Origin: Botrytis cinerea B05.10
Lineage: Eukaryota; Ascomycota; Leotiomycetes; Helotiales; Sclerotiniaceae
Length of the DNA: 64,000 bases
Reading direction: 5' to 3'
NCBI RefSeq assembly: GCF_000143535.2
Contig: NC_037318.1
Span: 62,001 to 126,000, forward strand
Of this stretch, positions 1 to 64,000 are shown one piece after another (positions within the stretch are counted from its first letter, which is position 1; each line of letters starts with the position of its first letter). The translations under genes and the position numbers were made by a program. The notes beneath the pieces were generated by a model. It saw nothing but the letters and a program-made list of their open reading frames with translations, did no database searches and had not been told where the DNA came from.

Positions 1-878
1 ACCTCCCCGCAATCTTCCCTACCAAAGTATCCAGAACATCCCCCTGTCCTTTTCTTGCAAAACTGCTGTCGTGCCTCGCTTTCCTTCGAGAATCTTTTAA
101 ATTTCTTACCAGGTACGATATTTCTGCAGCTCTAAACAAGTGATCACACCCCCATCTTCCTCTTCTGACAAGGGCATGGTGGGACGACGCATTCGTTCTT
201 AACCCTTAACATCCAACCCTCATCTCATGCTCCCGTACTTCTGAGCTCTGTCTTTTCTTACTCACCGATACCAATCACCTCCCGTGCCTCTCTAATCCTA
301 GCCCATGCTTTACGTCGCACTTTATACATTATACATTATACACCACACACTGCCACGAACCGCCACGTCTAATTCCAATTGTATACTTTCCTTTTCCTCT
401 GCTTGATACTGGAATGAAAAATCTCACCAAACGTAAGACCAGAATACGTCAACCGTCAACCGTCAACCGTCAACTTGCCAACCGATCAACCAAAACCGCC
501 TGGAAAATATCCCCGGGAGCAGCAGTTCGGTCGATGACTATCCGATCATCTCTGTAATTGGATTACATCTGCAATTGGCGAACGAATAGCGGCTGCCATT
601 CTTTTGGGAAGCTCCCATCGACCCGAGAATTCGTCGAACGTCCAACACCTAGCCAAAAACCGAAGAGGATACGACGTACATACATAAATACATCATCCAT
701 TTGACCAAGTCTGAATCGGAAATTATTTGCATACTCCCCTCCACAACCACCACACTCGTAATGTTTTGTGCATTGCGTCTCGACCAATCTTTATGATGTG
801 ACGAATCTTATTATTACTGTACAACAATAATTTCTTCTTTCGCCTTTTCTTGTCGCCTTGGAATTTCCTTCCGATACC
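1..878. other. Upstream spacer and probable leader of the Zn2Cys6 regulator gene
   Basis: No convincing gene is seen. The segment is pyrimidine-rich on the plus strand, as fungal 5' leaders often are, and probably includes the promoter and leader of the regulator that starts at 879. A 7-base unit (cgtcaac) is repeated about four times near 447-475. Short minus-strand open frames at 563-787 and 791-1096 have no recognisable protein character. Confidence 0.5.
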
Positions 879-3690
879 ATGTCCGGAAGGCCAGCGCAAG
901 TTGGAATTGAACGATTACCAGCACGACGTATGAGCAACGAACCACGAGAATCAATGAATTGTAAATCTTGTAGAAAGAGGAAGGTTGGTTCTACTCTGCA
1001 CCAGCTCCAGGCGCAATTCTTCCGAGATGCTGATAGTTTTTCCAGATAAAGTGCAACCGGTTGCGACCGACTTGCGAAGCTTGTCAAGTCTTCCAATGCC
1101 CTTGTATCTATGGTGGGGTTATAACATTCAAGAAATTCGAAATACCTAGTTCTAACTCTTTCTTCTCTTGATAGATGCCGTTCCCAAAAAGCGCGGACCT
1201 AAGACGGATGTATTGGAAGCTTTATTAAAGAGAGTCGATGGATTGGAACGAAAATTGAGGGATGAGAAAAAATCCAATTCTCCAAATAATGATGGGAGTG
1301 CTTCCGGTTCTGGTTCTGGCGGGGGTGAAGCGGAAAGTCCTCATGACGATACAAAACCAAAACGGCCTCATCTGGAGACGACCATTTCAAATATTGCAGA
1401 TGAATCCGCTGTATATTCTCCAACACCCATAAGGTACTTGATTTCTATTCTTGCTTACAATCTTCTTTTCAATTGACATATCCTCAGCGAGCCCTCTCCT
1501 TCAGTCCAGCAAGATGTCCTTTTGGATACTTACTTTGTTCGGTGCCATGGGAAATCTTACCATATACTCGACGAAACTTCTATTCGACAACGGATCCAAT
1601 CTAATCAAATCCCAACATATCTACTTTATGCAATTTACGCTGTTAGCGCAAGGTATGTCGGAATCAATTGGTTCACATATGACGAATCACTGACTTTCCT
1701 CAAGATACACTTCTCATCCAAATGGATATTTTGCTGCAGTGAGATTAAGTGAAGATTATGCTCATCGAGCCAGAGCAGAAGTAGACATCGACGAACCATC
1801 TATCGATAATTTACAAGCTCTTTTACTTCTTGGTATTTCTTACACAGCATCTGGAAGAGGGAAGAAGGCATACATGATGCTTGGTACATGCCTTCAATAA
1901 CTTTCAACCACTAAACATTTCGCTAACTGTACATAGCGAATGCCGTTGGAATGGCCGTTGCGCTAGAACTCCATCGCGAACTGGATCAGAACCTACGAAT
2001 TAGTCCTGTAGAGAGAGAATTACGAAGAAGACTATTTTGGACATGTTATTTGATAGACAGATTCACAGCATGCGGATCAAAACGACCATCATTAATTGCC
2101 GATAAATCTATTGTGTTACGGTTACCATCTTGGTCACCCAATCCAGCCGCTCTTCCCGTCGAAGGAGAGTTTTTCCAAAGCGGATCAAATCTTCATTTCG
2201 GTAGTGGAAAGAAGAGTCAAGGAAGCAGCGGAATGCTCATAGATATTGTGAGGATACTAGGAATTACCAACCGCTATCTCGCAGCTGGCGGTGTAAAAGG
2301 CAGGTTTTGCAACAATCATGTTTGTTCATCAATTGTTCACTGTACGAATACTGACTACCATGCTACAAAAACAGGCGACTCTCATTTCCCATGGCACTCA
2401 TTATCGAATCTTTCGAAAATTCGTCAAGACTTAGATATTTGGGCGGGTGGTACGCAGGATGTCTTTACATCTGTCGATACACTTTTTGGACAGCCAGACA
2501 GTACAACTCTCGTCCTTAGCAAACTTATCTATCATCTCATACATTGCTTGATATATCGACCTTTTCTTCCCATCGATCTTGCTGAGTTAGCTGGAACCGG
2601 TCAACATCAATCTTGGCAAATTGAAGCCACAAATCTTTGTTTTCTTCACGCAAACGCAATCGCCGAATTGGTAGAGCTTGGAAAACAATCTGCATCAATA
2701 GAATGGCCCGCATTTGTAGGATATTGTATTTGTACCGCTGGTACTGTTCATGTTCATGGGACACACTACAAAGGCGGTCGTGAAGGTGAAGTGTTTTCCG
2801 CTTCCGCCGATTTTCTTTCCAGAGAAATGCAACAACTTTCCGAACTTCGATATGCATGGTCTTCAGTTCAACATCAACGAGAAACTCTACAGACAATCTA
2901 TGGTTGTCATTCCGATCTAGTGAAAAGTCTTGGAAGTAACCCGATGCGCTTTAGTCCAGTCTTTCACCTGGAAGACTTTTTCGATAGGTATAGTGATTTG
3001 GGCCAATACTTTGATGGGGCTCATATTAGTTTTGCGGATGTGGTGACACCTAGCCCGGAAGCATATCAAGGTCATGACCTTTATGCGCCGACACAATCAA
3101 ATAGGAATGGTTCTATGAATGGGGGGACAGGTTCGAGTGGCTCAAATGATTCGACTACCGTTACTGCTAAACGCAAATCTTCTTCATCTGCACGAAAACG
3201 TGCTCTTACCAATAGCCTAAAAGACAGACCTCTAATGTCACCGAGTGGGAGATCGGTTGAACAATTACCACTACCACAGAACGGTTTACTCGGTCATGAT
3301 CCGGCATCTTATTCTAATCAAGGAAGTTCAATGACTACACTTCCGCAAATACCCTTTTCGCCACCTAGTCAAAATCAATCGCAATCATATACCTTTTCAC
3401 CATCGCTCTCTTTGAATCATGGGCAAGAATCGGATTTTGATCCAATGTTTGGTATGTCACATCTAGGTAGTGGTGGGAATTTTTCATTTGCAGGAATGGG
3501 CGGAACAAGTGGTGGTATGATGGGAGAAGAAGGTATGACACCAGGAGGAAGGTCAAATAATGGGAGTACGGGAACAAGTGGAGAGGAGAAAGATCCTTTC
3601 CTGAGCTTGCTAGAACAGCTTGCAGAAAATGAACAACAAAGAGGCGGACCAAGCGAATTGGACTTTTTCTTGGGTGGTGGGCAGGGTTGA
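879..3690 (+). CDS. Zn(II)2Cys6 fungal-specific transcription factor, seven exons
   Basis: Predicted 817-residue DNA-binding regulator that should act in the nucleus. Exons read as 879-983, 1046-1112, 1175-1433, 1488-1652, 1705-1883, 1937-2299 and 2375-3690. The zinc cluster, near residues 28-57, is assembled across the first intron: CKSCRKRK from exon 1 continues as [14 protein letters not shown] and CPC in exon 2, giving the six cysteines. The linker [20 protein letters not shown] follows and looks like the usual short dimerisation coiled coil. The central fungal_trans domain shows the typical [18 protein letters not shown] stretch. The last 250 residues are Ser/Gly/Asn-rich and resemble an activation region. 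The start at 879 is the first ATG upstream of the cluster. The intron at 2300-2374 keeps the frame open and seems to use a GC donor. The regulated pathway cannot be told from sequence; no neighbour gives a target. Confidence 0.85.
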
Positions 3691-6600
3691 AAATGAACTG
3701 GGTACACGATAGCTTATGCACGCCCATGGTTGTCTTTCGAGACATGAATAAAATCATCTCACGTGGTTGAAGAATTGGTACCTTCCCAAACCATACTTGC
3801 TTGGTTGAATTAACCTGGTACGAAATCATGGAGATGAATCAAGGAGGAGGAAGCTTTACACGAGCCCAGGAGAGACGACCAAGGAAAGGATTTAAGATAT
3901 TTACGAGGATGGAAAAACCAAGTTCCAGAGTGAAAGAATGTACAAGGGACTGAGAGAATTGCATTGCTAATGAGAGTACCGGAGTTTGAGTTGGATGAAT
4001 TTGCATGCGGACACGTACAGTACCACTGAGGGGCATATGAAGGTTAAATGGGTGCAGGTGCAACCAGGGGAATGAGATACGGAGTTTCTGGGTGTAGGTT
4101 ACATTACGGTGATATCTCACAATGAGAATCTTTTGTATCGAGTAAGCAAATTGGAGGCGAGGGAATTTCCATGCTCGCCACCACATCATACTCTAGATAT
4201 AAAAGCGATGTTTAATATAAAATGTATCTTCCAAGCACTTGAGTTCATCTCGAGTTGTACTTTGGACTCCCGAGAGCCTGGAATCATTACCCTTTTCCGG
4301 ACGCTTCGAAACATGCTTGTACCTTGCTTTTCCGTGGTAGATGTAACTCATCAATCACTACTTAGTTAGAACTCATGAATTTTGTAACAGATACGTGAGG
4401 GCAAGATATTCCATGCATGTCCTTGATTTGATTCATGACATGTCAGACCGTGCAAAGTTCTAACCTCCGTGCCCCCCTCGCCTGCTACCCACATCGATTC
4501 TCAATCACAAGTATATTAATCGATCCGTATGGTAAGATCGATTGACTTTCCGGAGATCATGATTCGAGCTCTTGGTAAAGAGTACGTACAGTGAATGCCC
4601 AAGAGCCTCACCAGTGGCCTCCCTCCCACCCCCAACTTTACAACTCGGAAAAACACACTGCCCCTCCATGTAGCCCGAGATTCTACTAGAATACGAACAC
4701 TCATCCCACTTCTGATACCATGCTTTCACGTTGTCCACTTAATTGCCTATACGAGTTAGATAGGTGTGTCTTTTACGCTTTTACTTTGGCTGTACAGTGG
4801 ACATGGTGGATGTGTATAGCCGTCCCCCACAAAATGGGGGCTGCAAAGTGAAATGCTGGGGATATTAGTGTGGATGTTACCTCTGGAGGAGCACGTGCTG
4901 AGAATTTAGGGTTATTTTGAAGGGAAAGGTGGGAATCGGACCGATGGAGTTCCCTCTTTGAGTAGCTTATTTGTTTCTAAGGAAGAAAACACGAGACGTG
5001 ATTTGGTAGAAGGAGGGCGGGGCTTGGATCAAGAGGGTTTTAGACTCAAGAGGAAGCGAAGAGATTTTTGATTGACAGATTTACCCCGCGTTCTGAGCGT
5101 TATCGGGGGGCAATGGGTAGAACATGGACTCGATGGAGTAGAGTGTAGAAACAAGGTACGTACCGGGTGGTTAGATCAAGCTTGGGGGAAGGTGGCGCGG
5201 GGATTGGTCAGAGAGGTGTGACCTACTTAGTACCTACATTGTCAGATCTTAGCATCTCACTCTATTTTGTACGGTTAGGAGAATTTTCTCGTTATGGGCG
5301 AAGCTTGCGAGAAAACACCTACCTGCATAGATAGATGGTACGGTGCTCGGTGCTAGGTACTAGGTACATTATACGAAAAACAAGAGTCTAGTCCTAAATG
5401 AAATGCCGGCACCGGGCGGATGTACCACGGCACGTGAGCGGATCGTAGTCTGCTGGGTTTCAAATCGCGGAGGTTATGATGAAGAGAATGCCGATAGCAT
5501 GAGTTTGAGTGGCTTAGCTAAGCCATTGAACTTGATTGGTACGGTGTTTATGCTTTGGCAATTTCTCCATACATTCAGTAAATTCACTTAAGGCCATCTC
5601 ACGCACATAATGCCTCTAGAATCTGGACGTAATACCTGCTATCGTCCAGCTGAGTCTCTGTGTCTTTTGAGTCATGTCAGTATTCGCATTGAAGGAAGGA
5701 ATGTTTCATCGGAGAGTATTGATTTTGATAGGCTCGGAAAACGAAATAGGGGTAGTGCGAGAGATCACACAGAGTGGGAAGAATTCATGGAGAGAGTAAA
5801 GTGAAGTGTGGCGAAATCAAGCTCTTCTGATTCGATGGCATTTAAAGTTTTGGTGCCATGGCTAAGCCTACCTACATAGCATTACCTCAAACAATGTGAG
5901 CAAGTATTATCGTCTCAAGTTGCGAAATTGATCAATCCATACAAAGTTTAAACGGACGAAAGAATTAACATGAGAATTATGTTAATATCTAAGATATCCA
6001 ATGTCGATTGATCAAAGCCTTGTGAGAATTGCTTAAATTGCACTTGAGCGTACCAGTAGGCATTCGCGAGATTGTGTGCTATGCGCTCGTGAGTCTCATC
6101 TCATAATTATTTATACCTGATACCTACCCTACCGTACCCTACCCAGACAAACTTCCTTGGCAGTATATTGACTCAGGAACGATGTACAGCTGGCATCTGC
6201 TTGCTTGACACCTGCTTGAAATCTCCATGTTGCCAGTTTGGGAAGAAAAAGGGACTATCATACACACAGGTGGACAGTAGGCCCTTTGCACTGTGCGCGC
6301 GAAATCGATTCTGTTTGACAATCAGAGAATTCTTTTTGATTCGAAGTCGTACATCATCTTGACACCGGCACATCGGGGATAAAAGATTGGAGGCGTGCCA
6401 AAGTCCATCAAATATCGGAGAAGGCGAATAGATGAGGTAGTGCTCGGTGGACGATGTAAGATCTTACGATGTACTGTATACCCAGTGTGTATTCAAGTAA
6501 AAGCAGCAGAGGTCGCTAAGCTCGAAATGGTCATATAATTGACCTTAACCGAGGGATTGAAGGTTGTTCATTTACGTCACTTCTCACAAATCTCATCAAC

Positions 6601-7667
6601 TTTTTTCTTCCATCGTCACTCTCTCTGAAAACCGAAAATCCCCTTCCCGTCACCCGGGCATCTTTTCGCGATTCTTTTCACGATTGACGATGAACAGTTT
6701 ACAATCATTACTACCTGGCCAGGAGGCAATAATAGACGAACTAATGACAAATAAGGTTTGGTTTATATTTAATCTTGGTTGATGCTGCTTTTTACCTGCT
6801 CACATGTAAGTTTGGCGACTTTTCATTGGAGACGATCCAATCCATAAGACTCTTGTAAGTGAGAAGAAGGCTTTAACAAAAATCTCTTCATTTCCCAAGC
6901 TTCGCCTCATAAAGTTAACGAATCGGCAATGGCGTCCGAACTACTGGAATTTGGCTATCCAAGGTCTTGTTGTGTTCTGAATGGTTGATTGGACTTCCAA
7001 ACTTATTATTTTGCCAATCTGCCAATAACTTTAAATCCCAAGAGTCTTGATGTGGGAAATACCGGGGTAAAACGACCTCCTCGAACTACGAGCAAGTGCC
7101 CACAAACGTGCGAGTGGGCGCTTGGGAACCGGGAATCGGGAAGAGAGGGTCAGTGTAGGTCACGATCATCTGCGAGTATACTTGACCTGTTGTCCAGACT
7201 GTCCGCCGCTCAGTCCACACATCGAATCAACTTCGGTATACACCTACACCGAAAACAATACAACAATACAACAAATCACCACTACTTGTCCTCCGACACA
7301 CTCACAACGATTGTAGTGTAGGACCATTTGCGCCATATACGATCTCGAAAGCTGGTTGGCACGCACGAAAAGCAATCCTATCGAGAAACGAAAATCCGAC
7401 ATTGGCGAATACGAATCAGCGAGCTGAATTGAAGGCAGAGATTGGATCGCAGGAGGGGGGGGGATATATCACAAATCGTGTTTGCTCGCCTCATTGGGAA
7501 TACAATTGCGCGCAGCATTCACCGATCGGAAAAGTTGTACTTCAATATTATTTTGGCACATCGGAGGATGGAAATACGGAAATTGTTACTTTCGACTTAG
7601 GAGTGGAAAATGACTTAGAAATCGAACTCGAGACGAACAAATTTGAGACGAAATATATACATATACA
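3691..7667. other. 4 kb gene-poor spacer
   Basis: No gene is supported. Short open frames (for example 3839-4189 minus, 4109-4369 plus, 5403-5591 plus) show no domain or coding character. Small direct duplications such as gtgctcggtgctaggtac lie near 5342-5366. The pyrimidine-rich stretch 6590-6690 followed by an ATG at 6690 looks like a promoter and leader but leads to only a 22-codon frame before a possible donor. The last several hundred bases before 7668 are presumably promoter and leader of the receptor-transporter gene. Confidence 0.45.
6690..6755 (+). pseudogene. Possible 5' remnant of a lost gene
   Basis: An ATG after a CT-rich, leader-like stretch opens a 22-codon frame (beginning MNSLQSLLPGQEAII) that runs straight into a GT dinucleotide at 6756 resembling a weak donor (gtttgg). 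No downstream exon could be joined convincingly. It may be the first exon of a truncated gene or simple chance. I do not recognise the peptide. Confidence 0.15.
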
Positions 7668-10530
7668 ATGTCAACATCAACAGACCATGTACCATCGCGC
7701 AGTGAGCTGGTCTTTTGGGTCACTACCATCACCTTTATTATTACGAGCATATTTGTTGTCGCGAGACTGGTTTCTAGATTCGGAATTTTAAGAAAGAGAA
7801 CTCCGGATGACTGGTTTATCATATTCTCTTGGGTGAGATACCATTTCTTCCGAGGGAACAACTCGTTGAATGAATGGGTTTGCTAACACACATGGTTCCC
7901 CATGACAGATCTTTGCATTTGGGCTAACTTTCTCGATTGATCTTGCAACAACTAAAGGCCTGGGAAAGCTCGATGGCGAGATCAAGGAAGAATGGGGCCC
8001 TCCCCTCAAGAAAGCGGAATATGCATTTACAGTACTTTATGTGAGTTATGATTGTTGGATCATGGACCAAGTGCGCAATTTCTGACTTCTATTATAGAAC
8101 CCGTGTTTGATGGCGACAAAGACCTCAATTCTCATTTTTTACTTGCGTTTAAGCCGAAATACTCAAAAGCTCCTTAGGTGGGCTTCATATATCACCCTAC
8201 TCATTACTGTTTTAGACGGTGTCGTCCTTACTTTTGTCAACGCATTTCAGTGTAGCCCTGTCTCTGGTGCGTGGAGGACAGATACGGATGCGAAATGTCT
8301 ATCGATCATCACCATCTATCTAGCATCAGCTCCTGTGAATATCATTACAGATTTAGCCATACTGGTTTTACCGATTCCTGTTCTCACTGGAATGAACCTT
8401 CCCCAAAGGCAAAAGGCGATCTTGGTTTTCACTTTCTCCTTGGGAATTTTCGTTACAATTGTCGATGTTGTCAGAATCTACTATCTACAGCAAGCCTCGA
8501 ATGACTTTCAAACATCCGTTCTAGCTCACTCGGAACTTGGCGCAGGAGATGATTTTGCCTACAATGCCTCGCTTGCATTTATGTGGTCGGCTGTTGAGGT
8601 TAATGTCGGGATCGTATGTGCTTGTATTCCTACCTTGAAGCCACTTATGAAAGTAATACTACCAGCGATGATTGCGGACCGAGTATCCGGAAGAACAGGT
8701 TCGCACAGCCGCACGGCAGATGACCTTGAGTCTGCGAGTCCACCCATTGGTAGCCAAGGCCAATCGACCCCTGTCAATAATGGTTTACCACCGAGAAACA
8801 CTGCATTGTCAGAGAGTCCTCTATCACCGTTGTCAGATACTCATCCTGGAGGCTACAGAGAAGACATGGAGCAGCAAGAACTCAATATGACGGAATTCTT
8901 GACGGCTCCTTCAGCTATTGCCTTGGAAACCTTGAGACGAAATTCTACAGCGCGTACAGCAAATACCACTTACTTTGGATTTGTCAATATGAGGGTACCA
9001 AAGTCAATGATGAAGACTCGTGGAAGAGAAGCTTTTAAATATTGCATCATGGTCACCATTTTATTTTTCCTTTGGGGTTTCTCGTACGGATTACTCAATA
9101 GGTTAAATCGCGAAATAGCAGCACTAGCCAACTACTCGGATAGCCAAACCATAGGATTATCTGCCGCATATTTTGGAGGTTATGTCCTTGGAGCCCTAAC
9201 AGTAGGACAATGGGTCCTGAGACATAGTGGTTTCAAAGCTACATTCATTACGGGACTTTGTATCTACGGGACTGGTACATTAATGTTTTGGCCCTCAGCA
9301 GTTCTAACGTCATACACTGGATTCATACTGTCCAGTATCGTTGTTGGATTTGGTTTATCGATTCTAGAGACCGCTGCAAATCCATTTCTGGCTCTGTGTG
9401 GACCAATGCAATATGCTGAATTTAGATTGATGCTTGCGCAAAGTATACAAGCCGTCGCATCACTTGTGAGTCAAACTTTGGCAGAGAAAGTTTTTTTCAA
9501 CGGAGTACAAATTGAGGGGACAAAACACTTGACTCTAATTGATATTCAATGGGCCTACCTCGCGATTGCCCTCTTTACCGTATTCCTCGCTTTGTTCTTC
9601 TATTACATGCCTCTACCCGAAGCTAGTGATGCCGATCTTCAAGCACAAGCGGAACTTTTCGAAATATATCCATCAAGAAAGTTACCCTGGACAGGCACGT
9701 CGATCATTTATACGACTCTCGTCTTCGGTGTTATTGCTCAACTTTGTTATGTTGCAGCACAGGAGTGTGTTTCAGAATTCTTTAAGCCATTATTAATTTC
9801 ATTTGTTCCTAGAACGGGTAGTTTCAAATCGTTCTTCACACTCAATGACGATGAAGATTACTTGCTTTTAGGACATGGACTTTTTGCCGTCGGTCGATTC
9901 GTTTTTGCACCTCTTTGTTTGGTTGTCCCACCACGAATGCTATTGCTTATTGCTTTAGTCTGTCTTACTATATTTTCCTCTTTTATCTTCGCCATCAACG
10001 ATATATCACAATCTTTCCTAGCTGCATCCTCTCTTTTAGTATTTTTCTTCGAAGGTCCGATATTCCCACTGGTGTTCTCTTTGACCATACGTGGTATGGG
10101 GAAAAATACAAAGTGGGCATCAGCGTTGATAGTAGCCTCAGCAACTGGAGGAAGCGTATTTGTTTTTGTTCTTTTTGGTGTGCGAACAATCCACACGATA
10201 CAATATTCATTTGTGATTCCTTTTGTATTATTTTTGATAGCGCTCTTATATCCGGTATATTTAAATTTTGGTGGGGAAGGTGTGAGGCATCAAGTTGACC
10301 CAAAACCTGTCGTTATGGGTGGAGTTTGGTCGGGCAGTGAAGAGAATAGAGAAACTGGACAGGAGTTGAGAGGCAACGAAGATGGTAGACCAGATACGCC
10401 TCTTCGGAGGTTGAGTCGCAGAGTGTCTGTTCTAGTGCAGAAAATGAGTCTCGGCGGGAGAAAGTGTAGCACGGAATTGCCCATGGTAGAGCATAGGGAA
10501 ACGAGAGGGAGGAAGAACAGTAGTGAATAA
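7668..10530 (+). CDS. Fusion of a PTH11/rhodopsin-like 7TM receptor domain with a FucP-type MFS sugar transporter
   Basis: Predicted 909-residue membrane protein from exons 7668-7832, 7909-8040 and 8098-10530; both introns are phase 0 with clear gtgag donors. Residues about 10-283 form a fungal rhodopsin/PTH11-type domain: several hydrophobic segments, RKRTPDDW after the first helix, and the SAPVNIITDLAILVLPIPVL helix typical of this family. A Ser/Pro-rich hydrophilic linker (about 284-410) leads into an MFS domain (about 413-823) of the fucose/glucose permease (FHS) type, recognised by ILFFLWGFSYGLLNRLN, AAYFGGYVLGA and ETAANPFLALCGP. An 85-residue cytoplasmic tail follows. The open frame crosses linker and transporter without stop or intron, so the fusion is not an artefact of exon joining. 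Known PTH11 proteins are cell-surface receptors and FHS carriers are sugar/H+ symporters; that one polypeptide both senses and carries is inference. No ligand can be named. Confidence 0.85.
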
Positions 10531-11649
10531 TTGGCTTGGGAAGTACATGGCGTATTTGGGCTTGGTTTTGATTTGAAATTTGAAATTTAGCGGGCGTTCA
10601 GGGTATCCGAGAGGATTAAATCTTAGGTATCCAGGTTTCTGGGCACGGGAGTCAGTGAATGGAAAATTAGGGCACGGAAGGATCAAAATACCCTCGATTA
10701 TAATCGGGAAAACATAGACTAGGGAACTTACAATGCATACATTGCAGGAGGCATTTCGAGTCAAGAGATATTTCTTCTTATTTGGATTTGGGGTCATTTT
10801 CCATCATCCCAGGAGTTGCGGATTTATTCATGTATCAATAGCCACATGTATTATTATTAATGAAAGACGAGTATCATCCATCTACTGATTGATCTACTAC
10901 ATGTTGTCAATATGCCAATCGGTTCTTCTGTACTTCACTCCACTCCGCCCGCAATCATGAAATTCAAACCCAAAAATCATGACAGATTACCTGTAGGTGT
11001 ACTCGAAATCCCTCCAGCCCTCCCTAAATCAAGAAAAGACGATTAATCAATCCCATTCTTTCATTAACATAATCCCTCATCCCAATCACCTACCCTACCT
11101 ACCCTACCTACCCTACCCTACCCTACCCTGCCTCACTTCCTTCCTTCCTTCCTTCCCCTCTCCCCTAAAATCGATCAGACTCGATCGGCAAACCACAAAC
11201 AAACAAACACAAGACATACATACATACATACATACATAAATACATACACGTGTATGAAATAACTCCATCCAGCAAGATGAGTCCATCCATCCACCCAGCT
11301 GTATACAAAACAAATCCTCGAAATTGACATGAGTAATCCATCCTCTTTCCATTTCTTTCCTTGCTCGGTTGGGGGTGACCGGTTCGCTCCTTTTCTCGCA
11401 ATGTGGATGGATGGAGGCTTTTTTTTTTTTTTTTTTAACTTCCCATCTTCTCTATTCTATTCCCGTTTATTTTGTCCTTTCCATTTCATCTCTTTCATTC
11501 TATTTCCTTTACCCTATCTTCTCTATTCTATTCTATTCCTTTCGTTCTACCCCCTCACAGACAGAGCTTCAAACACACAAAACAACAACTTCCCACCCCA
11601 TCTTCCTCGCTGTGCCCTCAGCCATTTCAGACACTCGCTAATCATCAGG
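10531..11649. other. Low-complexity spacer upstream of the MITE
   Basis: No gene. It holds repeated tacccta/ccttcc tracts at 11085-11155, a (catа-type) tetranucleotide acat run near 11214-11248, a T run near 11420-11438 and pyrimidine-rich DNA at 11440-11560. Plus-strand open frames at 11329-11742 arise from this composition only. Confidence 0.5.
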
Positions 11650-11651
11650 TA

Positions 11652-12094
11652 CAATGTAGTTTATCAATGCGTGCACCATATCAATACATGCACCATTTCA
11701 AAATACATCAAAATTAGATCTTTTTTAATATTTTTATTTTAATAACTAATCATTATTTTAGAAAAAAAAAAAAGAATTTTAAATAATTATATAAAAATGA
11801 ATTCTTAGAAATCTAGTTTTTATATAAATATTCCTATTAAATCTCAGAAAAAATGAAAATTGTTACGATTTTCATTACAAAATAGTTATTTCTATAATAA
11901 TTACTTTATAAATGAAGTTTTTCTTGAAATTAACTAGATTTTTATGATTTATATATAATTAAATATTTTATATTAAATTTTCAGAAATTTTAATCCATAA
12001 ATAAAGAAAGTGTATAATTACATACAAACGAATTTTGTATATAAAATGAGTGGTGCACGTATTGATATAATACACGCACTGATAAACTACGTTA
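11652..12094. mobile_element. MITE-like element with 44-bp terminal inverted repeats and TA target duplication
   Basis: Positions 11652-11695 match the reverse complement of 12051-12094 at 37 of 44 bases, starting yAAyGTAGTTTATCA. All seven mismatches are transitions (C/T or A/G). A TA dinucleotide lies directly outside each end (11650-11651 and 12095-12096), as left by Tc1/mariner-type transposition. The 355-base interior is extremely AT-rich and has no open frame of note. Size, ends and lack of coding content fit a non-autonomous MITE mobilised by a Tc1/mariner transposase elsewhere. The transition bias and AT-richness also fit repeat-induced point mutation. Confidence 0.8.
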
Positions 12095-12096
12095 TA

Positions 12097-12700
12097 GATA
12101 CTGGCAAAATGAAGTGATTTTACACTAATTTCAAAGGCTGAGGGTCTTCCTGGGTATCCAAAAACCTAAACGACTCTTAGATTGATCTTCCCCCTAATAT
12201 TCTAATGAGTGATTACACTTTGATAAATAAATCATCTCTCACCTCCTACACTATATTCACAACATCTAAAACATCAATCAATCAAAATGATATATTTTTA
12301 AAAATCCCATTTGTTCATTCCATCTTATTCCATCCTTTCATTCTCATCATCAATCCTTCACCACCACCTATTCATCCTCTCTGTGTATATCTCTTAGTAA
12401 AGCAGTGTATGGGGTATATGCACGCAAAAACAATGCAATACAAGAATTCATAGCCAGTACTGCAACCACCAACTCAACATCTCATGTCATATCCATCCTT
12501 CCCATCAATCACGCCAACCCAGCAGAAGTTGCACGCTTAAACACCTTATCCCATATCCTTCCATATCCACGTAAAGAAAGAAAATAAACATTAATTTCCC
12601 AACTCCGTTTCATAATTTTTCCCCTCCCCATTCTTATTCCCTTGCCCTCGCTCCTCTCCCATACCCATCTCTCAATTCTACTCTTCCTTCTCCTTCCAAA
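12097..12700. other. Spacer, probable 3' region of the GH76 gene
   Basis: No gene. The strand is C/T/A-rich; on the minus strand it would be the 3' untranslated region of the GH76 gene that ends at 12701. Confidence 0.45.
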
Positions 12701-14417
12701 CTACAAACTCATCCACCCAAACATTCCCGTCATTCCAACCAAAACCACCGTCGTAACCATTCCAGCTCCCACTCTGTCTCCTGTAGATGGCGGTTTAACA
12801 GAGTCCAAACTATTCGAACTCCCGCTACCCGCCGCACTATTCCCCACACTAGTTCCACCTGTACTGTTCGTAACCGGGGCTTGAGTTTTTTGAACGAGAT
12901 TTACAAAAATAGCACTCATAGCAGCCATTTGTTGTCCAACACCAGATGTTCCATCCCAATCCGTTCCTTTGCTCCAACTTAATCCACATGTTCTACCAGC
13001 AAATGGACTTGGGCCTGAGCATTGTTTTGCTGCTGCGACTGCGGATGCTTTCAAGTATGGCATGATTAGATCATAAGTGTAAGGGGCCATTTTTGTGGTT
13101 CCGGCCAACCAACGAGTGAGAAATGCCTTGAAGGAATACATATCAGTTGTACATGAAAGTTTTGCTTCGCAAGCAATTTCGTATGCGATATCACCGGTAG
13201 GGAAGAAGTTTTTGAATGTAGCATTGAGAAGTCCATCGACACGTTCTTTCCAAATGTCGGAGCCGTTTGTCTACTCCCATGTTAGTATAGCTATTTTAGG
13301 GTATCAAAGATCGAAAGGAAAGAAAAGACTAAATGAAACGTACATGATTATACATAGTAGCTGCACCAAGTAAATAAACTCCCGAGTTGTAAGAGAATTG
13401 AACTTTGTTGATATCCGTACAATTCTCTTCAATGTGAGCACCATCATAAATATTATATTCTTTGTCCATGTATCCAACACTTGTGACCCAATTCCATGTT
13501 TCTTCAGCATATTGGGCGTATGTTTCGTTATTGGTATATCTTGCGAGTCTCGCCCCGATATTAAAGAAACATCCATTTGCGATAGAGTTCTTGTAATTGT
13601 AACCCGTAAGATATGGATAAACTTGCCAACGTAAACTATCAATCATTAGCCCAATTCACTCTCCCAATCTCAAAATCATAAAAGCTTACCCTCCACCACA
13701 AGTCGCATTATCAATTCGCACTGCTTGAGTATTAAAAACTGCTTGAGCCAAAGCCAGCCAGCCTGGTCTGTCCGAAGGAGGATCCTGGAATTTCGTTTCC
13801 GCTGCCGTCATAGCTGTCATTCCCCAAAATCCTTGATCATCATTTCCCATAGATTGTGACCAATTCGCAGGCATCATATCATTGTTTGCCCCAGTTTGCC
13901 ATTGAATCCCCGCCATCGCATCGTCGTTGTATGAAGAATCGCCAGTATAATACCAGTAATCGATAAGAGACCCCCACATTGCACCGGATTCCCACCAATA
14001 ATCTAAACAATGAAGATGAAGATCAGTTCCACATTCCTATTTTCATGTCGCATCTACATTTGCGCAAAGTCGAGCATGGACGGCAAAGAAAAGAATCCTA
14101 AACTTACAACCCGTAGGAGGATCTGGTGGAGGTCCAGGTAAAACTCCAGGTATTCCTCCCGATTGATTGCCCTTATAGTATGTCATCATATCGTATGCGA
14201 TTGTCGCAGCCGCATTCTTTATTGAAGCTATATTGAAAAACAAAAAAAACAGTTAGCAAGTCTGAGTCTGTGGAGTGGAAGCCTGTTTTCGCATATCCAA
14301 AATCAAAATTGTAACAAACATACTATCGTCATCGAGATTTAATTCTATCTCAGCATTAACCATCGAGGAACTGAATAGAAGTGCCGTCGCGGCCGATAAA
14401 GCGAAAGTAGGAAGCAT
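12701..14417 (-). CDS. GH76 mannan endo-1,6-alpha-mannosidase, DCW1/DFG5 type, GPI-anchored
   Basis: Predicted 462-residue wall enzyme. Exons in transcript order: 14417-14324, 14227-14108, 14002-13690, 13635-13344 and 13270-12701. Residues 1-21 are a signal peptide. The GH76 core begins with [40 protein letters not shown] spans residues 72-91, joined exactly over intron 2. The catalytic aspartate pair lies in GNDDQGFWG (Asp126-Asp127). A Ser/Thr/Gly-rich linker precedes a C-terminal hydrophobic segment ([18 protein letters not shown]), the pattern of a GPI attachment signal. Family members Dfg5 and Dcw1 act at the plasma membrane and wall and are thought to cross-link GPI mannoproteins into glucan through their anchor glycan. 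Length and exon phases agree with fungal homologues. The next gene on the same strand is another GPI-anchored wall enzyme. Confidence 0.92.
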
Positions 14418-15125
14418 TGTCCAAAGATTTTCGATCGTGGACAGTGTGTAGTATGTAGCGTGTGTTTGTAGATATGGAAGAGTCGATGCTGAAGTTGGAA
14501 ATCCTCAAGAGGTTGGAAGGATTCACCCAATCTTAGAAGTATCCTCCCAAAGAAGTTCAAATCAATTTAAGAAACGAATGGACGTCAAATACTTCTTTTT
14601 CTGTTGCAAATTTCCCGTGTGGTGATGATCCATCAAGATGAAAAGAGAGTCATTGATAGACTTGTAGAAGTAAGTGACAATAGGGCGATGAGATGAAAAG
14701 GTGCGAACGAGTAAAGGAAGAGAGGGAAAAGCGAAGAGGGAAGAAGGAAGAGGGACGATGGAAGAAGAAGATTGGTTGTAATGAGTGAGAAGTTAGTAGT
14801 GAGATAATCTCAGATGGATTCATTGGAGGATAATCCCAAAGCAGAGAGAGCAAGGTTCATGTAGCGCTTTCTCTTTTGATTCGCAGCTGAGCGTTTTTGT
14901 TATAAGATCCTTCCTTCCCTTCCCGTCCCTTCCTTATGTGATGGCTCATGGGCACAGCCTCGCGTTCAATTTTATATCACGAGAATTCAACACGACGTGA
15001 CATGTATGCGGAGATGATGATTGCTACCGAGATACTAGATATCTGTGTTGATGTTGATGTTGATGTTGACGGTGCAATTGTCGAAAACATCCGAATCGCT
15101 TCTCTCAACAATTATATTCGTCTCT

Positions 15126-15155
15126 CTATGGGGGCAAGCCCCCAAACCCCCATAG
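15126..15155. repeat. Perfect 9-bp stem GC-rich hairpin
   Basis: CTATGGGGG at 15126-15134 pairs with CCCCCATAG at 15147-15155 across a 12-base loop that itself contains CCCCC, so alternative pairings exist. It is followed by gctcgctgcgctcg, an unusually GC-rich stretch in AT-rich surroundings. It could be a remnant of a structured element; there is no sign of a terminator role in this eukaryote. Confidence 0.6.
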
Positions 15156-16286
15156 CTCGCTGCGCTCGAAGGGCTCTACTTCCAGTCTAATCGATCTGCC
15201 TTGACGGTAGTAATCTCCAAATGACTAGCGGAACATTAACCATCAAGCAGAGAGAAAGGACTCATGTTTCAATTTAACGGCATAATGTGACATCTACGAC
15301 AACATCCAGCAGAACGACAGTCATTCAATTGTCTGCGGCCAAATCACGAAAATATCCATCAAACATCAAACATCAAACGTCAAACATCAACAAAAGCTTT
15401 TCCAAGCCCTTTCGATGCTCTCCAAGCTTTGCTGGGCATCCCTTCAAAATCATCAATCAAGCCTTGTATCATTACACAGCCAAGAAGCCCAAAAATTTCT
15501 TCTTTTTCTCATCCGCCCGTTCGTCCGTTTGTCCCTGGAATCCCTGAAGTTCCATTCTCTAGGTACCCCCGAGGTCTGTCTGTCTGTCTGTCTGTCTGTC
15601 TGTATATAATTTATTCGTTCGTATCGACGAGTCCAGCCTACAAAGCCCACCGAACTGCGCTTTGGTTAAGCTTATCCTTCGCACTCCATTCTTTTTCTAC
15701 CTTATTTGTTTTTTCGGCGAGAACATTGGTCATGCAGCATGGATCCCCTCAAGTCCCCTCAAATCCCCATCGTATCGTATCGTATTGCATCGTATCATTC
15801 CTGAAGAAATTATGGAATTATGGGGTGATGAAAACAAGATAAAGAGTGGCCCTGATAAAGCTGTGGTGGATCTTTCATGCCCTATCGACGTAGACAGCGG
15901 GGTTCATGTTCATTCGATCAATGGATAATTTTACATTTACGAGTACACTTGCTGATGAATAGATAGACATATGTACCCAATCGAGAAATCTCTCCAAATA
16001 TATGTATATATGACTTGTATGTATGTATGTATGTATGTATGTATGTATGTATGCATGTAACTACTAGTTATGTACATGTATCACCCTACCTAGATACTAG
16101 CCATACTAGCCATTCTTTTCGCAAACCCCCAATATTCTTAAAATGATGATCCGTCAGACTAACGACTAAACCCCCGAGACCATCACCTTGGCGCCCAAGA
16201 CGTTCAGTGAGTGTGCAGTGTCTATCGTTTCCTCAAAATACCTAGTAAAAAATACGTGCATCATGAAATTGTTGATTACCACTCGC

Positions 16287-16338
16287 ATACATACATACAT
16301 ACATACATACATACATACATACATACATACATACATAC
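16287..16338. repeat. (ACAT)n microsatellite
   Basis: About thirteen uninterrupted units of a tetranucleotide. A related run of the reverse-complement unit (GTAT, 16017-16059) lies 230 bases to the left, so the two could pair as inverted repeats. Confidence 0.9.
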
Positions 16339-17184
16339 ACAGTCCGACGCGTCTACCTCCTGTCATGCTTAGAAACTTTCATACAACCTTACACTTCCCC
16401 TAATCATATTCCACTATATCACATACCTACACAGGTCGTAGGCGCCTAATAGCCCCAAAGTCTCCCTCCATCTTTCCATCCGTCCAGGGTCCAGGGTCCA
16501 GCCCTACATCAATCCACATATTCCATCCCCCAAATCCCCATCACAATCTTCCCCCCTTCCCTTCAACGCCAAGCCCGCCTATCTCTTCACTCATCAATCA
16601 ATGCAAGTAACTTCCCGCATTCCACTTCCCTTCCCATTCCACCTCTCCCACGTTTCACCATCGTGAGTGCAAGGAATGTGGATATGTAGATTATGACGAC
16701 ACTTCATCTACATCTCTGGGAGGATTTAGATACCGTGGCCTTCATCATTAATGAGAGTGTCGACCTTTCATCCGTTCTTCGAACAAAGGGGTAAAAGGTG
16801 ATGCAGAATGTAGAATATATCGTTTAATCCGTTAAGAGTCAAGAATACTTCTCAAAATCGTTTACATGGATAGGGTTGCTATCAAAACACAGCGAATCAC
16901 TCCTCAAGTCGCTTCAAATGCCGAGACAATATAAGTTCAATACTTTTTAATTGTTTATAAAAGGAATGTCCAGCTGTCTAATGTGACAATGAATCCATCC
17001 ACTGAAATCCATGCTTGTTTAATTTAAAAACTCCATCTATGAAGACCGGTCATCGTGGTATTAATTCACCACCAAAAAATGCCGCAAAAGAAAAAGCAAA
17101 AGCCAAATACCATAATTCTCCCATTTTAATGCTACCCATGTAATGCAAACCACTCATTCTTCCCATAATCACAACTCATTTCAT

Positions 17185-18653
17185 TTACAAAGCAGCTGCA
17201 ACGGCAAAGACGGCTCCAAGGGCAAGTGCAACAGATCCGGTAAGGGATGCTGCACCACCGGTGGATTCGGATGGGGAAGAGGATGATGATCCAGAGGCAG
17301 ATCCTGAAGAGGATCCAGATGACCCAGATGATCCAGAGCCTGAGGTGGATGAACCAGTTGCACTTGATCCAGATGCGGACTTGAGAGTAGAGGCAGTGTA
17401 GGTACCGTTAGATGATCCACCAGCTGGGGAGCCATTGGCTGAACCTGTACCAGTTGGGGAAGCGGCACCTGAAACAGCAGAGATACCAGCACCCATACCG
17501 GTAGGAGAAAGACCAGAACCAGAAGAGGCAACAGATCCTCCAGTGGCAAGAGCGGCAACACCACTGGTAGCCTTGGAAGAAGCAGTTGATGAGGAGCTTG
17601 ATGTAGTGTTGGAACAGCTGAGATCGAACAGTGGGGTGGTGCTCAAAGTGCTACCAACAATACCGAAAGATGGAGTAACGGATGAGGCAGCGTTTTGATC
17701 CTGGAGAGTGTACCAGTACATGTTGATCTTTCCAAAGTTAGGGCATCCGACATCATCCCAGTATATCTTGGCGTTATCAGCGCTTGGAATTCCGTCACCA
17801 GCAGTAGCACCAGTAACAGGCCATCCGGTCTCAGTGACCCAGACGGTCTTTCCAGTAGCAGATTGTGTAGCGGCTAATGCAGAGTTGAAAAGAGACTTTC
17901 CTAAACTGACTCCATTTGCCTCAGTGTCTTGGAAGTATGGGTAACTGAACACTATGTTAGTCATGGAATGGGAAATTGACAGGCTGCTAAACTTACGCAT
18001 CCATTCCAACCCAGTCAAGGGCCTCTGCGACAGCACTGTTGGATCCGTTGACCCAAGCGGTCCAGGTATCAACATGTCCAATGGAAGCTCCACTCAAAGC
18101 AGTACCGGCAATAGCCTCTCTAACTTGTTTGATGTAGTTGACAAGGTCGTCTGGGTTGGCACCATAACCAGCGTTGGCAGCAATACCAGTTGGGGAGTTT
18201 CTGTATAAATCTTCGGATCCTACAGAGATACCAACGACACGGCTAGTGAAAGCGGTACCATATTTTGTGATGGCTGCCTTGAGAGCGTTGACCTCAGCAG
18301 TAACTCCGGCAGCTCCACCAGAAGCCCATAAACCAAGGAGAAGAGTTGTGTCTGAGGCAATGGCGGCTGGAATAGCTGAAGTTGGATCGGTAGTATCACC
18401 TTGCTTTGAAAATTGTTAGCATTGAGAAGAATGTGAGGAATATTCGCCATCAACTTACGAGCATAGTATATAATCTAGCAGAGTTGAAGCCTGAAGTGCC
18501 AACGAGAGAGTTGGCAGTCTCGAAAGCATCTTGGAAATCAGATTGAACTCTGTAGGAACCATCTGCGTTTGTTGCACCATAGTTGAAACCTTGGTTAACA
18601 GCACTTGCAGTGGAGAGCGAAGCCGCAACGGCGAGAAGAGTCTTGGAGAGCAT
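17185..18653 (-). CDS. eglC: GH17 glucan endo-1,3-beta-glucosidase, EglC type, GPI-anchored
   Basis: Predicted 453-residue beta-1,3-glucanase. Exons in transcript order: 18653-18459, 18403-17997 and 17944-17185. Residues 1-18 are a signal peptide, and the mature part begins with [10 protein letters not shown], typical of fungal GH17. The acid/base glutamate lies in VGSEDLYR (Glu129) and the nucleophile in WVTETGWP (Glu239). DWVGMDA joins [11 protein letters not shown] exactly across the second intron. After the catalytic domain comes a 140-residue Ser/Thr/Gly/Ala-rich stalk, then a hydrophobic tail ([17 protein letters not shown]) that fits a GPI signal. Such enzymes sit at the plasma membrane or wall and trim or remodel beta-1,3-glucan. 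It shares strand and cell location with the GH76 gene 2.8 kb downstream, but the long gap argues against co-transcription. Confidence 0.93.
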
Positions 18654-19810
18654 GATGAATTAGTATTGTTTGTTTGTTTTTGAGATGTTAATCGAGCAAA
18701 GCGTATGATGTTGTTATAAATCGAATGATGAATTCCACAATTAAGAGAGAATAAGGCGGAAAAGTGATTTGATTATGATGAGTGAGTGAGTGTGGATGGA
18801 AGAAGTGAACGTCGATGGAGGATAACGAGTAGTGTGAGATTGAGTTTGCAGGTGGTGATGAATTAAGAAAGAATGCCTAGCAACGATCAACCTTAAAGCG
18901 AGAGACTTGGAGTAGTTGAGGAAAGATCTAGAGTCTAAAGAGCGTTGAAGGATCTAAAGAAGGAGGAGAGAGAGATCTGGAATGGAATAGAAGGGAGAGA
19001 GAGAAAGCTTCAATTACATATTATTATTTATTGGGGAATCAACCTTGTAAGGAAAGACTGGGGGGGTTGAGGATTGAGGATCGAACACGCAGTAAGGAGA
19101 AAGAGCAGGGGACGTGGGTGGGTGGATGGTGGATGGTGGATGGCGGATGGTGGAGGTCTCGACGAGGTCTTGACTATTACCAAGGTTGGCTGGTTGGTTG
19201 GTTGGTTCGCTGCGTCGTCGCTTCGTCGTTTGGTTGGACGAACCGCAGAAAGATGAAATCGTACCTGACAGCGAACCTAGTCGAGTGGCTGCCAGGATAA
19301 GAAGCAAGAGCCACTTCTTTCCACGCGATCCATTATTCGTCTGCCATCCTCCAATTAGACTTCGCGCTTCAGGAGATTGATTCTTTCGATATTTCCCTGT
19401 GGGGATTAAACCGCACGAAATGGTCCAAACCTCGTACAGTAAAGTTAGCAAACACGATCGATGCCAAGTTGGAAATTCTCCTGCCGGTTTCTTGGACATC
19501 TGGGGCAAAAAAGAAACGAATCGTGCCAAGTTAAAATGGCTCGAAAAGGAGAAACAATGCCGTGCGTCTGGACGGTGTTTATCCGTCCCGACACTCTGAC
19601 CAATCAAATTCCACCCTGCACTCTTCTGCACTCTTTGGGACCTGCATTAGTTTTGCGTCGACTGCTTCGTCTCTGCATAACACCTGGGCGACGAGTGCAA
19701 TTGGGCCGGCCACACTTGACGGTGGCTCTGATGATCATGTTGGCGTGTATGTGTATGTGTAAGTACATGTTGACATTTGGGGAGAGGAAGGAAGACCAAG
19801 ATGATTACCT

Positions 19811-19860
19811 ACGGAGACCTACAAAGACCTACAAAGACCTACAAAGACCTACAAAGACCT
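19811..19860. repeat. 10-bp tandem repeat (acaaagacct)
   Basis: Four exact copies at 19821-19860, preceded by one degenerate copy (acggagacct). Confidence 0.9.
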
Positions 19861-20665
19861 TCCTCGCCGTCCTCGTACAATCCTTTTTGCTTCAGGATTT
19901 CACCAATGGCAATGGTAGTTAATGGCAATGGCATATTTTTATCCTCTACTCCCACTTCCAAGTGACGAGAAGATTGACTTCAACGACATAACTGCACATC
20001 CATCTTTTCGTATAGGAAACCTTAAAATAGAAGCAAGATATCCAAGTTGTAACCAAAGAGAGAGAACCCGACTTGTTTGTCAATATCGCATCGATGACTT
20101 CGTATCCATAAGCCGCAAATCATACACAGGCAATCATTACCCCGTTGACTCACTCTCAAACATATTTTATCAATAAATCAGCCGTCACGCTTTCTTCGGA
20201 TTCCTTAGATGCACCGATTCACGTCTTGTTTTCGAAGTATAAAACATATTGATGTTTGGTGTCCCATTCATTACACACCTGTTGCTTTCCGGCGATAACT
20301 CAATAAATGGTAGCTAACTTGCGTCGTCATTTACTTCTATTTCTATTTTTACTTTCCGTTCCTTATTTGCCTCCCGTTTGAAGTTCGAACATCTTCATTT
20401 CGGAAAAGGAGCCACGAAAGAAATCAATCGTTCTCGAACCTTGAAATGTCTTGTGCGTCAACTCTTTTTCTGGGGCACTTCACAATCACGTTCATTTTGA
20501 GAAATCCCAGACAGGATTCTAGATGTCAACATCCCACGATGTGTAAAAAGCTATGAAACCCCTTCATTTCGTCTTTTCCATTCCTGTCATATGACCGTGG
20601 TAAGCAGACGGCACCATCTCTCTTGTATTGTATTGTATCGTATCGTGTTGTGTGATGTTCATTTC

Positions 20666-20702
<37 letters not shown>

Positions 20703-20790
20703 GTAATAGTAAAAGTCCAGACCTCCTTTACCACCCTTTCCAGATTCCGCTCATTATTGATGGATGGATGGATGGATGGATGGATGGATG
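20666..20790. repeat. (AAT)n and (TGGA)n microsatellites
   Basis: An AAT run occupies about 20666-20702 and a TGGA run about 20757-20790, separated by unique sequence. Open frames across them encode only poly-Asn, poly-Ile or Met-Asp-Gly-Trp runs and are not genes. Confidence 0.9.
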
Positions 20791-22279
20791 AACGAACCAT
20801 TGTTTGCTCGGTACTATGGAGTATGGATACAAATATCGGGCCAAATATTGGCCACTTTACCCGTGATGCCATCCATACTTCGACCTGGTTCTAGCCAGGG
20901 ATTTCCCAAGGAGAGCTTGTCTAGGCCCCTAGAGAATGACATGGAACTCCCCCTGGAGGCTATGTCAAATGAAAAGTTGACAAGCATGCTGGTCGAGATT
21001 TCCTTCGTATGATCTACTGCCAATACATGGGTGTGGTTGAATTTGATTACGACGACATCAATAGTTTGATGAATGTGAATGTGAGTATGAACGCATGGCA
21101 TAAAATGCTCACATTGGGATTTCCCAGGTGCAATAAGATGAGATGAGATGTTTTATTTTTGGACTGTTTATTTACTATTAAATCATTAATAAGCATCTAC
21201 ACCCGAATGCAGTCTGAAGAATGATTCCTCGTTTTGTTTTTTCTTTTGGAAAAAACAATGGAAGATCGACTCGAGTATGAAATTCTTCAACCCATGAGCA
21301 GCTTTCTGCTTTCTAGGCCCGACGGTTGATCTGACTAATAACTTAATACACTTTTCCCGCAAAGATGGTCTTACGCCGAACAACCCTTGGCAAGTCTAAC
21401 ATCAGACTTTTCGACCTCAAGTACTCCCTATTTTCTTCCGTGGCCCAAGATGTTTAAGTTGTCGGAGGACCAAAGCACATCGAAAATGTTATCTTAGCTT
21501 TGTGCTTTAATGCCACTGCAATATACGGATACTGAAGAGTTTTCACGCATAGAGGAAGATCGTAAATCGCGAATCACGATTAGATTTTGCTTTGAATCCA
21601 AGCCATCTGTGGAAAAATCGTCGCAACGCTACGTGTCGATCAACTGGCTAATTTCGTAATTCGGTATCACGAACGACATGTCCCGGCTCGAGACCGGTAC
21701 CCCAATGTCAATCTATATTGTCAATGCCCCGCGTTCTTGGCTGATCTCTTTTCTTTTTCCTGTTTGAGGGGTGCGGCTTTGATGGTTACAGAGTACAGAA
21801 CCAAGACAAAACGCAAAGTCCAGACAAACATTTCGGCTTAATTTTGATGAAGCTATTCAAGCTTTCAATCGATGTTGCAAAATCTCAACACGTCGAGTCA
21901 TCTTATCTTTGAAACATCGTCTTATCAAAGCGAGCGTTTCGGTGGCTTAAGTTTGGACGTGAATAGACAATGAGTAGTGCTCAAAATCTCTAGCCGTATG
22001 ATGTGAATAGTACCTGTTCACGTGATCTATATTATCGATAGTGGCCGATCGATCAGTGAGAATCTTCGCTGAAGGAGACTCCCATACGCAGGTGATCGTG
22101 TCATCTCTCTTGAGTTTGACTTTGACTCTTATTTTCTACATGGTGTCTTGCCTCATGCTATATATATATATATACATTTATTACGTTGTTAACCTAGCGG
22201 TAACGTCCTCAAACTACCGGAACTCTCGGAAGATGGGGTGTACCACCAATCCTCACAATATATACTTTTCTTATATGCT

Positions 22280-23060
22280 CTGATTGTCTCCGGGAAATCC
22301 GAAATACGATATGCAACAAATGACTTCGAAAGATTGAAAAGTCTTCAGAGCAAGTGCAACCGGAAGGCTCGGGGATGCGACATGCAACAAAATATCCATC
22401 AAGTCTTATAGTTGCGGTCCGGTGTTTACCCTTCCAATATACTTCAATCCTTTTCGGAAAGATCGGACGTAAGATTTACAAGAGAAGCAAATATGACAAG
22501 AAAGAGCATCATTCTACTATTGATTTTTTATCCATCAACCGGATTCTTCGGATGAGATGTGCAACAAATATACCTTTGGTAGTGGTGATGAGAGGCGCTG
22601 GATACGATTGGTGCGCACATGTTCAAGCTCCTTGGAAGGACTACTCGGGTAAGGCAAAAGCAAGAAACACACACCCCTCCTTTTCAATGTCATTCAGGCA
22701 CGTCTCCTGTATTTCGGAGGTGAGGCATGCAACAAAAACCTCTTCGTAGTGGTAACGCGATGCACTGTATGAGCATAGATATATCTACCTACTCCCATCA
22801 ATAGAGGAGGGTTCGTAAGATAGATTTACGAAACAACTCGATCAATTGGAACTCTAGAGGGGGTGAGATGCGCAACTTACGACCTCCTCGAACATTCATT
22901 TGGAAGTGATTGCCTGTCCATTTATTCCCCTCAACCAAAAATTTGTTGGAGGCATATTCAAGAAGTGACATTCCAAAAAGAAAAGAAAAAGAAACATTAA
23001 TTCACAGTCATCAAGATACCTGGAGGTGAGTCGGGCAACAGGACCCCAAGTGATCTATCA
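22280..23060. repeat. Degenerate array with period about 140-180 bases
   Basis: A motif close to TTCGGAGGTGAGATGTGCAA followed by CAAA recurs with its GCAAC core at 22313, 22384, 22561, 22729, 22872 and 23035, giving spacings of 71, 177, 168, 143 and 163. The copies at about 22545-22605 and 22712-22775 align over some 55 bases, including GTAGTGGT after the core. The others keep only the core and a few flanking bases. It looks like an old tandem duplication that has decayed. No coding potential is seen. Confidence 0.55.
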
Positions 23061-23394
23061 CCTGGCTTTTCATCGACTGAATGACTGGATAATAGGAATT
23101 TGGAGAGAGAGAAAGATCTTCATTCTTTGTTCCCCCAATGTGTTGAAGGAGTTGGACGCATATATTAATAATTTTTTATCTTTTGACTCTCCTACTACAT
23201 ATGTCACCAAACTAACCAATCCTCATGTCCCTCTCCTTCCCCACGACTCACGAACTAACCTCACCACCAGCTCTTTCCCCAGATTTACCACCTCCCTAAA
23301 ATTAATGACTCACAAGCCTTATCCCCTCATCCCCTTCCAAAGAGATAATTCTCAAGAATTTACACCATCATGTCAAATCGTTGGATATGCAAAC

Positions 23395-23465
23395 AGTTTC
23401 ATAGCTCAGTGCTAAAGCGAAGAATCGCAGTTCTTTTAGTCGACGATTCGATCCCGTCTGGAACC
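23395..23465 (+). pseudogene. Decayed tRNA-like sequence
   Basis: The 71 bases fold to tRNA layout: acceptor AGTTTCA/TGGAACC (one mismatch, one G-T), TA, D arm GCTC-AGTGCTA-AAGC (one mismatch), a 5+7+5 anticodon arm with loop TCGCAGT, a 5-base variable region, and T arm GACGA-TTCGATC-CCGTC (A-C mismatch at the last pair). The T loop and D arm are near consensus. Position 33 is C instead of T, and several stem pairs are broken, so it is probably non-functional. By position the anticodon would be GCA. The mismatches at acceptor pair 1, D stem and T stem could each come from one G-to-A change. Confidence 0.4.
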
Positions 23466-24064
23466 TTCATTTTTTGGTTTTTGGGGAGGGGGAGGGGGAG
23501 GGGGTTTTACCGCCAGACTTTGGAGAACATTTTTATTTTGACGAGGGGTGATGAAGTTGACATTTGGGCATTCGGAGGGGGAGGAGCGGATGAGGGGAAG
23601 GAGAAATGAAAGGGCCGGATGAGGGACGTTGTAGTTACGAACAAGGTAGGCAGGTATGTTTTTTGATCTTGGAATTTTATTGCCGGGCATCCATGCGTAT
23701 TGTAGTTCAATCCCATACTTCGTTCATCTTTGTGCGCCATCGAACTTCCTTCCCATTTCAAATTCTGAAGATGATTTATTATTTCTTCCTTGTTGAAAGT
23801 TCACGGCAGAATTGCAAAACGGGTAGGTGGGGAACCGCACAGAATGAATGATGATTTCGAAATCCTGAGTCTGAGACTTTAAGAATATGAGAATTGGTGT
23901 TTTGCTTTATTTATTTGTTGATCTATGATCTCTTATTTTAAATAGTGTAGATTTGTCATTTCTATAATGTCTTCATGCGCATGTGTGCATATACATCTAA
24001 TATTCTGGAACTTGTCACCAGTCCCGTTTACCCCTCTTCAAATCCACCACATCAACATCTATCC

Positions 24065-25640
24065 TTAAAAGATATATCTAAAATTCTGATTCTCCCTATC
24101 CGTCATATCTGCAAAAGCAGTATCATCCAAATCCCTCCTTCTCCTTTCCTCCTCATCTGCATCCGCAAACTCATCTCCCCGTCCCTCTCTCACCCCACTC
24201 GTCACATCGATTCCCTGCTGGAAATCCCTCTTCTCATTTTCCCTCTTCAGTAAAAACCTCAAAATTATAATCAAGACCGCTTCCGCCAGGTGCGACACAA
24301 TCATACTCCATATTCCCAATTGATATTTCGGAGCCTGGCTACTCTTATAAAAGAATGGTCCGGAAATATTCCCCACGCAAAGACCTACGAAGAGCGTCGC
24401 GTTCGTGAGAATTTTCTTTGTATGTCCCGCGGTATTTGCTGACAGCACAGAGAGTAACAATACAAAAGAGGCATTATAGGGTCCGGTTAGGTAATACATT
24501 ATGAGACGAGGAACCTGGTGAGTCTGGGGAAGAAATTGAAGTCCGAATGCGCCGGTGATGTTGGGGAGGAGAAAGATGAGGATCATGATACAGCGATTAT
24601 TGGGGGGTAAGCGATCGTTGAGGAAGACGCAGAGGAGAATGCTGAGGGCAATGAGGACGCCGTAGGGAATTTGCATGATGGTTGTTATCACTTTTGTTTG
24701 TTAGTTGTAATTCATATATTATTCATTTATGGGTATTGACAGCAGTAGAAAAAAGAACGAGGGAGAACAGAAAGGGAAACTTACAAGTTGAATATCCAAA
24801 CCCTTTGATGATCAAGGTGCCGAAATTGCTAATCCCTCCATTTGGAATATTCGCCACAAGTCCAATCAAAAAGAACAAATACGTTTTATAATCTCCCGCC
24901 CATTCTTTTACCTGTACCCATTTGAAGGTTTTATTTTCCACTCCCGTTTGGTTTTCCCTCAATCTCTCCACCGCCATGCGCTTCTCATCAATACTCAACA
25001 CCTTTGCCGTAACGGGACTATCGGGCAAGAAAAACCACAAGACAATCCCCCAAATACAGCAACATGCACCGACGATCAAAAATTCGTATTTCCACGACGC
25101 TAACGACCCGCGGATGTTCCCGATCCCGTAGCCGATGAGTCCTCCGAGTGCAATTCCCACACCGTTGGCGGAATACCAGAGGCCGATTCGGATGGGCTGT
25201 TCGCGTCGCGTGTACCACATGGATGTGATGATCATGAAGGAGGAATCACTACAGCCTTCTGCGGCACCGGACAGGGCGCGCAGAACAGCGAGCTCGGCGA
25301 AGTTGCGTGCGGCGGCTGTTGAATATTAGTAACATGAATTGTGAGTGAGAGAGCTCCCATCTCAAATGTAACGGGAAAAGAACTCTTACCCTGACACATG
25401 AGAAGAGCACCCCACATGAAGATATTAAAAGCGAGGTATTTCGCGACCGGAAACTTCTGCATCAGATAATTGGTGGGGAAGGCCCAGGCGAGCCAGCCAA
25501 AATAGAAGATACTCGAGAGCCAGGAGTATTTTGTCCCCTCGAGATGGAGATCATCTTTTATGCCAAAGATGGCGGCGTATGAAAGGGTAGTTTTGTCGAT
25601 CTGGTTTGTGTTAGCAATTGTTATTATTCTCGTTATTATG

Positions 25641-25671
<31 letters not shown>

Positions 25672-25972
25672 GAGGACGAAAAGACTAACATACGTAGTAG
25701 AACATATAGCAGACAGCCAAACACGGTAAAATGATCATATCGATTTTCTTAATCAATTTCCTCTCCTCAACAGGATCAATCGCTTGGTGCAATTGTTCCG
25801 TATCCTGAAATAAAGCAAGAGCGGTGTCGCCCTCTGGCTGTTTCCTCTGCGATGGTTTCCATGCTGGCAAGGAAGATTGCGGAGAAATGGTATCGAATTG
25901 ATGATTCCCTTGTTGGATGGAAGGATCCTCGAGATGAGTTACTTCTCCTTCTCCTTGTTTGTTTTGGTCCAT
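24065..25972 (-). CDS. MFS transporter of the allantoate permease (Dal5/ACS) family
   Basis: Predicted 548-residue plasma-membrane carrier. Exons in transcript order: 25972-25694, 25600-25390, 25315-24785 and 24690-24065. An 80-residue cytosolic N-terminus ends in EERKLIKKIDMIILPCLAVC, the usual entry to the first helix in this family. YFGWLAWAFPTNYLMQKFP marks helix 2, and RALSGAAEGCSDSSFMIITS with MWYTRREQPIR marks helices 4-5. TSGVREGRGDEF begins a hydrophilic tail. Family members import organic anions such as allantoate, nicotinate or pantothenate, often with protons; the substrate here is not readable. Joins are supported by frame and by conserved text running across each border. The first intron contains a 27-base homopolymer (A run at 25641-25667 on the plus strand). 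Confidence 0.88.
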
Positions 25973-27397
25973 GGTTCTATTCTCTCCCTATCTTGATTTC
26001 TTTTGGAGAAGAAGGAGGAGAAGAAGAAAATGGTAAAAAAATACCTCGATATGTGAATTTTCGAGACAAATTATGTAGCCGTACCAACAATTAAGTAGAA
26101 CTCAAAAGACGCGCGATAAATTAATCTTCGTCTCCACCTCATCGATATCGGCGTTGCAACTTGACAATGAGCGAGCGGTTAAACAGAGGCGAAGAAGTCG
26201 ACAGTCAGTATTGTCATTTTATATGAATTGAGTAATTCCCCATGCATTATGTGTAATACTTCGGGGCGATAAAGACACGACGCTAACATATGGAGTGTCC
26301 CCGCGGGGTATACTGAACTCCCGACTGGGGGAGAATCTCAAGACCCCAGATTTCCAACCCCGCCTTTTTCCGAGAGGAAGTTGTGAAGATTCTTGGTTGC
26401 TTGCATCATTATGCGTCAATTGGATAAATGTTTGATTATCCGTCAATCAAATTGAGGAAGGTTACGCGCGAGCTTGTAAGAGATTGGCTAGATCGGCTGG
26501 ATATCTCTAGATAGTGAAACGTTACCAGGAATTGGGCGGGCGGTAGTCAGTAATGGGAGAACGGTAGAGTGGGAGAGTGGGATGTGGGGGTACATGTGTT
26601 GTTGAAATGTGGAGTAGCGTTCATATCCCCTCGTGACCCTATGCTGGATTCCTACTTAGCCTCTACCCATGCGCGTCGGTAATGGAAGAGATTAAAAATT
26701 TCCCCTAATTTGCATGCTAGAGGAAGATGAATGAAGTAGTACATAAGACATATATGTTATTCACTAGTCATGTGTTTACTTAGACACTCAATAAAGCCGT
26801 TCAAAGAATCATCTTGCACAAGTACACGAGTTAGAGCATCCAAAAGGAACAAGAACGACTACTCAACATGCCAAATTCCTATAGAGAATAAAATTAATGA
26901 AGCTATTCTTAACTTCACGTGCCATGACGCTCCGCTGGCCCTCCGGGAGCCACTGCCGTGGAGGCAGACTAATTATAAACCGAATCTTTACTTTGTAGAA
27001 CCGCACAAGTGACAGAATCGAGAGAACTCATGAAAGCCACAAGGAAAAGATGCGACAGTGTGCAAACTCAACTTGATTTGACTTCAAAATATTCCAAATA
27101 CAAGAATAAATAACAGCGGAAATTTGGTATACGAGATGATTGTGTGTACTAAAAGCAAGCAAAGAAGCTCCATTCATAGCATCCGCTTTTGTCTATAGTT
27201 GTAACTCCATCGACCCATCCCAGGGAAGCGTAAGGAGATATCGAGAAATCTGCCCATCAATCATTACCAGCATTAAAAACTCCCATCAATCCTTGCATCC
27301 GAATTCGTTTCTTCGTTCATGACTCATAAAATCCCATCATGTCTCCCATCGTTACGGTCCAGCCTTCCAAATCCTACGAATGTCTAGATAGAGGTGT
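25973..27397. other. Spacer between the Dal5-like carrier and the small secreted protein gene
   Basis: No gene is supported. It should hold the promoter of the carrier, whose start is 25972, and the 3' region of the secreted protein gene. No repeats of note. Confidence 0.45.
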
Positions 27398-27873
27398 CTA
27401 GTTGCATCCACAACTCAAAAACCCACTAGCATGATAAAATCTTCCTCCATCCATAACACCCGTTCCAACACAAGTTCCCACACTCTGTACACCCTGCTGC
27501 GCGACTCCCAAGTCAAAAGTCTGAGTAATGTCACCGCTACAATCGGTGACTCCTTTCCAGATACTATAGGTGCAAGCTTTATCAGCCGGAAAAAGCATGA
27601 TGCCTTGAGTAAGGATATTGACGCAAGCGCCGGCGGTGATGTTTCCTGAGAAAACATTGATGCCGCATTGGGATGGAGATTGGTAACCTTGGTAGTAATC
27701 TAGTTTGGTGGAGAGGATGGAGCAGGTAGAGATTGGAGAGACAGAGGCAGGGACGGGCACTGGAGAAGCAAGGACGGCTGTGAGGAGAGTGAGGGGGAAA
27801 ATGGCCTGGAGATTGTTAATATGCATGTATTGAAGTGAGAAAAAGAAGGATGGAGACAAACTGTGAAGAGCAT
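27398..27873 (-). CDS. Small secreted protein with eight cysteines
   Basis: Preferred model: ATG at 27873, a 12-base first exon (27873-27862), a 56-base intron (27861-27806, gttt donor, ttaac branch, ctccag acceptor) and exon 27805-27398, giving 139 residues. The N-terminus is a strong signal peptide ending ...LTAVLAS. The mature part, about 120 residues, holds eight cysteines, the last two as CGC near the C-terminus, which suggests four disulfides. An unspliced start at 27826 (MHINNLQ...) is in frame and also gives a signal peptide, so the intron is not proven. I do not recognise a family. Size, secretion and cysteine content are those of candidate apoplastic effectors or of small hydrophobin-unrelated secreted proteins; function is unknown. 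Confidence 0.65.
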
Positions 27874-30409
27874 TTTGATTGGGTTTAGAGAAGGAGGTAG
27901 TTTGAGTTGGTTGTTTGTTTGGATGATAGTGTTATTGATGTTTGAGTTTGAGTCCGAGTTGTACTGTGTGGCAATTGCAATGGTGGCCGATTAAAATTGC
28001 ACTTGGATATGAAATGTAATTGTATGATGAGTGTAATCGAAAGCTCAAAGCATAAGAGCCAACACCAACATATATAGTTCTCACATCTTATCTCACCTCA
28101 TCTCACCTTCGGCCCTCAGCACCATTACCAAAACAAAATATCAAGCAACGTTGAATCAAGCATGAACTTTCGACCCACTATCTGTGAGTAATACGACATA
28201 ACATGATTATACAAGGACCTAGCCTTGTTCTTTACATACATTCTAGACGCCCCCTATACGCAACACAGTAAGATGCATGAATATGCAGTTCGTGTCTTCC
28301 CATTCTATACGATAGACTGACAGGTGAAAGCACGGGCCGATTGGAGCTCACGCTGTGAAGCACGAGAGCCTCGTATCATTAAAATATGTTCTCAACGATA
28401 TCAAGACCAGAAGGCGTTAAGAGGCGGGTTCCGAGATTGTGGTTAACTTGCACTGGCAATGACAGAATCAATTACATGATCATAATTCGTTTGAAATTTG
28501 AACATGTTTAATTGAGAGGGGTAAAGAGCAAGATGACGTAGGTATATTAGACCGAAGCCATACTATGTTGACCTCAAATTCCAGCTTGCATGTTGAACGC
28601 GGTGTGGAAATTTCCGGTCTACAATTGTCCATGGATTTTGATAAGCAATAGCGAATCAATTCCACGGGATTTGTTCGCACAGGCAATCAATTGAAGTAAT
28701 TCTGCAGATCAACATACCATGTTGAAGATTATCTTCAGCCCATGGACTCGGATTTGCGTAGCTGTGTCTCATTGATCCCTGGCAACATACCTCGTATTGA
28801 GTAAGGTATTTGACAGCATGGAAAAGTCTTTTCACATTTGATTATCTCATCATCGAACACTATCCGATAGGTTATTGGGATCGTATTGATGGACCTGCAT
28901 ACGTATAATGCTAGGAACTGAAAATGAAACGTAAGTGCATCTCAATCATACTCAATAAGTGTTCTGCAAATCCTGAAATATGATGTGTGTCCGACTTTGT
29001 TGTTCTAGAGCATAGCCTATCTACAATAGTGATAATAATGAATGCATGATAATAATGTGAAGGTGTGAAGGTGTGAGGGGTCTGTAAACGTGGCTGATGA
29101 TGACTGACTTAAGCGAATGTATCCTACCGGACTTTCAACACCGACCGACCTCGAGGTTACACCGTAAAACGTCCCGCGAAACGTTCGGATCTACAAGCTC
29201 CAGGATCCCCGTTCCGTAAGCGTTGAAGAAATACGAATAAACATATAAATAGAAGCAATCGGGAATGTCCCGTATTTACGAATAAATTCTTGAGAATCGA
29301 GAATGTTAGGAATACTTTCGTAACGTTGCTTGCGAGAACAATTCGTAAAGATAAATAGATAGTGCAGTAGGATGATAAAAATTCCAATGAGTGATAAGAG
29401 GAATAAACATTTCCATGTCGCTCAAAAACATCGTGTGTGTTCTTTGACATAATAGTAGATGGCGATAAAAATAGTTGATAGGGCTATTCAACTTGTTGAT
29501 TGATACAATAGTCTGCGCCGAGACTTTAGCTGCAGGAAGTTTTCCTATCGCGGTACGGGCCGTGCATTGCATCGCATATGGAATTGTTGAATCAATTGAT
29601 ATGTAATGTGTGGCAGACCACTCGGTCATATAAAACCGCCGAAATCAATATTGAAAATGAAAGATTTCAGAAAGATATCGTGTTGTTGTGTTGCCATGAA
29701 GACGTGGGATGATTGTTAAGCGACACAGACATCTCTGCATCTGAAGTGGGATATAGAATCCTCTCTTAGCTTGGAAGTCAAGATTCAAACATAAATATTT
29801 CAGCTCGTATGGTTCGTCAACGCAAGCAGCTAGAATAATAAACGACGAGAATGTTATCAGTGACGGTTGAAGTGTACCGGAATGAGTGCAGGGAACTGTG
29901 TTACCATGGTATTTGGTATCATGCTAGGAAGTTGTTACACCCTTCAAAACGCCACTCATAACACTTGATAGAAATTCAACTTACTTCTAGAATCCTTTTT
30001 GTCCGTGCGAAATATGAAGAATGAGATCAGACTTGCATAACATCATGTTGTGTGGGTGTTCAGTCATCGAGATTAGCAAACTAGATGTGAACTTCGATAG
30101 GAAGGTCTCCGAAAATAATCCAATGTATTAAGCGAATCCATTTGGATAATTCAGATGGCTGAATGTTGCAATGATTTGACTGTTTTGAAAATCCCCGTTG
30201 TTTAAATGGTCTTAATATCCCAGACGATCGGAATTCAGGAATAAAATGATTTTCAGCATCGGAATATAATCCAGACTATTGGAAACCCTGCATTATTCTG
30301 CATATTGTTGAACATTGAAAATGAATATATTGCATCGTGTCTCTGTAGTGATATCACTATGAACGCCAAACTCTTCGAAAAAATACATACTTCCAATCTT
30401 CGCGAACAA
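27874..30409. other. 2.5 kb gene-poor spacer
   Basis: No gene seen. Immediately above 27873 is the promoter of the secreted protein gene. Small direct repeats (gtgaaggt, near 29060-29080) occur. Frames such as 29157-29450 minus show no domain. The right end should be the 3' region of the RING gene. Confidence 0.45.
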
Positions 30410-32739
30410 TCATGCAGCTCTTCTAGCTGTTGTACTCATTAATGTAATTTTCTTGCCCTTTTTCTTCTTCCCTTGAGGTGGTGGTGGAGGTGTAGCACTT
30501 GAACTACTTTCTCCGTTCAAGGACGCCGCCTGAATTTGAGCAATCAATGCATCATTCTCTGCTTGAAGCTCTTGTTCCCAACCCGGTAGCCAACCATCAT
30601 CCGCATTACCATTGTACTGGGGATGAAGATCAGGCGAAGATGGTGTTACTAATGTTGTTCCCCAAACAGTTCTTGGCGCAGGAGGGCTCGTAGATGGTGA
30701 GGCTAATGCTCCGAAAGAAGAGCCTTGACGTGAAGTCCAAGGAGGAGATGCATCAACCGGGTCAACAGATGTTGATGTGAGCTCGGCGTAATCGATATCG
30801 GAATAGTTCGCTGGGGATATTTCGGGTTGCTTCTGCCTAGCCGTGGCCCAACGTGCATTATCTTCTGCCTTTTCAGCACGCTGCCTATCTTTCTCCTCTC
30901 GAACTTCCTTGTCTCTATTACGTTTTCTTCGTCGCTCAATATCCTCTTTGAATTGATTCAAGATCTCCGGTTGAACAACATCAGTCCAATTGCACTCTAA
31001 AAATCCTACTTCGCAACCAAAGGGCAAATGAGCTAAGTATTTGGTTCTTTTTCTCAATTCATCATCCATCACATGAGTGGATACACGCTCGACGCGAGGA
31101 AGTAATGTTGAAGGAAATGAGGCAAAACTTCCAAAAGCCGATTTGAGAATTCTGATATCGAGAGGAGCGAGATAATAATGAAGAAGAGCTTGATAAAACA
31201 GGTATGGGGCGTCTGAATGTCTCTCGTTTGATTGGGAATTCTTTGAGCGTAGTGGCCTGTCATTTTGTTGCGTGCTCCCTAGGTGGGATTGTGAAGGATC
31301 TGAGATCGGAACAGGATGGGACGAAGGTAGTGGTGGAGTAACTGTCGAATCTAATTGGAAAGGGACAGCCGATGGAGATAGCGTTGAGCTTTGTTGGACA
31401 TAGTACATCTCTGGAGAATTTTCATCGACAGTATTGAACTGTATGGGTTGCCTTTTGGGCTTCTTCTCGGTCGGCTGATTTGGTGGAGGTGGTGGCCCAC
31501 CAATACCTTTTACTTTCTCCTTCGCATCGTTTACAGAATTGACCGCTTTCCGAGTCCACTCGGGTTCTTCCCCAAACATCAATTCATCCTCATTCTCTTG
31601 TTGTTTCAATGCTTCGATTTCCAATCCAAATTGTTCCATCATATATTCCTCACTTCCTTTCATGATTCGAGCATAATCCGTAACCTCGGCAGCGAAATAC
31701 CATGGGATGTCTTCCGATTTATCGAGTACATCCGCACCATCTCTTGGCAGTGCCAAAGTGCTTCCAGGTTGTCGCATAACTAATCGTAATACAACATCTT
31801 CTCCTTCACGCGGGGCAGGCCCTTCTTGTCCAATATACCATCTAACGGGTCTCGTTTCTGAGCTATAGATAGTATCCCAACAGATTGGACATGCCTTCCA
31901 TCGAGCCTTTTTCTCTGGTAGAGGGTTTGTGTCATCGGTCGAGTGCATGTAGCGAATAAGACATGGCAAACAAAAAATATGTCCGCATTTCGCCATGCGA
32001 GGGGCTACAGGGTGCGAGAGACATATTGGACATGATGTGTCTTGTGATTCGGCGGATGCGAGAATTTGAAGAACATCATTCCAGTCCAGAGGCTGATCTG
32101 CGAACAGAGCTTGCTGCTTGTAATCTCCATTTGGCCTGACTATAAATCGGTAGTTTGCGTGAATATACCTCGCTTTATCACTAGAATGATGACCAGATCC
32201 AATTCCATATATATTCCCACGTCTTGTCCCTCTTGCGATCGTGTTTCGATAATCCTGTGGCCTGGGGGGAAGAGCAAAACTCATAAGATGTGTAATTGAT
32301 GTTTGTCCCCTTCGACTATTGGCATTTCTCATAGCCGCCTAGCAGTATTAGCACTACTGATTGTCTGTGAACTAGTTATGAAAGTGAAATATCCTAATCG
32401 TCTGCAATGAACTGATCTTTTGTATTGCACTAATTGCTTGCAATATGCCTGTGGGACAGGGATGCAAATGATGGGAACGTGAAGAAATGTACAACTTACG
32501 GATTCCGCCATAGCATCCTCATCCGCGAGCCTGGGTTTCTTGGAATTTCTATGTTGTTTTCGTTGACTTTGATTGTTTCTAGCAGCCGCAGATACGCCAC
32601 CGGATTGACTACCAGAGCGCCGTGTATTTGACTCGAAACTTGGAGATATGATTTGACTCTGCTGTTGTTGAGTAGGATTGTGCGCGGTATTGAGAGATTT
32701 TCCACCAGGCGATGACGCGCTTTGCTGAACGGGGTTCAT
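30410..32739 (-). CDS. RING finger E3 ubiquitin ligase, RNF10/Mag2 type
   Basis: Predicted 722-residue protein from exons 32739-32500 and 32338-30410. The first 80 residues are Gln/Ser-rich and basic. PRPQDYRNTIARGTRRG and KARYIHANYRFIVRP are typical of the RNF10/Mag2 family and lie just before the RING, as does DWNDVLQI. The RING (residues about 183-233) is C3HC4: CPICL, then KCGHIFCLPCL and finally CPIC. SEDIPWYFAAEVTDYARI is followed by charged and proline-rich regions and a lysine-rich C-terminus. Family knowledge: human RNF10 and yeast Mag2 ubiquitinate small-subunit ribosomal proteins (uS3, uS5) when initiation stalls or 18S rRNA is defective. It is therefore expected to act on ribosomes in the cytosol. 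It is divergent from a Ubp3/USP10-type deubiquitinase 1.24 kb away. Confidence 0.9.
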
Positions 32740-33979
32740 AGTTCAAAGTCTTTAAAATATAGAGACTTCTCAATGTTCCAATCCAGGCTTGATAATCAAA
32801 TGGACTCTCAGGCCGGGAGTTTGATTGGGCGTGTAAAGAGGGAAGTATCAGATGATATGATATGTCCTATGGCGACGTCTGGTTGCTTGACAGAGTTGTT
32901 GCACTTTTCAATGTTCTCGATCAGACCCGATTTGATAATCGTCGGTCCCTCGGATAAGACAATCAATCGCTCTTGATATATATGCGTGTGTAGCTATGGC
33001 TGAAAGTATGAAATACAAAGCTAAGGAGGAACGATTGAACACAAAGAATGAGATGGTAAAGATGGGTATGCTAATAGAATAAAGTAACTGTACTATGAAA
33101 CGCAAAACGATGCAGATGGTTGACTTGGGAGGAGATTTCAGGCGCCACAAGGACGTTGTTGCCAGAGGACGGGAAGAGTCACTCCAGATCACCACTGTAT
33201 GGCTTTATGAGGATGAGGGGCGATATGAAAGTTCACCAGTGGTTCGCTCCCTCAATGTTATCGGTAATCTTATAGGGAAAACGTTAGAGACATAAGACGT
33301 AATCGGATCGTTCGTCATACCTGCCAGTGCCTCCGAGCCCACCTGGTAGCTATGGGACTGTTGGGACCATGAAGAAGATGGCAGATGGACGAAGATATAT
33401 TTGCACTCGATTCACAGTATTGCATTAGCCAGGGACATTCTTAGATGCCGCGTCCATGTGCGCTTCCACCTCATATGCAACGGCGAATGCTTTACTTCTT
33501 ATCGATATGCTTCTAGCCAGGACACCAGGGGAGCCAGTTTAATTGTTCTAGGTCAAGAGTACATATCGCACAGCACGGCACGAGCACCCTCCGCATAGCT
33601 TTTTGGGGGCAAAAAGTCTTGGCAAGGCTTTCACTTTTTTGGCTCAGTCATCTTCTTTTTTGATCTCCATAATTTTGGAGGACTTCGGAAATCTACCTGC
33701 CCCAAAGCCAACATTATAACCCAACAACATATATTCCATAATAGTCATATCCAGAGCTCTATTTGTGCAGATTTATCTTGGAAGCTGCTGCCATCGCGCG
33801 CGTTTTAAATATAGAGATACCTTCTCTTTTTGTTAATGCGCTAGCACTTTGGAGAACATACTCAAGAGAGCTCCCCCCATCTAACGAAGAGCCAATATCA
33901 ATTTCGCGCGACAGCTCCTGCCAAACCAAACCATCCTGGACAAGGTAGGTTTGGAAAGAACAAACTCTAGCAAGCCGGC
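32740..33979. promoter_or_regulatory. Shared divergent promoter region of the RNF10-type and Ubp3-type genes
   Basis: The 1.24 kb between the two start codons must carry both promoters. No gene lies in it. A gtaggt...ctctag pair just before the ATG at 33980 (about 33944-33972) could be a 5' leader intron of the deubiquitinase gene. No specific factor site is claimed. Confidence 0.5.
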
Positions 33980-36773
33980 ATGATGAACGGTCGTCATCTG
34001 CCGGCAGGGCAAGGTATGCAACAAGACCTGGGAAGAAGGAGACCTTATGGTCATCAAGCTCAACCATATCCACCGGCGGCACCTCTGTACAATGCGTACA
34101 TGCACCCGTACAACGCGAATTATTACCATCCTCAACCATTGCCTCCTCAGTATTACAATAATGGCTTGACTCAACAATATAACCCATATCAACACTATGG
34201 TCGTTCGCCTCCGCCAATGATGACGCATTATACTCACCCACCTCCACCTCCACTTCAACCCCAAGCACCACCTTTCGTTCGACCTCAGCCATCTCCTGCT
34301 ATTGCTGCTTCTCACCCACCAGTAATTGCGTCCTCTTACCAGCCAGCTCCTGCGCCTCCACTGCCTCAAACTCCCTCGAGCTTCTCAACCCAATCGTCCA
34401 ACACCCTTTCTGCAGGACCTCTCACGCCTCCAACTCCACAAATACAGCCTGTTGCTCAGTCTCCGCCTCCAGCTCCCAAACACTATATACCTTTTCAGGC
34501 ACCTGTATGTTACACTCTTAAAACACATTACTCAATTGCTGATATCAAACTAGTTGCCTTGGATATCCCCCAACACTACTGCACCCTGGCCGACCAGACG
34601 GCGCCGGAAAAGGAAGCAGAGTCCAGAGTTGTCTATGAATCCCGTGGAGCTTCCAAGTCTAGACAAGGATGTTGATACTGAGTCGAAGAAGGGCGTAGAG
34701 ATGTCGGAGCCATCGTCAGAGCCAAAGCCGAGCCCTGAAGAAGCTTCAGAGCCTACACCTGAAACACCTACTACTACTCAAGGTCCATCAGAAGACACTG
34801 AATCTACAGTCCCAACTACTCCATCTTCTACAAAACCTTCGTCTCTACTTGCAGGTGGAGAAGTAACTCCCGTAGCTACAAAATCCCAGCGAGCTACTGT
34901 GCCTGCAGTCCCCGCCATCCCTGCCATACGTGCCATTCCAAAGTCTCAACCCAAAAGCATGCCATCGACAAATTCTCAAAATACCAATGGTGAAGTTGTA
35001 GCTGAGGCAGAATTGACCAAGTCTGAAGTGACTAATGAGAATGAAGCCAATGACCCTACTACTGAGGAAGTTGAGGCAACACCTCCCCCTCCCAAAGCGT
35101 GGGCTACACCAAGAGCTTGGACTGGTCTCTTTGGTTCATCTGGCGCTCCTACCGCTCCTACCACTGTCAATGGTGGACAGAATGGATCCTCTGAGATTGG
35201 CAAAAGTAATTCGGAATCACTAGCTGAAGCATTGCGCTCATTCAAGGCCGAAGCCAAGGACTCCAAAATATCATTTCTTGAGCCTCGAGGTCTAGTGAAC
35301 ACTGGTAACATGTGCTATATGAATTCTGTTTTACAAGTTCTCGTTTTCTGTACCCCTTTCTATGACTTTCTTGATCAAGTCAGCAAGAAAGCAGCGCATA
35401 GCTTCAAAAGTCAAACACCTTTAATTGATGCAATGTAAGTACGAACAATGAATTTCGTGTAATTGCTACTAACATCTTACAAGGATTATGTTTATGCGGG
35501 AGTTTTCAGTTATTGATTCTGCAAAATCAGTTGAGCAACTCAAAATGAGACTTAAAGATGGGGAACTTGAGCAATATGGAGATTCTTTCACGCCGGATTT
35601 CGTCTACGATGTTATGCGACGTTTACCGAGATTTGTCACAATGCAGGTTAGTTTAAATGTATTATTTGAGTTTGTATTTACTAATATATGCCATAGAGGG
35701 GACACCAACAAGACGCGGAAGAATTCCTTGGCTTTTTGCTTGAAGGGCTTCATGATGAATGTGTACATGTCATGAAGTCAAGTGAATCGAGTAAAAATTC
35801 GGCTGATACCACACCCATGAACGTACCTTCGTCTCCTATCAGCGATACTGCGAGTCGACGTGGGTCTGTTGATGATGTATGGCAACAGGTTGGACCTAAA
35901 CAAAAAGCTGCCATTACAAGATCTTCTGGAACTATACTTACTGGCTCTCCAGTCACTAAAATCTTTGGTGGTAGCTTGAGATCCGAATTGCGTGTACCAG
36001 GCTTGAAAGATTCCATTACTCTTGAGCCATATCAGCCACTCCAACTGGATATCGGTTCCCCGGATATTCATAACATCGTTGATGCCTTGAGAGGCCTGAC
36101 ACATTCAGAGGTCCTTCATGGCGATTTCAAGTCTCCAAAGGGTCCCAACGTAACCGCGACAAAGCAAGTATTCATCGAGACGGTACCCCCTGTACTCATC
36201 TTGCACTTGAAGCGTTTCCAATACGACAACACCGGCGGCACACAAAAGATTTGGAAGAAGGTTGAGTATCCTTTGGAACTCGAATTACCAAAGGAAGTCT
36301 TTCCAAGAACTAGGCGTAGTGTTTTTGCCCATGATGGCTATCCAAAGTATCGCCTGATTGGCGTTGTCTATCACCACGGTAAGAATGCCAGCGGTGGACA
36401 CTATACTGTAGACGTTAGGAGACAAGATGGGAAGGAGTGGATCAGACTTGACGATACTGTTATTAAGCGTGTAAGGAGTGAAGATGTAGCTGAAGGAGGA
36501 AGTGAAGAAGATCCAAAAGTTTTGGCTGCTGCTTTAGAGGCCCACAAGAAGGATAGTTCATCGTCGGGAAACATCTTTGCCTCAATCGGAGAAGAAAATG
36601 GAGAAGCTGAGGAGGACGGATGGAAACAAGCCAGTGGATCTGGAAAGAAATGGTCAAGTGTAGTAAATGGCGCTTCCACACCAAAGTCCAAACCTGCCAC
36701 TGGATATGCGGCTGGTAAATCCTCACTTATGGATAACAAGGTCGCATATCTCTTGTTTTATCAAAAAGTATGA
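33980..36773 (+). CDS. Ubiquitin carboxyl-terminal hydrolase, Ubp3/USP10 type
   Basis: Predicted 881-residue cysteine protease from exons 33980-34504, 34554-35434, 35484-35646 and 35697-36773. The N-terminal 170 residues are Pro/Gln/Tyr-rich and disordered. LPWISPNTTAPWPTRRRRKR, created at the first splice junction, is a motif before the catalytic region in fungal Ubp3 proteins. A long acidic, Ser/Thr/Pro-rich segment follows. The USP domain starts at about residue 418: cysteine box GLVNTGNMCYMNSVLQVL (nucleophile Cys429), QRGHQQDAEEFLGFLL, and histidine box YRLIGVVYHHGKNASGGHYT (His758) with WIRLDDT. The last part of the domain carries an acidic insertion and ends KVAYLLFYQKV. Ubp3, with Bre5, and USP10, with G3BP, deubiquitinate 40S ribosomal proteins and trafficking factors. 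A Bre5/G3BP partner gene is not in the window. Confidence 0.92.
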
Positions 36774-38034
36774 GGGTCTGATTGGTGTAATGATAGGGCT
36801 GGGCACGATGGATAGGGAATTGAAGAGGACGGCGATGATCGATGGAGGAGGCCGGACAGGTCGCTGAAAGGGATGTCATAATTGATTCTCAAAATGATGA
36901 ATATTACGAGAAAATGAGATGAAAGGCCGAGAAGAGGGATGGTTCGTGCTGAAGATGCGGTCCCTTTCGAAAGTTAGGTATCCGTGTTTCGCTATTCAGC
37001 AAGGAAATTTTGGATGGGCGGTTGACCTAGTCTTATATTAGGGTTAACAAAAGATGCATTGCAGCTTTCTTGTACATCACTTATTCGGACAACTTCTGAA
37101 TTTTGGCATCATTTCTATGGCATGAGCGGTTGGCGCATGTTTAGGGAGGGAATTGGCGCGCAAAAAATAGTATATGTTACGAGGAAGTTCGATGTATAAT
37201 ATCTAATGGTTATTCGCAACCGACCATAGCAAATAAAAAATTAGCGATGAATAAGGAGTCACATAATGCATAATGTTGGAAACTGTTTTCTGCTGGACTT
37301 GTTAGCTAGGACGCATAGGGTGAAACGCAACTCGGAATATGTTGAGCTGCCTACCTACCTAGGTATAAAAATTGACAAAACATCATACGTCAGGTTGGTG
37401 ATACAATGCCATCGACTATTCCTTTTATGTTTGAATCGATGTGTTGGTTGAGGCAGATAGCCCCGCAACTATTTGTTGTCACTATTACCTAGACTAGACA
37501 ACACTTAATACACCTAATACATGTAATAGCTACATGATGGTATATTTAATACTACCTGCCTGACTAAACGCTATTATCGATATCGTATTCGTAACTTAAG
37601 GTTAATAGGTAGCTGGTACACCCAGATGCACATTGTTATCCTTGCCCCTTTTTTAAACTCATGTAAAACGTAATTTGTCAATTAAAAACCCCATCTTTTA
37701 CTAGGGGTTTTACAATTCTCGAAGGCTTGGTTTTAAGGAGTGACAGGGGATAAGTGAAGATCAATCCGACCCAATGTGTGACTTCCGAGTGGCTCGACTG
37801 AAATGGGAAACGGGAACTAGTAAACAAATATTAATTTTAAATAATTCCCAATGTAAAATGGAGTCCGATTTGATTCTCATTATTTTGTTGACACTTTTTC
37901 TTGCACGCGTATGAAATCATGATCTTTGAGCTTCTATTATAGCACTTTCCTTACAAGCGCTTCATTTAAAATTGTATGTAGTGAATTAGTGGTTTATACT
38001 CGTCCCAACGATCTTTCCGTTCCGAAATTACACA
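36774..38034. other. Spacer between the deubiquitinase and ERG4
   Basis: No gene. AT-rich, with short repeated taatacacctaatacatg-like text near 37500-37530. It holds the 3' region of the upstream gene and the ERG4 promoter; no sterol-regulatory element could be assigned with confidence. Confidence 0.45.
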
Positions 38035-39909
38035 ATGTCCGAAGGACGCGAAAGATATTCTTTGCGGCAGACGCCAAAGTAAGTACCATTGCTATCTTTT
38101 CACTTCCATTTCCATCAGAGAGAGAAATCTGACCATTTATATAGAAAAACGGAACGTGCTGGTTTCGTCGAGACTCCACGAATTCGTCGCCAGAGAAAGT
38201 CACAATTCTCAGAAGACGCAGACGATTCTTCCTCCGCAACAGATAATCCGCCATCCAGGATGAGATCCTCAAGTCGAAAAGTCAATATGGTCGAGACAGC
38301 AACAGCGAATGATCATGTCAGTAATGGCGCCGCAATCAATGGCTTTACTTCCGCATTGAATGACCCCAACACGATCGAATCGTTGAAGAGTGGAAGCGCA
38401 AATATCAAGAGCGAGACCGAGGAGAAGGCAGTCAACGGGAAACCAACAAAGGTTACAAATGATCCAAAGATTGATGCTTCTGGCCATTTTGATTTTGGTG
38501 GCTCTTTCGGCGTTAGTGCTATGATGATTGGATTCCCTTGTCTCATGTGGTATATGTGGATTGGAGCAACATACTATGATGGAAAATTCCCTACACCGGA
38601 ACCAGGCCAAGAATTCCTCGATTTTGTCAAACATATGGGTGATCTCGTCTACACAGGGGCATACCCAAGTCTTCGTGCTTGGAAAATCTACTGGGTTTTC
38701 TTTGTCTTTGAGGGTATCTTGTACTGCCTTATGCCAGGAGTTTGGGGTTATGGTAAACCGCTTCCTCATGAGGGAGGTAAGCAATTACCATATTACTGCT
38801 CAGGAATTTGGTCTTTCTATTTCACCATTATCACCGGGGCTGTTTTGCACTACCTCGACATTTTCAAAATTTATACTCTCCTAGACGAGTTTGGGCCAAT
38901 TATGTCAGTAGCCATTTGCTCTGGATTCTTGGTCTCAATTGTTGCTTATTTGTCGGCTTTGGCACGCGGAGCTCAACACCGAATGACAGGCTACCCAATT
39001 TATGACTTCTTCATGGGAGCCGAGTTGAATCCAAGAATGTTCGGCATCTTGGATTTCAAAATGTTCTTCGAAGTTCGCCTACCTTGGTTCATTCTTTTGG
39101 GTCTTTCCTGTGCCGCTGCTGCGAGGCAATATGAACAATATGGTTATGTATCAGGTGAAGTCGGATTCTTGATTATGGCTCACTTTTTGTATGCAAATGC
39201 ATGCGCTAAAGGAGAAGAACTAATCATAACAACCTGGTATGTATATCCCTGTACACACCTCCATTCAGTCTACTAACTCTTTTAGGGATATGTACTATGA
39301 GAAATGGGGTTTCATGTTGATTTTCTGGAACCTCGCCGGAGTTCCTCTCAGTTACTGCCACTGCACCATTTATTTGGCCAACCACCCACCATCTGAATAC
39401 TCATGGAACAAGTATTTCCTTTTCTTCTTATACACATCGTACCTGTTCGTATACTGGGTTTGGGATACCACCAACAGCCAAAAGAATAGATTTAGATCTC
39501 GTGAGCGTGGAACCGTCACAGATCGTAAAGCATTCCCTCAATTGCCATGGAAGGAGGTTATGAACCCACGTGTCATCAAAACCAAAACCGGTGACTCAAT
39601 TTTGGCCGATGGCTGGTACGGAAAAGCTCGCAAGATTCATTACACTTGCGATTTCTTCTTCGCTTTCTGCTGGGGACTTATTACTGGCTTCAAGAGTCCA
39701 TTCCCTTGGTTCTATTGTGTCTTCTTTGCCGGTATGATCTCTCATCGTGCATATAGAGATATCCAAAAGTGTCGGGAGAGATATGGAGAGGCTTGGGAAG
39801 AGTACGAAAGACTGGTTCCATATCTGTTCATTCCAGTAAGTTCCGCCTTATCTCTATCAATTTGGTCGACTCTAGTTCGTTGCTAATTCAACCAAAGGGC
39901 ATCTTTTAA
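38035..39909 (+). CDS. ERG4: Delta(24(24(1)))-sterol reductase (C-24(28) sterol reductase)
   Basis: Predicted 565-residue ER membrane enzyme that reduces the C-24(28) double bond in the last step of ergosterol synthesis, using NADPH. Exons: 38035-38078, 38145-39236, 39286-39835 and a terminal exon 39898-39909 coding GIF and the stop. The N-terminal 120 residues are hydrophilic and low in conservation. The membrane core begins [23 protein letters not shown]4/ERG24 signatures are clear: [15 protein letters not shown] and [20 protein letters not shown], followed by [19 protein letters not shown] near the end. The W codon split TG|G at intron 2 restores [13 protein letters not shown]. The last intron is inferred because homologues end with a short FIP-x-x-F tail; reading through the donor instead gives an unconserved tail. 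Start at 38035 is the only upstream ATG that joins in frame. Confidence 0.93.
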
Positions 39910-40617
39910 ATGGTTATATACCATATATATAAAAAAAACCGAATGATTTCGGTCGCAGTCATCTGTCTAGATGGATGATTGGAAGTGCCCATGCTAGCAT
40001 TAGATCATAAAATAAGAACATGGGTAGCTCGTATAGTAGGCGTAGTATTAAACTTCTCTTGTACATAGGTTATTGATATGACTTTTAATGCCCAATTGTG
40101 CTCGAATAATATATCCAGAATTGATTCCATCAAACTTAGTTGAATCTACATAAATAGAAAGATGACATACGTGTCTGATTTTGTATTGCTAGCGAAGCTA
40201 GAAACCGCATGTGATTTTAGATCTGAATTATGGATAGAAATGTTAGAGGACTTGACTTCAAAACCGAATACAAGATGCCATTGTCTCTGAATATGACGAC
40301 GGTCAGTAGAGCATGCAAATTCTTCACAGCTGTACGATGTACGGCTGCTACTTTTTCATGCAGCCTTATGTATGGTAAAGGCTAATGAGGCTGAAAGGGA
40401 GCTCGGCGTCGCCAACAATAAATACCTTATCAATCTAGCTATCAAAGCTCATTTAGAGAACAATTCCATTGACCCTTAAAGACCACACACGCAATTTCTC
40501 AATTTCAATCAACGCGAGTTTTCGACTATCGCGTCCTCCTCTTTGATATCTTCTCTCTCTCTTTCTTCAACAAACTCCACCTCAATTCTTTACCATCAAC
40601 AAATATTCAAAGTCATC
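39910..40617. other. Spacer and SPT16 promoter/leader
   Basis: No gene. A CT-rich stretch at 40532-40570 just before the SPT16 start looks like the pyrimidine-rich leader common upstream of highly expressed fungal housekeeping genes. Confidence 0.5.
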
Positions 40618-43600
40618 ATGGTGGATATCAGAATTGACAAGAATTTGTTTCAGGAGCGATTATCACACTTTATATCATCATGGAAAGCTGATAAGAGAGG
40701 CGGCGACGCGGTTTTCAATGGCGCAAATAGTATCCTGGTATTAATGGGGAAGACGGAGGATGTGGCAAGCTTTCAAAAAAATAATGCGATTCATGTGAGT
40801 TCAAATATCTGCGAAAAGTTTCACAAGAAAGTACAATGGAGAGAAGGTTGAGTGCTGATGAAGAAATAGTTTTGGCTATTAGGCTACGAGTTTCCTGCGA
40901 CGCTCTTCCTGTTCACAGTCGACACTTTATACATTGTGACGACGGCAAAGAAAGGTTCGTGAATAGTCATTCTATATGCGCCAACAAATTGGAAGCTAAC
41001 ATTGGAATAGCGAAACATTTGGAGCCTTTGAAAGGTGGAAAGATTCCTCTCGAGGTCTTGGTTAGGGGCAAAGATGCAGCAGCCAACGAGAAGCTTTTCA
41101 CAAAAATTGCAGATGTCATTAATTCATCAGGGGTGAGTCACTAATACTATCATTCTGCGCAGAAAGAATAGACTAACAAATTTCTGCTTATAGAAGAAAG
41201 TCGGAATTCTACCAAAAGATACATCAAGTGGCCCTTTTATCGATGAGTGGAAGAAAATCTATACCGAAATCAAGGATGTGGAAGAAGTAGATATTGCGCC
41301 AGCTTTATCTGCTGCAGCATTGGCCGTAAAAGATGAGAACGAATTGGTAAGGCACTCATTACGAGGGGGAAGAACTGGTTGATGCTAATAAACTCTACAG
41401 CGCGCTATGCGAAATTCTTCAAAAGCATGTACTGCACTCATGAACCCATATTTTGTCGAGGAAATGTCAGGCATTTTGGATGAAGAGAAAAAAGTCAAAC
41501 ATAGCGCCCTGGCCAACAAAGTGGATGGCAAATTGGACGATGTCAAATTCTGGACTTCCGTCGAGCTTCCTAATAAACAGAGGATGCCAAATGACTTCGA
41601 TTCGTCACAATTGGACTGGACCCATGGACCTATCATACAAAGTGGTGGAAAATACGATTTGAAGATGAGTGCTCAAGTCGATGATGAGTTATTACATGCT
41701 GGTGTCATCATTTGTTCTATGGGTCTTCGATACAAAACCTACTGCTCCTTAATTGGCCGAACTTATCTTGTCGATCCAAACAAATCTCAGGAGAGCAACT
41801 ACAAATTCTTATTGCAGGTTCACAACCTTGTTATGAAGGAAATTCGCGATGGCGCTCATGTCAAGGATATTTACGCCAAAGCTTTAGCCCTCATCAGAAC
41901 CAAGAAGCCAGAGTTAGAGAAGCATTTCTTGAAGAATGTTGGAGCTGGAATCGGTATCGAAACAAGGGACCCTACTTTACTCCTGAATGCCAAAAGCACT
42001 CGCAGCTTAAAGGACGGAATGACCCTTTGTGTCACTACAGGATTCAATGATATCGAGAACAAAGATCCTCAAGACAAGAAGAGCAAAATTTACTCTTTGG
42101 TATTGTCAGATACTGTTCGTGTCACTCAAGCGGAACCTGTTATTTTCACAGGTGATGCCCCCTCGGAACTTGATGCGACCTCATTTTTTTTCAAGGATGA
42201 AGAAGATGAGCCTGCACCAGAACCAAAAGCTACCAAGGCAAAGAAGGATTCGAGCGTTGGGGCTGTTGCAGCCAAAAATATCACCAAGACAAAACTCCGA
42301 GGTGAACGATCAACTCAGGTTGATGAAGGTGCCGAAGCCAGACGGCGTGAGCATCAAAAAGAGCTCGCAAAAAGAAAACAAGCCGAAGGTCTTGCAAGGT
42401 TCGCTGAAGCTACTGGCGACCAAAATGGTGTTGCCGTGAAGAAATTCAAGCGATTTGAATCTTACAAGCGTGAGAATCAATTCCCTCCAAAGATCAGAGA
42501 TCTCGCTATTGTTATGGACGCAAAAAACTCAACTGTTGTTTTACCCATTATGGGCCGTCCAGTACCTTTCCATATCCAAACTATCAAGAATGCTAGTAAG
42601 AGTGACGAGGGTGAATTCTCATACCTTCGAATCAATTTCTTATCTCCTGGTCAAGGTGTTGGTAGAAAGGACGATCAACCATTCGAAGATGTTTCAGCAC
42701 ACTTTGTTAGAAGTTTGACATTCAGATCTCATGATGGAGATAGATTTCAAGACATTGCCAATCAAATCGGTAACATGAAAAAAGATGCTGTTAAGCGTGA
42801 ACAAGAGAAGAAAGATATGGAAGATGTTGTTGAGCAGGACAAGTTGGTTGAAATTCGAAGTAAGTTCGCAACTTGTAGCCAGTCTTTTTTCTTCTTCTAT
42901 ATCTTACTGACATAATCAGATCGTCGTCCAATTGTCATGGACAACGTTTTCATTCGTCCAGCTATGGATGGTAAACGTGTACCCGGAAAGGTTGAAATTC
43001 ACCAAAACGGTCTTCGATACCAATCCCCTCTAAATCTTCAACACCGAGTTGATATCCTTTTCAGTAATGTCAAGCATCTTTTCTTCCAACCTTGTGATCA
43101 TGAATTGATTGTTATCATTCATGTGCATCTAAAGGATCCAATTTTGATTGGTAAAAAGAAGACCAAGGATGTTCAATTCTATCGCGAAGCTACTGATATT
43201 CAATTTGATGAAACTGGAAACAGAAAGCGAAAGTATAGATATGGAGATGAGGAAGAATTTGAAGCAGAACAAGAAGAACGAAGACGTCGTGCCGATCTTG
43301 ATCGACAATTCAAAGCATTTGCTGAGAAGATCGCTGACGCTGGTAAGAATGAGAACGTTGATGTCGACGTACCTTTCCGTGAACTTGGGTTCGGTGGTGT
43401 ACCAAATAGGTCCAGCGTTTTCTGTCAACCTTCCACAGATTGTTTAGTTCAGCTCACTGAACCTCCTTTTATGGTCATCACTCTTGAGGATATCGAAATT
43501 GCTCATCTCGAACGTGTTCAATTCGGACTCAAGAACTTCGATATGGTCTTTGTCTTTAAGGATTTCCACCGTGCTCCTTACCATATTAACACCATCCCTG

Positions 43601-44019
43601 TCGAATCACTCGAGAATGTAAAGGAATGGCTAGATTCCGTTAACATTCCATTTTCCGAAGGTCCACTCAATTTGAATTGGCCAACGATCATGAAGACTGT
43701 AACAGCCGACCCTCATGGATTCTTTGAGGATGGTGGATGGGGTTTCTTGGCAACGGAATCAGATGATGAAGGTGGTGATGATGAAGACGAGGAATCCGCT
43801 TTTGAAATGAGTGACGATGAAATGGCTGCTACGGAGGAAAGTTCGGATGAAGATAGTGATTTTGATAGTAATGCAAGTGAGGATGAAGGAGAAGAGGATA
43901 GTGATGAACAAAGTGAGGGAGAGGATTGGGATGAATTGGAGAAGAAGGCCAAGAGAAAGGACATGGAAAGTGGATTGGAGGATGAAGAAGAAGCACCCAA
44001 GAAAAAGAGAAAACATTAA
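40618..44019 (+). CDS. SPT16: FACT complex subunit SPT16
   Basis: Predicted 1031-residue histone chaperone, nuclear, partner of Pob3. Exons: 40618-40794, 40870-40954, 41011-41132, 41194-41346, 41401-42859 and 42920-44019. The N-terminal domain (about 1-170) reads [16 protein letters not shown], then [15 protein letters not shown] in exon 2. A catalytically dead aminopeptidase-like domain (about 180-450) includes [18 protein letters not shown] and [14 protein letters not shown]. The middle domain begins at [20 protein letters not shown] and includes [18 protein letters not shown] and [20 protein letters not shown]. The C-terminus is a long acidic Glu/Asp/Ser tail that ends in a basic KKKRKH. 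Length is close to other fungal Spt16 proteins. FACT loosens and rebuilds nucleosomes during transcription and replication. The gene converges with kinesin-3. Confidence 0.96.
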
Positions 44020-44827
44020 GTGTATTACTTGATGTGTAGATTGGGTGGTGAGGACAAAGGGAAATTGTGATGGCAGATAATGGCATGGTACTGGGATACC
44101 TTTTTGAGGGACAGGATGAAATGAGATGAGATGAGACGAGAAACAATATCTCAAATTCTTCATTTGTATTTTTTGAAACACTTTTTTTTTTCTCGCTCTC
44201 TATAATTACTAGTATTCGATTGGCGTTGGGAATGAATGAAATGATGAGGATGGGGAAGAGATATACAAATAAATTAAAATATCATATGGAGATGGATGGA
44301 TGGATGTAGTGTGGGTGAAAAAATACTCTGAGAAAAGGGACAGGGAAAGCAGGAAGTGAGTGAGTGAAGTGAGATAAGAATTGGGAGCCAGTAGTAAGTA
44401 GTGGGTAGTTGGGGGAGGGGGGGGGGAGGGGAAGGGAGGAAAATAAAAAGTTCTTTTTTTTTGACACTCGCTCTGTGATTTTGTGATTTTGTACGGGTAG
44501 AATTGTCTTATTGTGTAATTTGATGAATGATAGATGAGTTTGAGTTTGGGCTGGCTGTCATTTGTTTTCTTCTGTTCATTCCTGGGGGTGAGTGAGTTAT
44601 AGATGTGAATAGAGGGCGTATGATGATGGATGAGGGAGGGCCAGGACTGGAGGTAGAAGTGGGTGTGGAGGTGGAATCCGGACCTTCCCATTCATTCATT
44701 CATTCATTCATTCATTCATTCATTCATTCATTCATTCATTCATTCATTCATTTATTCATTCGTTCATCTAATGATAATGACCAAACAGCCAAATTTCATC
44801 AATTTGAGAGGTGACATTGTATTACGA
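44020..44827. other. Convergent 3' spacer between SPT16 and kinesin-3
   Basis: No gene. It must contain both 3' untranslated regions. A G run (ggggga, 44408-44435) and a (CATT)n run (44689-44766) dominate. Confidence 0.55.
44689..44766. repeat. (CATT)n microsatellite
   Basis: About nineteen tetranucleotide units with two single-base variants at the right end, 60 bases beyond the kinesin-3 stop codon. Overlapping frames encode only His-Ser-Phe-Ile repeats. Confidence 0.92.
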
Positions 44828-47800
44828 TTAATCCGCCAGATAATCCTCTCGATCCACATCCACATCCACCTCCGCATCTACATCATCGCTATCTCCACTC
44901 CCATCATCTCTCCTCCCTCTACTATTATTCCCACTTCCATTGCCAGCTCTGCCCCCACCACCAGAGAAATAGCCCTGATCGATTTTCCAAATCCACTCTA
45001 CTTTTTCCCTCTCGCTCCTCGCTCTAAACAACCACGTGTTATTTGTTCCGTAGACTGCAAATACCGTTTCTTCTATTTCTCTTCTACTCTCTCCATTACC
45101 ATTGCCATTCGCATTGCCGTTTCCTCTCCCGCCATATCCCATGATCCCCATGCCCATTCCACTTCCGCTCCTTCCTCGCCCTCCATACCCATAGATACCT
45201 CCTATGCCGTTATTACTCCAACTTTGCTGTGCACCCGCACTCGCAGGACTACTATTCCGACTTGCATTTCCACTCCCGCCCTGTCTTTCATTTCTCAACA
45301 ATTTTGCAATCTCAGGACTATGGTCCACCCTTGCATTTCTCAATCCAACCACATTTACCTCCTCCCCACTATTGGGGCCCGCGACCGCATGAATATGCAG
45401 ATACGGTCGTCTGAGCTCCACGAATCTGCGTATCCATTTCGTACTATCTGCGGAAGGAACTAAGAGCATCCCCGCTTTGAGCACACTGGGATTCTTTTTG
45501 ATCTGAGAAATAGTGGCGAGATGCTGAGGTATGGATGGTTTAGGATGAGCGTGTGGAATCGGCGAGGTTTGTCGAGATCGAGATGTTTGGCGGGAGTTGG
45601 CGGTGGATGGGTGGAGTGAATTTGAGAAATTTGATGGACGGGGTGAGTTTGAGCGGGAAGTATTGGATGTGAAAGAGGTTGTGTGGAAGAGAGATGGAGC
45701 GGGTGAACCGTTGATAGGCGGTTCAATATTAGTCGGTGTAAGAATGGTTGTTGATGGATCGCGGCAGAGATGGAAGTATTTAGTAAACTTTTGAAGAAGA
45801 GCGGTTTGATGTGGGTTGTATTCGGATTGATTCTGGGGCTTTTCTTGTTCTTGGCTTGGGTCATGAGGGATAGAACCAGTGTCAATGGCAGACTCGATCT
45901 TTTCCGTGATTTCATTATTGAATTGACCGTCTCGATGTATACCTAGAGCATTTCCATCCACAGATGATGGGAGTGCCTCATCTATCGATAATGGGGATGG
46001 AAAATTTTCCGTTGTAGCTGGCGGACTGACAGGAAGTGGTATATCGGCTGGATCTAGTTCAACAACCTGTGGAATAGAAGGAGCTGGTATTGTTATTGGT
46101 ACTGGCGATGATGCGATACGTCTCAATAAAGGCTGAGCAGCATCGATTTCCGCCAATCTTTGTCTTTTCCTCCTTGCCGAAATGAAATCCTTAACCAAAC
46201 TAATACCTCTCGGTGTCCAGTTCGTAAGAGCTTCTTCTCCTTTAACATAATCTTCCGATGTATTCATTCTCCACAAATCACCCGCTCTCTTCACGGCCAC
46301 TGGCCGAACAGAGATAGAGTAAATACTAGTCATAGAATGAACAATCCGTACACTTTGAAATAATGATGCAAACATCGATGTAGAACGAACATAATTACGC
46401 GACATGATTTGAGAGCAAACATCCATATTGAAAGTCATTAGGCGAGACAATTTCTCAGATTTCACGTCCCATGAAAGGGACATTTGAACTTTGTATTTAT
46501 CTGCCGTTACTCGATCAAGAAGTAAAGATTCGTGGGCACTCGAGTCCCATTTTCCGACGATGCAAACATTGCTTGTGCCGTTTGCATTTGCTTTAACAAT
46601 AGGCTTGGAAAGTAATTTGAGGTAAAGGGGAGGAGTCGAAGGGGAGCTGAGATCTGGACTTTTCCCAATATGATCAACGAGTTGAATTCGTCCTACGCGT
46701 AAACCAGTGACATCCGACCAAGGCAAAGCATCACCGGAATTATGCGTCAAGGTAACAGCAATTCTACGTTGTAGACCTTGATGAAGTTGGAATGTTCCTT
46801 GATCAAGCTCACTTGTTTGAATAACTTCAACAGCTGGATAATCGCCACTTTCGGCTAACTCTAGTATTTGAACTTTAGCAAATACATCATGTTTCTCTTC
46901 AGAATAAAACTGCGACTCTGCTATACGAGCACCTTTCCGCTTCTTCTTGGGTTGGGGAATGTTGTCTCGCATATCGTCCCAACTTAAAAGTTTATCTAAA
47001 TGCATTGATGAAACTTTGGCAAAAATGGCCACACGAAGAGAAACATCTGTAGGACCAAACATTGGGACGCTCATACTATGAACGCTTTCGAATCGGATTG
47101 GACCTTCATCAAAATCTTTAATCATCTGAGTCGTTGTAACACCACCTTCATTCGAAGCGGGAGGTATGAACAATTGACCGTGGACTTCTGTCCCTTCCCG
47201 CTCAGCGAACCCTATCATTTCATGCATAACAACATTAAACTTCAAGGTGTTCGAAGGGGCTTTTGCTGAAGATGGTTCCAACGAGAGCTTGATGATACCA
47301 ATAGCATGCATTGTAAATGGTGATAGAACATCAAGAGTAAAGTCTTGAACTCGACTCTCGAAAACTGCTGATAGAGGGACATCAACATCTCCAACATGTG
47401 TATACTGTGGCATACAAGTTTCCATAAAAGGATTGTCGAGTCGAAAATGTTGAAGGTATTCCGGTCGATCAAGATATTGATGCATTTGCCTCATCTTCCG
47501 GATACGATCCTGAAGTTTATCAAGACTCCATAGATGAGCCACATTATTCCTGTAGTCTATTACCCGTACGCCGATGCAAGGTTTTGTTGCATCTTCGAGA
47601 TGAAAATCATCTCCCTCTATATCATTAAGAACCATATCATAAGAAGAACATAAAGCGTGCCCTATGTCAACAACAGCAAATTGAAAAACAACATTCTCAT
47701 CCATTTCGTGACTCATTATTTGGGCTTCCTTCAAAATTGCTGCATTCTGAAATACAGCTTCAGCCATTCGAACATATCTTCGCCCTTGCCAATGTTTTGC

Positions 47801-50428
47801 AACTTTCTCGGCAACCACAATTTCTTTCTCTGATAGTGGAGGTGGTCCATCTGGCCCCGATTTTACCGGGGACAACTCTTGTAACTTTTCTTCATATTCT
47901 TTTCGTTGAACCTCCAATTGTTTGAGCATCTCCTCCTTAACTTCTCTGAGCGTCTCTTCCATTCTCACTTTTTCCTTTTTGATTTCCTCAACCTCGACAT
48001 TTGAGGTTTTGGCTATCTCGAGTTGTTCCTGGAATTCTTCTCTTTGCTTTTCTAACTGGACTTGCATTTCCTCTTTAACTTCACGCATTCTGTCTTCGAC
48101 TTCTCCTTGCTTGGGTGTCGATGGCATTGTCAGTGCAGTGTCCAAAGAGAAGTTATCCAAAGTGCCGTTTGAAAGATACTTTTCTCGCATAGGATAAGAG
48201 GTTACCGAGTCTAGATCATCTTCCAAGTTTGCAGTTGCACGTTCAGCCCTTGCTCTTTGAACATCCTCAAATAAAACGTTGAGCTCCTCATCGGACAGAC
48301 CTGCAATCTTCTGATCGGTTCCTAAAATAGCACCAGCTGCCTCACGCCTTGCTAATGACCAATCAGAAAGACCTCGCCCAGGCACTGGGGAATCTGCTCG
48401 ACTACTACCATCGAAATCGAGGTCGGAGATAGCTTTGCTGAATGTTCGATCATGGGCTGGCCGAGGGGTAGATGAAGGCGAGAATTTGTCCCAATCCTTG
48501 AAATTTTCTAATTGGTTAGCAGTTACAGAATGCCGCAGAAGGCTCTGCTCTGCGCGTTCCGCTCGAGCCTCCGTTGGATTATTGAACCTAAAGATATGAA
48601 AGTCGCCAAGAATAACTCTGAAACCACTCCTCAGCCGAGTCGGCTTTTCAACTCTTTGCCCATTAACCATCACTGCTGCCCCTTCAGTTGGTGTAAGAGT
48701 CACCACATTATCGACATTCTCAAAAGTGCAATGCTCATGTAATATACGAGTTCCATTAAGTCGAATTTCCGCCGCGTGGGCTGCATTTGTATCGACATTT
48801 CCAACCGAGGTTGACCCAGGTTTGAGGTTGTACACAAGACATTCTGCTAGCAGTGGATCGTCGGACAAATTCACAAGATGAGGCATCTTCTTTGGCGTAT
48901 GTAATCCAACAAATCCCTTCTCGATACTGATACCCAATTCTTCCAGGGCCGCTTCTCGCTCTTTGTGAATTTCCTCAGTTTTTTGTAATTTCTCCTCCCA
49001 AGTCTGATTAAGATCTGAGTATAGTTTCTCGCTCTGATTGAGTTGTTCGGTGATTTCCGCTTTCGATACCTTCTTCACAGCACCGTCTGATGAAACAATT
49101 GTGACCATTTGCTTCTCCAAAGGTGTACCTTCTGCATAAATCTCATCTGCCGGGCCTCCCCCTCCTCCGCCACCCCCACCACCTGTCAATTTACCTCGCA
49201 ATTGAGCCAATTCTTCTTTCAACTCACGGATCATACGAGCATTCGCATCCTCGTTTACAACGGCGTGATTCTTGATTCTCTTCGCACTATCAGCATATCG
49301 CAAGGTACTTAAAGTTTCATCGAAATTTATATCTGCAGGACTAATAGCTGCAATCATAGCTGTCATACTATTTCCTCCCAGGGAATCTTTCAGAAGCCAA
49401 GTCAACACACTGTCTCGGTAAGGGACTTGATTCCCCTTTCCCACTTTCTTCTTCTTTCCTTCCGATAAGTCGGCCAGCGCAGCAATAACTCTACCAAGCG
49501 TCGATAGAGATCTATTAATCTCCGCACCTTCTTTCAATCGAGCTCCAGTTGCACCCGTAGAATTTGCTCGCTCGGAACCAGCCAAATCGACCAAACTAAT
49601 TTTCGCAACCTTTTCCATTGCCATCTTTGTTTCAACATCCAATCGTTTCTGAGTCAAAGTCAAAGTGAAGACAGCATGACTTCTACTAGAAGTTTCGTTC
49701 ATGTTCGTAGCTGCAACGGTACGGGCTTTATTGCCCTCATCCATCAAGTTTTCAATCTCTTGAAAGCTACTCACAACCAATTTCGCCAAGTCTTCCACAT
49801 ATGGTCCCGTCGAGGGATGTTCTCGAACTTTCAGGTTGCCTTTTGTCGATGGGTTTAGAAGATCTCGTACTCGTTCGTTGTAAATTTCCAGATATGATAC
49901 CTCGACTGTGCATTTCAGATGTTTGTCCTGTTGTAATTCTCCTATCCTCTCAAACATGTCCTGACAAATTTTTGGAATGACACCAGCATCTTTTCCATAT
50001 CCCATCATCGAGTAAGATTTTCCCGAACCCGTCTGACCATATGCGAAGATACAATTGTTGTAACCCTGAAAGGCATTATCCAAAAGAGGCTTTCCCAAAT
50101 CCGTATGGAGGTTGTCTTGTCCTGCGTAACTCGGATCATTTTTGTCAAAGGACCAGTATGAACGATCGAATGCGAAAACCTTCTGGCCCGTATCAGCCTT
50201 TCCACCCTTTGCATCTCTTGATTTCGCCTCATGCCCTTCTGGTGGGGTGATGACCGTTTGCGCATCTTTCATTTGCACTATACATTTTGCTCCGCGATCG
50301 ATCTCTATCCCGAGGTATCAGTCCTGACACAAAAATGGGGTTTGACAACATATCCACCGCATACCTCTACTGTTGAACGGCCTACACCGCACAACGACTT
50401 TAATATTTCCACCACCACCGGGCGCCAT
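44828..50428 (-). CDS. uncA: Kinesin-3 motor (UncA/KIF1A/Unc-104 type)
   Basis: Predicted 1846-residue plus-end motor for endosome and vesicle transport. Exon 1 (50428-50365) encodes MAPGGGGNIKVVVRCRPFNS; exon 2 (50304-44828) encodes the rest without a visible intron. Motor domain: P-loop GQTGSGKS (residues 111-118), switch I NMNETSSRSHAVF, switch II LVDLAGSERANSTGA, and a lysine-rich KKKKVGKG. A neck/coiled segment and a run of ten glycines follow. An FHA domain (LKPGSTSVGN, HEHCTFENVDNVVTLTP) lies near residues 510-600, then coiled coils with repeated VKEEM-QLE text. The KIF1B/DUF3694-like middle follows, and a C-terminal PH domain ending RARSEREKVEWIWKID. Order and length agree with the kinesin-3 family. 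The PH domain is interrupted by a low-complexity Gly/Asn/Ser insertion of about 65 residues. Confidence 0.95.
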
Positions 50429-52610
50429 GTTTGCAGATGTTCAATAGTCCAGATTGTCCCCTCTGGAAAGCTCTCCTTTCACAGCCGCTATTTCCGCGAG
50501 AGATGTTGTTTGGTTCAAGGAATCGTAGATTGTGGTCGAACAGACAGATGTCCAACGGATAATGCGGGTCAGACTGACTGAATCATCGAAAGAGAAAAGG
50601 AAGGTCGTTAAATTGATCAGAGTATCGTGGTTATCATTGTTGTTATCGTGAGATGTCGTCAATAGGAATTTAGGAATTTAGGGATTGCGGAATTATTTGC
50701 TTTTTAGGTTTCTTATGGATACCCGGCGTCAATATGGACTATGTATGCGCCTGGATGAAGTTACCTGGGTGGATTTCTTAAAATAACAATAAGGGATATT
50801 TTAGGTGTGTTGAAGTAGTGGTGGGTGTATTAGTTTTGAAGTAAGACAATGGGTAGGGTACGGTATGGTATGGTATGGTATGCTATGGGATCCAAATGAA
50901 TGTCGAACTGAAGCTTGTCAGAACTTGGAGATTGTACAGAATTTCGTAAATATTTTAATATCAGATGATGTGGCACAGGTCTCAGGGTATCTGCCAGGAA
51001 TATTTCACTGTTGACAGGCGCGTCGCCGGGGCAAACCTCGCGTCCCCTTGGGTTTGTTTAGATTCGACAGGAAAACAAGATGAAGGGAGGGAGGACGTTA
51101 TCCTGGCTGTTGATACTGTCAGATCCCAAAGACGAACAAATCAATAGAGGGATTGGTTTCGAGGGGTGAGTAAAGTAAAACATAACGTGACCTTAGCCTA
51201 CATTCTCTTGATTGATTGGCTCGGAAGGAAGATTGAGGTGGAATTTCTATGTACCGGGCGGCGGTATGTATATGTTACCACTTATACCGCACTGCACTTT
51301 ACATCATGCTATGACTCCTACGATGGATAGAATTTTGTGGAGTACGAAGGAAAGCATGAAGTGAAGTATGGATGCGAACCCATACTCGCTCAACAGCACG
51401 TTGAGCAGATGTAATACTAGAAGCGCCCTCTTCCCTCGATGCATGGCTTGCTTAAGACTTCAACTTCTTTACTAATCAGGTATGACCATTCTGATACTTC
51501 GCATTTTGATATTCGCTAGATGCTCTCGGTGTCCTGTTCTGGTTACGTATATCGACACGGAAGAGAATAGGAACATCTACCACACACATACGGAGTACAC
51601 ACATACACACATATACTCTTCACATATCGATATTTGTCAAAACACGTCTCAATCCCGGCCTCGAGAGAACCCCTTTCACAAGTGTGTGCGCAGAGACACC
51701 GCACACCGGAACAATCCCTTATTACTCTTGCTGGTGAAAGGAGAGGCTAGGATACCAGACAATACATCTCCCCCGCCATCACACTTGAGCACCGTTTGAT
51801 CCAAATCCGAAGAATCAGGACCAAATATTGAATATCCCGTCGAGTAATCTCCTGCTGCCTTTTACACTCACGTCTCTCGGGCGCCAATTCCGTGAAAATC
51901 TTATGATGTACGACGAGAAGATTGACAGCCACTTACATCGTGTGCTACCCAAGTATTCAATGTGTAACCCCTCTCCCAATTGTCGTTATCAAGAATGGGA
52001 TTACCGAAGCTTCGGGGAACCTATCAAAAGAATCCGGTTGCGTGAAAGATTACGATCTGTTGTAATCCGTAACCCCAGATGTATCTACCCGCCACGATGA
52101 TCAAGGGTCCCTTTCATGTATGTGTATGTATGTATGTATGTATATGGGTATGTATATCTGTACCTAGGGAACAAGAGCGAGTGATGGTGGAAATGTTGTT
52201 TCTGTGGCAACACATGGTTGTGTATCTAGGTCATATGGAGAATTGATGTGTGATTTTCTGTATTCGAGACATGCCAATGGGTTGTAGACATTAGATAGCT
52301 GAACACATAGACACTTTGGATAGTTAGACCTGAAGTCGTGATATGTTACAATGCATCATGTCGATCCAATTGATGAATCCATCTCATCAGAGGGTATCTT
52401 TTCGATATTGAATAACGGTGTATGCTGTTGCACTGTTGTTGTACGGTTGGTAGTTGTGAAGACGCAATGAATTCGTTGCTTCCATCTAGGTAGGCAGGCT
52501 CCGGCAGGTAGGGAGATACCGGCACTTATCCGTACGGGAGGGAATGTTTATGCTGAGAGCCCCGGGCCGAAATAAAACGGACCCTTGGATGATTGAGGTT
52601 GGACGGCGAG

Positions 52611-52651
52611 AGGGGAGGGGGGAGGGGGGAGGGGGGAGGGGGGAGGGGGAG
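52611..52651 (+). repeat. G-rich tract, potential G-quadruplex
   Basis: Six or more runs of four to six G separated by single A on the plus strand, over about 41 bases. This meets any common G-quadruplex rule (four G-tracts with short loops). It lies 1.2 kb upstream of the GIS2 start. Confidence 0.75.
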
Positions 52652-52946
52652 AGGAAAAGGAGAAGGGGGAAAGGAGAGGAGAGAGAGGTAAGAGAAGAGG
52701 TGAGAGAAGAGGTGAGAGAAGAGCAACCGTTGGAGAAAGAGGGATGGAATGAAAAGATTCAAATATGGGAAACTTCATAGGTGTGATACACATACCTACA
52801 GACTGCATACCTTGAAATGTATTGACCGCCATTCTTCTTATAATCTGTAATCTATTGAATACCTCCTATCTACTTCGTAAAACCAACGGGAAGCCCTATG
52901 TATCCATTCCATATTCCATATTCCATATTCCACATTCCTATTCCAT

Positions 52947-53020
52947 GTATATACGATATATACGATATATACGATATATACGATATATACGATATATACG
53001 ATATATACGATATATATGAT
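52947..53020. repeat. 9-bp tandem array (tatatacga)
   Basis: About eight head-to-tail copies of a 9-base unit. The unit is nearly self-complementary (gatatatac), so the array can form cruciforms or slipped hairpins. Confidence 0.9.
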
Positions 53021-53847
53021 ATATGTGACATATATTATACATCTCTCTTATACCTATACAGCACATTACACACACAACTACCCCTCTTTCTCTTTCTCTT
53101 TCTCTTTCTCTTCCTCTTCCCTTTTGCCTCTCTCCGCCCCTCGATGCAATATACAGGGCACGATTCATTCTGATTCGTTGGATTGACCGAAATCAGCTCA
53201 AACCCCAAGCTTTACTTGTGCTAAAACGCTGGGAATCTTGCCGGACCTGTGATTTGGCGACAATATGCAACATTCCCCATTAAAAATACATTAAATACAT
53301 TAAAAATACATGATCAGTAACGCCACATCTGCGCACAATGAGAAGAAAAACCTTCCAACCGAGAAAAAAATAGGAAAAAATTAAAAATTAAAAACTAAAC
53401 ACTAAAAACTAAAAATTAAATCGGGCTAAGAGAGAATCAAGTAAAGAGCTTGGATATAATTCGAATTCGGTACTTTCCCCAAACCCTTGACTCGTCCATA
53501 CAAAAGATTTCATTCTCTTTCAAGAAACATCTCAGTCCCAAGAAAATTCTTTGCAACTGACACCAGATACTTCCCGCAAGAGACTTTGTTAATCAAGTTC
53601 TCTCTCATCCCTCTCAAGACCAACCTCAATCAATTCTCTCATCAAAACTGTAAGTGGCGATTGTTTGTCGCATGGTTTTTTCCCTATCCTCCTCTCAACC
53701 CCACTTCAACCCACTTCGAACTTGAAATCCCTTCAAAACTTTCTACACTCCATCAACCCATCAGAGCTTCACTTGTTTACCTTGACGGATTGAAAATACT
53801 AACCAGGTCCTCAATTCAATACAGAAACCTCACACACTCCAATCATA

Positions 53848-55050
53848 ATGGATTCTTTCACATCTCTACAAGGCGGTGCCCCAAACCGTGGATGCTTCAC
53901 CTGTGAGTTAGGATCATATTCTTACCTTGTCCCTTCATTCCTCAAGTCGAAACTCCCATTCTCCTACAAATTCGACTTTGCAATCCATCAACATGTCAGA
54001 AGAACAAGAAGAAACATCCTAGAGGACAAATAATTGCTCAAGATACTATTCGAATGTCATCATCTGCCGGAAACTGGTGGTTGATGTTTGGAACGTTGGA
54101 TCAACAGACAATTCTTTCCAACGAAAACTCTGCAACCACACGCCTGCACAACCGACCGTGCATCCAACATTCTCTGCTCCAAATCAATATCTTCTGGCAT
54201 CTTCGGGACATCATACGAATATCATTTGATTGTATCGTGGAATTCAAGCTGATGGCAAAAAATTATAGGCGGAACTGAGGGTCACCAAGCCCGTGAATGC
54301 CCAAGCCGTGGACCACCAAAGTGCTACAACTGCGACAGTAAGATATCACCCCACGATCAACAACTCAGTATCATATTAACATATTTTCAGACCCAGGCCA
54401 TTTGAGCCGTGATTGCCCAGAGGGACCAAAGGAGAAGGTCTGCTACAGAGTAAGTCTTGACTTCTCCAGGAATCGATTCTTCAAAATTGTTAACACTCTT
54501 TAGTGCGGTACCTCCGGACACATCTCCAAGGACTGCTCCAACCCACCAACTGAGGGTGCTGGACGTGGTGGCGGATACGGTGGTGGTGGTGGACAACAGT
54601 GCTACAAGGTAAGACGCGTTACTCTCACTACATGATCTCTTTCTGACTCGATTTGTTTTACAGTGCTCTAAGATCGGCCACATCGCCCGTAACTGCCCAG
54701 AGGCTGGAGGCTATGGTGGAAACCAAGGTTACGGAGGTAACCAAGGTGGATACGGTGGTGGATTCGGTGGTGGTGCCCGTCAAGGAAGCCAAACCTGCTT
54801 CTCATGTGGTGGTTACGGACATCTTTCCCGTGACTGCACCCAAGGTCAAAAGTGCTACAACTGTGGTGAAGTAAGTTTTCCACACAGATCTCACATTCAA
54901 CCAGTACACTAACAAATCCTCCAGGTTGGTCACTTGTCCCGTGACTGCAGCCAAGAGACCTCTGAGGCTCGTAGATGCTACGAGTGCAAGCAAGAGGGCC
55001 ACGAGAAGCTTGACTGCCCTTTGAGAAAGAAGGCTTTCGGCCAAGAATAA
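53848..55050 (+). CDS. GIS2: CCHC zinc-knuckle nucleic-acid-binding protein, Gis2/CNBP/Byr3 type
   Basis: Predicted 206-residue protein made of seven C-X2-C-X4-H-X4-C knuckles. Exons: 53848-53902, 54269-54337, 54391-54449, 54504-54608, 54664-54870 and 54925-55050. Knuckle text in order: CFTCGGTEGHQARECP, CYNCDNPGHLSRDCP, CYRCGTSGHISKDCS, CYKCSKIGHIARNCP, CFSCGGYGHLSRDCT, CYNCGEVGHLSRDCS, CYECKQEGHEKLDCP. A Gly/Tyr-rich RGG-like spacer separates knuckles 3-4 and 4-5. All five introns fall at or near the second cysteine or the third/fourth residue of a knuckle, so the exons alone look unrelated to each other. Gis2 and CNBP bind single-stranded G-rich RNA and DNA, associate with polysomes and stress granules, and aid translation. 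Intron 1 is 366 bases, much longer than the rest. Confidence 0.94.
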
Positions 55051-56359
55051 ATTTAAGTGCTTGACGAACGGCACATGACTACCTCGAGGTCGACTATTCT
55101 ACACATTCGCGGTTAGGAATTATGACGAAACGACAAAACCCTAGGGATTTTTTCGAAGACTGGTAATTTCGTTCAAGGATTACGGGAACAGATAACCTCT
55201 TTGTATAATTGTACCGATTTTTTGCGACTTCGGAAAAATTTGTCGCCTTTCATTTTTTATTTCCTTTTGAAAAGTAAAATACCTATTCCTCTTTTGGAGT
55301 CTCATGCTGCGTTGCTTCCATATCTGAGTTTAGAGTTTGGCTCTTGCTTTTCCAACTTTCTATCGGCACGGATGGATTCAAAAAGTCATATCACTCAAGA
55401 TTTTGCGTTTTTTCTTTTCTAATTTATTTTGCGAAGGATGAAGTTTCGATGATGATCGATGCTTGATTCCCCATGAAATTTCCATGATGTAAAGGAAAGA
55501 AAGGAGATTTATGGATTGCTGGAGCATATGATTCATGAGGCTACGACTTGAGTTATGGAGATTGGTATCGATGGATAAAGATATCTGGTGGGCACTGTCA
55601 AGGGACACTGGAGAAGCATGCATGCGAGCGGTCGGATAAAGTAAAGTGAAGTGCTTGAGAACAAGAACAAGAACAAGAATAAGATTAAGAAGTAAAATCA
55701 AGATATTTGAAGAACGAATTTGATTGTTTTAGGTGAAGTTTTGATGATGTGAAGGGTGTTTGGTGAAGATCAACATGAATGTGAAGGAATTTTAGAATTT
55801 AAGGAACAAAGGGGGTAGGGGGTAGGGGTCTACTTGAAGAAGAGGAGGGAGGAGGAAGGGGATACTTTCTTCTGTTGTTTTCTTTGAGAGTGTGTAATTG
55901 ATGGAAGAGTAATTTTGAATTTGAGGCTAGGAGATTTTTTCTAGGAACGTTAATTTGGATTTGGGACAGATAGGTAGAAAGCAGAATTGATCTGTGGAGA
56001 TGGGTAGGATTCGATCAAATAGATGTGGATTTTGGCAATGGGTATGAAAGAGGGAGGAAGGGGAAGGGAGGGATAACGGCAATGAATTGATTGAGGTGTG
56101 GTTTGGAGAGGGGGGGTGTATTTGGATGTTTATGTGGGAGATGGGAGATGAGGACTTATATCAAATCTCTGTGCTGTTGAAGAGCTGGGGTGGCGCGTGG
56201 AATACTTTGCTTGCTTTGCTTGCTTTGCTTGCTTGTGTAGAGGGAATCGCTAGCTATTGTTGGGATTTAGAGGTGGAGGTGGGATGAAATGATGTGGTGT
56301 GTGTAGTGTGCTGAAGTGTAGTGTGATATGGTGGTGAAATTTTGAGGAGTGGGGAGTTC

Positions 56360-56510
56360 GGATTTGGATTTGGATTTGGATTTGGATTTGGATTTGGATT
56401 TGAATCTGAATTTGAATTTGAATTTGGAAATCTGATGGATGGATGGGGTTGGGGTTGGGTTTGAGTATTGTTGTGTTGTGTTGTGTTGTGTTGTGTTGTG
56501 TTGTGTTGTT
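56360..56510. repeat. Hexamer (ggattt) and pentamer (ttgtg) tandem repeats
   Basis: About seven ggattt units grade into gaattt variants by 56427; after 40 bases of unique sequence come about eight ttgtg units. The 40-base gap contains a ggggtt repeat. Confidence 0.88.
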
Positions 56511-56715
56511 ATCAAAGGGCATTTTCTGAACTCCGAGGTAGTAGATATATATACACGATGAAGATATACTTCCAGTACGTGTCTATGAGCTCTTGATAAA
56601 AAATCCTCGAAATAGATATGTATATAGATATATGTCTGTATATCCTAGTGATCTTGATCTTCATTATCCTCTCTTTCTCATCAACTCTCGGGCACAAAGC
56701 CCCACCAAAAGGCAG

Positions 56716-56717
56716 TG

Positions 56718-56774
<57 letters not shown>
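56716..56774. repeat. (TA)n(GT)n microsatellite
   Basis: A short TA run passes into about 23 GT dinucleotides; alternating purine-pyrimidine sequence of this kind can adopt Z-DNA. Confidence 0.92.
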
Positions 56775-56778
<4 letters not shown>

Positions 56779-57265
56779 CATCCCATTCATTGCACTGTAT
56801 TTCATTCTACTTTTTATCTAACTATCTACTCTCCGAAACTGGCAATACACATCTCTCCTGCTCGCTATCTACCGTATTGTCTCGTATCGTCGTATCTCTA
56901 AGTAGTATCATGTTTTTTTTTCCTTTTTATGATTCTTCTGTTTGTATGTCCGTCAGTTTCTTGCTTTATTGCGTCGTGTCGTTTGTTCCGCAATGTTTGC
57001 GTTGTTATCCCAAGTTCGTATTTGCGCCCGTTTGTTCGTTCCTCCATCCCATTCCATTCCATTTCGCGTAGACCGTAAGCGAAGTTGTTGAAGCAATAGG
57101 TAATTGTGGAAAGTAAGCAAGCCAGAAAGCAAGTAAGCAGAAGCGCAAACAAGCAAGCAAGTAAACATCTAGCTCGAACCCGCAAATCTCCACACGCAAA
57201 AGCAAAGTGGGTATCCCCGCATTCATGCAGCCGCCCATCATCAACAACCCCTTGCAAACAACCCC

Positions 57266-59650
57266 CTAAACAGTAAATCTCCTCTCGTCCTTAACCTCCA
57301 ACTCCATAGCTCTCGTGCCCTTACCCCTTCCGCCCTCCTTAACACAATCCCTACCTGCCTCGTCAATCTCCTGCCACGCACCCTCTTCATCCTTGATCTT
57401 CCTCTCTTCCTTACACTTCTTGCAAATCTCAAACATATCGCCATTACTACTCTCCCAGTGACATTGACTACCTCTACGACTTCTCCAGAAACCTGCTCGT
57501 GGTCTATTTTCCCAACTCCATCGAGGAAGACGAAGAAGTCCTTGAGCGATATCATTCATGGTCATAGATCTAGGAAGTGCAGGATCGTAGCGTTGGGCAT
57601 TATTAATTTCGGTACGATGTTCACGCTGAACTCGTTCGTCAATGTTGAGGGGGTTTTCGCGATGGAGATTGAGCTGTCGGAGTATGGTGTCATAATGGGA
57701 TTGAGATGAAGAGTAGTTGACAATCATACTGGCGTTGTTATCTGATCTTAAAGTTGTTGGGCGAGGTGGCGTAGATGTGTTATCTCTGATGCGGGTTTGG
57801 ATTCGCATGAATGGGATACATGCGAGTCCGATGGCGGCAAATATGATGGAGCAGATGTAGACACGTCGATAGGGTAGAGTTGGATCTTCGATACTTGCTT
57901 CTTTTGAAGTGGCGGTGTTGAAGACTGCGGATGTGATGGCGAGACCGATGGTTATGGAGAGTCTGTAGGCTGTTTGGATGATTCCGACACCGAGGGATGC
58001 TTGGGTTGGCATTTGCTTATTTGCATAGAGCTGCATTTTGTCAGAGACGAGTTGGTGGATGCCAGGAGAAAAAAGAATAAAAGTGATGTGAAGGAAAAGG
58101 TAGGAAAGGAAAGGTAGGACAGGAAACTTACATTCGCGACGATGAATTGAAAATCCGCACCAATAACTGTTATGACGAGCGCCGGAAATAGAAACAGCCA
58201 ATATGATGTATCTTCCTTGATGAAAAGCAACAAAATTGCCCCCGCAAGGTACATCGAAGATCCAATACCCATCACAATGGTTCCATGCACCTCTTGAACA
58301 AGCCATTGACCCAAGAAACTCCAAAATACTCCTGCCACTGCTTGAGGCAACATACGAGCAGCAATTTGTATTGGCGTGTAATGTTGTACATCTTGCATGT
58401 ATAATGCAATCCAGAATTCGTTTGTGATGAATGACATGTATCCGAATCCCATGCAGATTACACAAAGACTAAAGTTGCCGTTGCGCCAAACAGAGAGATC
58501 GAGAAGGGGGTTTTCGTAAAAGTATTCCCAGGCAATAAAACCAAGGATGAAGAATACACCAAATATAAGTAAAAGGACGACGTGTACCGATAGCCAACCA
58601 CTTTGAGGTCCTTCTCTGTAGGATCATTAGTATAAGTGTAGGGTTGGAAATGATCAATCACTTACGTCAATCCTGCTGATATCAAAGCGACAGCCAAAAC
58701 AATGAATATAGAACCAGCATAATCGAATCTTCGAATCGCATCCGATCTACTACCCACTCTTGTAATCACCGGAACCGTCCAAAAAGCAAGTAAAACCAAA
58801 AGAAAGAAGAAGATAGCCATGACGACAAAACTTGCTCTCCATCCATAGTATTTAACAGCGAGACCTGATGAAACACTTCCTAGAATGAAGCCGACCGGAT
58901 TGCCAGTGCCAAGAGCACCACATGCCATATTTCTTCGACGACCTTCTGGATAAGCGGCGAAGAGGATACCAAGAGCTGGGGGAGCAATTGCTGCTGTGCA
59001 CATTCCAAGAAGACCACAAACGACGATCAGTTCGTATGGACCAGGACTCCAAGCGGCGACGAGAGAGAAGGCGCTCATAGATAGTAATCCAATAAGTAAC
59101 TGAATCTTTCGACCCAGCTCGTCCGCTACCTTACCGAAGAAAAGCATAAATGAACCGCTGCCAAGTCTAATAGATTGTTAGCATCCCACTACTTGATCCA
59201 CATCTGTGAGAATAGAAAATATGAATATGGATGGGAGAATTACCCAACTGCAGCTGCGATCCAGGTTACTTGAGGAGCAGAGGCTTTTAATCCTTCGCCA
59301 ATCAAGTTGGTCATGATAAGAATGACACCCTGAATGATAGTTGTGGAGGATGAAGCAAGCATAACCGTAAATACGAAAGCCCATTCTTGAGCCCAGTTTG
59401 AGAAGAATAAGGGTCGGGAGTTTGTGTCGTGGTCGGTCATAACTTGCAATCCGCTTGATTCGAGGTTGCATTCTTTGACAATAGAATCGCAGGCTGGAGA
59501 GGTCACTTTAGGATTATAGCCTTTGCAAGCAATTAGTTGTGGAGATCCGCGACCGAGTTGTCCCGGAGGAAGATAGATTGTGGACGGAAGAACTTCAGCA
59601 TCAGCAGGAAGCTCCGCGAGGTTCTTCTCGATATCAAGAGAGCCTGCCAT
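57266..59650 (-). CDS. MFS transporter, DHA2-like (Atr1/Amf1-type) family
   Basis: Predicted 718-residue membrane carrier. Exons in transcript order: 59650-59244, 59166-58666, 58615-58132 and 58030-57266. The cytosolic N-terminus of about 85 residues leads into FFSNWAQEWAFVFTVMLASS, the family's first helix. Loop 2-3 has motif A, GKVADELGRK, and GALGTGNPVGFILGSVSSGL fits motif C of drug:H+ antiporters. MGFGYMSFITNEFWIALYMQ and GVGIIQTAYRLSITIGLAIT match later helices. I count about 13-14 hydrophobic segments, consistent with DHA2. A hydrophilic tail of about 165 residues ends the protein and is longer than usual. Yeast relatives include Atr1 (aminotriazole, boron export) and Amf1 (ammonium). 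Substrate here is unknown. All three introns join in phase and restore conserved text (for example AVG|LGSGSFMLFFG). Confidence 0.88.
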
Positions 59651-61754
59651 CTTTATGAGTATTCTGAAGGTTTCGTCGTACTTGCCTCTCAGTATGATCG
59701 AACTTTATGCGGCGAAGCGTGAAGGTTAAATTAAAAAAGTTAAGAGGTTCTTGCCTGTTAGCCGTTTGTGCCAGCGTGTATTGAGGATCGCAGAAAAACG
59801 GATTTGTAAAATAGAGTTTATGGAAGAAATTGACTTGGCAAATCTGCGACGGTTTGCTAAAGTGATTGTTGAAGAACTTGATCCACTCCTGATTGGTAAA
59901 CCAGGTTAGTTTTGTGTTTCAGGGCCAAGAAAAGACCGAAATCGGTAAATGCTTTATTCGAGGGGGTCATATGAGACGAGAAATTTCCGGTAAAATTTTC
60001 GGATGCGGAGACGCGATATCTACACGGAGAATGATTTTGTTAATGTACTGGCATTGATCTCCAAGGTGGGCTTGTGGTAACTTTGCGTTTAAGATCTTCG
60101 AGGATTGTAATTTATTATAAGGAATCAAAAAGAAGGCTTCCTAAGATTCCTACTCTGTTTATCGGCAATAGTAACTGGAATATCTCTTCCTTCATACTTG
60201 GAGCATGAAGTCCTGGATGAAGATTGCAAATTGTTTCACAAATAATCCCCTCTTTACCGAATCACCATTGTACATGGGCATCTGACTCAATAGGAGCGCC
60301 GTTAATGGAGTCAACAATGAGGATTCACTCTATTCTCCGACGTCGCTGCACATGTTTCATAAGTTTCCTATGATAAGTTGAAGTCTGAGACAGGTCAAAA
60401 TATTTCGATCATGATATTCACTTGAAAGAAGAGTGGTAGATCAGAGATGGCAAGAGCACTCTAAGCTCACTGATGCAGAGTTTGCGAGGGATTATTTATT
60501 GAAGGAAAGTTCTACCCCGCAGTTATTGAAGAAATCTGAAAGTTTGATAAGAGAGTTCCTGATGGGAAATAATCTGTGGTTTAATTCCGTAGCGGAACGA
60601 AACAAGCCCCCAACCACAATTTTGAACGGTGCAGCCAGGTCGATGCCACCTTTTAGCATTTTCAATACCAGAGCTAGATGATTCAGACAAGACCTACGAC
60701 CTACGACCTCTATATGAACAGAAGTGTGCATGCGCGATCATGAATTAATGTAGTGATTCACCACAGTCATTCCCTCTTACGACAATGACTTGGACAACGA
60801 TGAGAACGATGAGAGAAGAGTATTTCGATGACAGCAAGCGCTGGAAGATATTTATACTCTGTACTGTCAGATCATAAGAGGGGTGATTTCTTCATATTTA
60901 AATATCACTTGAGATTGAGGTCAATTCTTAGAATGTCCACTTGAAGACAAGATGTCGATCTCACTTGGATGCAAGCGAAGAAAATCATTCCATTTCCATT
61001 TTCCACATCTGATATCTTTTTGGTGTTTGCTCTCTGGTACAACAAGTTCTGAGCCGCGCTTCCACTCAAGGGTAATAAAATGAGGCTAAACTCTCAATGT
61101 CTGGTCCTTCAACTCGAGGGACTTGTCATTGGTATGTGCCATCGTGTGTGCCATCATATGTGCGCGGAATCAAGGACTAGCAAACACTGGTTCTAGATCT
61201 CGAACCATTAATTGCATACCAAAAGGCATGTTCTCATGAGGCAAGGCAGTTGAAGACAAGATATCTTTCCAAAGCACTTCATAATACATGGTTTTTGGAA
61301 AGAAATGGAGTCACAATGCTTTTGTTATGCTGGTTCTGTCTAAGGTTGTTCAATTGTCGGTGATTCTTCGGATCGGAGTTTGAAGAAGAGCTCTCCGACG
61401 CTAGCAAACATGGCCTGACCTTTATGATTTCAACCTCCTTGAGACACCTTCATCTCATTTATTCGACAGTCCATTGTTGAGGGTTCTCCAAAGAAACTTC
61501 ATCGATATGTTGTGAGCAAAGCCTACTCCCTATCTCATGTATTTCGACGAACATCTGGATGCAAATTACTCTGTTACGCATGTTAAACTCTAATTGACTA
61601 TGCCCGTTTCCCCGGATTTATCAAACTTAAGCGATTGTTACGTTGTCCAGTGAAATCGTTAAAGAAAGCTTGATTGTCCTTCTTCTGTACTACACTTCTA
61701 TAACATTCTCAGACTCTAGCTACAGTGTTGTCATACAAAAAGTTCTCCTTGAAT
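59651..61754. other. 2.1 kb spacer between the DHA2-like transporter and the NucA/NucB-type gene
   Basis: No gene is supported. A plus-strand frame 60433-60681 (82 codons) has even composition but no domain, leader or neighbour to support it. The left end is the transporter promoter; the right end is the 3' region of the nuclease gene. Confidence 0.45.
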
Positions 61755-63039
61755 TCAGGCAGCTGGAACAATTTCCTCGACAATCGTGTCTTCTCTAACC
61801 TCCAAGTTCGCCAACATATAGTCATAATCCTCCTCATCCTCATCTTCATCCTCATCGCCATGGAACTCTGACGTTTGGTCAGGGTTTCCAAATTGAGCTT
61901 GCTCATCCCATATTGTTGCATTGCGTGGCAAGACAACAAAAGCCCGTTGTCCTATTATAGCACCGCCGGGGATGTCCAACTCCAAGCCTGAGCTCGTACG
62001 ATATACAGGTGCACCAGGAAGTCTCTTGCCGAGACCATTGCGCCTCTTGATCTTCATCTTCTTTTTCTGACCTGCATCTGGATCATCGTCCGTTCCATCT
62101 TCAGCCGAGTCGCCATTATTCGCTGTACCACCAGGGCCAATGACCTCGTTATCGTCATCAGCGTCACATTCTTCTGAGTTACAGTAGCCAATGTCTCCAG
62201 AGTTAGAAAACTTGGCCGTGAATGTACACTTTCCGCCATTGTTACCCGTGCAGTAACTGCTCTTGTAAAAAGCGCTAATAATTCCGCCTTGCTTACGATT
62301 TTGAGCGGCCGGTACGCAACGATTGAGGCGTGTTGTAGCACCGTTACTGGGAATTGACGATGCGAATGGATATTCATCGCATTGAAACCCGGAAGCATGG
62401 CCCTTTTTGACCGAGCAGCGGTTACCACCTGAAGCGATGCAACCGGCAGCTTTACGGCGGTTACGCTTTGTGGATGCGTCAGGTTTGTCGTATTGCAAAC
62501 TGTCACCTATTCCGGCACAGAAAGCTCCTGTAATCAAATGTGTCAACTAGGGAATTCATGGAAAGGAAGTGGTTAGAGAAGAAGAAGAAGAAGAAGAAGA
62601 AGAAGAAGAAGAAGAAGAAGAAGAAGAAGAAGAAGAAGAAGAAGAAGAAGAAGAAGAAGAAGAAGAAGAAGAAGAAGAAGAAGAAGAAGAAGAAGAAGAA
62701 GAAGAAGAAGAAGAGAAGAAGAAGAAGAAGAAGAAGAAGAAGAAGAAGAAGAAGAAGAAGAAGAAGAAGAAGAAGAAGAAGAAGAAGAAGAAGAAGAAGA
62801 AGAAGAAGAAGAAGAAGAAGAAGAAGAAGAAGAAGAAGAAGAAGAAGAAGAAGAAGAATGAAAAAGAGTCCATTACCATAACACATGTTGGTGCATATCT
62901 CGTCTAAGCCGTCATTGCACACAAAGATCATAAGATCATCGGGATCCGCGCGAACTTCGAGATCTGCGTCAGAGGTGCCAATGGCAGATGTTGCCGCAGC
63001 AAGGGCGAGGAATGAAGCAATTAGGCTGAGATTCTTCAT
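61755..63039 (-). CDS. Secreted NucA/NucB-type deoxyribonuclease-domain protein
   Basis: Predicted 311-residue secreted protein from exons 63039-62877 and 62527-61755. A signal peptide (MKNLSLIASFLALAAATSA) is followed by a short pro-like region with DADLEVRADPDD. The NucA/NucB hallmark CDEYPFASS lies at residues 104-112, with RNRRKAAGC, CSVKKGHASG, NRCVPAAQNRKQGGIISAFY and paired cysteines around it. In bacteria this family degrades DNA outside the cell; the Asp-Glu pair is part of the active site. Fungal members are known, function mostly untested. The last 130 residues are an unusual extension: an Asp/Glu-rich stretch, a Lys/Arg-rich KKKMKIKRR, a possible kexin site (GKR), then a second strongly acidic tail near the C-terminus. 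The single intron (62876-62528) is filled by a GAA/TTC repeat. The signal peptide start at 63039 is the only ATG that fits. Confidence 0.85.
62578..62858. repeat. Long (GAA/TTC)n array inside the nuclease intron
   Basis: 281 bases: 45 GAA triplets, a two-base interruption (GA at 62713-62714), then 48 GAA triplets, all on the plus strand and therefore TTC in the transcript. It makes up 80% of the 349-base intron. Frames through it encode only Lys, Glu, Arg, Leu, Phe or Ser runs. Assembled length may differ from the true length. Confidence 0.97.
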
Positions 63040-64000
63040 GATGATGGATAGATTCCGAAGAAAGAGAAGTGTGAATACTAAAGTAAAGTATTGCGTTTTG
63101 TTGTATCTGGATATTTGTGGAATGAAGTTGTTGGATAATGTTTTTGGACTGGATTCGACACAAGTGTTGAAAGCGCATCTTTATAGATTTGCTGTGCCAG
63201 TTTCTGAGTCTTTCTTAGACCAATATTCTGTAACAAAATTTGGGTAATCATCGCTACATTCATTGCCTCCACAATATCCGTCATCTTTCCGTGCCTCGCT
63301 GCCGTAAGATGATCCAATCCTTCGTACTTAGACCAAAACTTGCAGCGTCAAGATATCTCAAGTGATGCGAATTGAACAAATGATCATCGGTTCCTTGACA
63401 CGACTCAAACAAGTGTGAGAGTTTAGTAAAAAAAGAAGCTGTGGTAAGCTTGACAAAATATTTCTGGCAAGTTGCTGACCGGATCGAGTAGGATTTCGGG
63501 TGAGTAGCACCAATTGTTATTGTAAAGCAGACAAGTTTAATTGCCGGCAAAGGGGCCAATTCCAGCCGATGCTTACCATGGGCCTCAGTTTCAATGTTTC
63601 TGCTATTGTTGAACTTCCCTATGCCTGGGCTATTCGAAGGATGCAGACATAGAAAGTGATGGTTGAAGCATTGACACCGAATGAAGCTGTGGCTCATAAG
63701 CTCAGCGCATTTAACAAAACATAGGCTACAATATTATAATAGCTGTCTTTTCTCGGTTCGTGGAACAGTTATGAAACGGGCAGGCCGATTTGAATAGACT
63801 CACATGCTCGAGAGATTCGAAACAGACGAAAACCGACAAGTCTTACAGAACAAGAACTGGAAAGATCGTGCAACCTTCGTACAGACTCTATCAGCTCGAT
63901 GAGTTATGACCTCATGATTACTATCATCCTAAGCCTCCGTTTCTCAGGATTCGCAACGTTGTGGCACTGTTGAGCAGACACAATATGTTGGCTCGGAATA
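63040..64000. other. Right-edge spacer
   Basis: Promoter and leader of the nuclease gene just above 63039; beyond that no gene is seen. The minus-strand frame 63281-63697 has no domain character. Confidence 0.45.

What the first reader, a model, noticed from the sequence alone, without database searches (positions are those of the whole stretch)
30410..36773. Opposing ribosome-ubiquitin enzymes (RNF10/Mag2-type E3 and Ubp3/USP10-type deubiquitinase) are head-to-head neighbours
Seen: an RNF10/Mag2-type RING protein on the minus strand and a Ubp3/USP10-type protease on the plus strand share a 1.24 kb divergent promoter region. Known: RNF10 and Mag2 attach ubiquitin to 40S proteins such as uS3 and uS5, while USP10 removes it; Ubp3 acts in ribosome turnover. 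Inference: the shared region may keep writer and eraser of the same mark in balance. I am not aware of this pairing being described as a conserved fungal gene pair, but I could not search.
Basis: partly seen in the sequence, partly recalled or inferred. Interest (0 to 1): 0.75.

Follow-up and report, generated by a model that had tools for sequence, protein, structure and literature searches.

The report
Ancient neighbours: ribosome ubiquitin writer, eraser
In a Botrytis (grey-mould) fungus, the gene for an enzyme that probably tags ribosomes with ubiquitin lies next to the gene for one that probably removes such tags, and the two seem to stay neighbours in a range of other fungi and to lie close together in fission yeast, so the linkage looks old and is worth testing for joint control.

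Summary
An intact RING protein gene (722 aa, minus) and an intact USP gene (881 aa, plus) are head-to-head, 1,240 bp between start codons, in a Botrytis genome. The pair is not species-specific: in 20 of 20 named species found in both (capped) homologue lists, both genes sit on contigs of identical length. Of 13 with usable locus tags, 12 pairs are consecutive and one is two apart, over seven classes. Fission yeast names also place the orthologues close together (SPBP8B7.21, P8B7.23).

Two results weaken the proposed mechanism. A control with the next gene, ERG4, shows that it is linked to the pair too (14 of 19 and 11 of 14 species), so a block is conserved, not the writer-eraser pair alone. 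The fission yeast names imply one strand and a gene between, so a shared divergent promoter is probably not the ancient feature. SPT16, also in this window, is SPBP8B7.19 in fission yeast.

Orientation elsewhere, co-expression and activity were not testable; Sordariomycete and Eurotiomycete pairs were not reached. Best reading: an old linkage block with a cohesive writer-eraser pair; co-regulation plausible, unproven.

The parts
30410..32338 (-). RNF10/Mag2-type RING protein, exon 2 (with stop codon)
   Evidence: spliced translation; Pfam RING; homologues
32339..32499 (-). intron of the RING gene (161 nt, GT-AG; a 245-nt alternative also keeps the frame)
   Evidence: choice supported
32500..32739 (-). 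RING gene, exon 1 (start codon at 32739)
32740..33979 (.). divergent intergenic region, 1,240 bp, which must hold both promoters and 5' untranslated regions; longest ATG ORF wholly inside is 67 aa; no Rfam match at gathering score
33980..34504 (+). Ubp3/USP10-type protease, exon 1
34554..35434 (+). Ubp3/USP10-type protease, exon 2 (contains the catalytic Cys box)
35484..35646 (+). Ubp3/USP10-type protease, exon 3
35697..36773 (+). Ubp3/USP10-type protease, exon 4 (His and Asp boxes, stop codon)
38035..39909 (+). ERG4-type sterol reductase (565 aa, three introns; end approximate), next gene; used as the synteny control and found linked to the pair in other species
41392..44019 (+). SPT16 (FACT subunit), at least two exons, ends approximate; one match in the genome; its S. 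pombe orthologue is SPBP8B7.19
   Evidence: Pfam; one copy

Best explanation
The two genes are an old, cohesive neighbour pair inside a small conserved block (ERG4, UBP3, RNF10, with SPT16 next in this genome). The RING protein probably adds single ubiquitins to uS3 and uS5 on stalled 40S subunits, and the USP probably removes ubiquitin from ribosomal proteins, so that marked subunits are rescued or turned over. The pair most likely stays together because both genes answer to the same growth and translation inputs in one open chromatin stretch, from separate core promoters in the 1.24-kb gap, and not because one indivisible bidirectional promoter sets their ratio. Inferred: enzymatic roles, joint regulation and the cause of the conservation.
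For: Depth: S. pombe ubp3 is SPBP8B7.21, spt16 is SPBP8B7.19, and the RING homologue is labelled P8B7.23 in three records. Of the S. pombe neighbours tried, families ATG8, ERD2, HECT and NOP2-type matched only other contigs of this genome. The pair as the cohesive unit: in Sarea the tags run ERG4 1564, RNF10 1565, UBP3 1566, whereas in the window UBP3 faces ERG4. The uS3 of this genome has a lysine in the tail context IIEPKEE, where yeast Mag2 modifies K212 (the yeast sequence context is recalled).
Against: ERG4, with no role in ribosome ubiquitination that I know of, shares the contig length with UBP3 in 14 of 19 species and with RNF10 in 11 of 14, so the pair's function is not needed to explain local conservation. 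No expression data. Orientation elsewhere unknown. Seven of the 20 species rest on contig length alone, for contigs of 78 kb to 2.6 Mb. The species are related and come from lists capped at 120. S. pombe closeness is read from gene names, not sequence. Yeast Ubp3 is reported as not required for turnover of mature 40S on starvation (PMC8122580 passage).
Confidence: 0.45

Rival explanations
1. Neutral relic. The block is a leftover of ancestral ascomycete gene order in a stretch with few breakpoints; the writer-eraser match is a coincidence.
For: ERG4 and, here, SPT16 share the block. A fission yeast study of 11 blocks with 90 genes found that Pezizomycotina shared more adjacent orthologues with fission yeasts than the other species did, P. 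murina excepted, possibly as remnants of an old filamentous gene order (PMC8537764, section 3.5 read).
Against: The other S. pombe neighbour families tried matched only other contigs, while this pair has stayed. Pair linkage is 20 of 20, above that of ERG4, although the ERG4 comparison includes Sordariales that the pair comparison lacks; in the seven species with all three genes listed ERG4 is linked in 7 of 7.
Confidence: 0.32
2. Strict bidirectional promoter. The 1.24-kb region is one regulatory unit that fixes the writer to eraser ratio.
For: Head-to-head arrangement in the window. Order relative to ERG4 differs between species, as expected if the pair inverts as a unit. A Fusarium paper describes bidirectional promoters as about 1,000 bp long (start of the abstract of PMC7012866, listing).
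Against: S. pombe names without the suffix c put both genes on one strand with a gene number between (naming rule recalled). The gap is long enough for two promoters. Mollisiaceae sp. has one tag number between the genes.
Confidence: 0.13
3. Linkage is kept by an essential neighbour such as SPT16 or by a shared chromatin domain, and the ubiquitin pair is a passenger.
For: SPT16 has one match in the genome, the stretch from the RING gene to SPT16 is 13.6 kb (30410-44019), and spt16 is in the same P8B7 name series in S. pombe.
Against: SPT16 linkage was seen only in this window and by S. pombe name; in other species it was not tested.
Confidence: 0.1

Closest known systems
RNF10 (human) / Mag2 (budding yeast), E3 ligases that monoubiquitinate uS3 at K214/K212 (passages of PMC11604940)
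   Same: one RING in a long protein; homologues labelled with the S. pombe name P8B7.23; uS3 of this genome has a lysine in the tail motif IIEPKEE
   Different: no RNF10 or Mag2 sequence was compared; activity untested
USP10 (human) / Ubp3 (budding yeast), ribosome-linked deubiquitinases (passages of PMC7037965; PMC8122580; PMC11604940)
   Same: single USP domain with intact catalytic motifs after a long low-complexity N-terminal part; sources call some homologues USP10 or Ubp3
   Different: yeast Ubp3 also acts on 60S and is reported not to be required for turnover of mature 40S on starvation, so writer and eraser need not share one mark in fungi
Conserved adjacent pairs of co-regulated genes in fungi (PMC3500266, abstract and passages seen)
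   Same: two functionally related translation-linked genes that stay neighbours in distant fungi
   Different: the passages seen treat mainly ribosomal protein and ribosome biogenesis genes; UBP3, MAG2 and ubiquitin do not occur in the main text; co-expression of this pair is untested

Membership tests
RNF10/Mag2 E3 ligase | a C3HC4 RING domain | tested here: met
   PF00097 at 183-233, 30.8 bits against a cut-off of 21
RNF10/Mag2 E3 ligase | groups with RNF10/Mag2 in a tree rather than with other RING proteins | not tested
   no Mag2 or RNF10 sequence on hand; the assignment rests on source names P8B7.23 and on recall that this is the S. pombe RNF10 homologue; solved structures listed were other RING proteins
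RNF10/Mag2 E3 ligase | monoubiquitinates uS3 at the K212/K214 site | not testable with these tools
   a lysine in the matching context is present in this genome's uS3 (yeast context recalled); activity needs an experiment
USP10/Ubp3 deubiquitinase | USP catalytic domain with Cys, His and Asp boxes | tested here: met
   PF00443 at 420-789; C429, H758, D775 and D776 are invariant in all 14 aligned sequences, query included
USP10/Ubp3 deubiquitinase | block WxxVG[PR][KR]...TR before IFGG (recalled as typical of the clade, not from a call) | tested here: met
   in 116 of 120 relatives and 14 of 14 of the alignment; in this genome only in the window gene among the fetched loci, which hold 8 of the 20 UCH matches
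USP10/Ubp3 deubiquitinase | groups with Ubp3/USP10 in a tree | not tested
   no reference sequence on hand; the solved structures listed were other USPs (60 of 92 listed, 60 of 61)
Conserved adjacent gene pair | neighbours in distant species | tested here: met
Bidirectional promoter pair | head-to-head orientation kept across species | tested here: inconclusive
   head-to-head in the window; tags give order but no strand; S. pombe names suggest one strand
Bidirectional promoter pair | correlated expression | not testable with these tools
   no expression data

The most novel reading that the evidence does not exclude
A writer and an eraser of ubiquitin on the ribosome have been held together since early ascomycetes, in filamentous ones as a divergent unit that inverts as a whole within its block, because their expression ratio sets how long stalled 40S subunits stay marked.
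Probability: 0.17. Interest if true: 0.75.

Novelty: new member of a known kind. Interest (0 to 1): 0.5.

Why it matters
Ribosome ubiquitination decides whether stalled subunits are rescued or destroyed, and how writer and eraser levels are matched is open as far as I know. A linkage seen in several classes of ascomycetes but absent in budding yeast (MAG2 and UBP3 are on different chromosomes there, recalled) gives a natural comparison: one can ask, lineage by lineage, whether linkage goes with co-expression. If the linkage turns out to be a relic, the block is still a useful marker of ancestral ascomycete gene order.

Tried and rejected
Direct synteny from DNA failed. Scans of viral contigs with each protein and with the USP alignment, and of genome contigs with the RING alignment, gave pattern matches but no confirmed relative.

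The idea that the whole S. pombe P8B7 stretch is kept was tested and dropped: ATG8, ERD2, HECT and NOP2-type families matched only other contigs. The S. pombe numbers .20c (NOP2).22 (ERD2) and .24c (ATG8) are recalled.27 (mug30, HUL4-type) is from a paper.

The intergenic region was searched for ORFs, RNA families and repeats. Only small ORFs, two short two-copy repeats and one imperfect inverted repeat came up, which may be chance. The bacterial promoter scan does not apply to a fungus. NCBIfam named neither protein (RING exon 2 and USP exon 4 were given). Ten paper searches found no paper on this pair (open-licence PMC only).

Rows dropped before the count: 40 of 120 and 17 of 120, all unnamed metagenome rows; 88 of 120, unnamed or of species in neither other list. 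The five ERG4 mismatches with UBP3 (Diplocarpon coronariae, Diplogelasinospora, Humicola, Parachaetomium, Staphylotrichum) and three with RNF10 (Cryomyces, Diplocarpon rosae, Sclerophora) are kept in the counts, although the two Diplocarpon and Cryomyces may compare different assemblies. No Sclerotiniaceae protein is in the 120 rows, which is unexplained.
Full report
WHAT IS THERE. The window is contig 9, positions 62001-126000, of a genome of 42,630,066 bases in 18 contigs. The RING protein's best listed relatives are Botrytis (97% to B. tulipae; 94% and 90% to two B. cinerea gene models of 712 and 680 aa). The size and contig number fit B. cinerea as I recall them. On the minus strand a two-exon gene encodes a 722-aa RING protein. 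On the plus strand a four-exon gene encodes an 881-aa ubiquitin-specific protease with intact catalytic motifs. Start codons are 1,240 bp apart. Other acceptors keep the frames too (one for the RING gene, three for the protease); the chosen forms match relatives best. Searches of the own genome return only the RING protein's own exons, and for the protease its own exons and three weak matches of 29-35% identity.

FAMILY. The RING protein is labelled P8B7.23, an S. pombe gene name, in three listed records (B. cinerea, Lachnellula suecica, Alternaria). The protease is labelled USP10 or Ubp3 in several. The block WxxVG[PR][KR] followed by TR, which I recall as typical of this clade, is in 14 of 14 aligned sequences and 116 of 120 listed relatives, and in this genome only in the window gene among the fetched loci, which hold 8 of 20 UCH matches. 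No tree with yeast or human references could be built. In the literature Mag2 monoubiquitinates uS3 at K212, human RNF10 is its homologue acting at K214 and also on uS5, and USP10 rescues ubiquitinated 40S subunits (passages of PMC11604940). Ubp3 is given as USP10 in mammals (passage of PMC7037965). Yeast Ubp3 acts in 60S ribophagy and is reported not to be required for turnover of mature 40S on starvation (passage of PMC8122580), which tells against a simple one-mark writer-eraser logic in fungi. The uS3 of this genome has a lysine in the tail context IIEPKEE.

IS THE PAIR CONSERVED? The named rows (80 for the RING protein, 103 for the protease) share 20 species. In all 20 the two genes are on contigs of identical length, which I take as the same contig. 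Thirteen have usable tags on both sides: twelve are consecutive and one (Mollisiaceae sp.) is two apart. The tag-adjacent species fall in Leotiomycetes, Lecanoromycetes, Candelariomycetes, Sareomycetes, Coniocybomycetes, Xylobotryomycetes and Geoglossomycetes, plus two of uncertain class (the classes of Mollisiaceae, Sclerotinia, Candelina, Xylographa, Lambiella and Psora are recalled). The other seven rest on contig length alone: Cadophora 78 kb, Lasallia 184 kb, Amylocarpus 245 kb, Pycnora 463 kb, Xylona 1.4 Mb, Saccharata 2.3 Mb and Hyphodiscus 2.6 Mb. The last three are weak evidence of closeness, and Saccharata is the only Dothideomycete. Sclerotinia borealis adds little, since large synteny blocks between S. 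sclerotiorum and B. cinerea are reported (PMC3158057, passages). The species are related and are not 20 independent events. Tags give no strand.

DEPTH. S. pombe ubp3 is SPBP8B7.21 (PMC3032702, passages) and spt16 is SPBP8B7.19 (PMC3034197, passage). With the label P8B7.23 for the RING protein, three genes of this window fall within five S. pombe gene numbers; in the window they span 30410-44019. As a rough sum, with about 5,100 S. pombe genes (recalled), a given gene lies within two places of another by chance in about 4 of 5,100 cases. The missing suffix c in these names would put them on one strand (naming rule recalled), with one number between ubp3 and the RING gene. Families of other genes of that S. 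pombe stretch match elsewhere here: ATG8 on contig 2, ERD2 on 2 and 5, HECT on 3, 4, 13 and 14, NOP2-type on 6, 7, 10 and 16 (the S. pombe numbers of ATG8, ERD2 and NOP2 are recalled).

The last protein search went to the next gene, ERG4. In the seven species where all three genes are listed, all seven share it. Four of the five mismatches with UBP3 are Sordariales (class recalled), and no Sordariales in the comparison match; Pleurostoma, another Sordariomycete, does match, on a 2.3-Mb contig. In Sarea the tag order is ERG4, RNF10, UBP3, and in Hymenoscyphus ERG4 is next to RNF10. In the window and in Coleophoma ERG4 is next to UBP3; in Rhynchosporium and Sarcosagium it is two numbers from RNF10, as it would be with UBP3 between; in Scytalidium it is three from UBP3. 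An inversion of the pair as one unit would explain the two orders, but a move of ERG4 would too. So a block is conserved, and the pair is at most its most cohesive part.

BACKGROUND RATE. Two Pezizales that have lost overall synteny still keep many microsyntenic pairs, more than either of the comparisons with other ascomycetes (PMC3778014, synteny section read; the numbers are in a figure that I could not see). Pezizomycotina shared more adjacent orthologues with fission yeasts than other species did, P. murina excepted, in a study of 90 genes (PMC8537764, section 3.5 read). Adjacent placement of co-regulated translation genes is known in fungi (PMC3500266, abstract and passages). The kind of thing is therefore known. 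This particular pair was not found described in ten paper searches, which cover open-licence papers only.

VERDICT. The proposed mechanism, a shared promoter that balances writer and eraser, is not established and is weakened by ERG4 and by the fission yeast names. Selection for common regulation and neutral retention remain open against each other; strand-resolved synteny with matched control pairs, and co-expression, would decide.

Noticed in passing
window 38035-39909: ERG4-type sterol reductase linked to the pair in many species; no Sclerotiniaceae protein appears among its 120 listed relatives, although they do for both partner genes.
   Followed up: partly
window 41392-44019: SPT16 (FACT subunit), one match in the genome, near the pair here and in the same P8B7 name series in S. 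pombe.
   Followed up: partly
window 27401-27890, minus strand: Small protein that by eye looks secreted and cysteine-containing (no signal-peptide tool run), no Pfam match, on the RNF10 side.
   Followed up: no
window 8098-10530, plus strand: One open frame with a fungal rhodopsin domain followed by a major facilitator domain: a fusion or two genes read through.
   Followed up: no
window 61758-62546, minus strand: DNase of the NucA/NucB family (PF14040), a family first known from bacteria (recalled).
   Followed up: no
window 23395-23466: Marginal tRNA match (29.9 bits against a cut-off of 29) not confirmed by ARAGORN.
   Followed up: yes
window 44831-50317, minus strand: Kinesin with KIF1-type domains in one open frame of 1,829 aa.
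   Followed up: no
window 32751-32765 and 33803-33817: A 15-nt near-repeat lies near both ends of the intergenic region (93% alike); may be chance.
   Followed up: no
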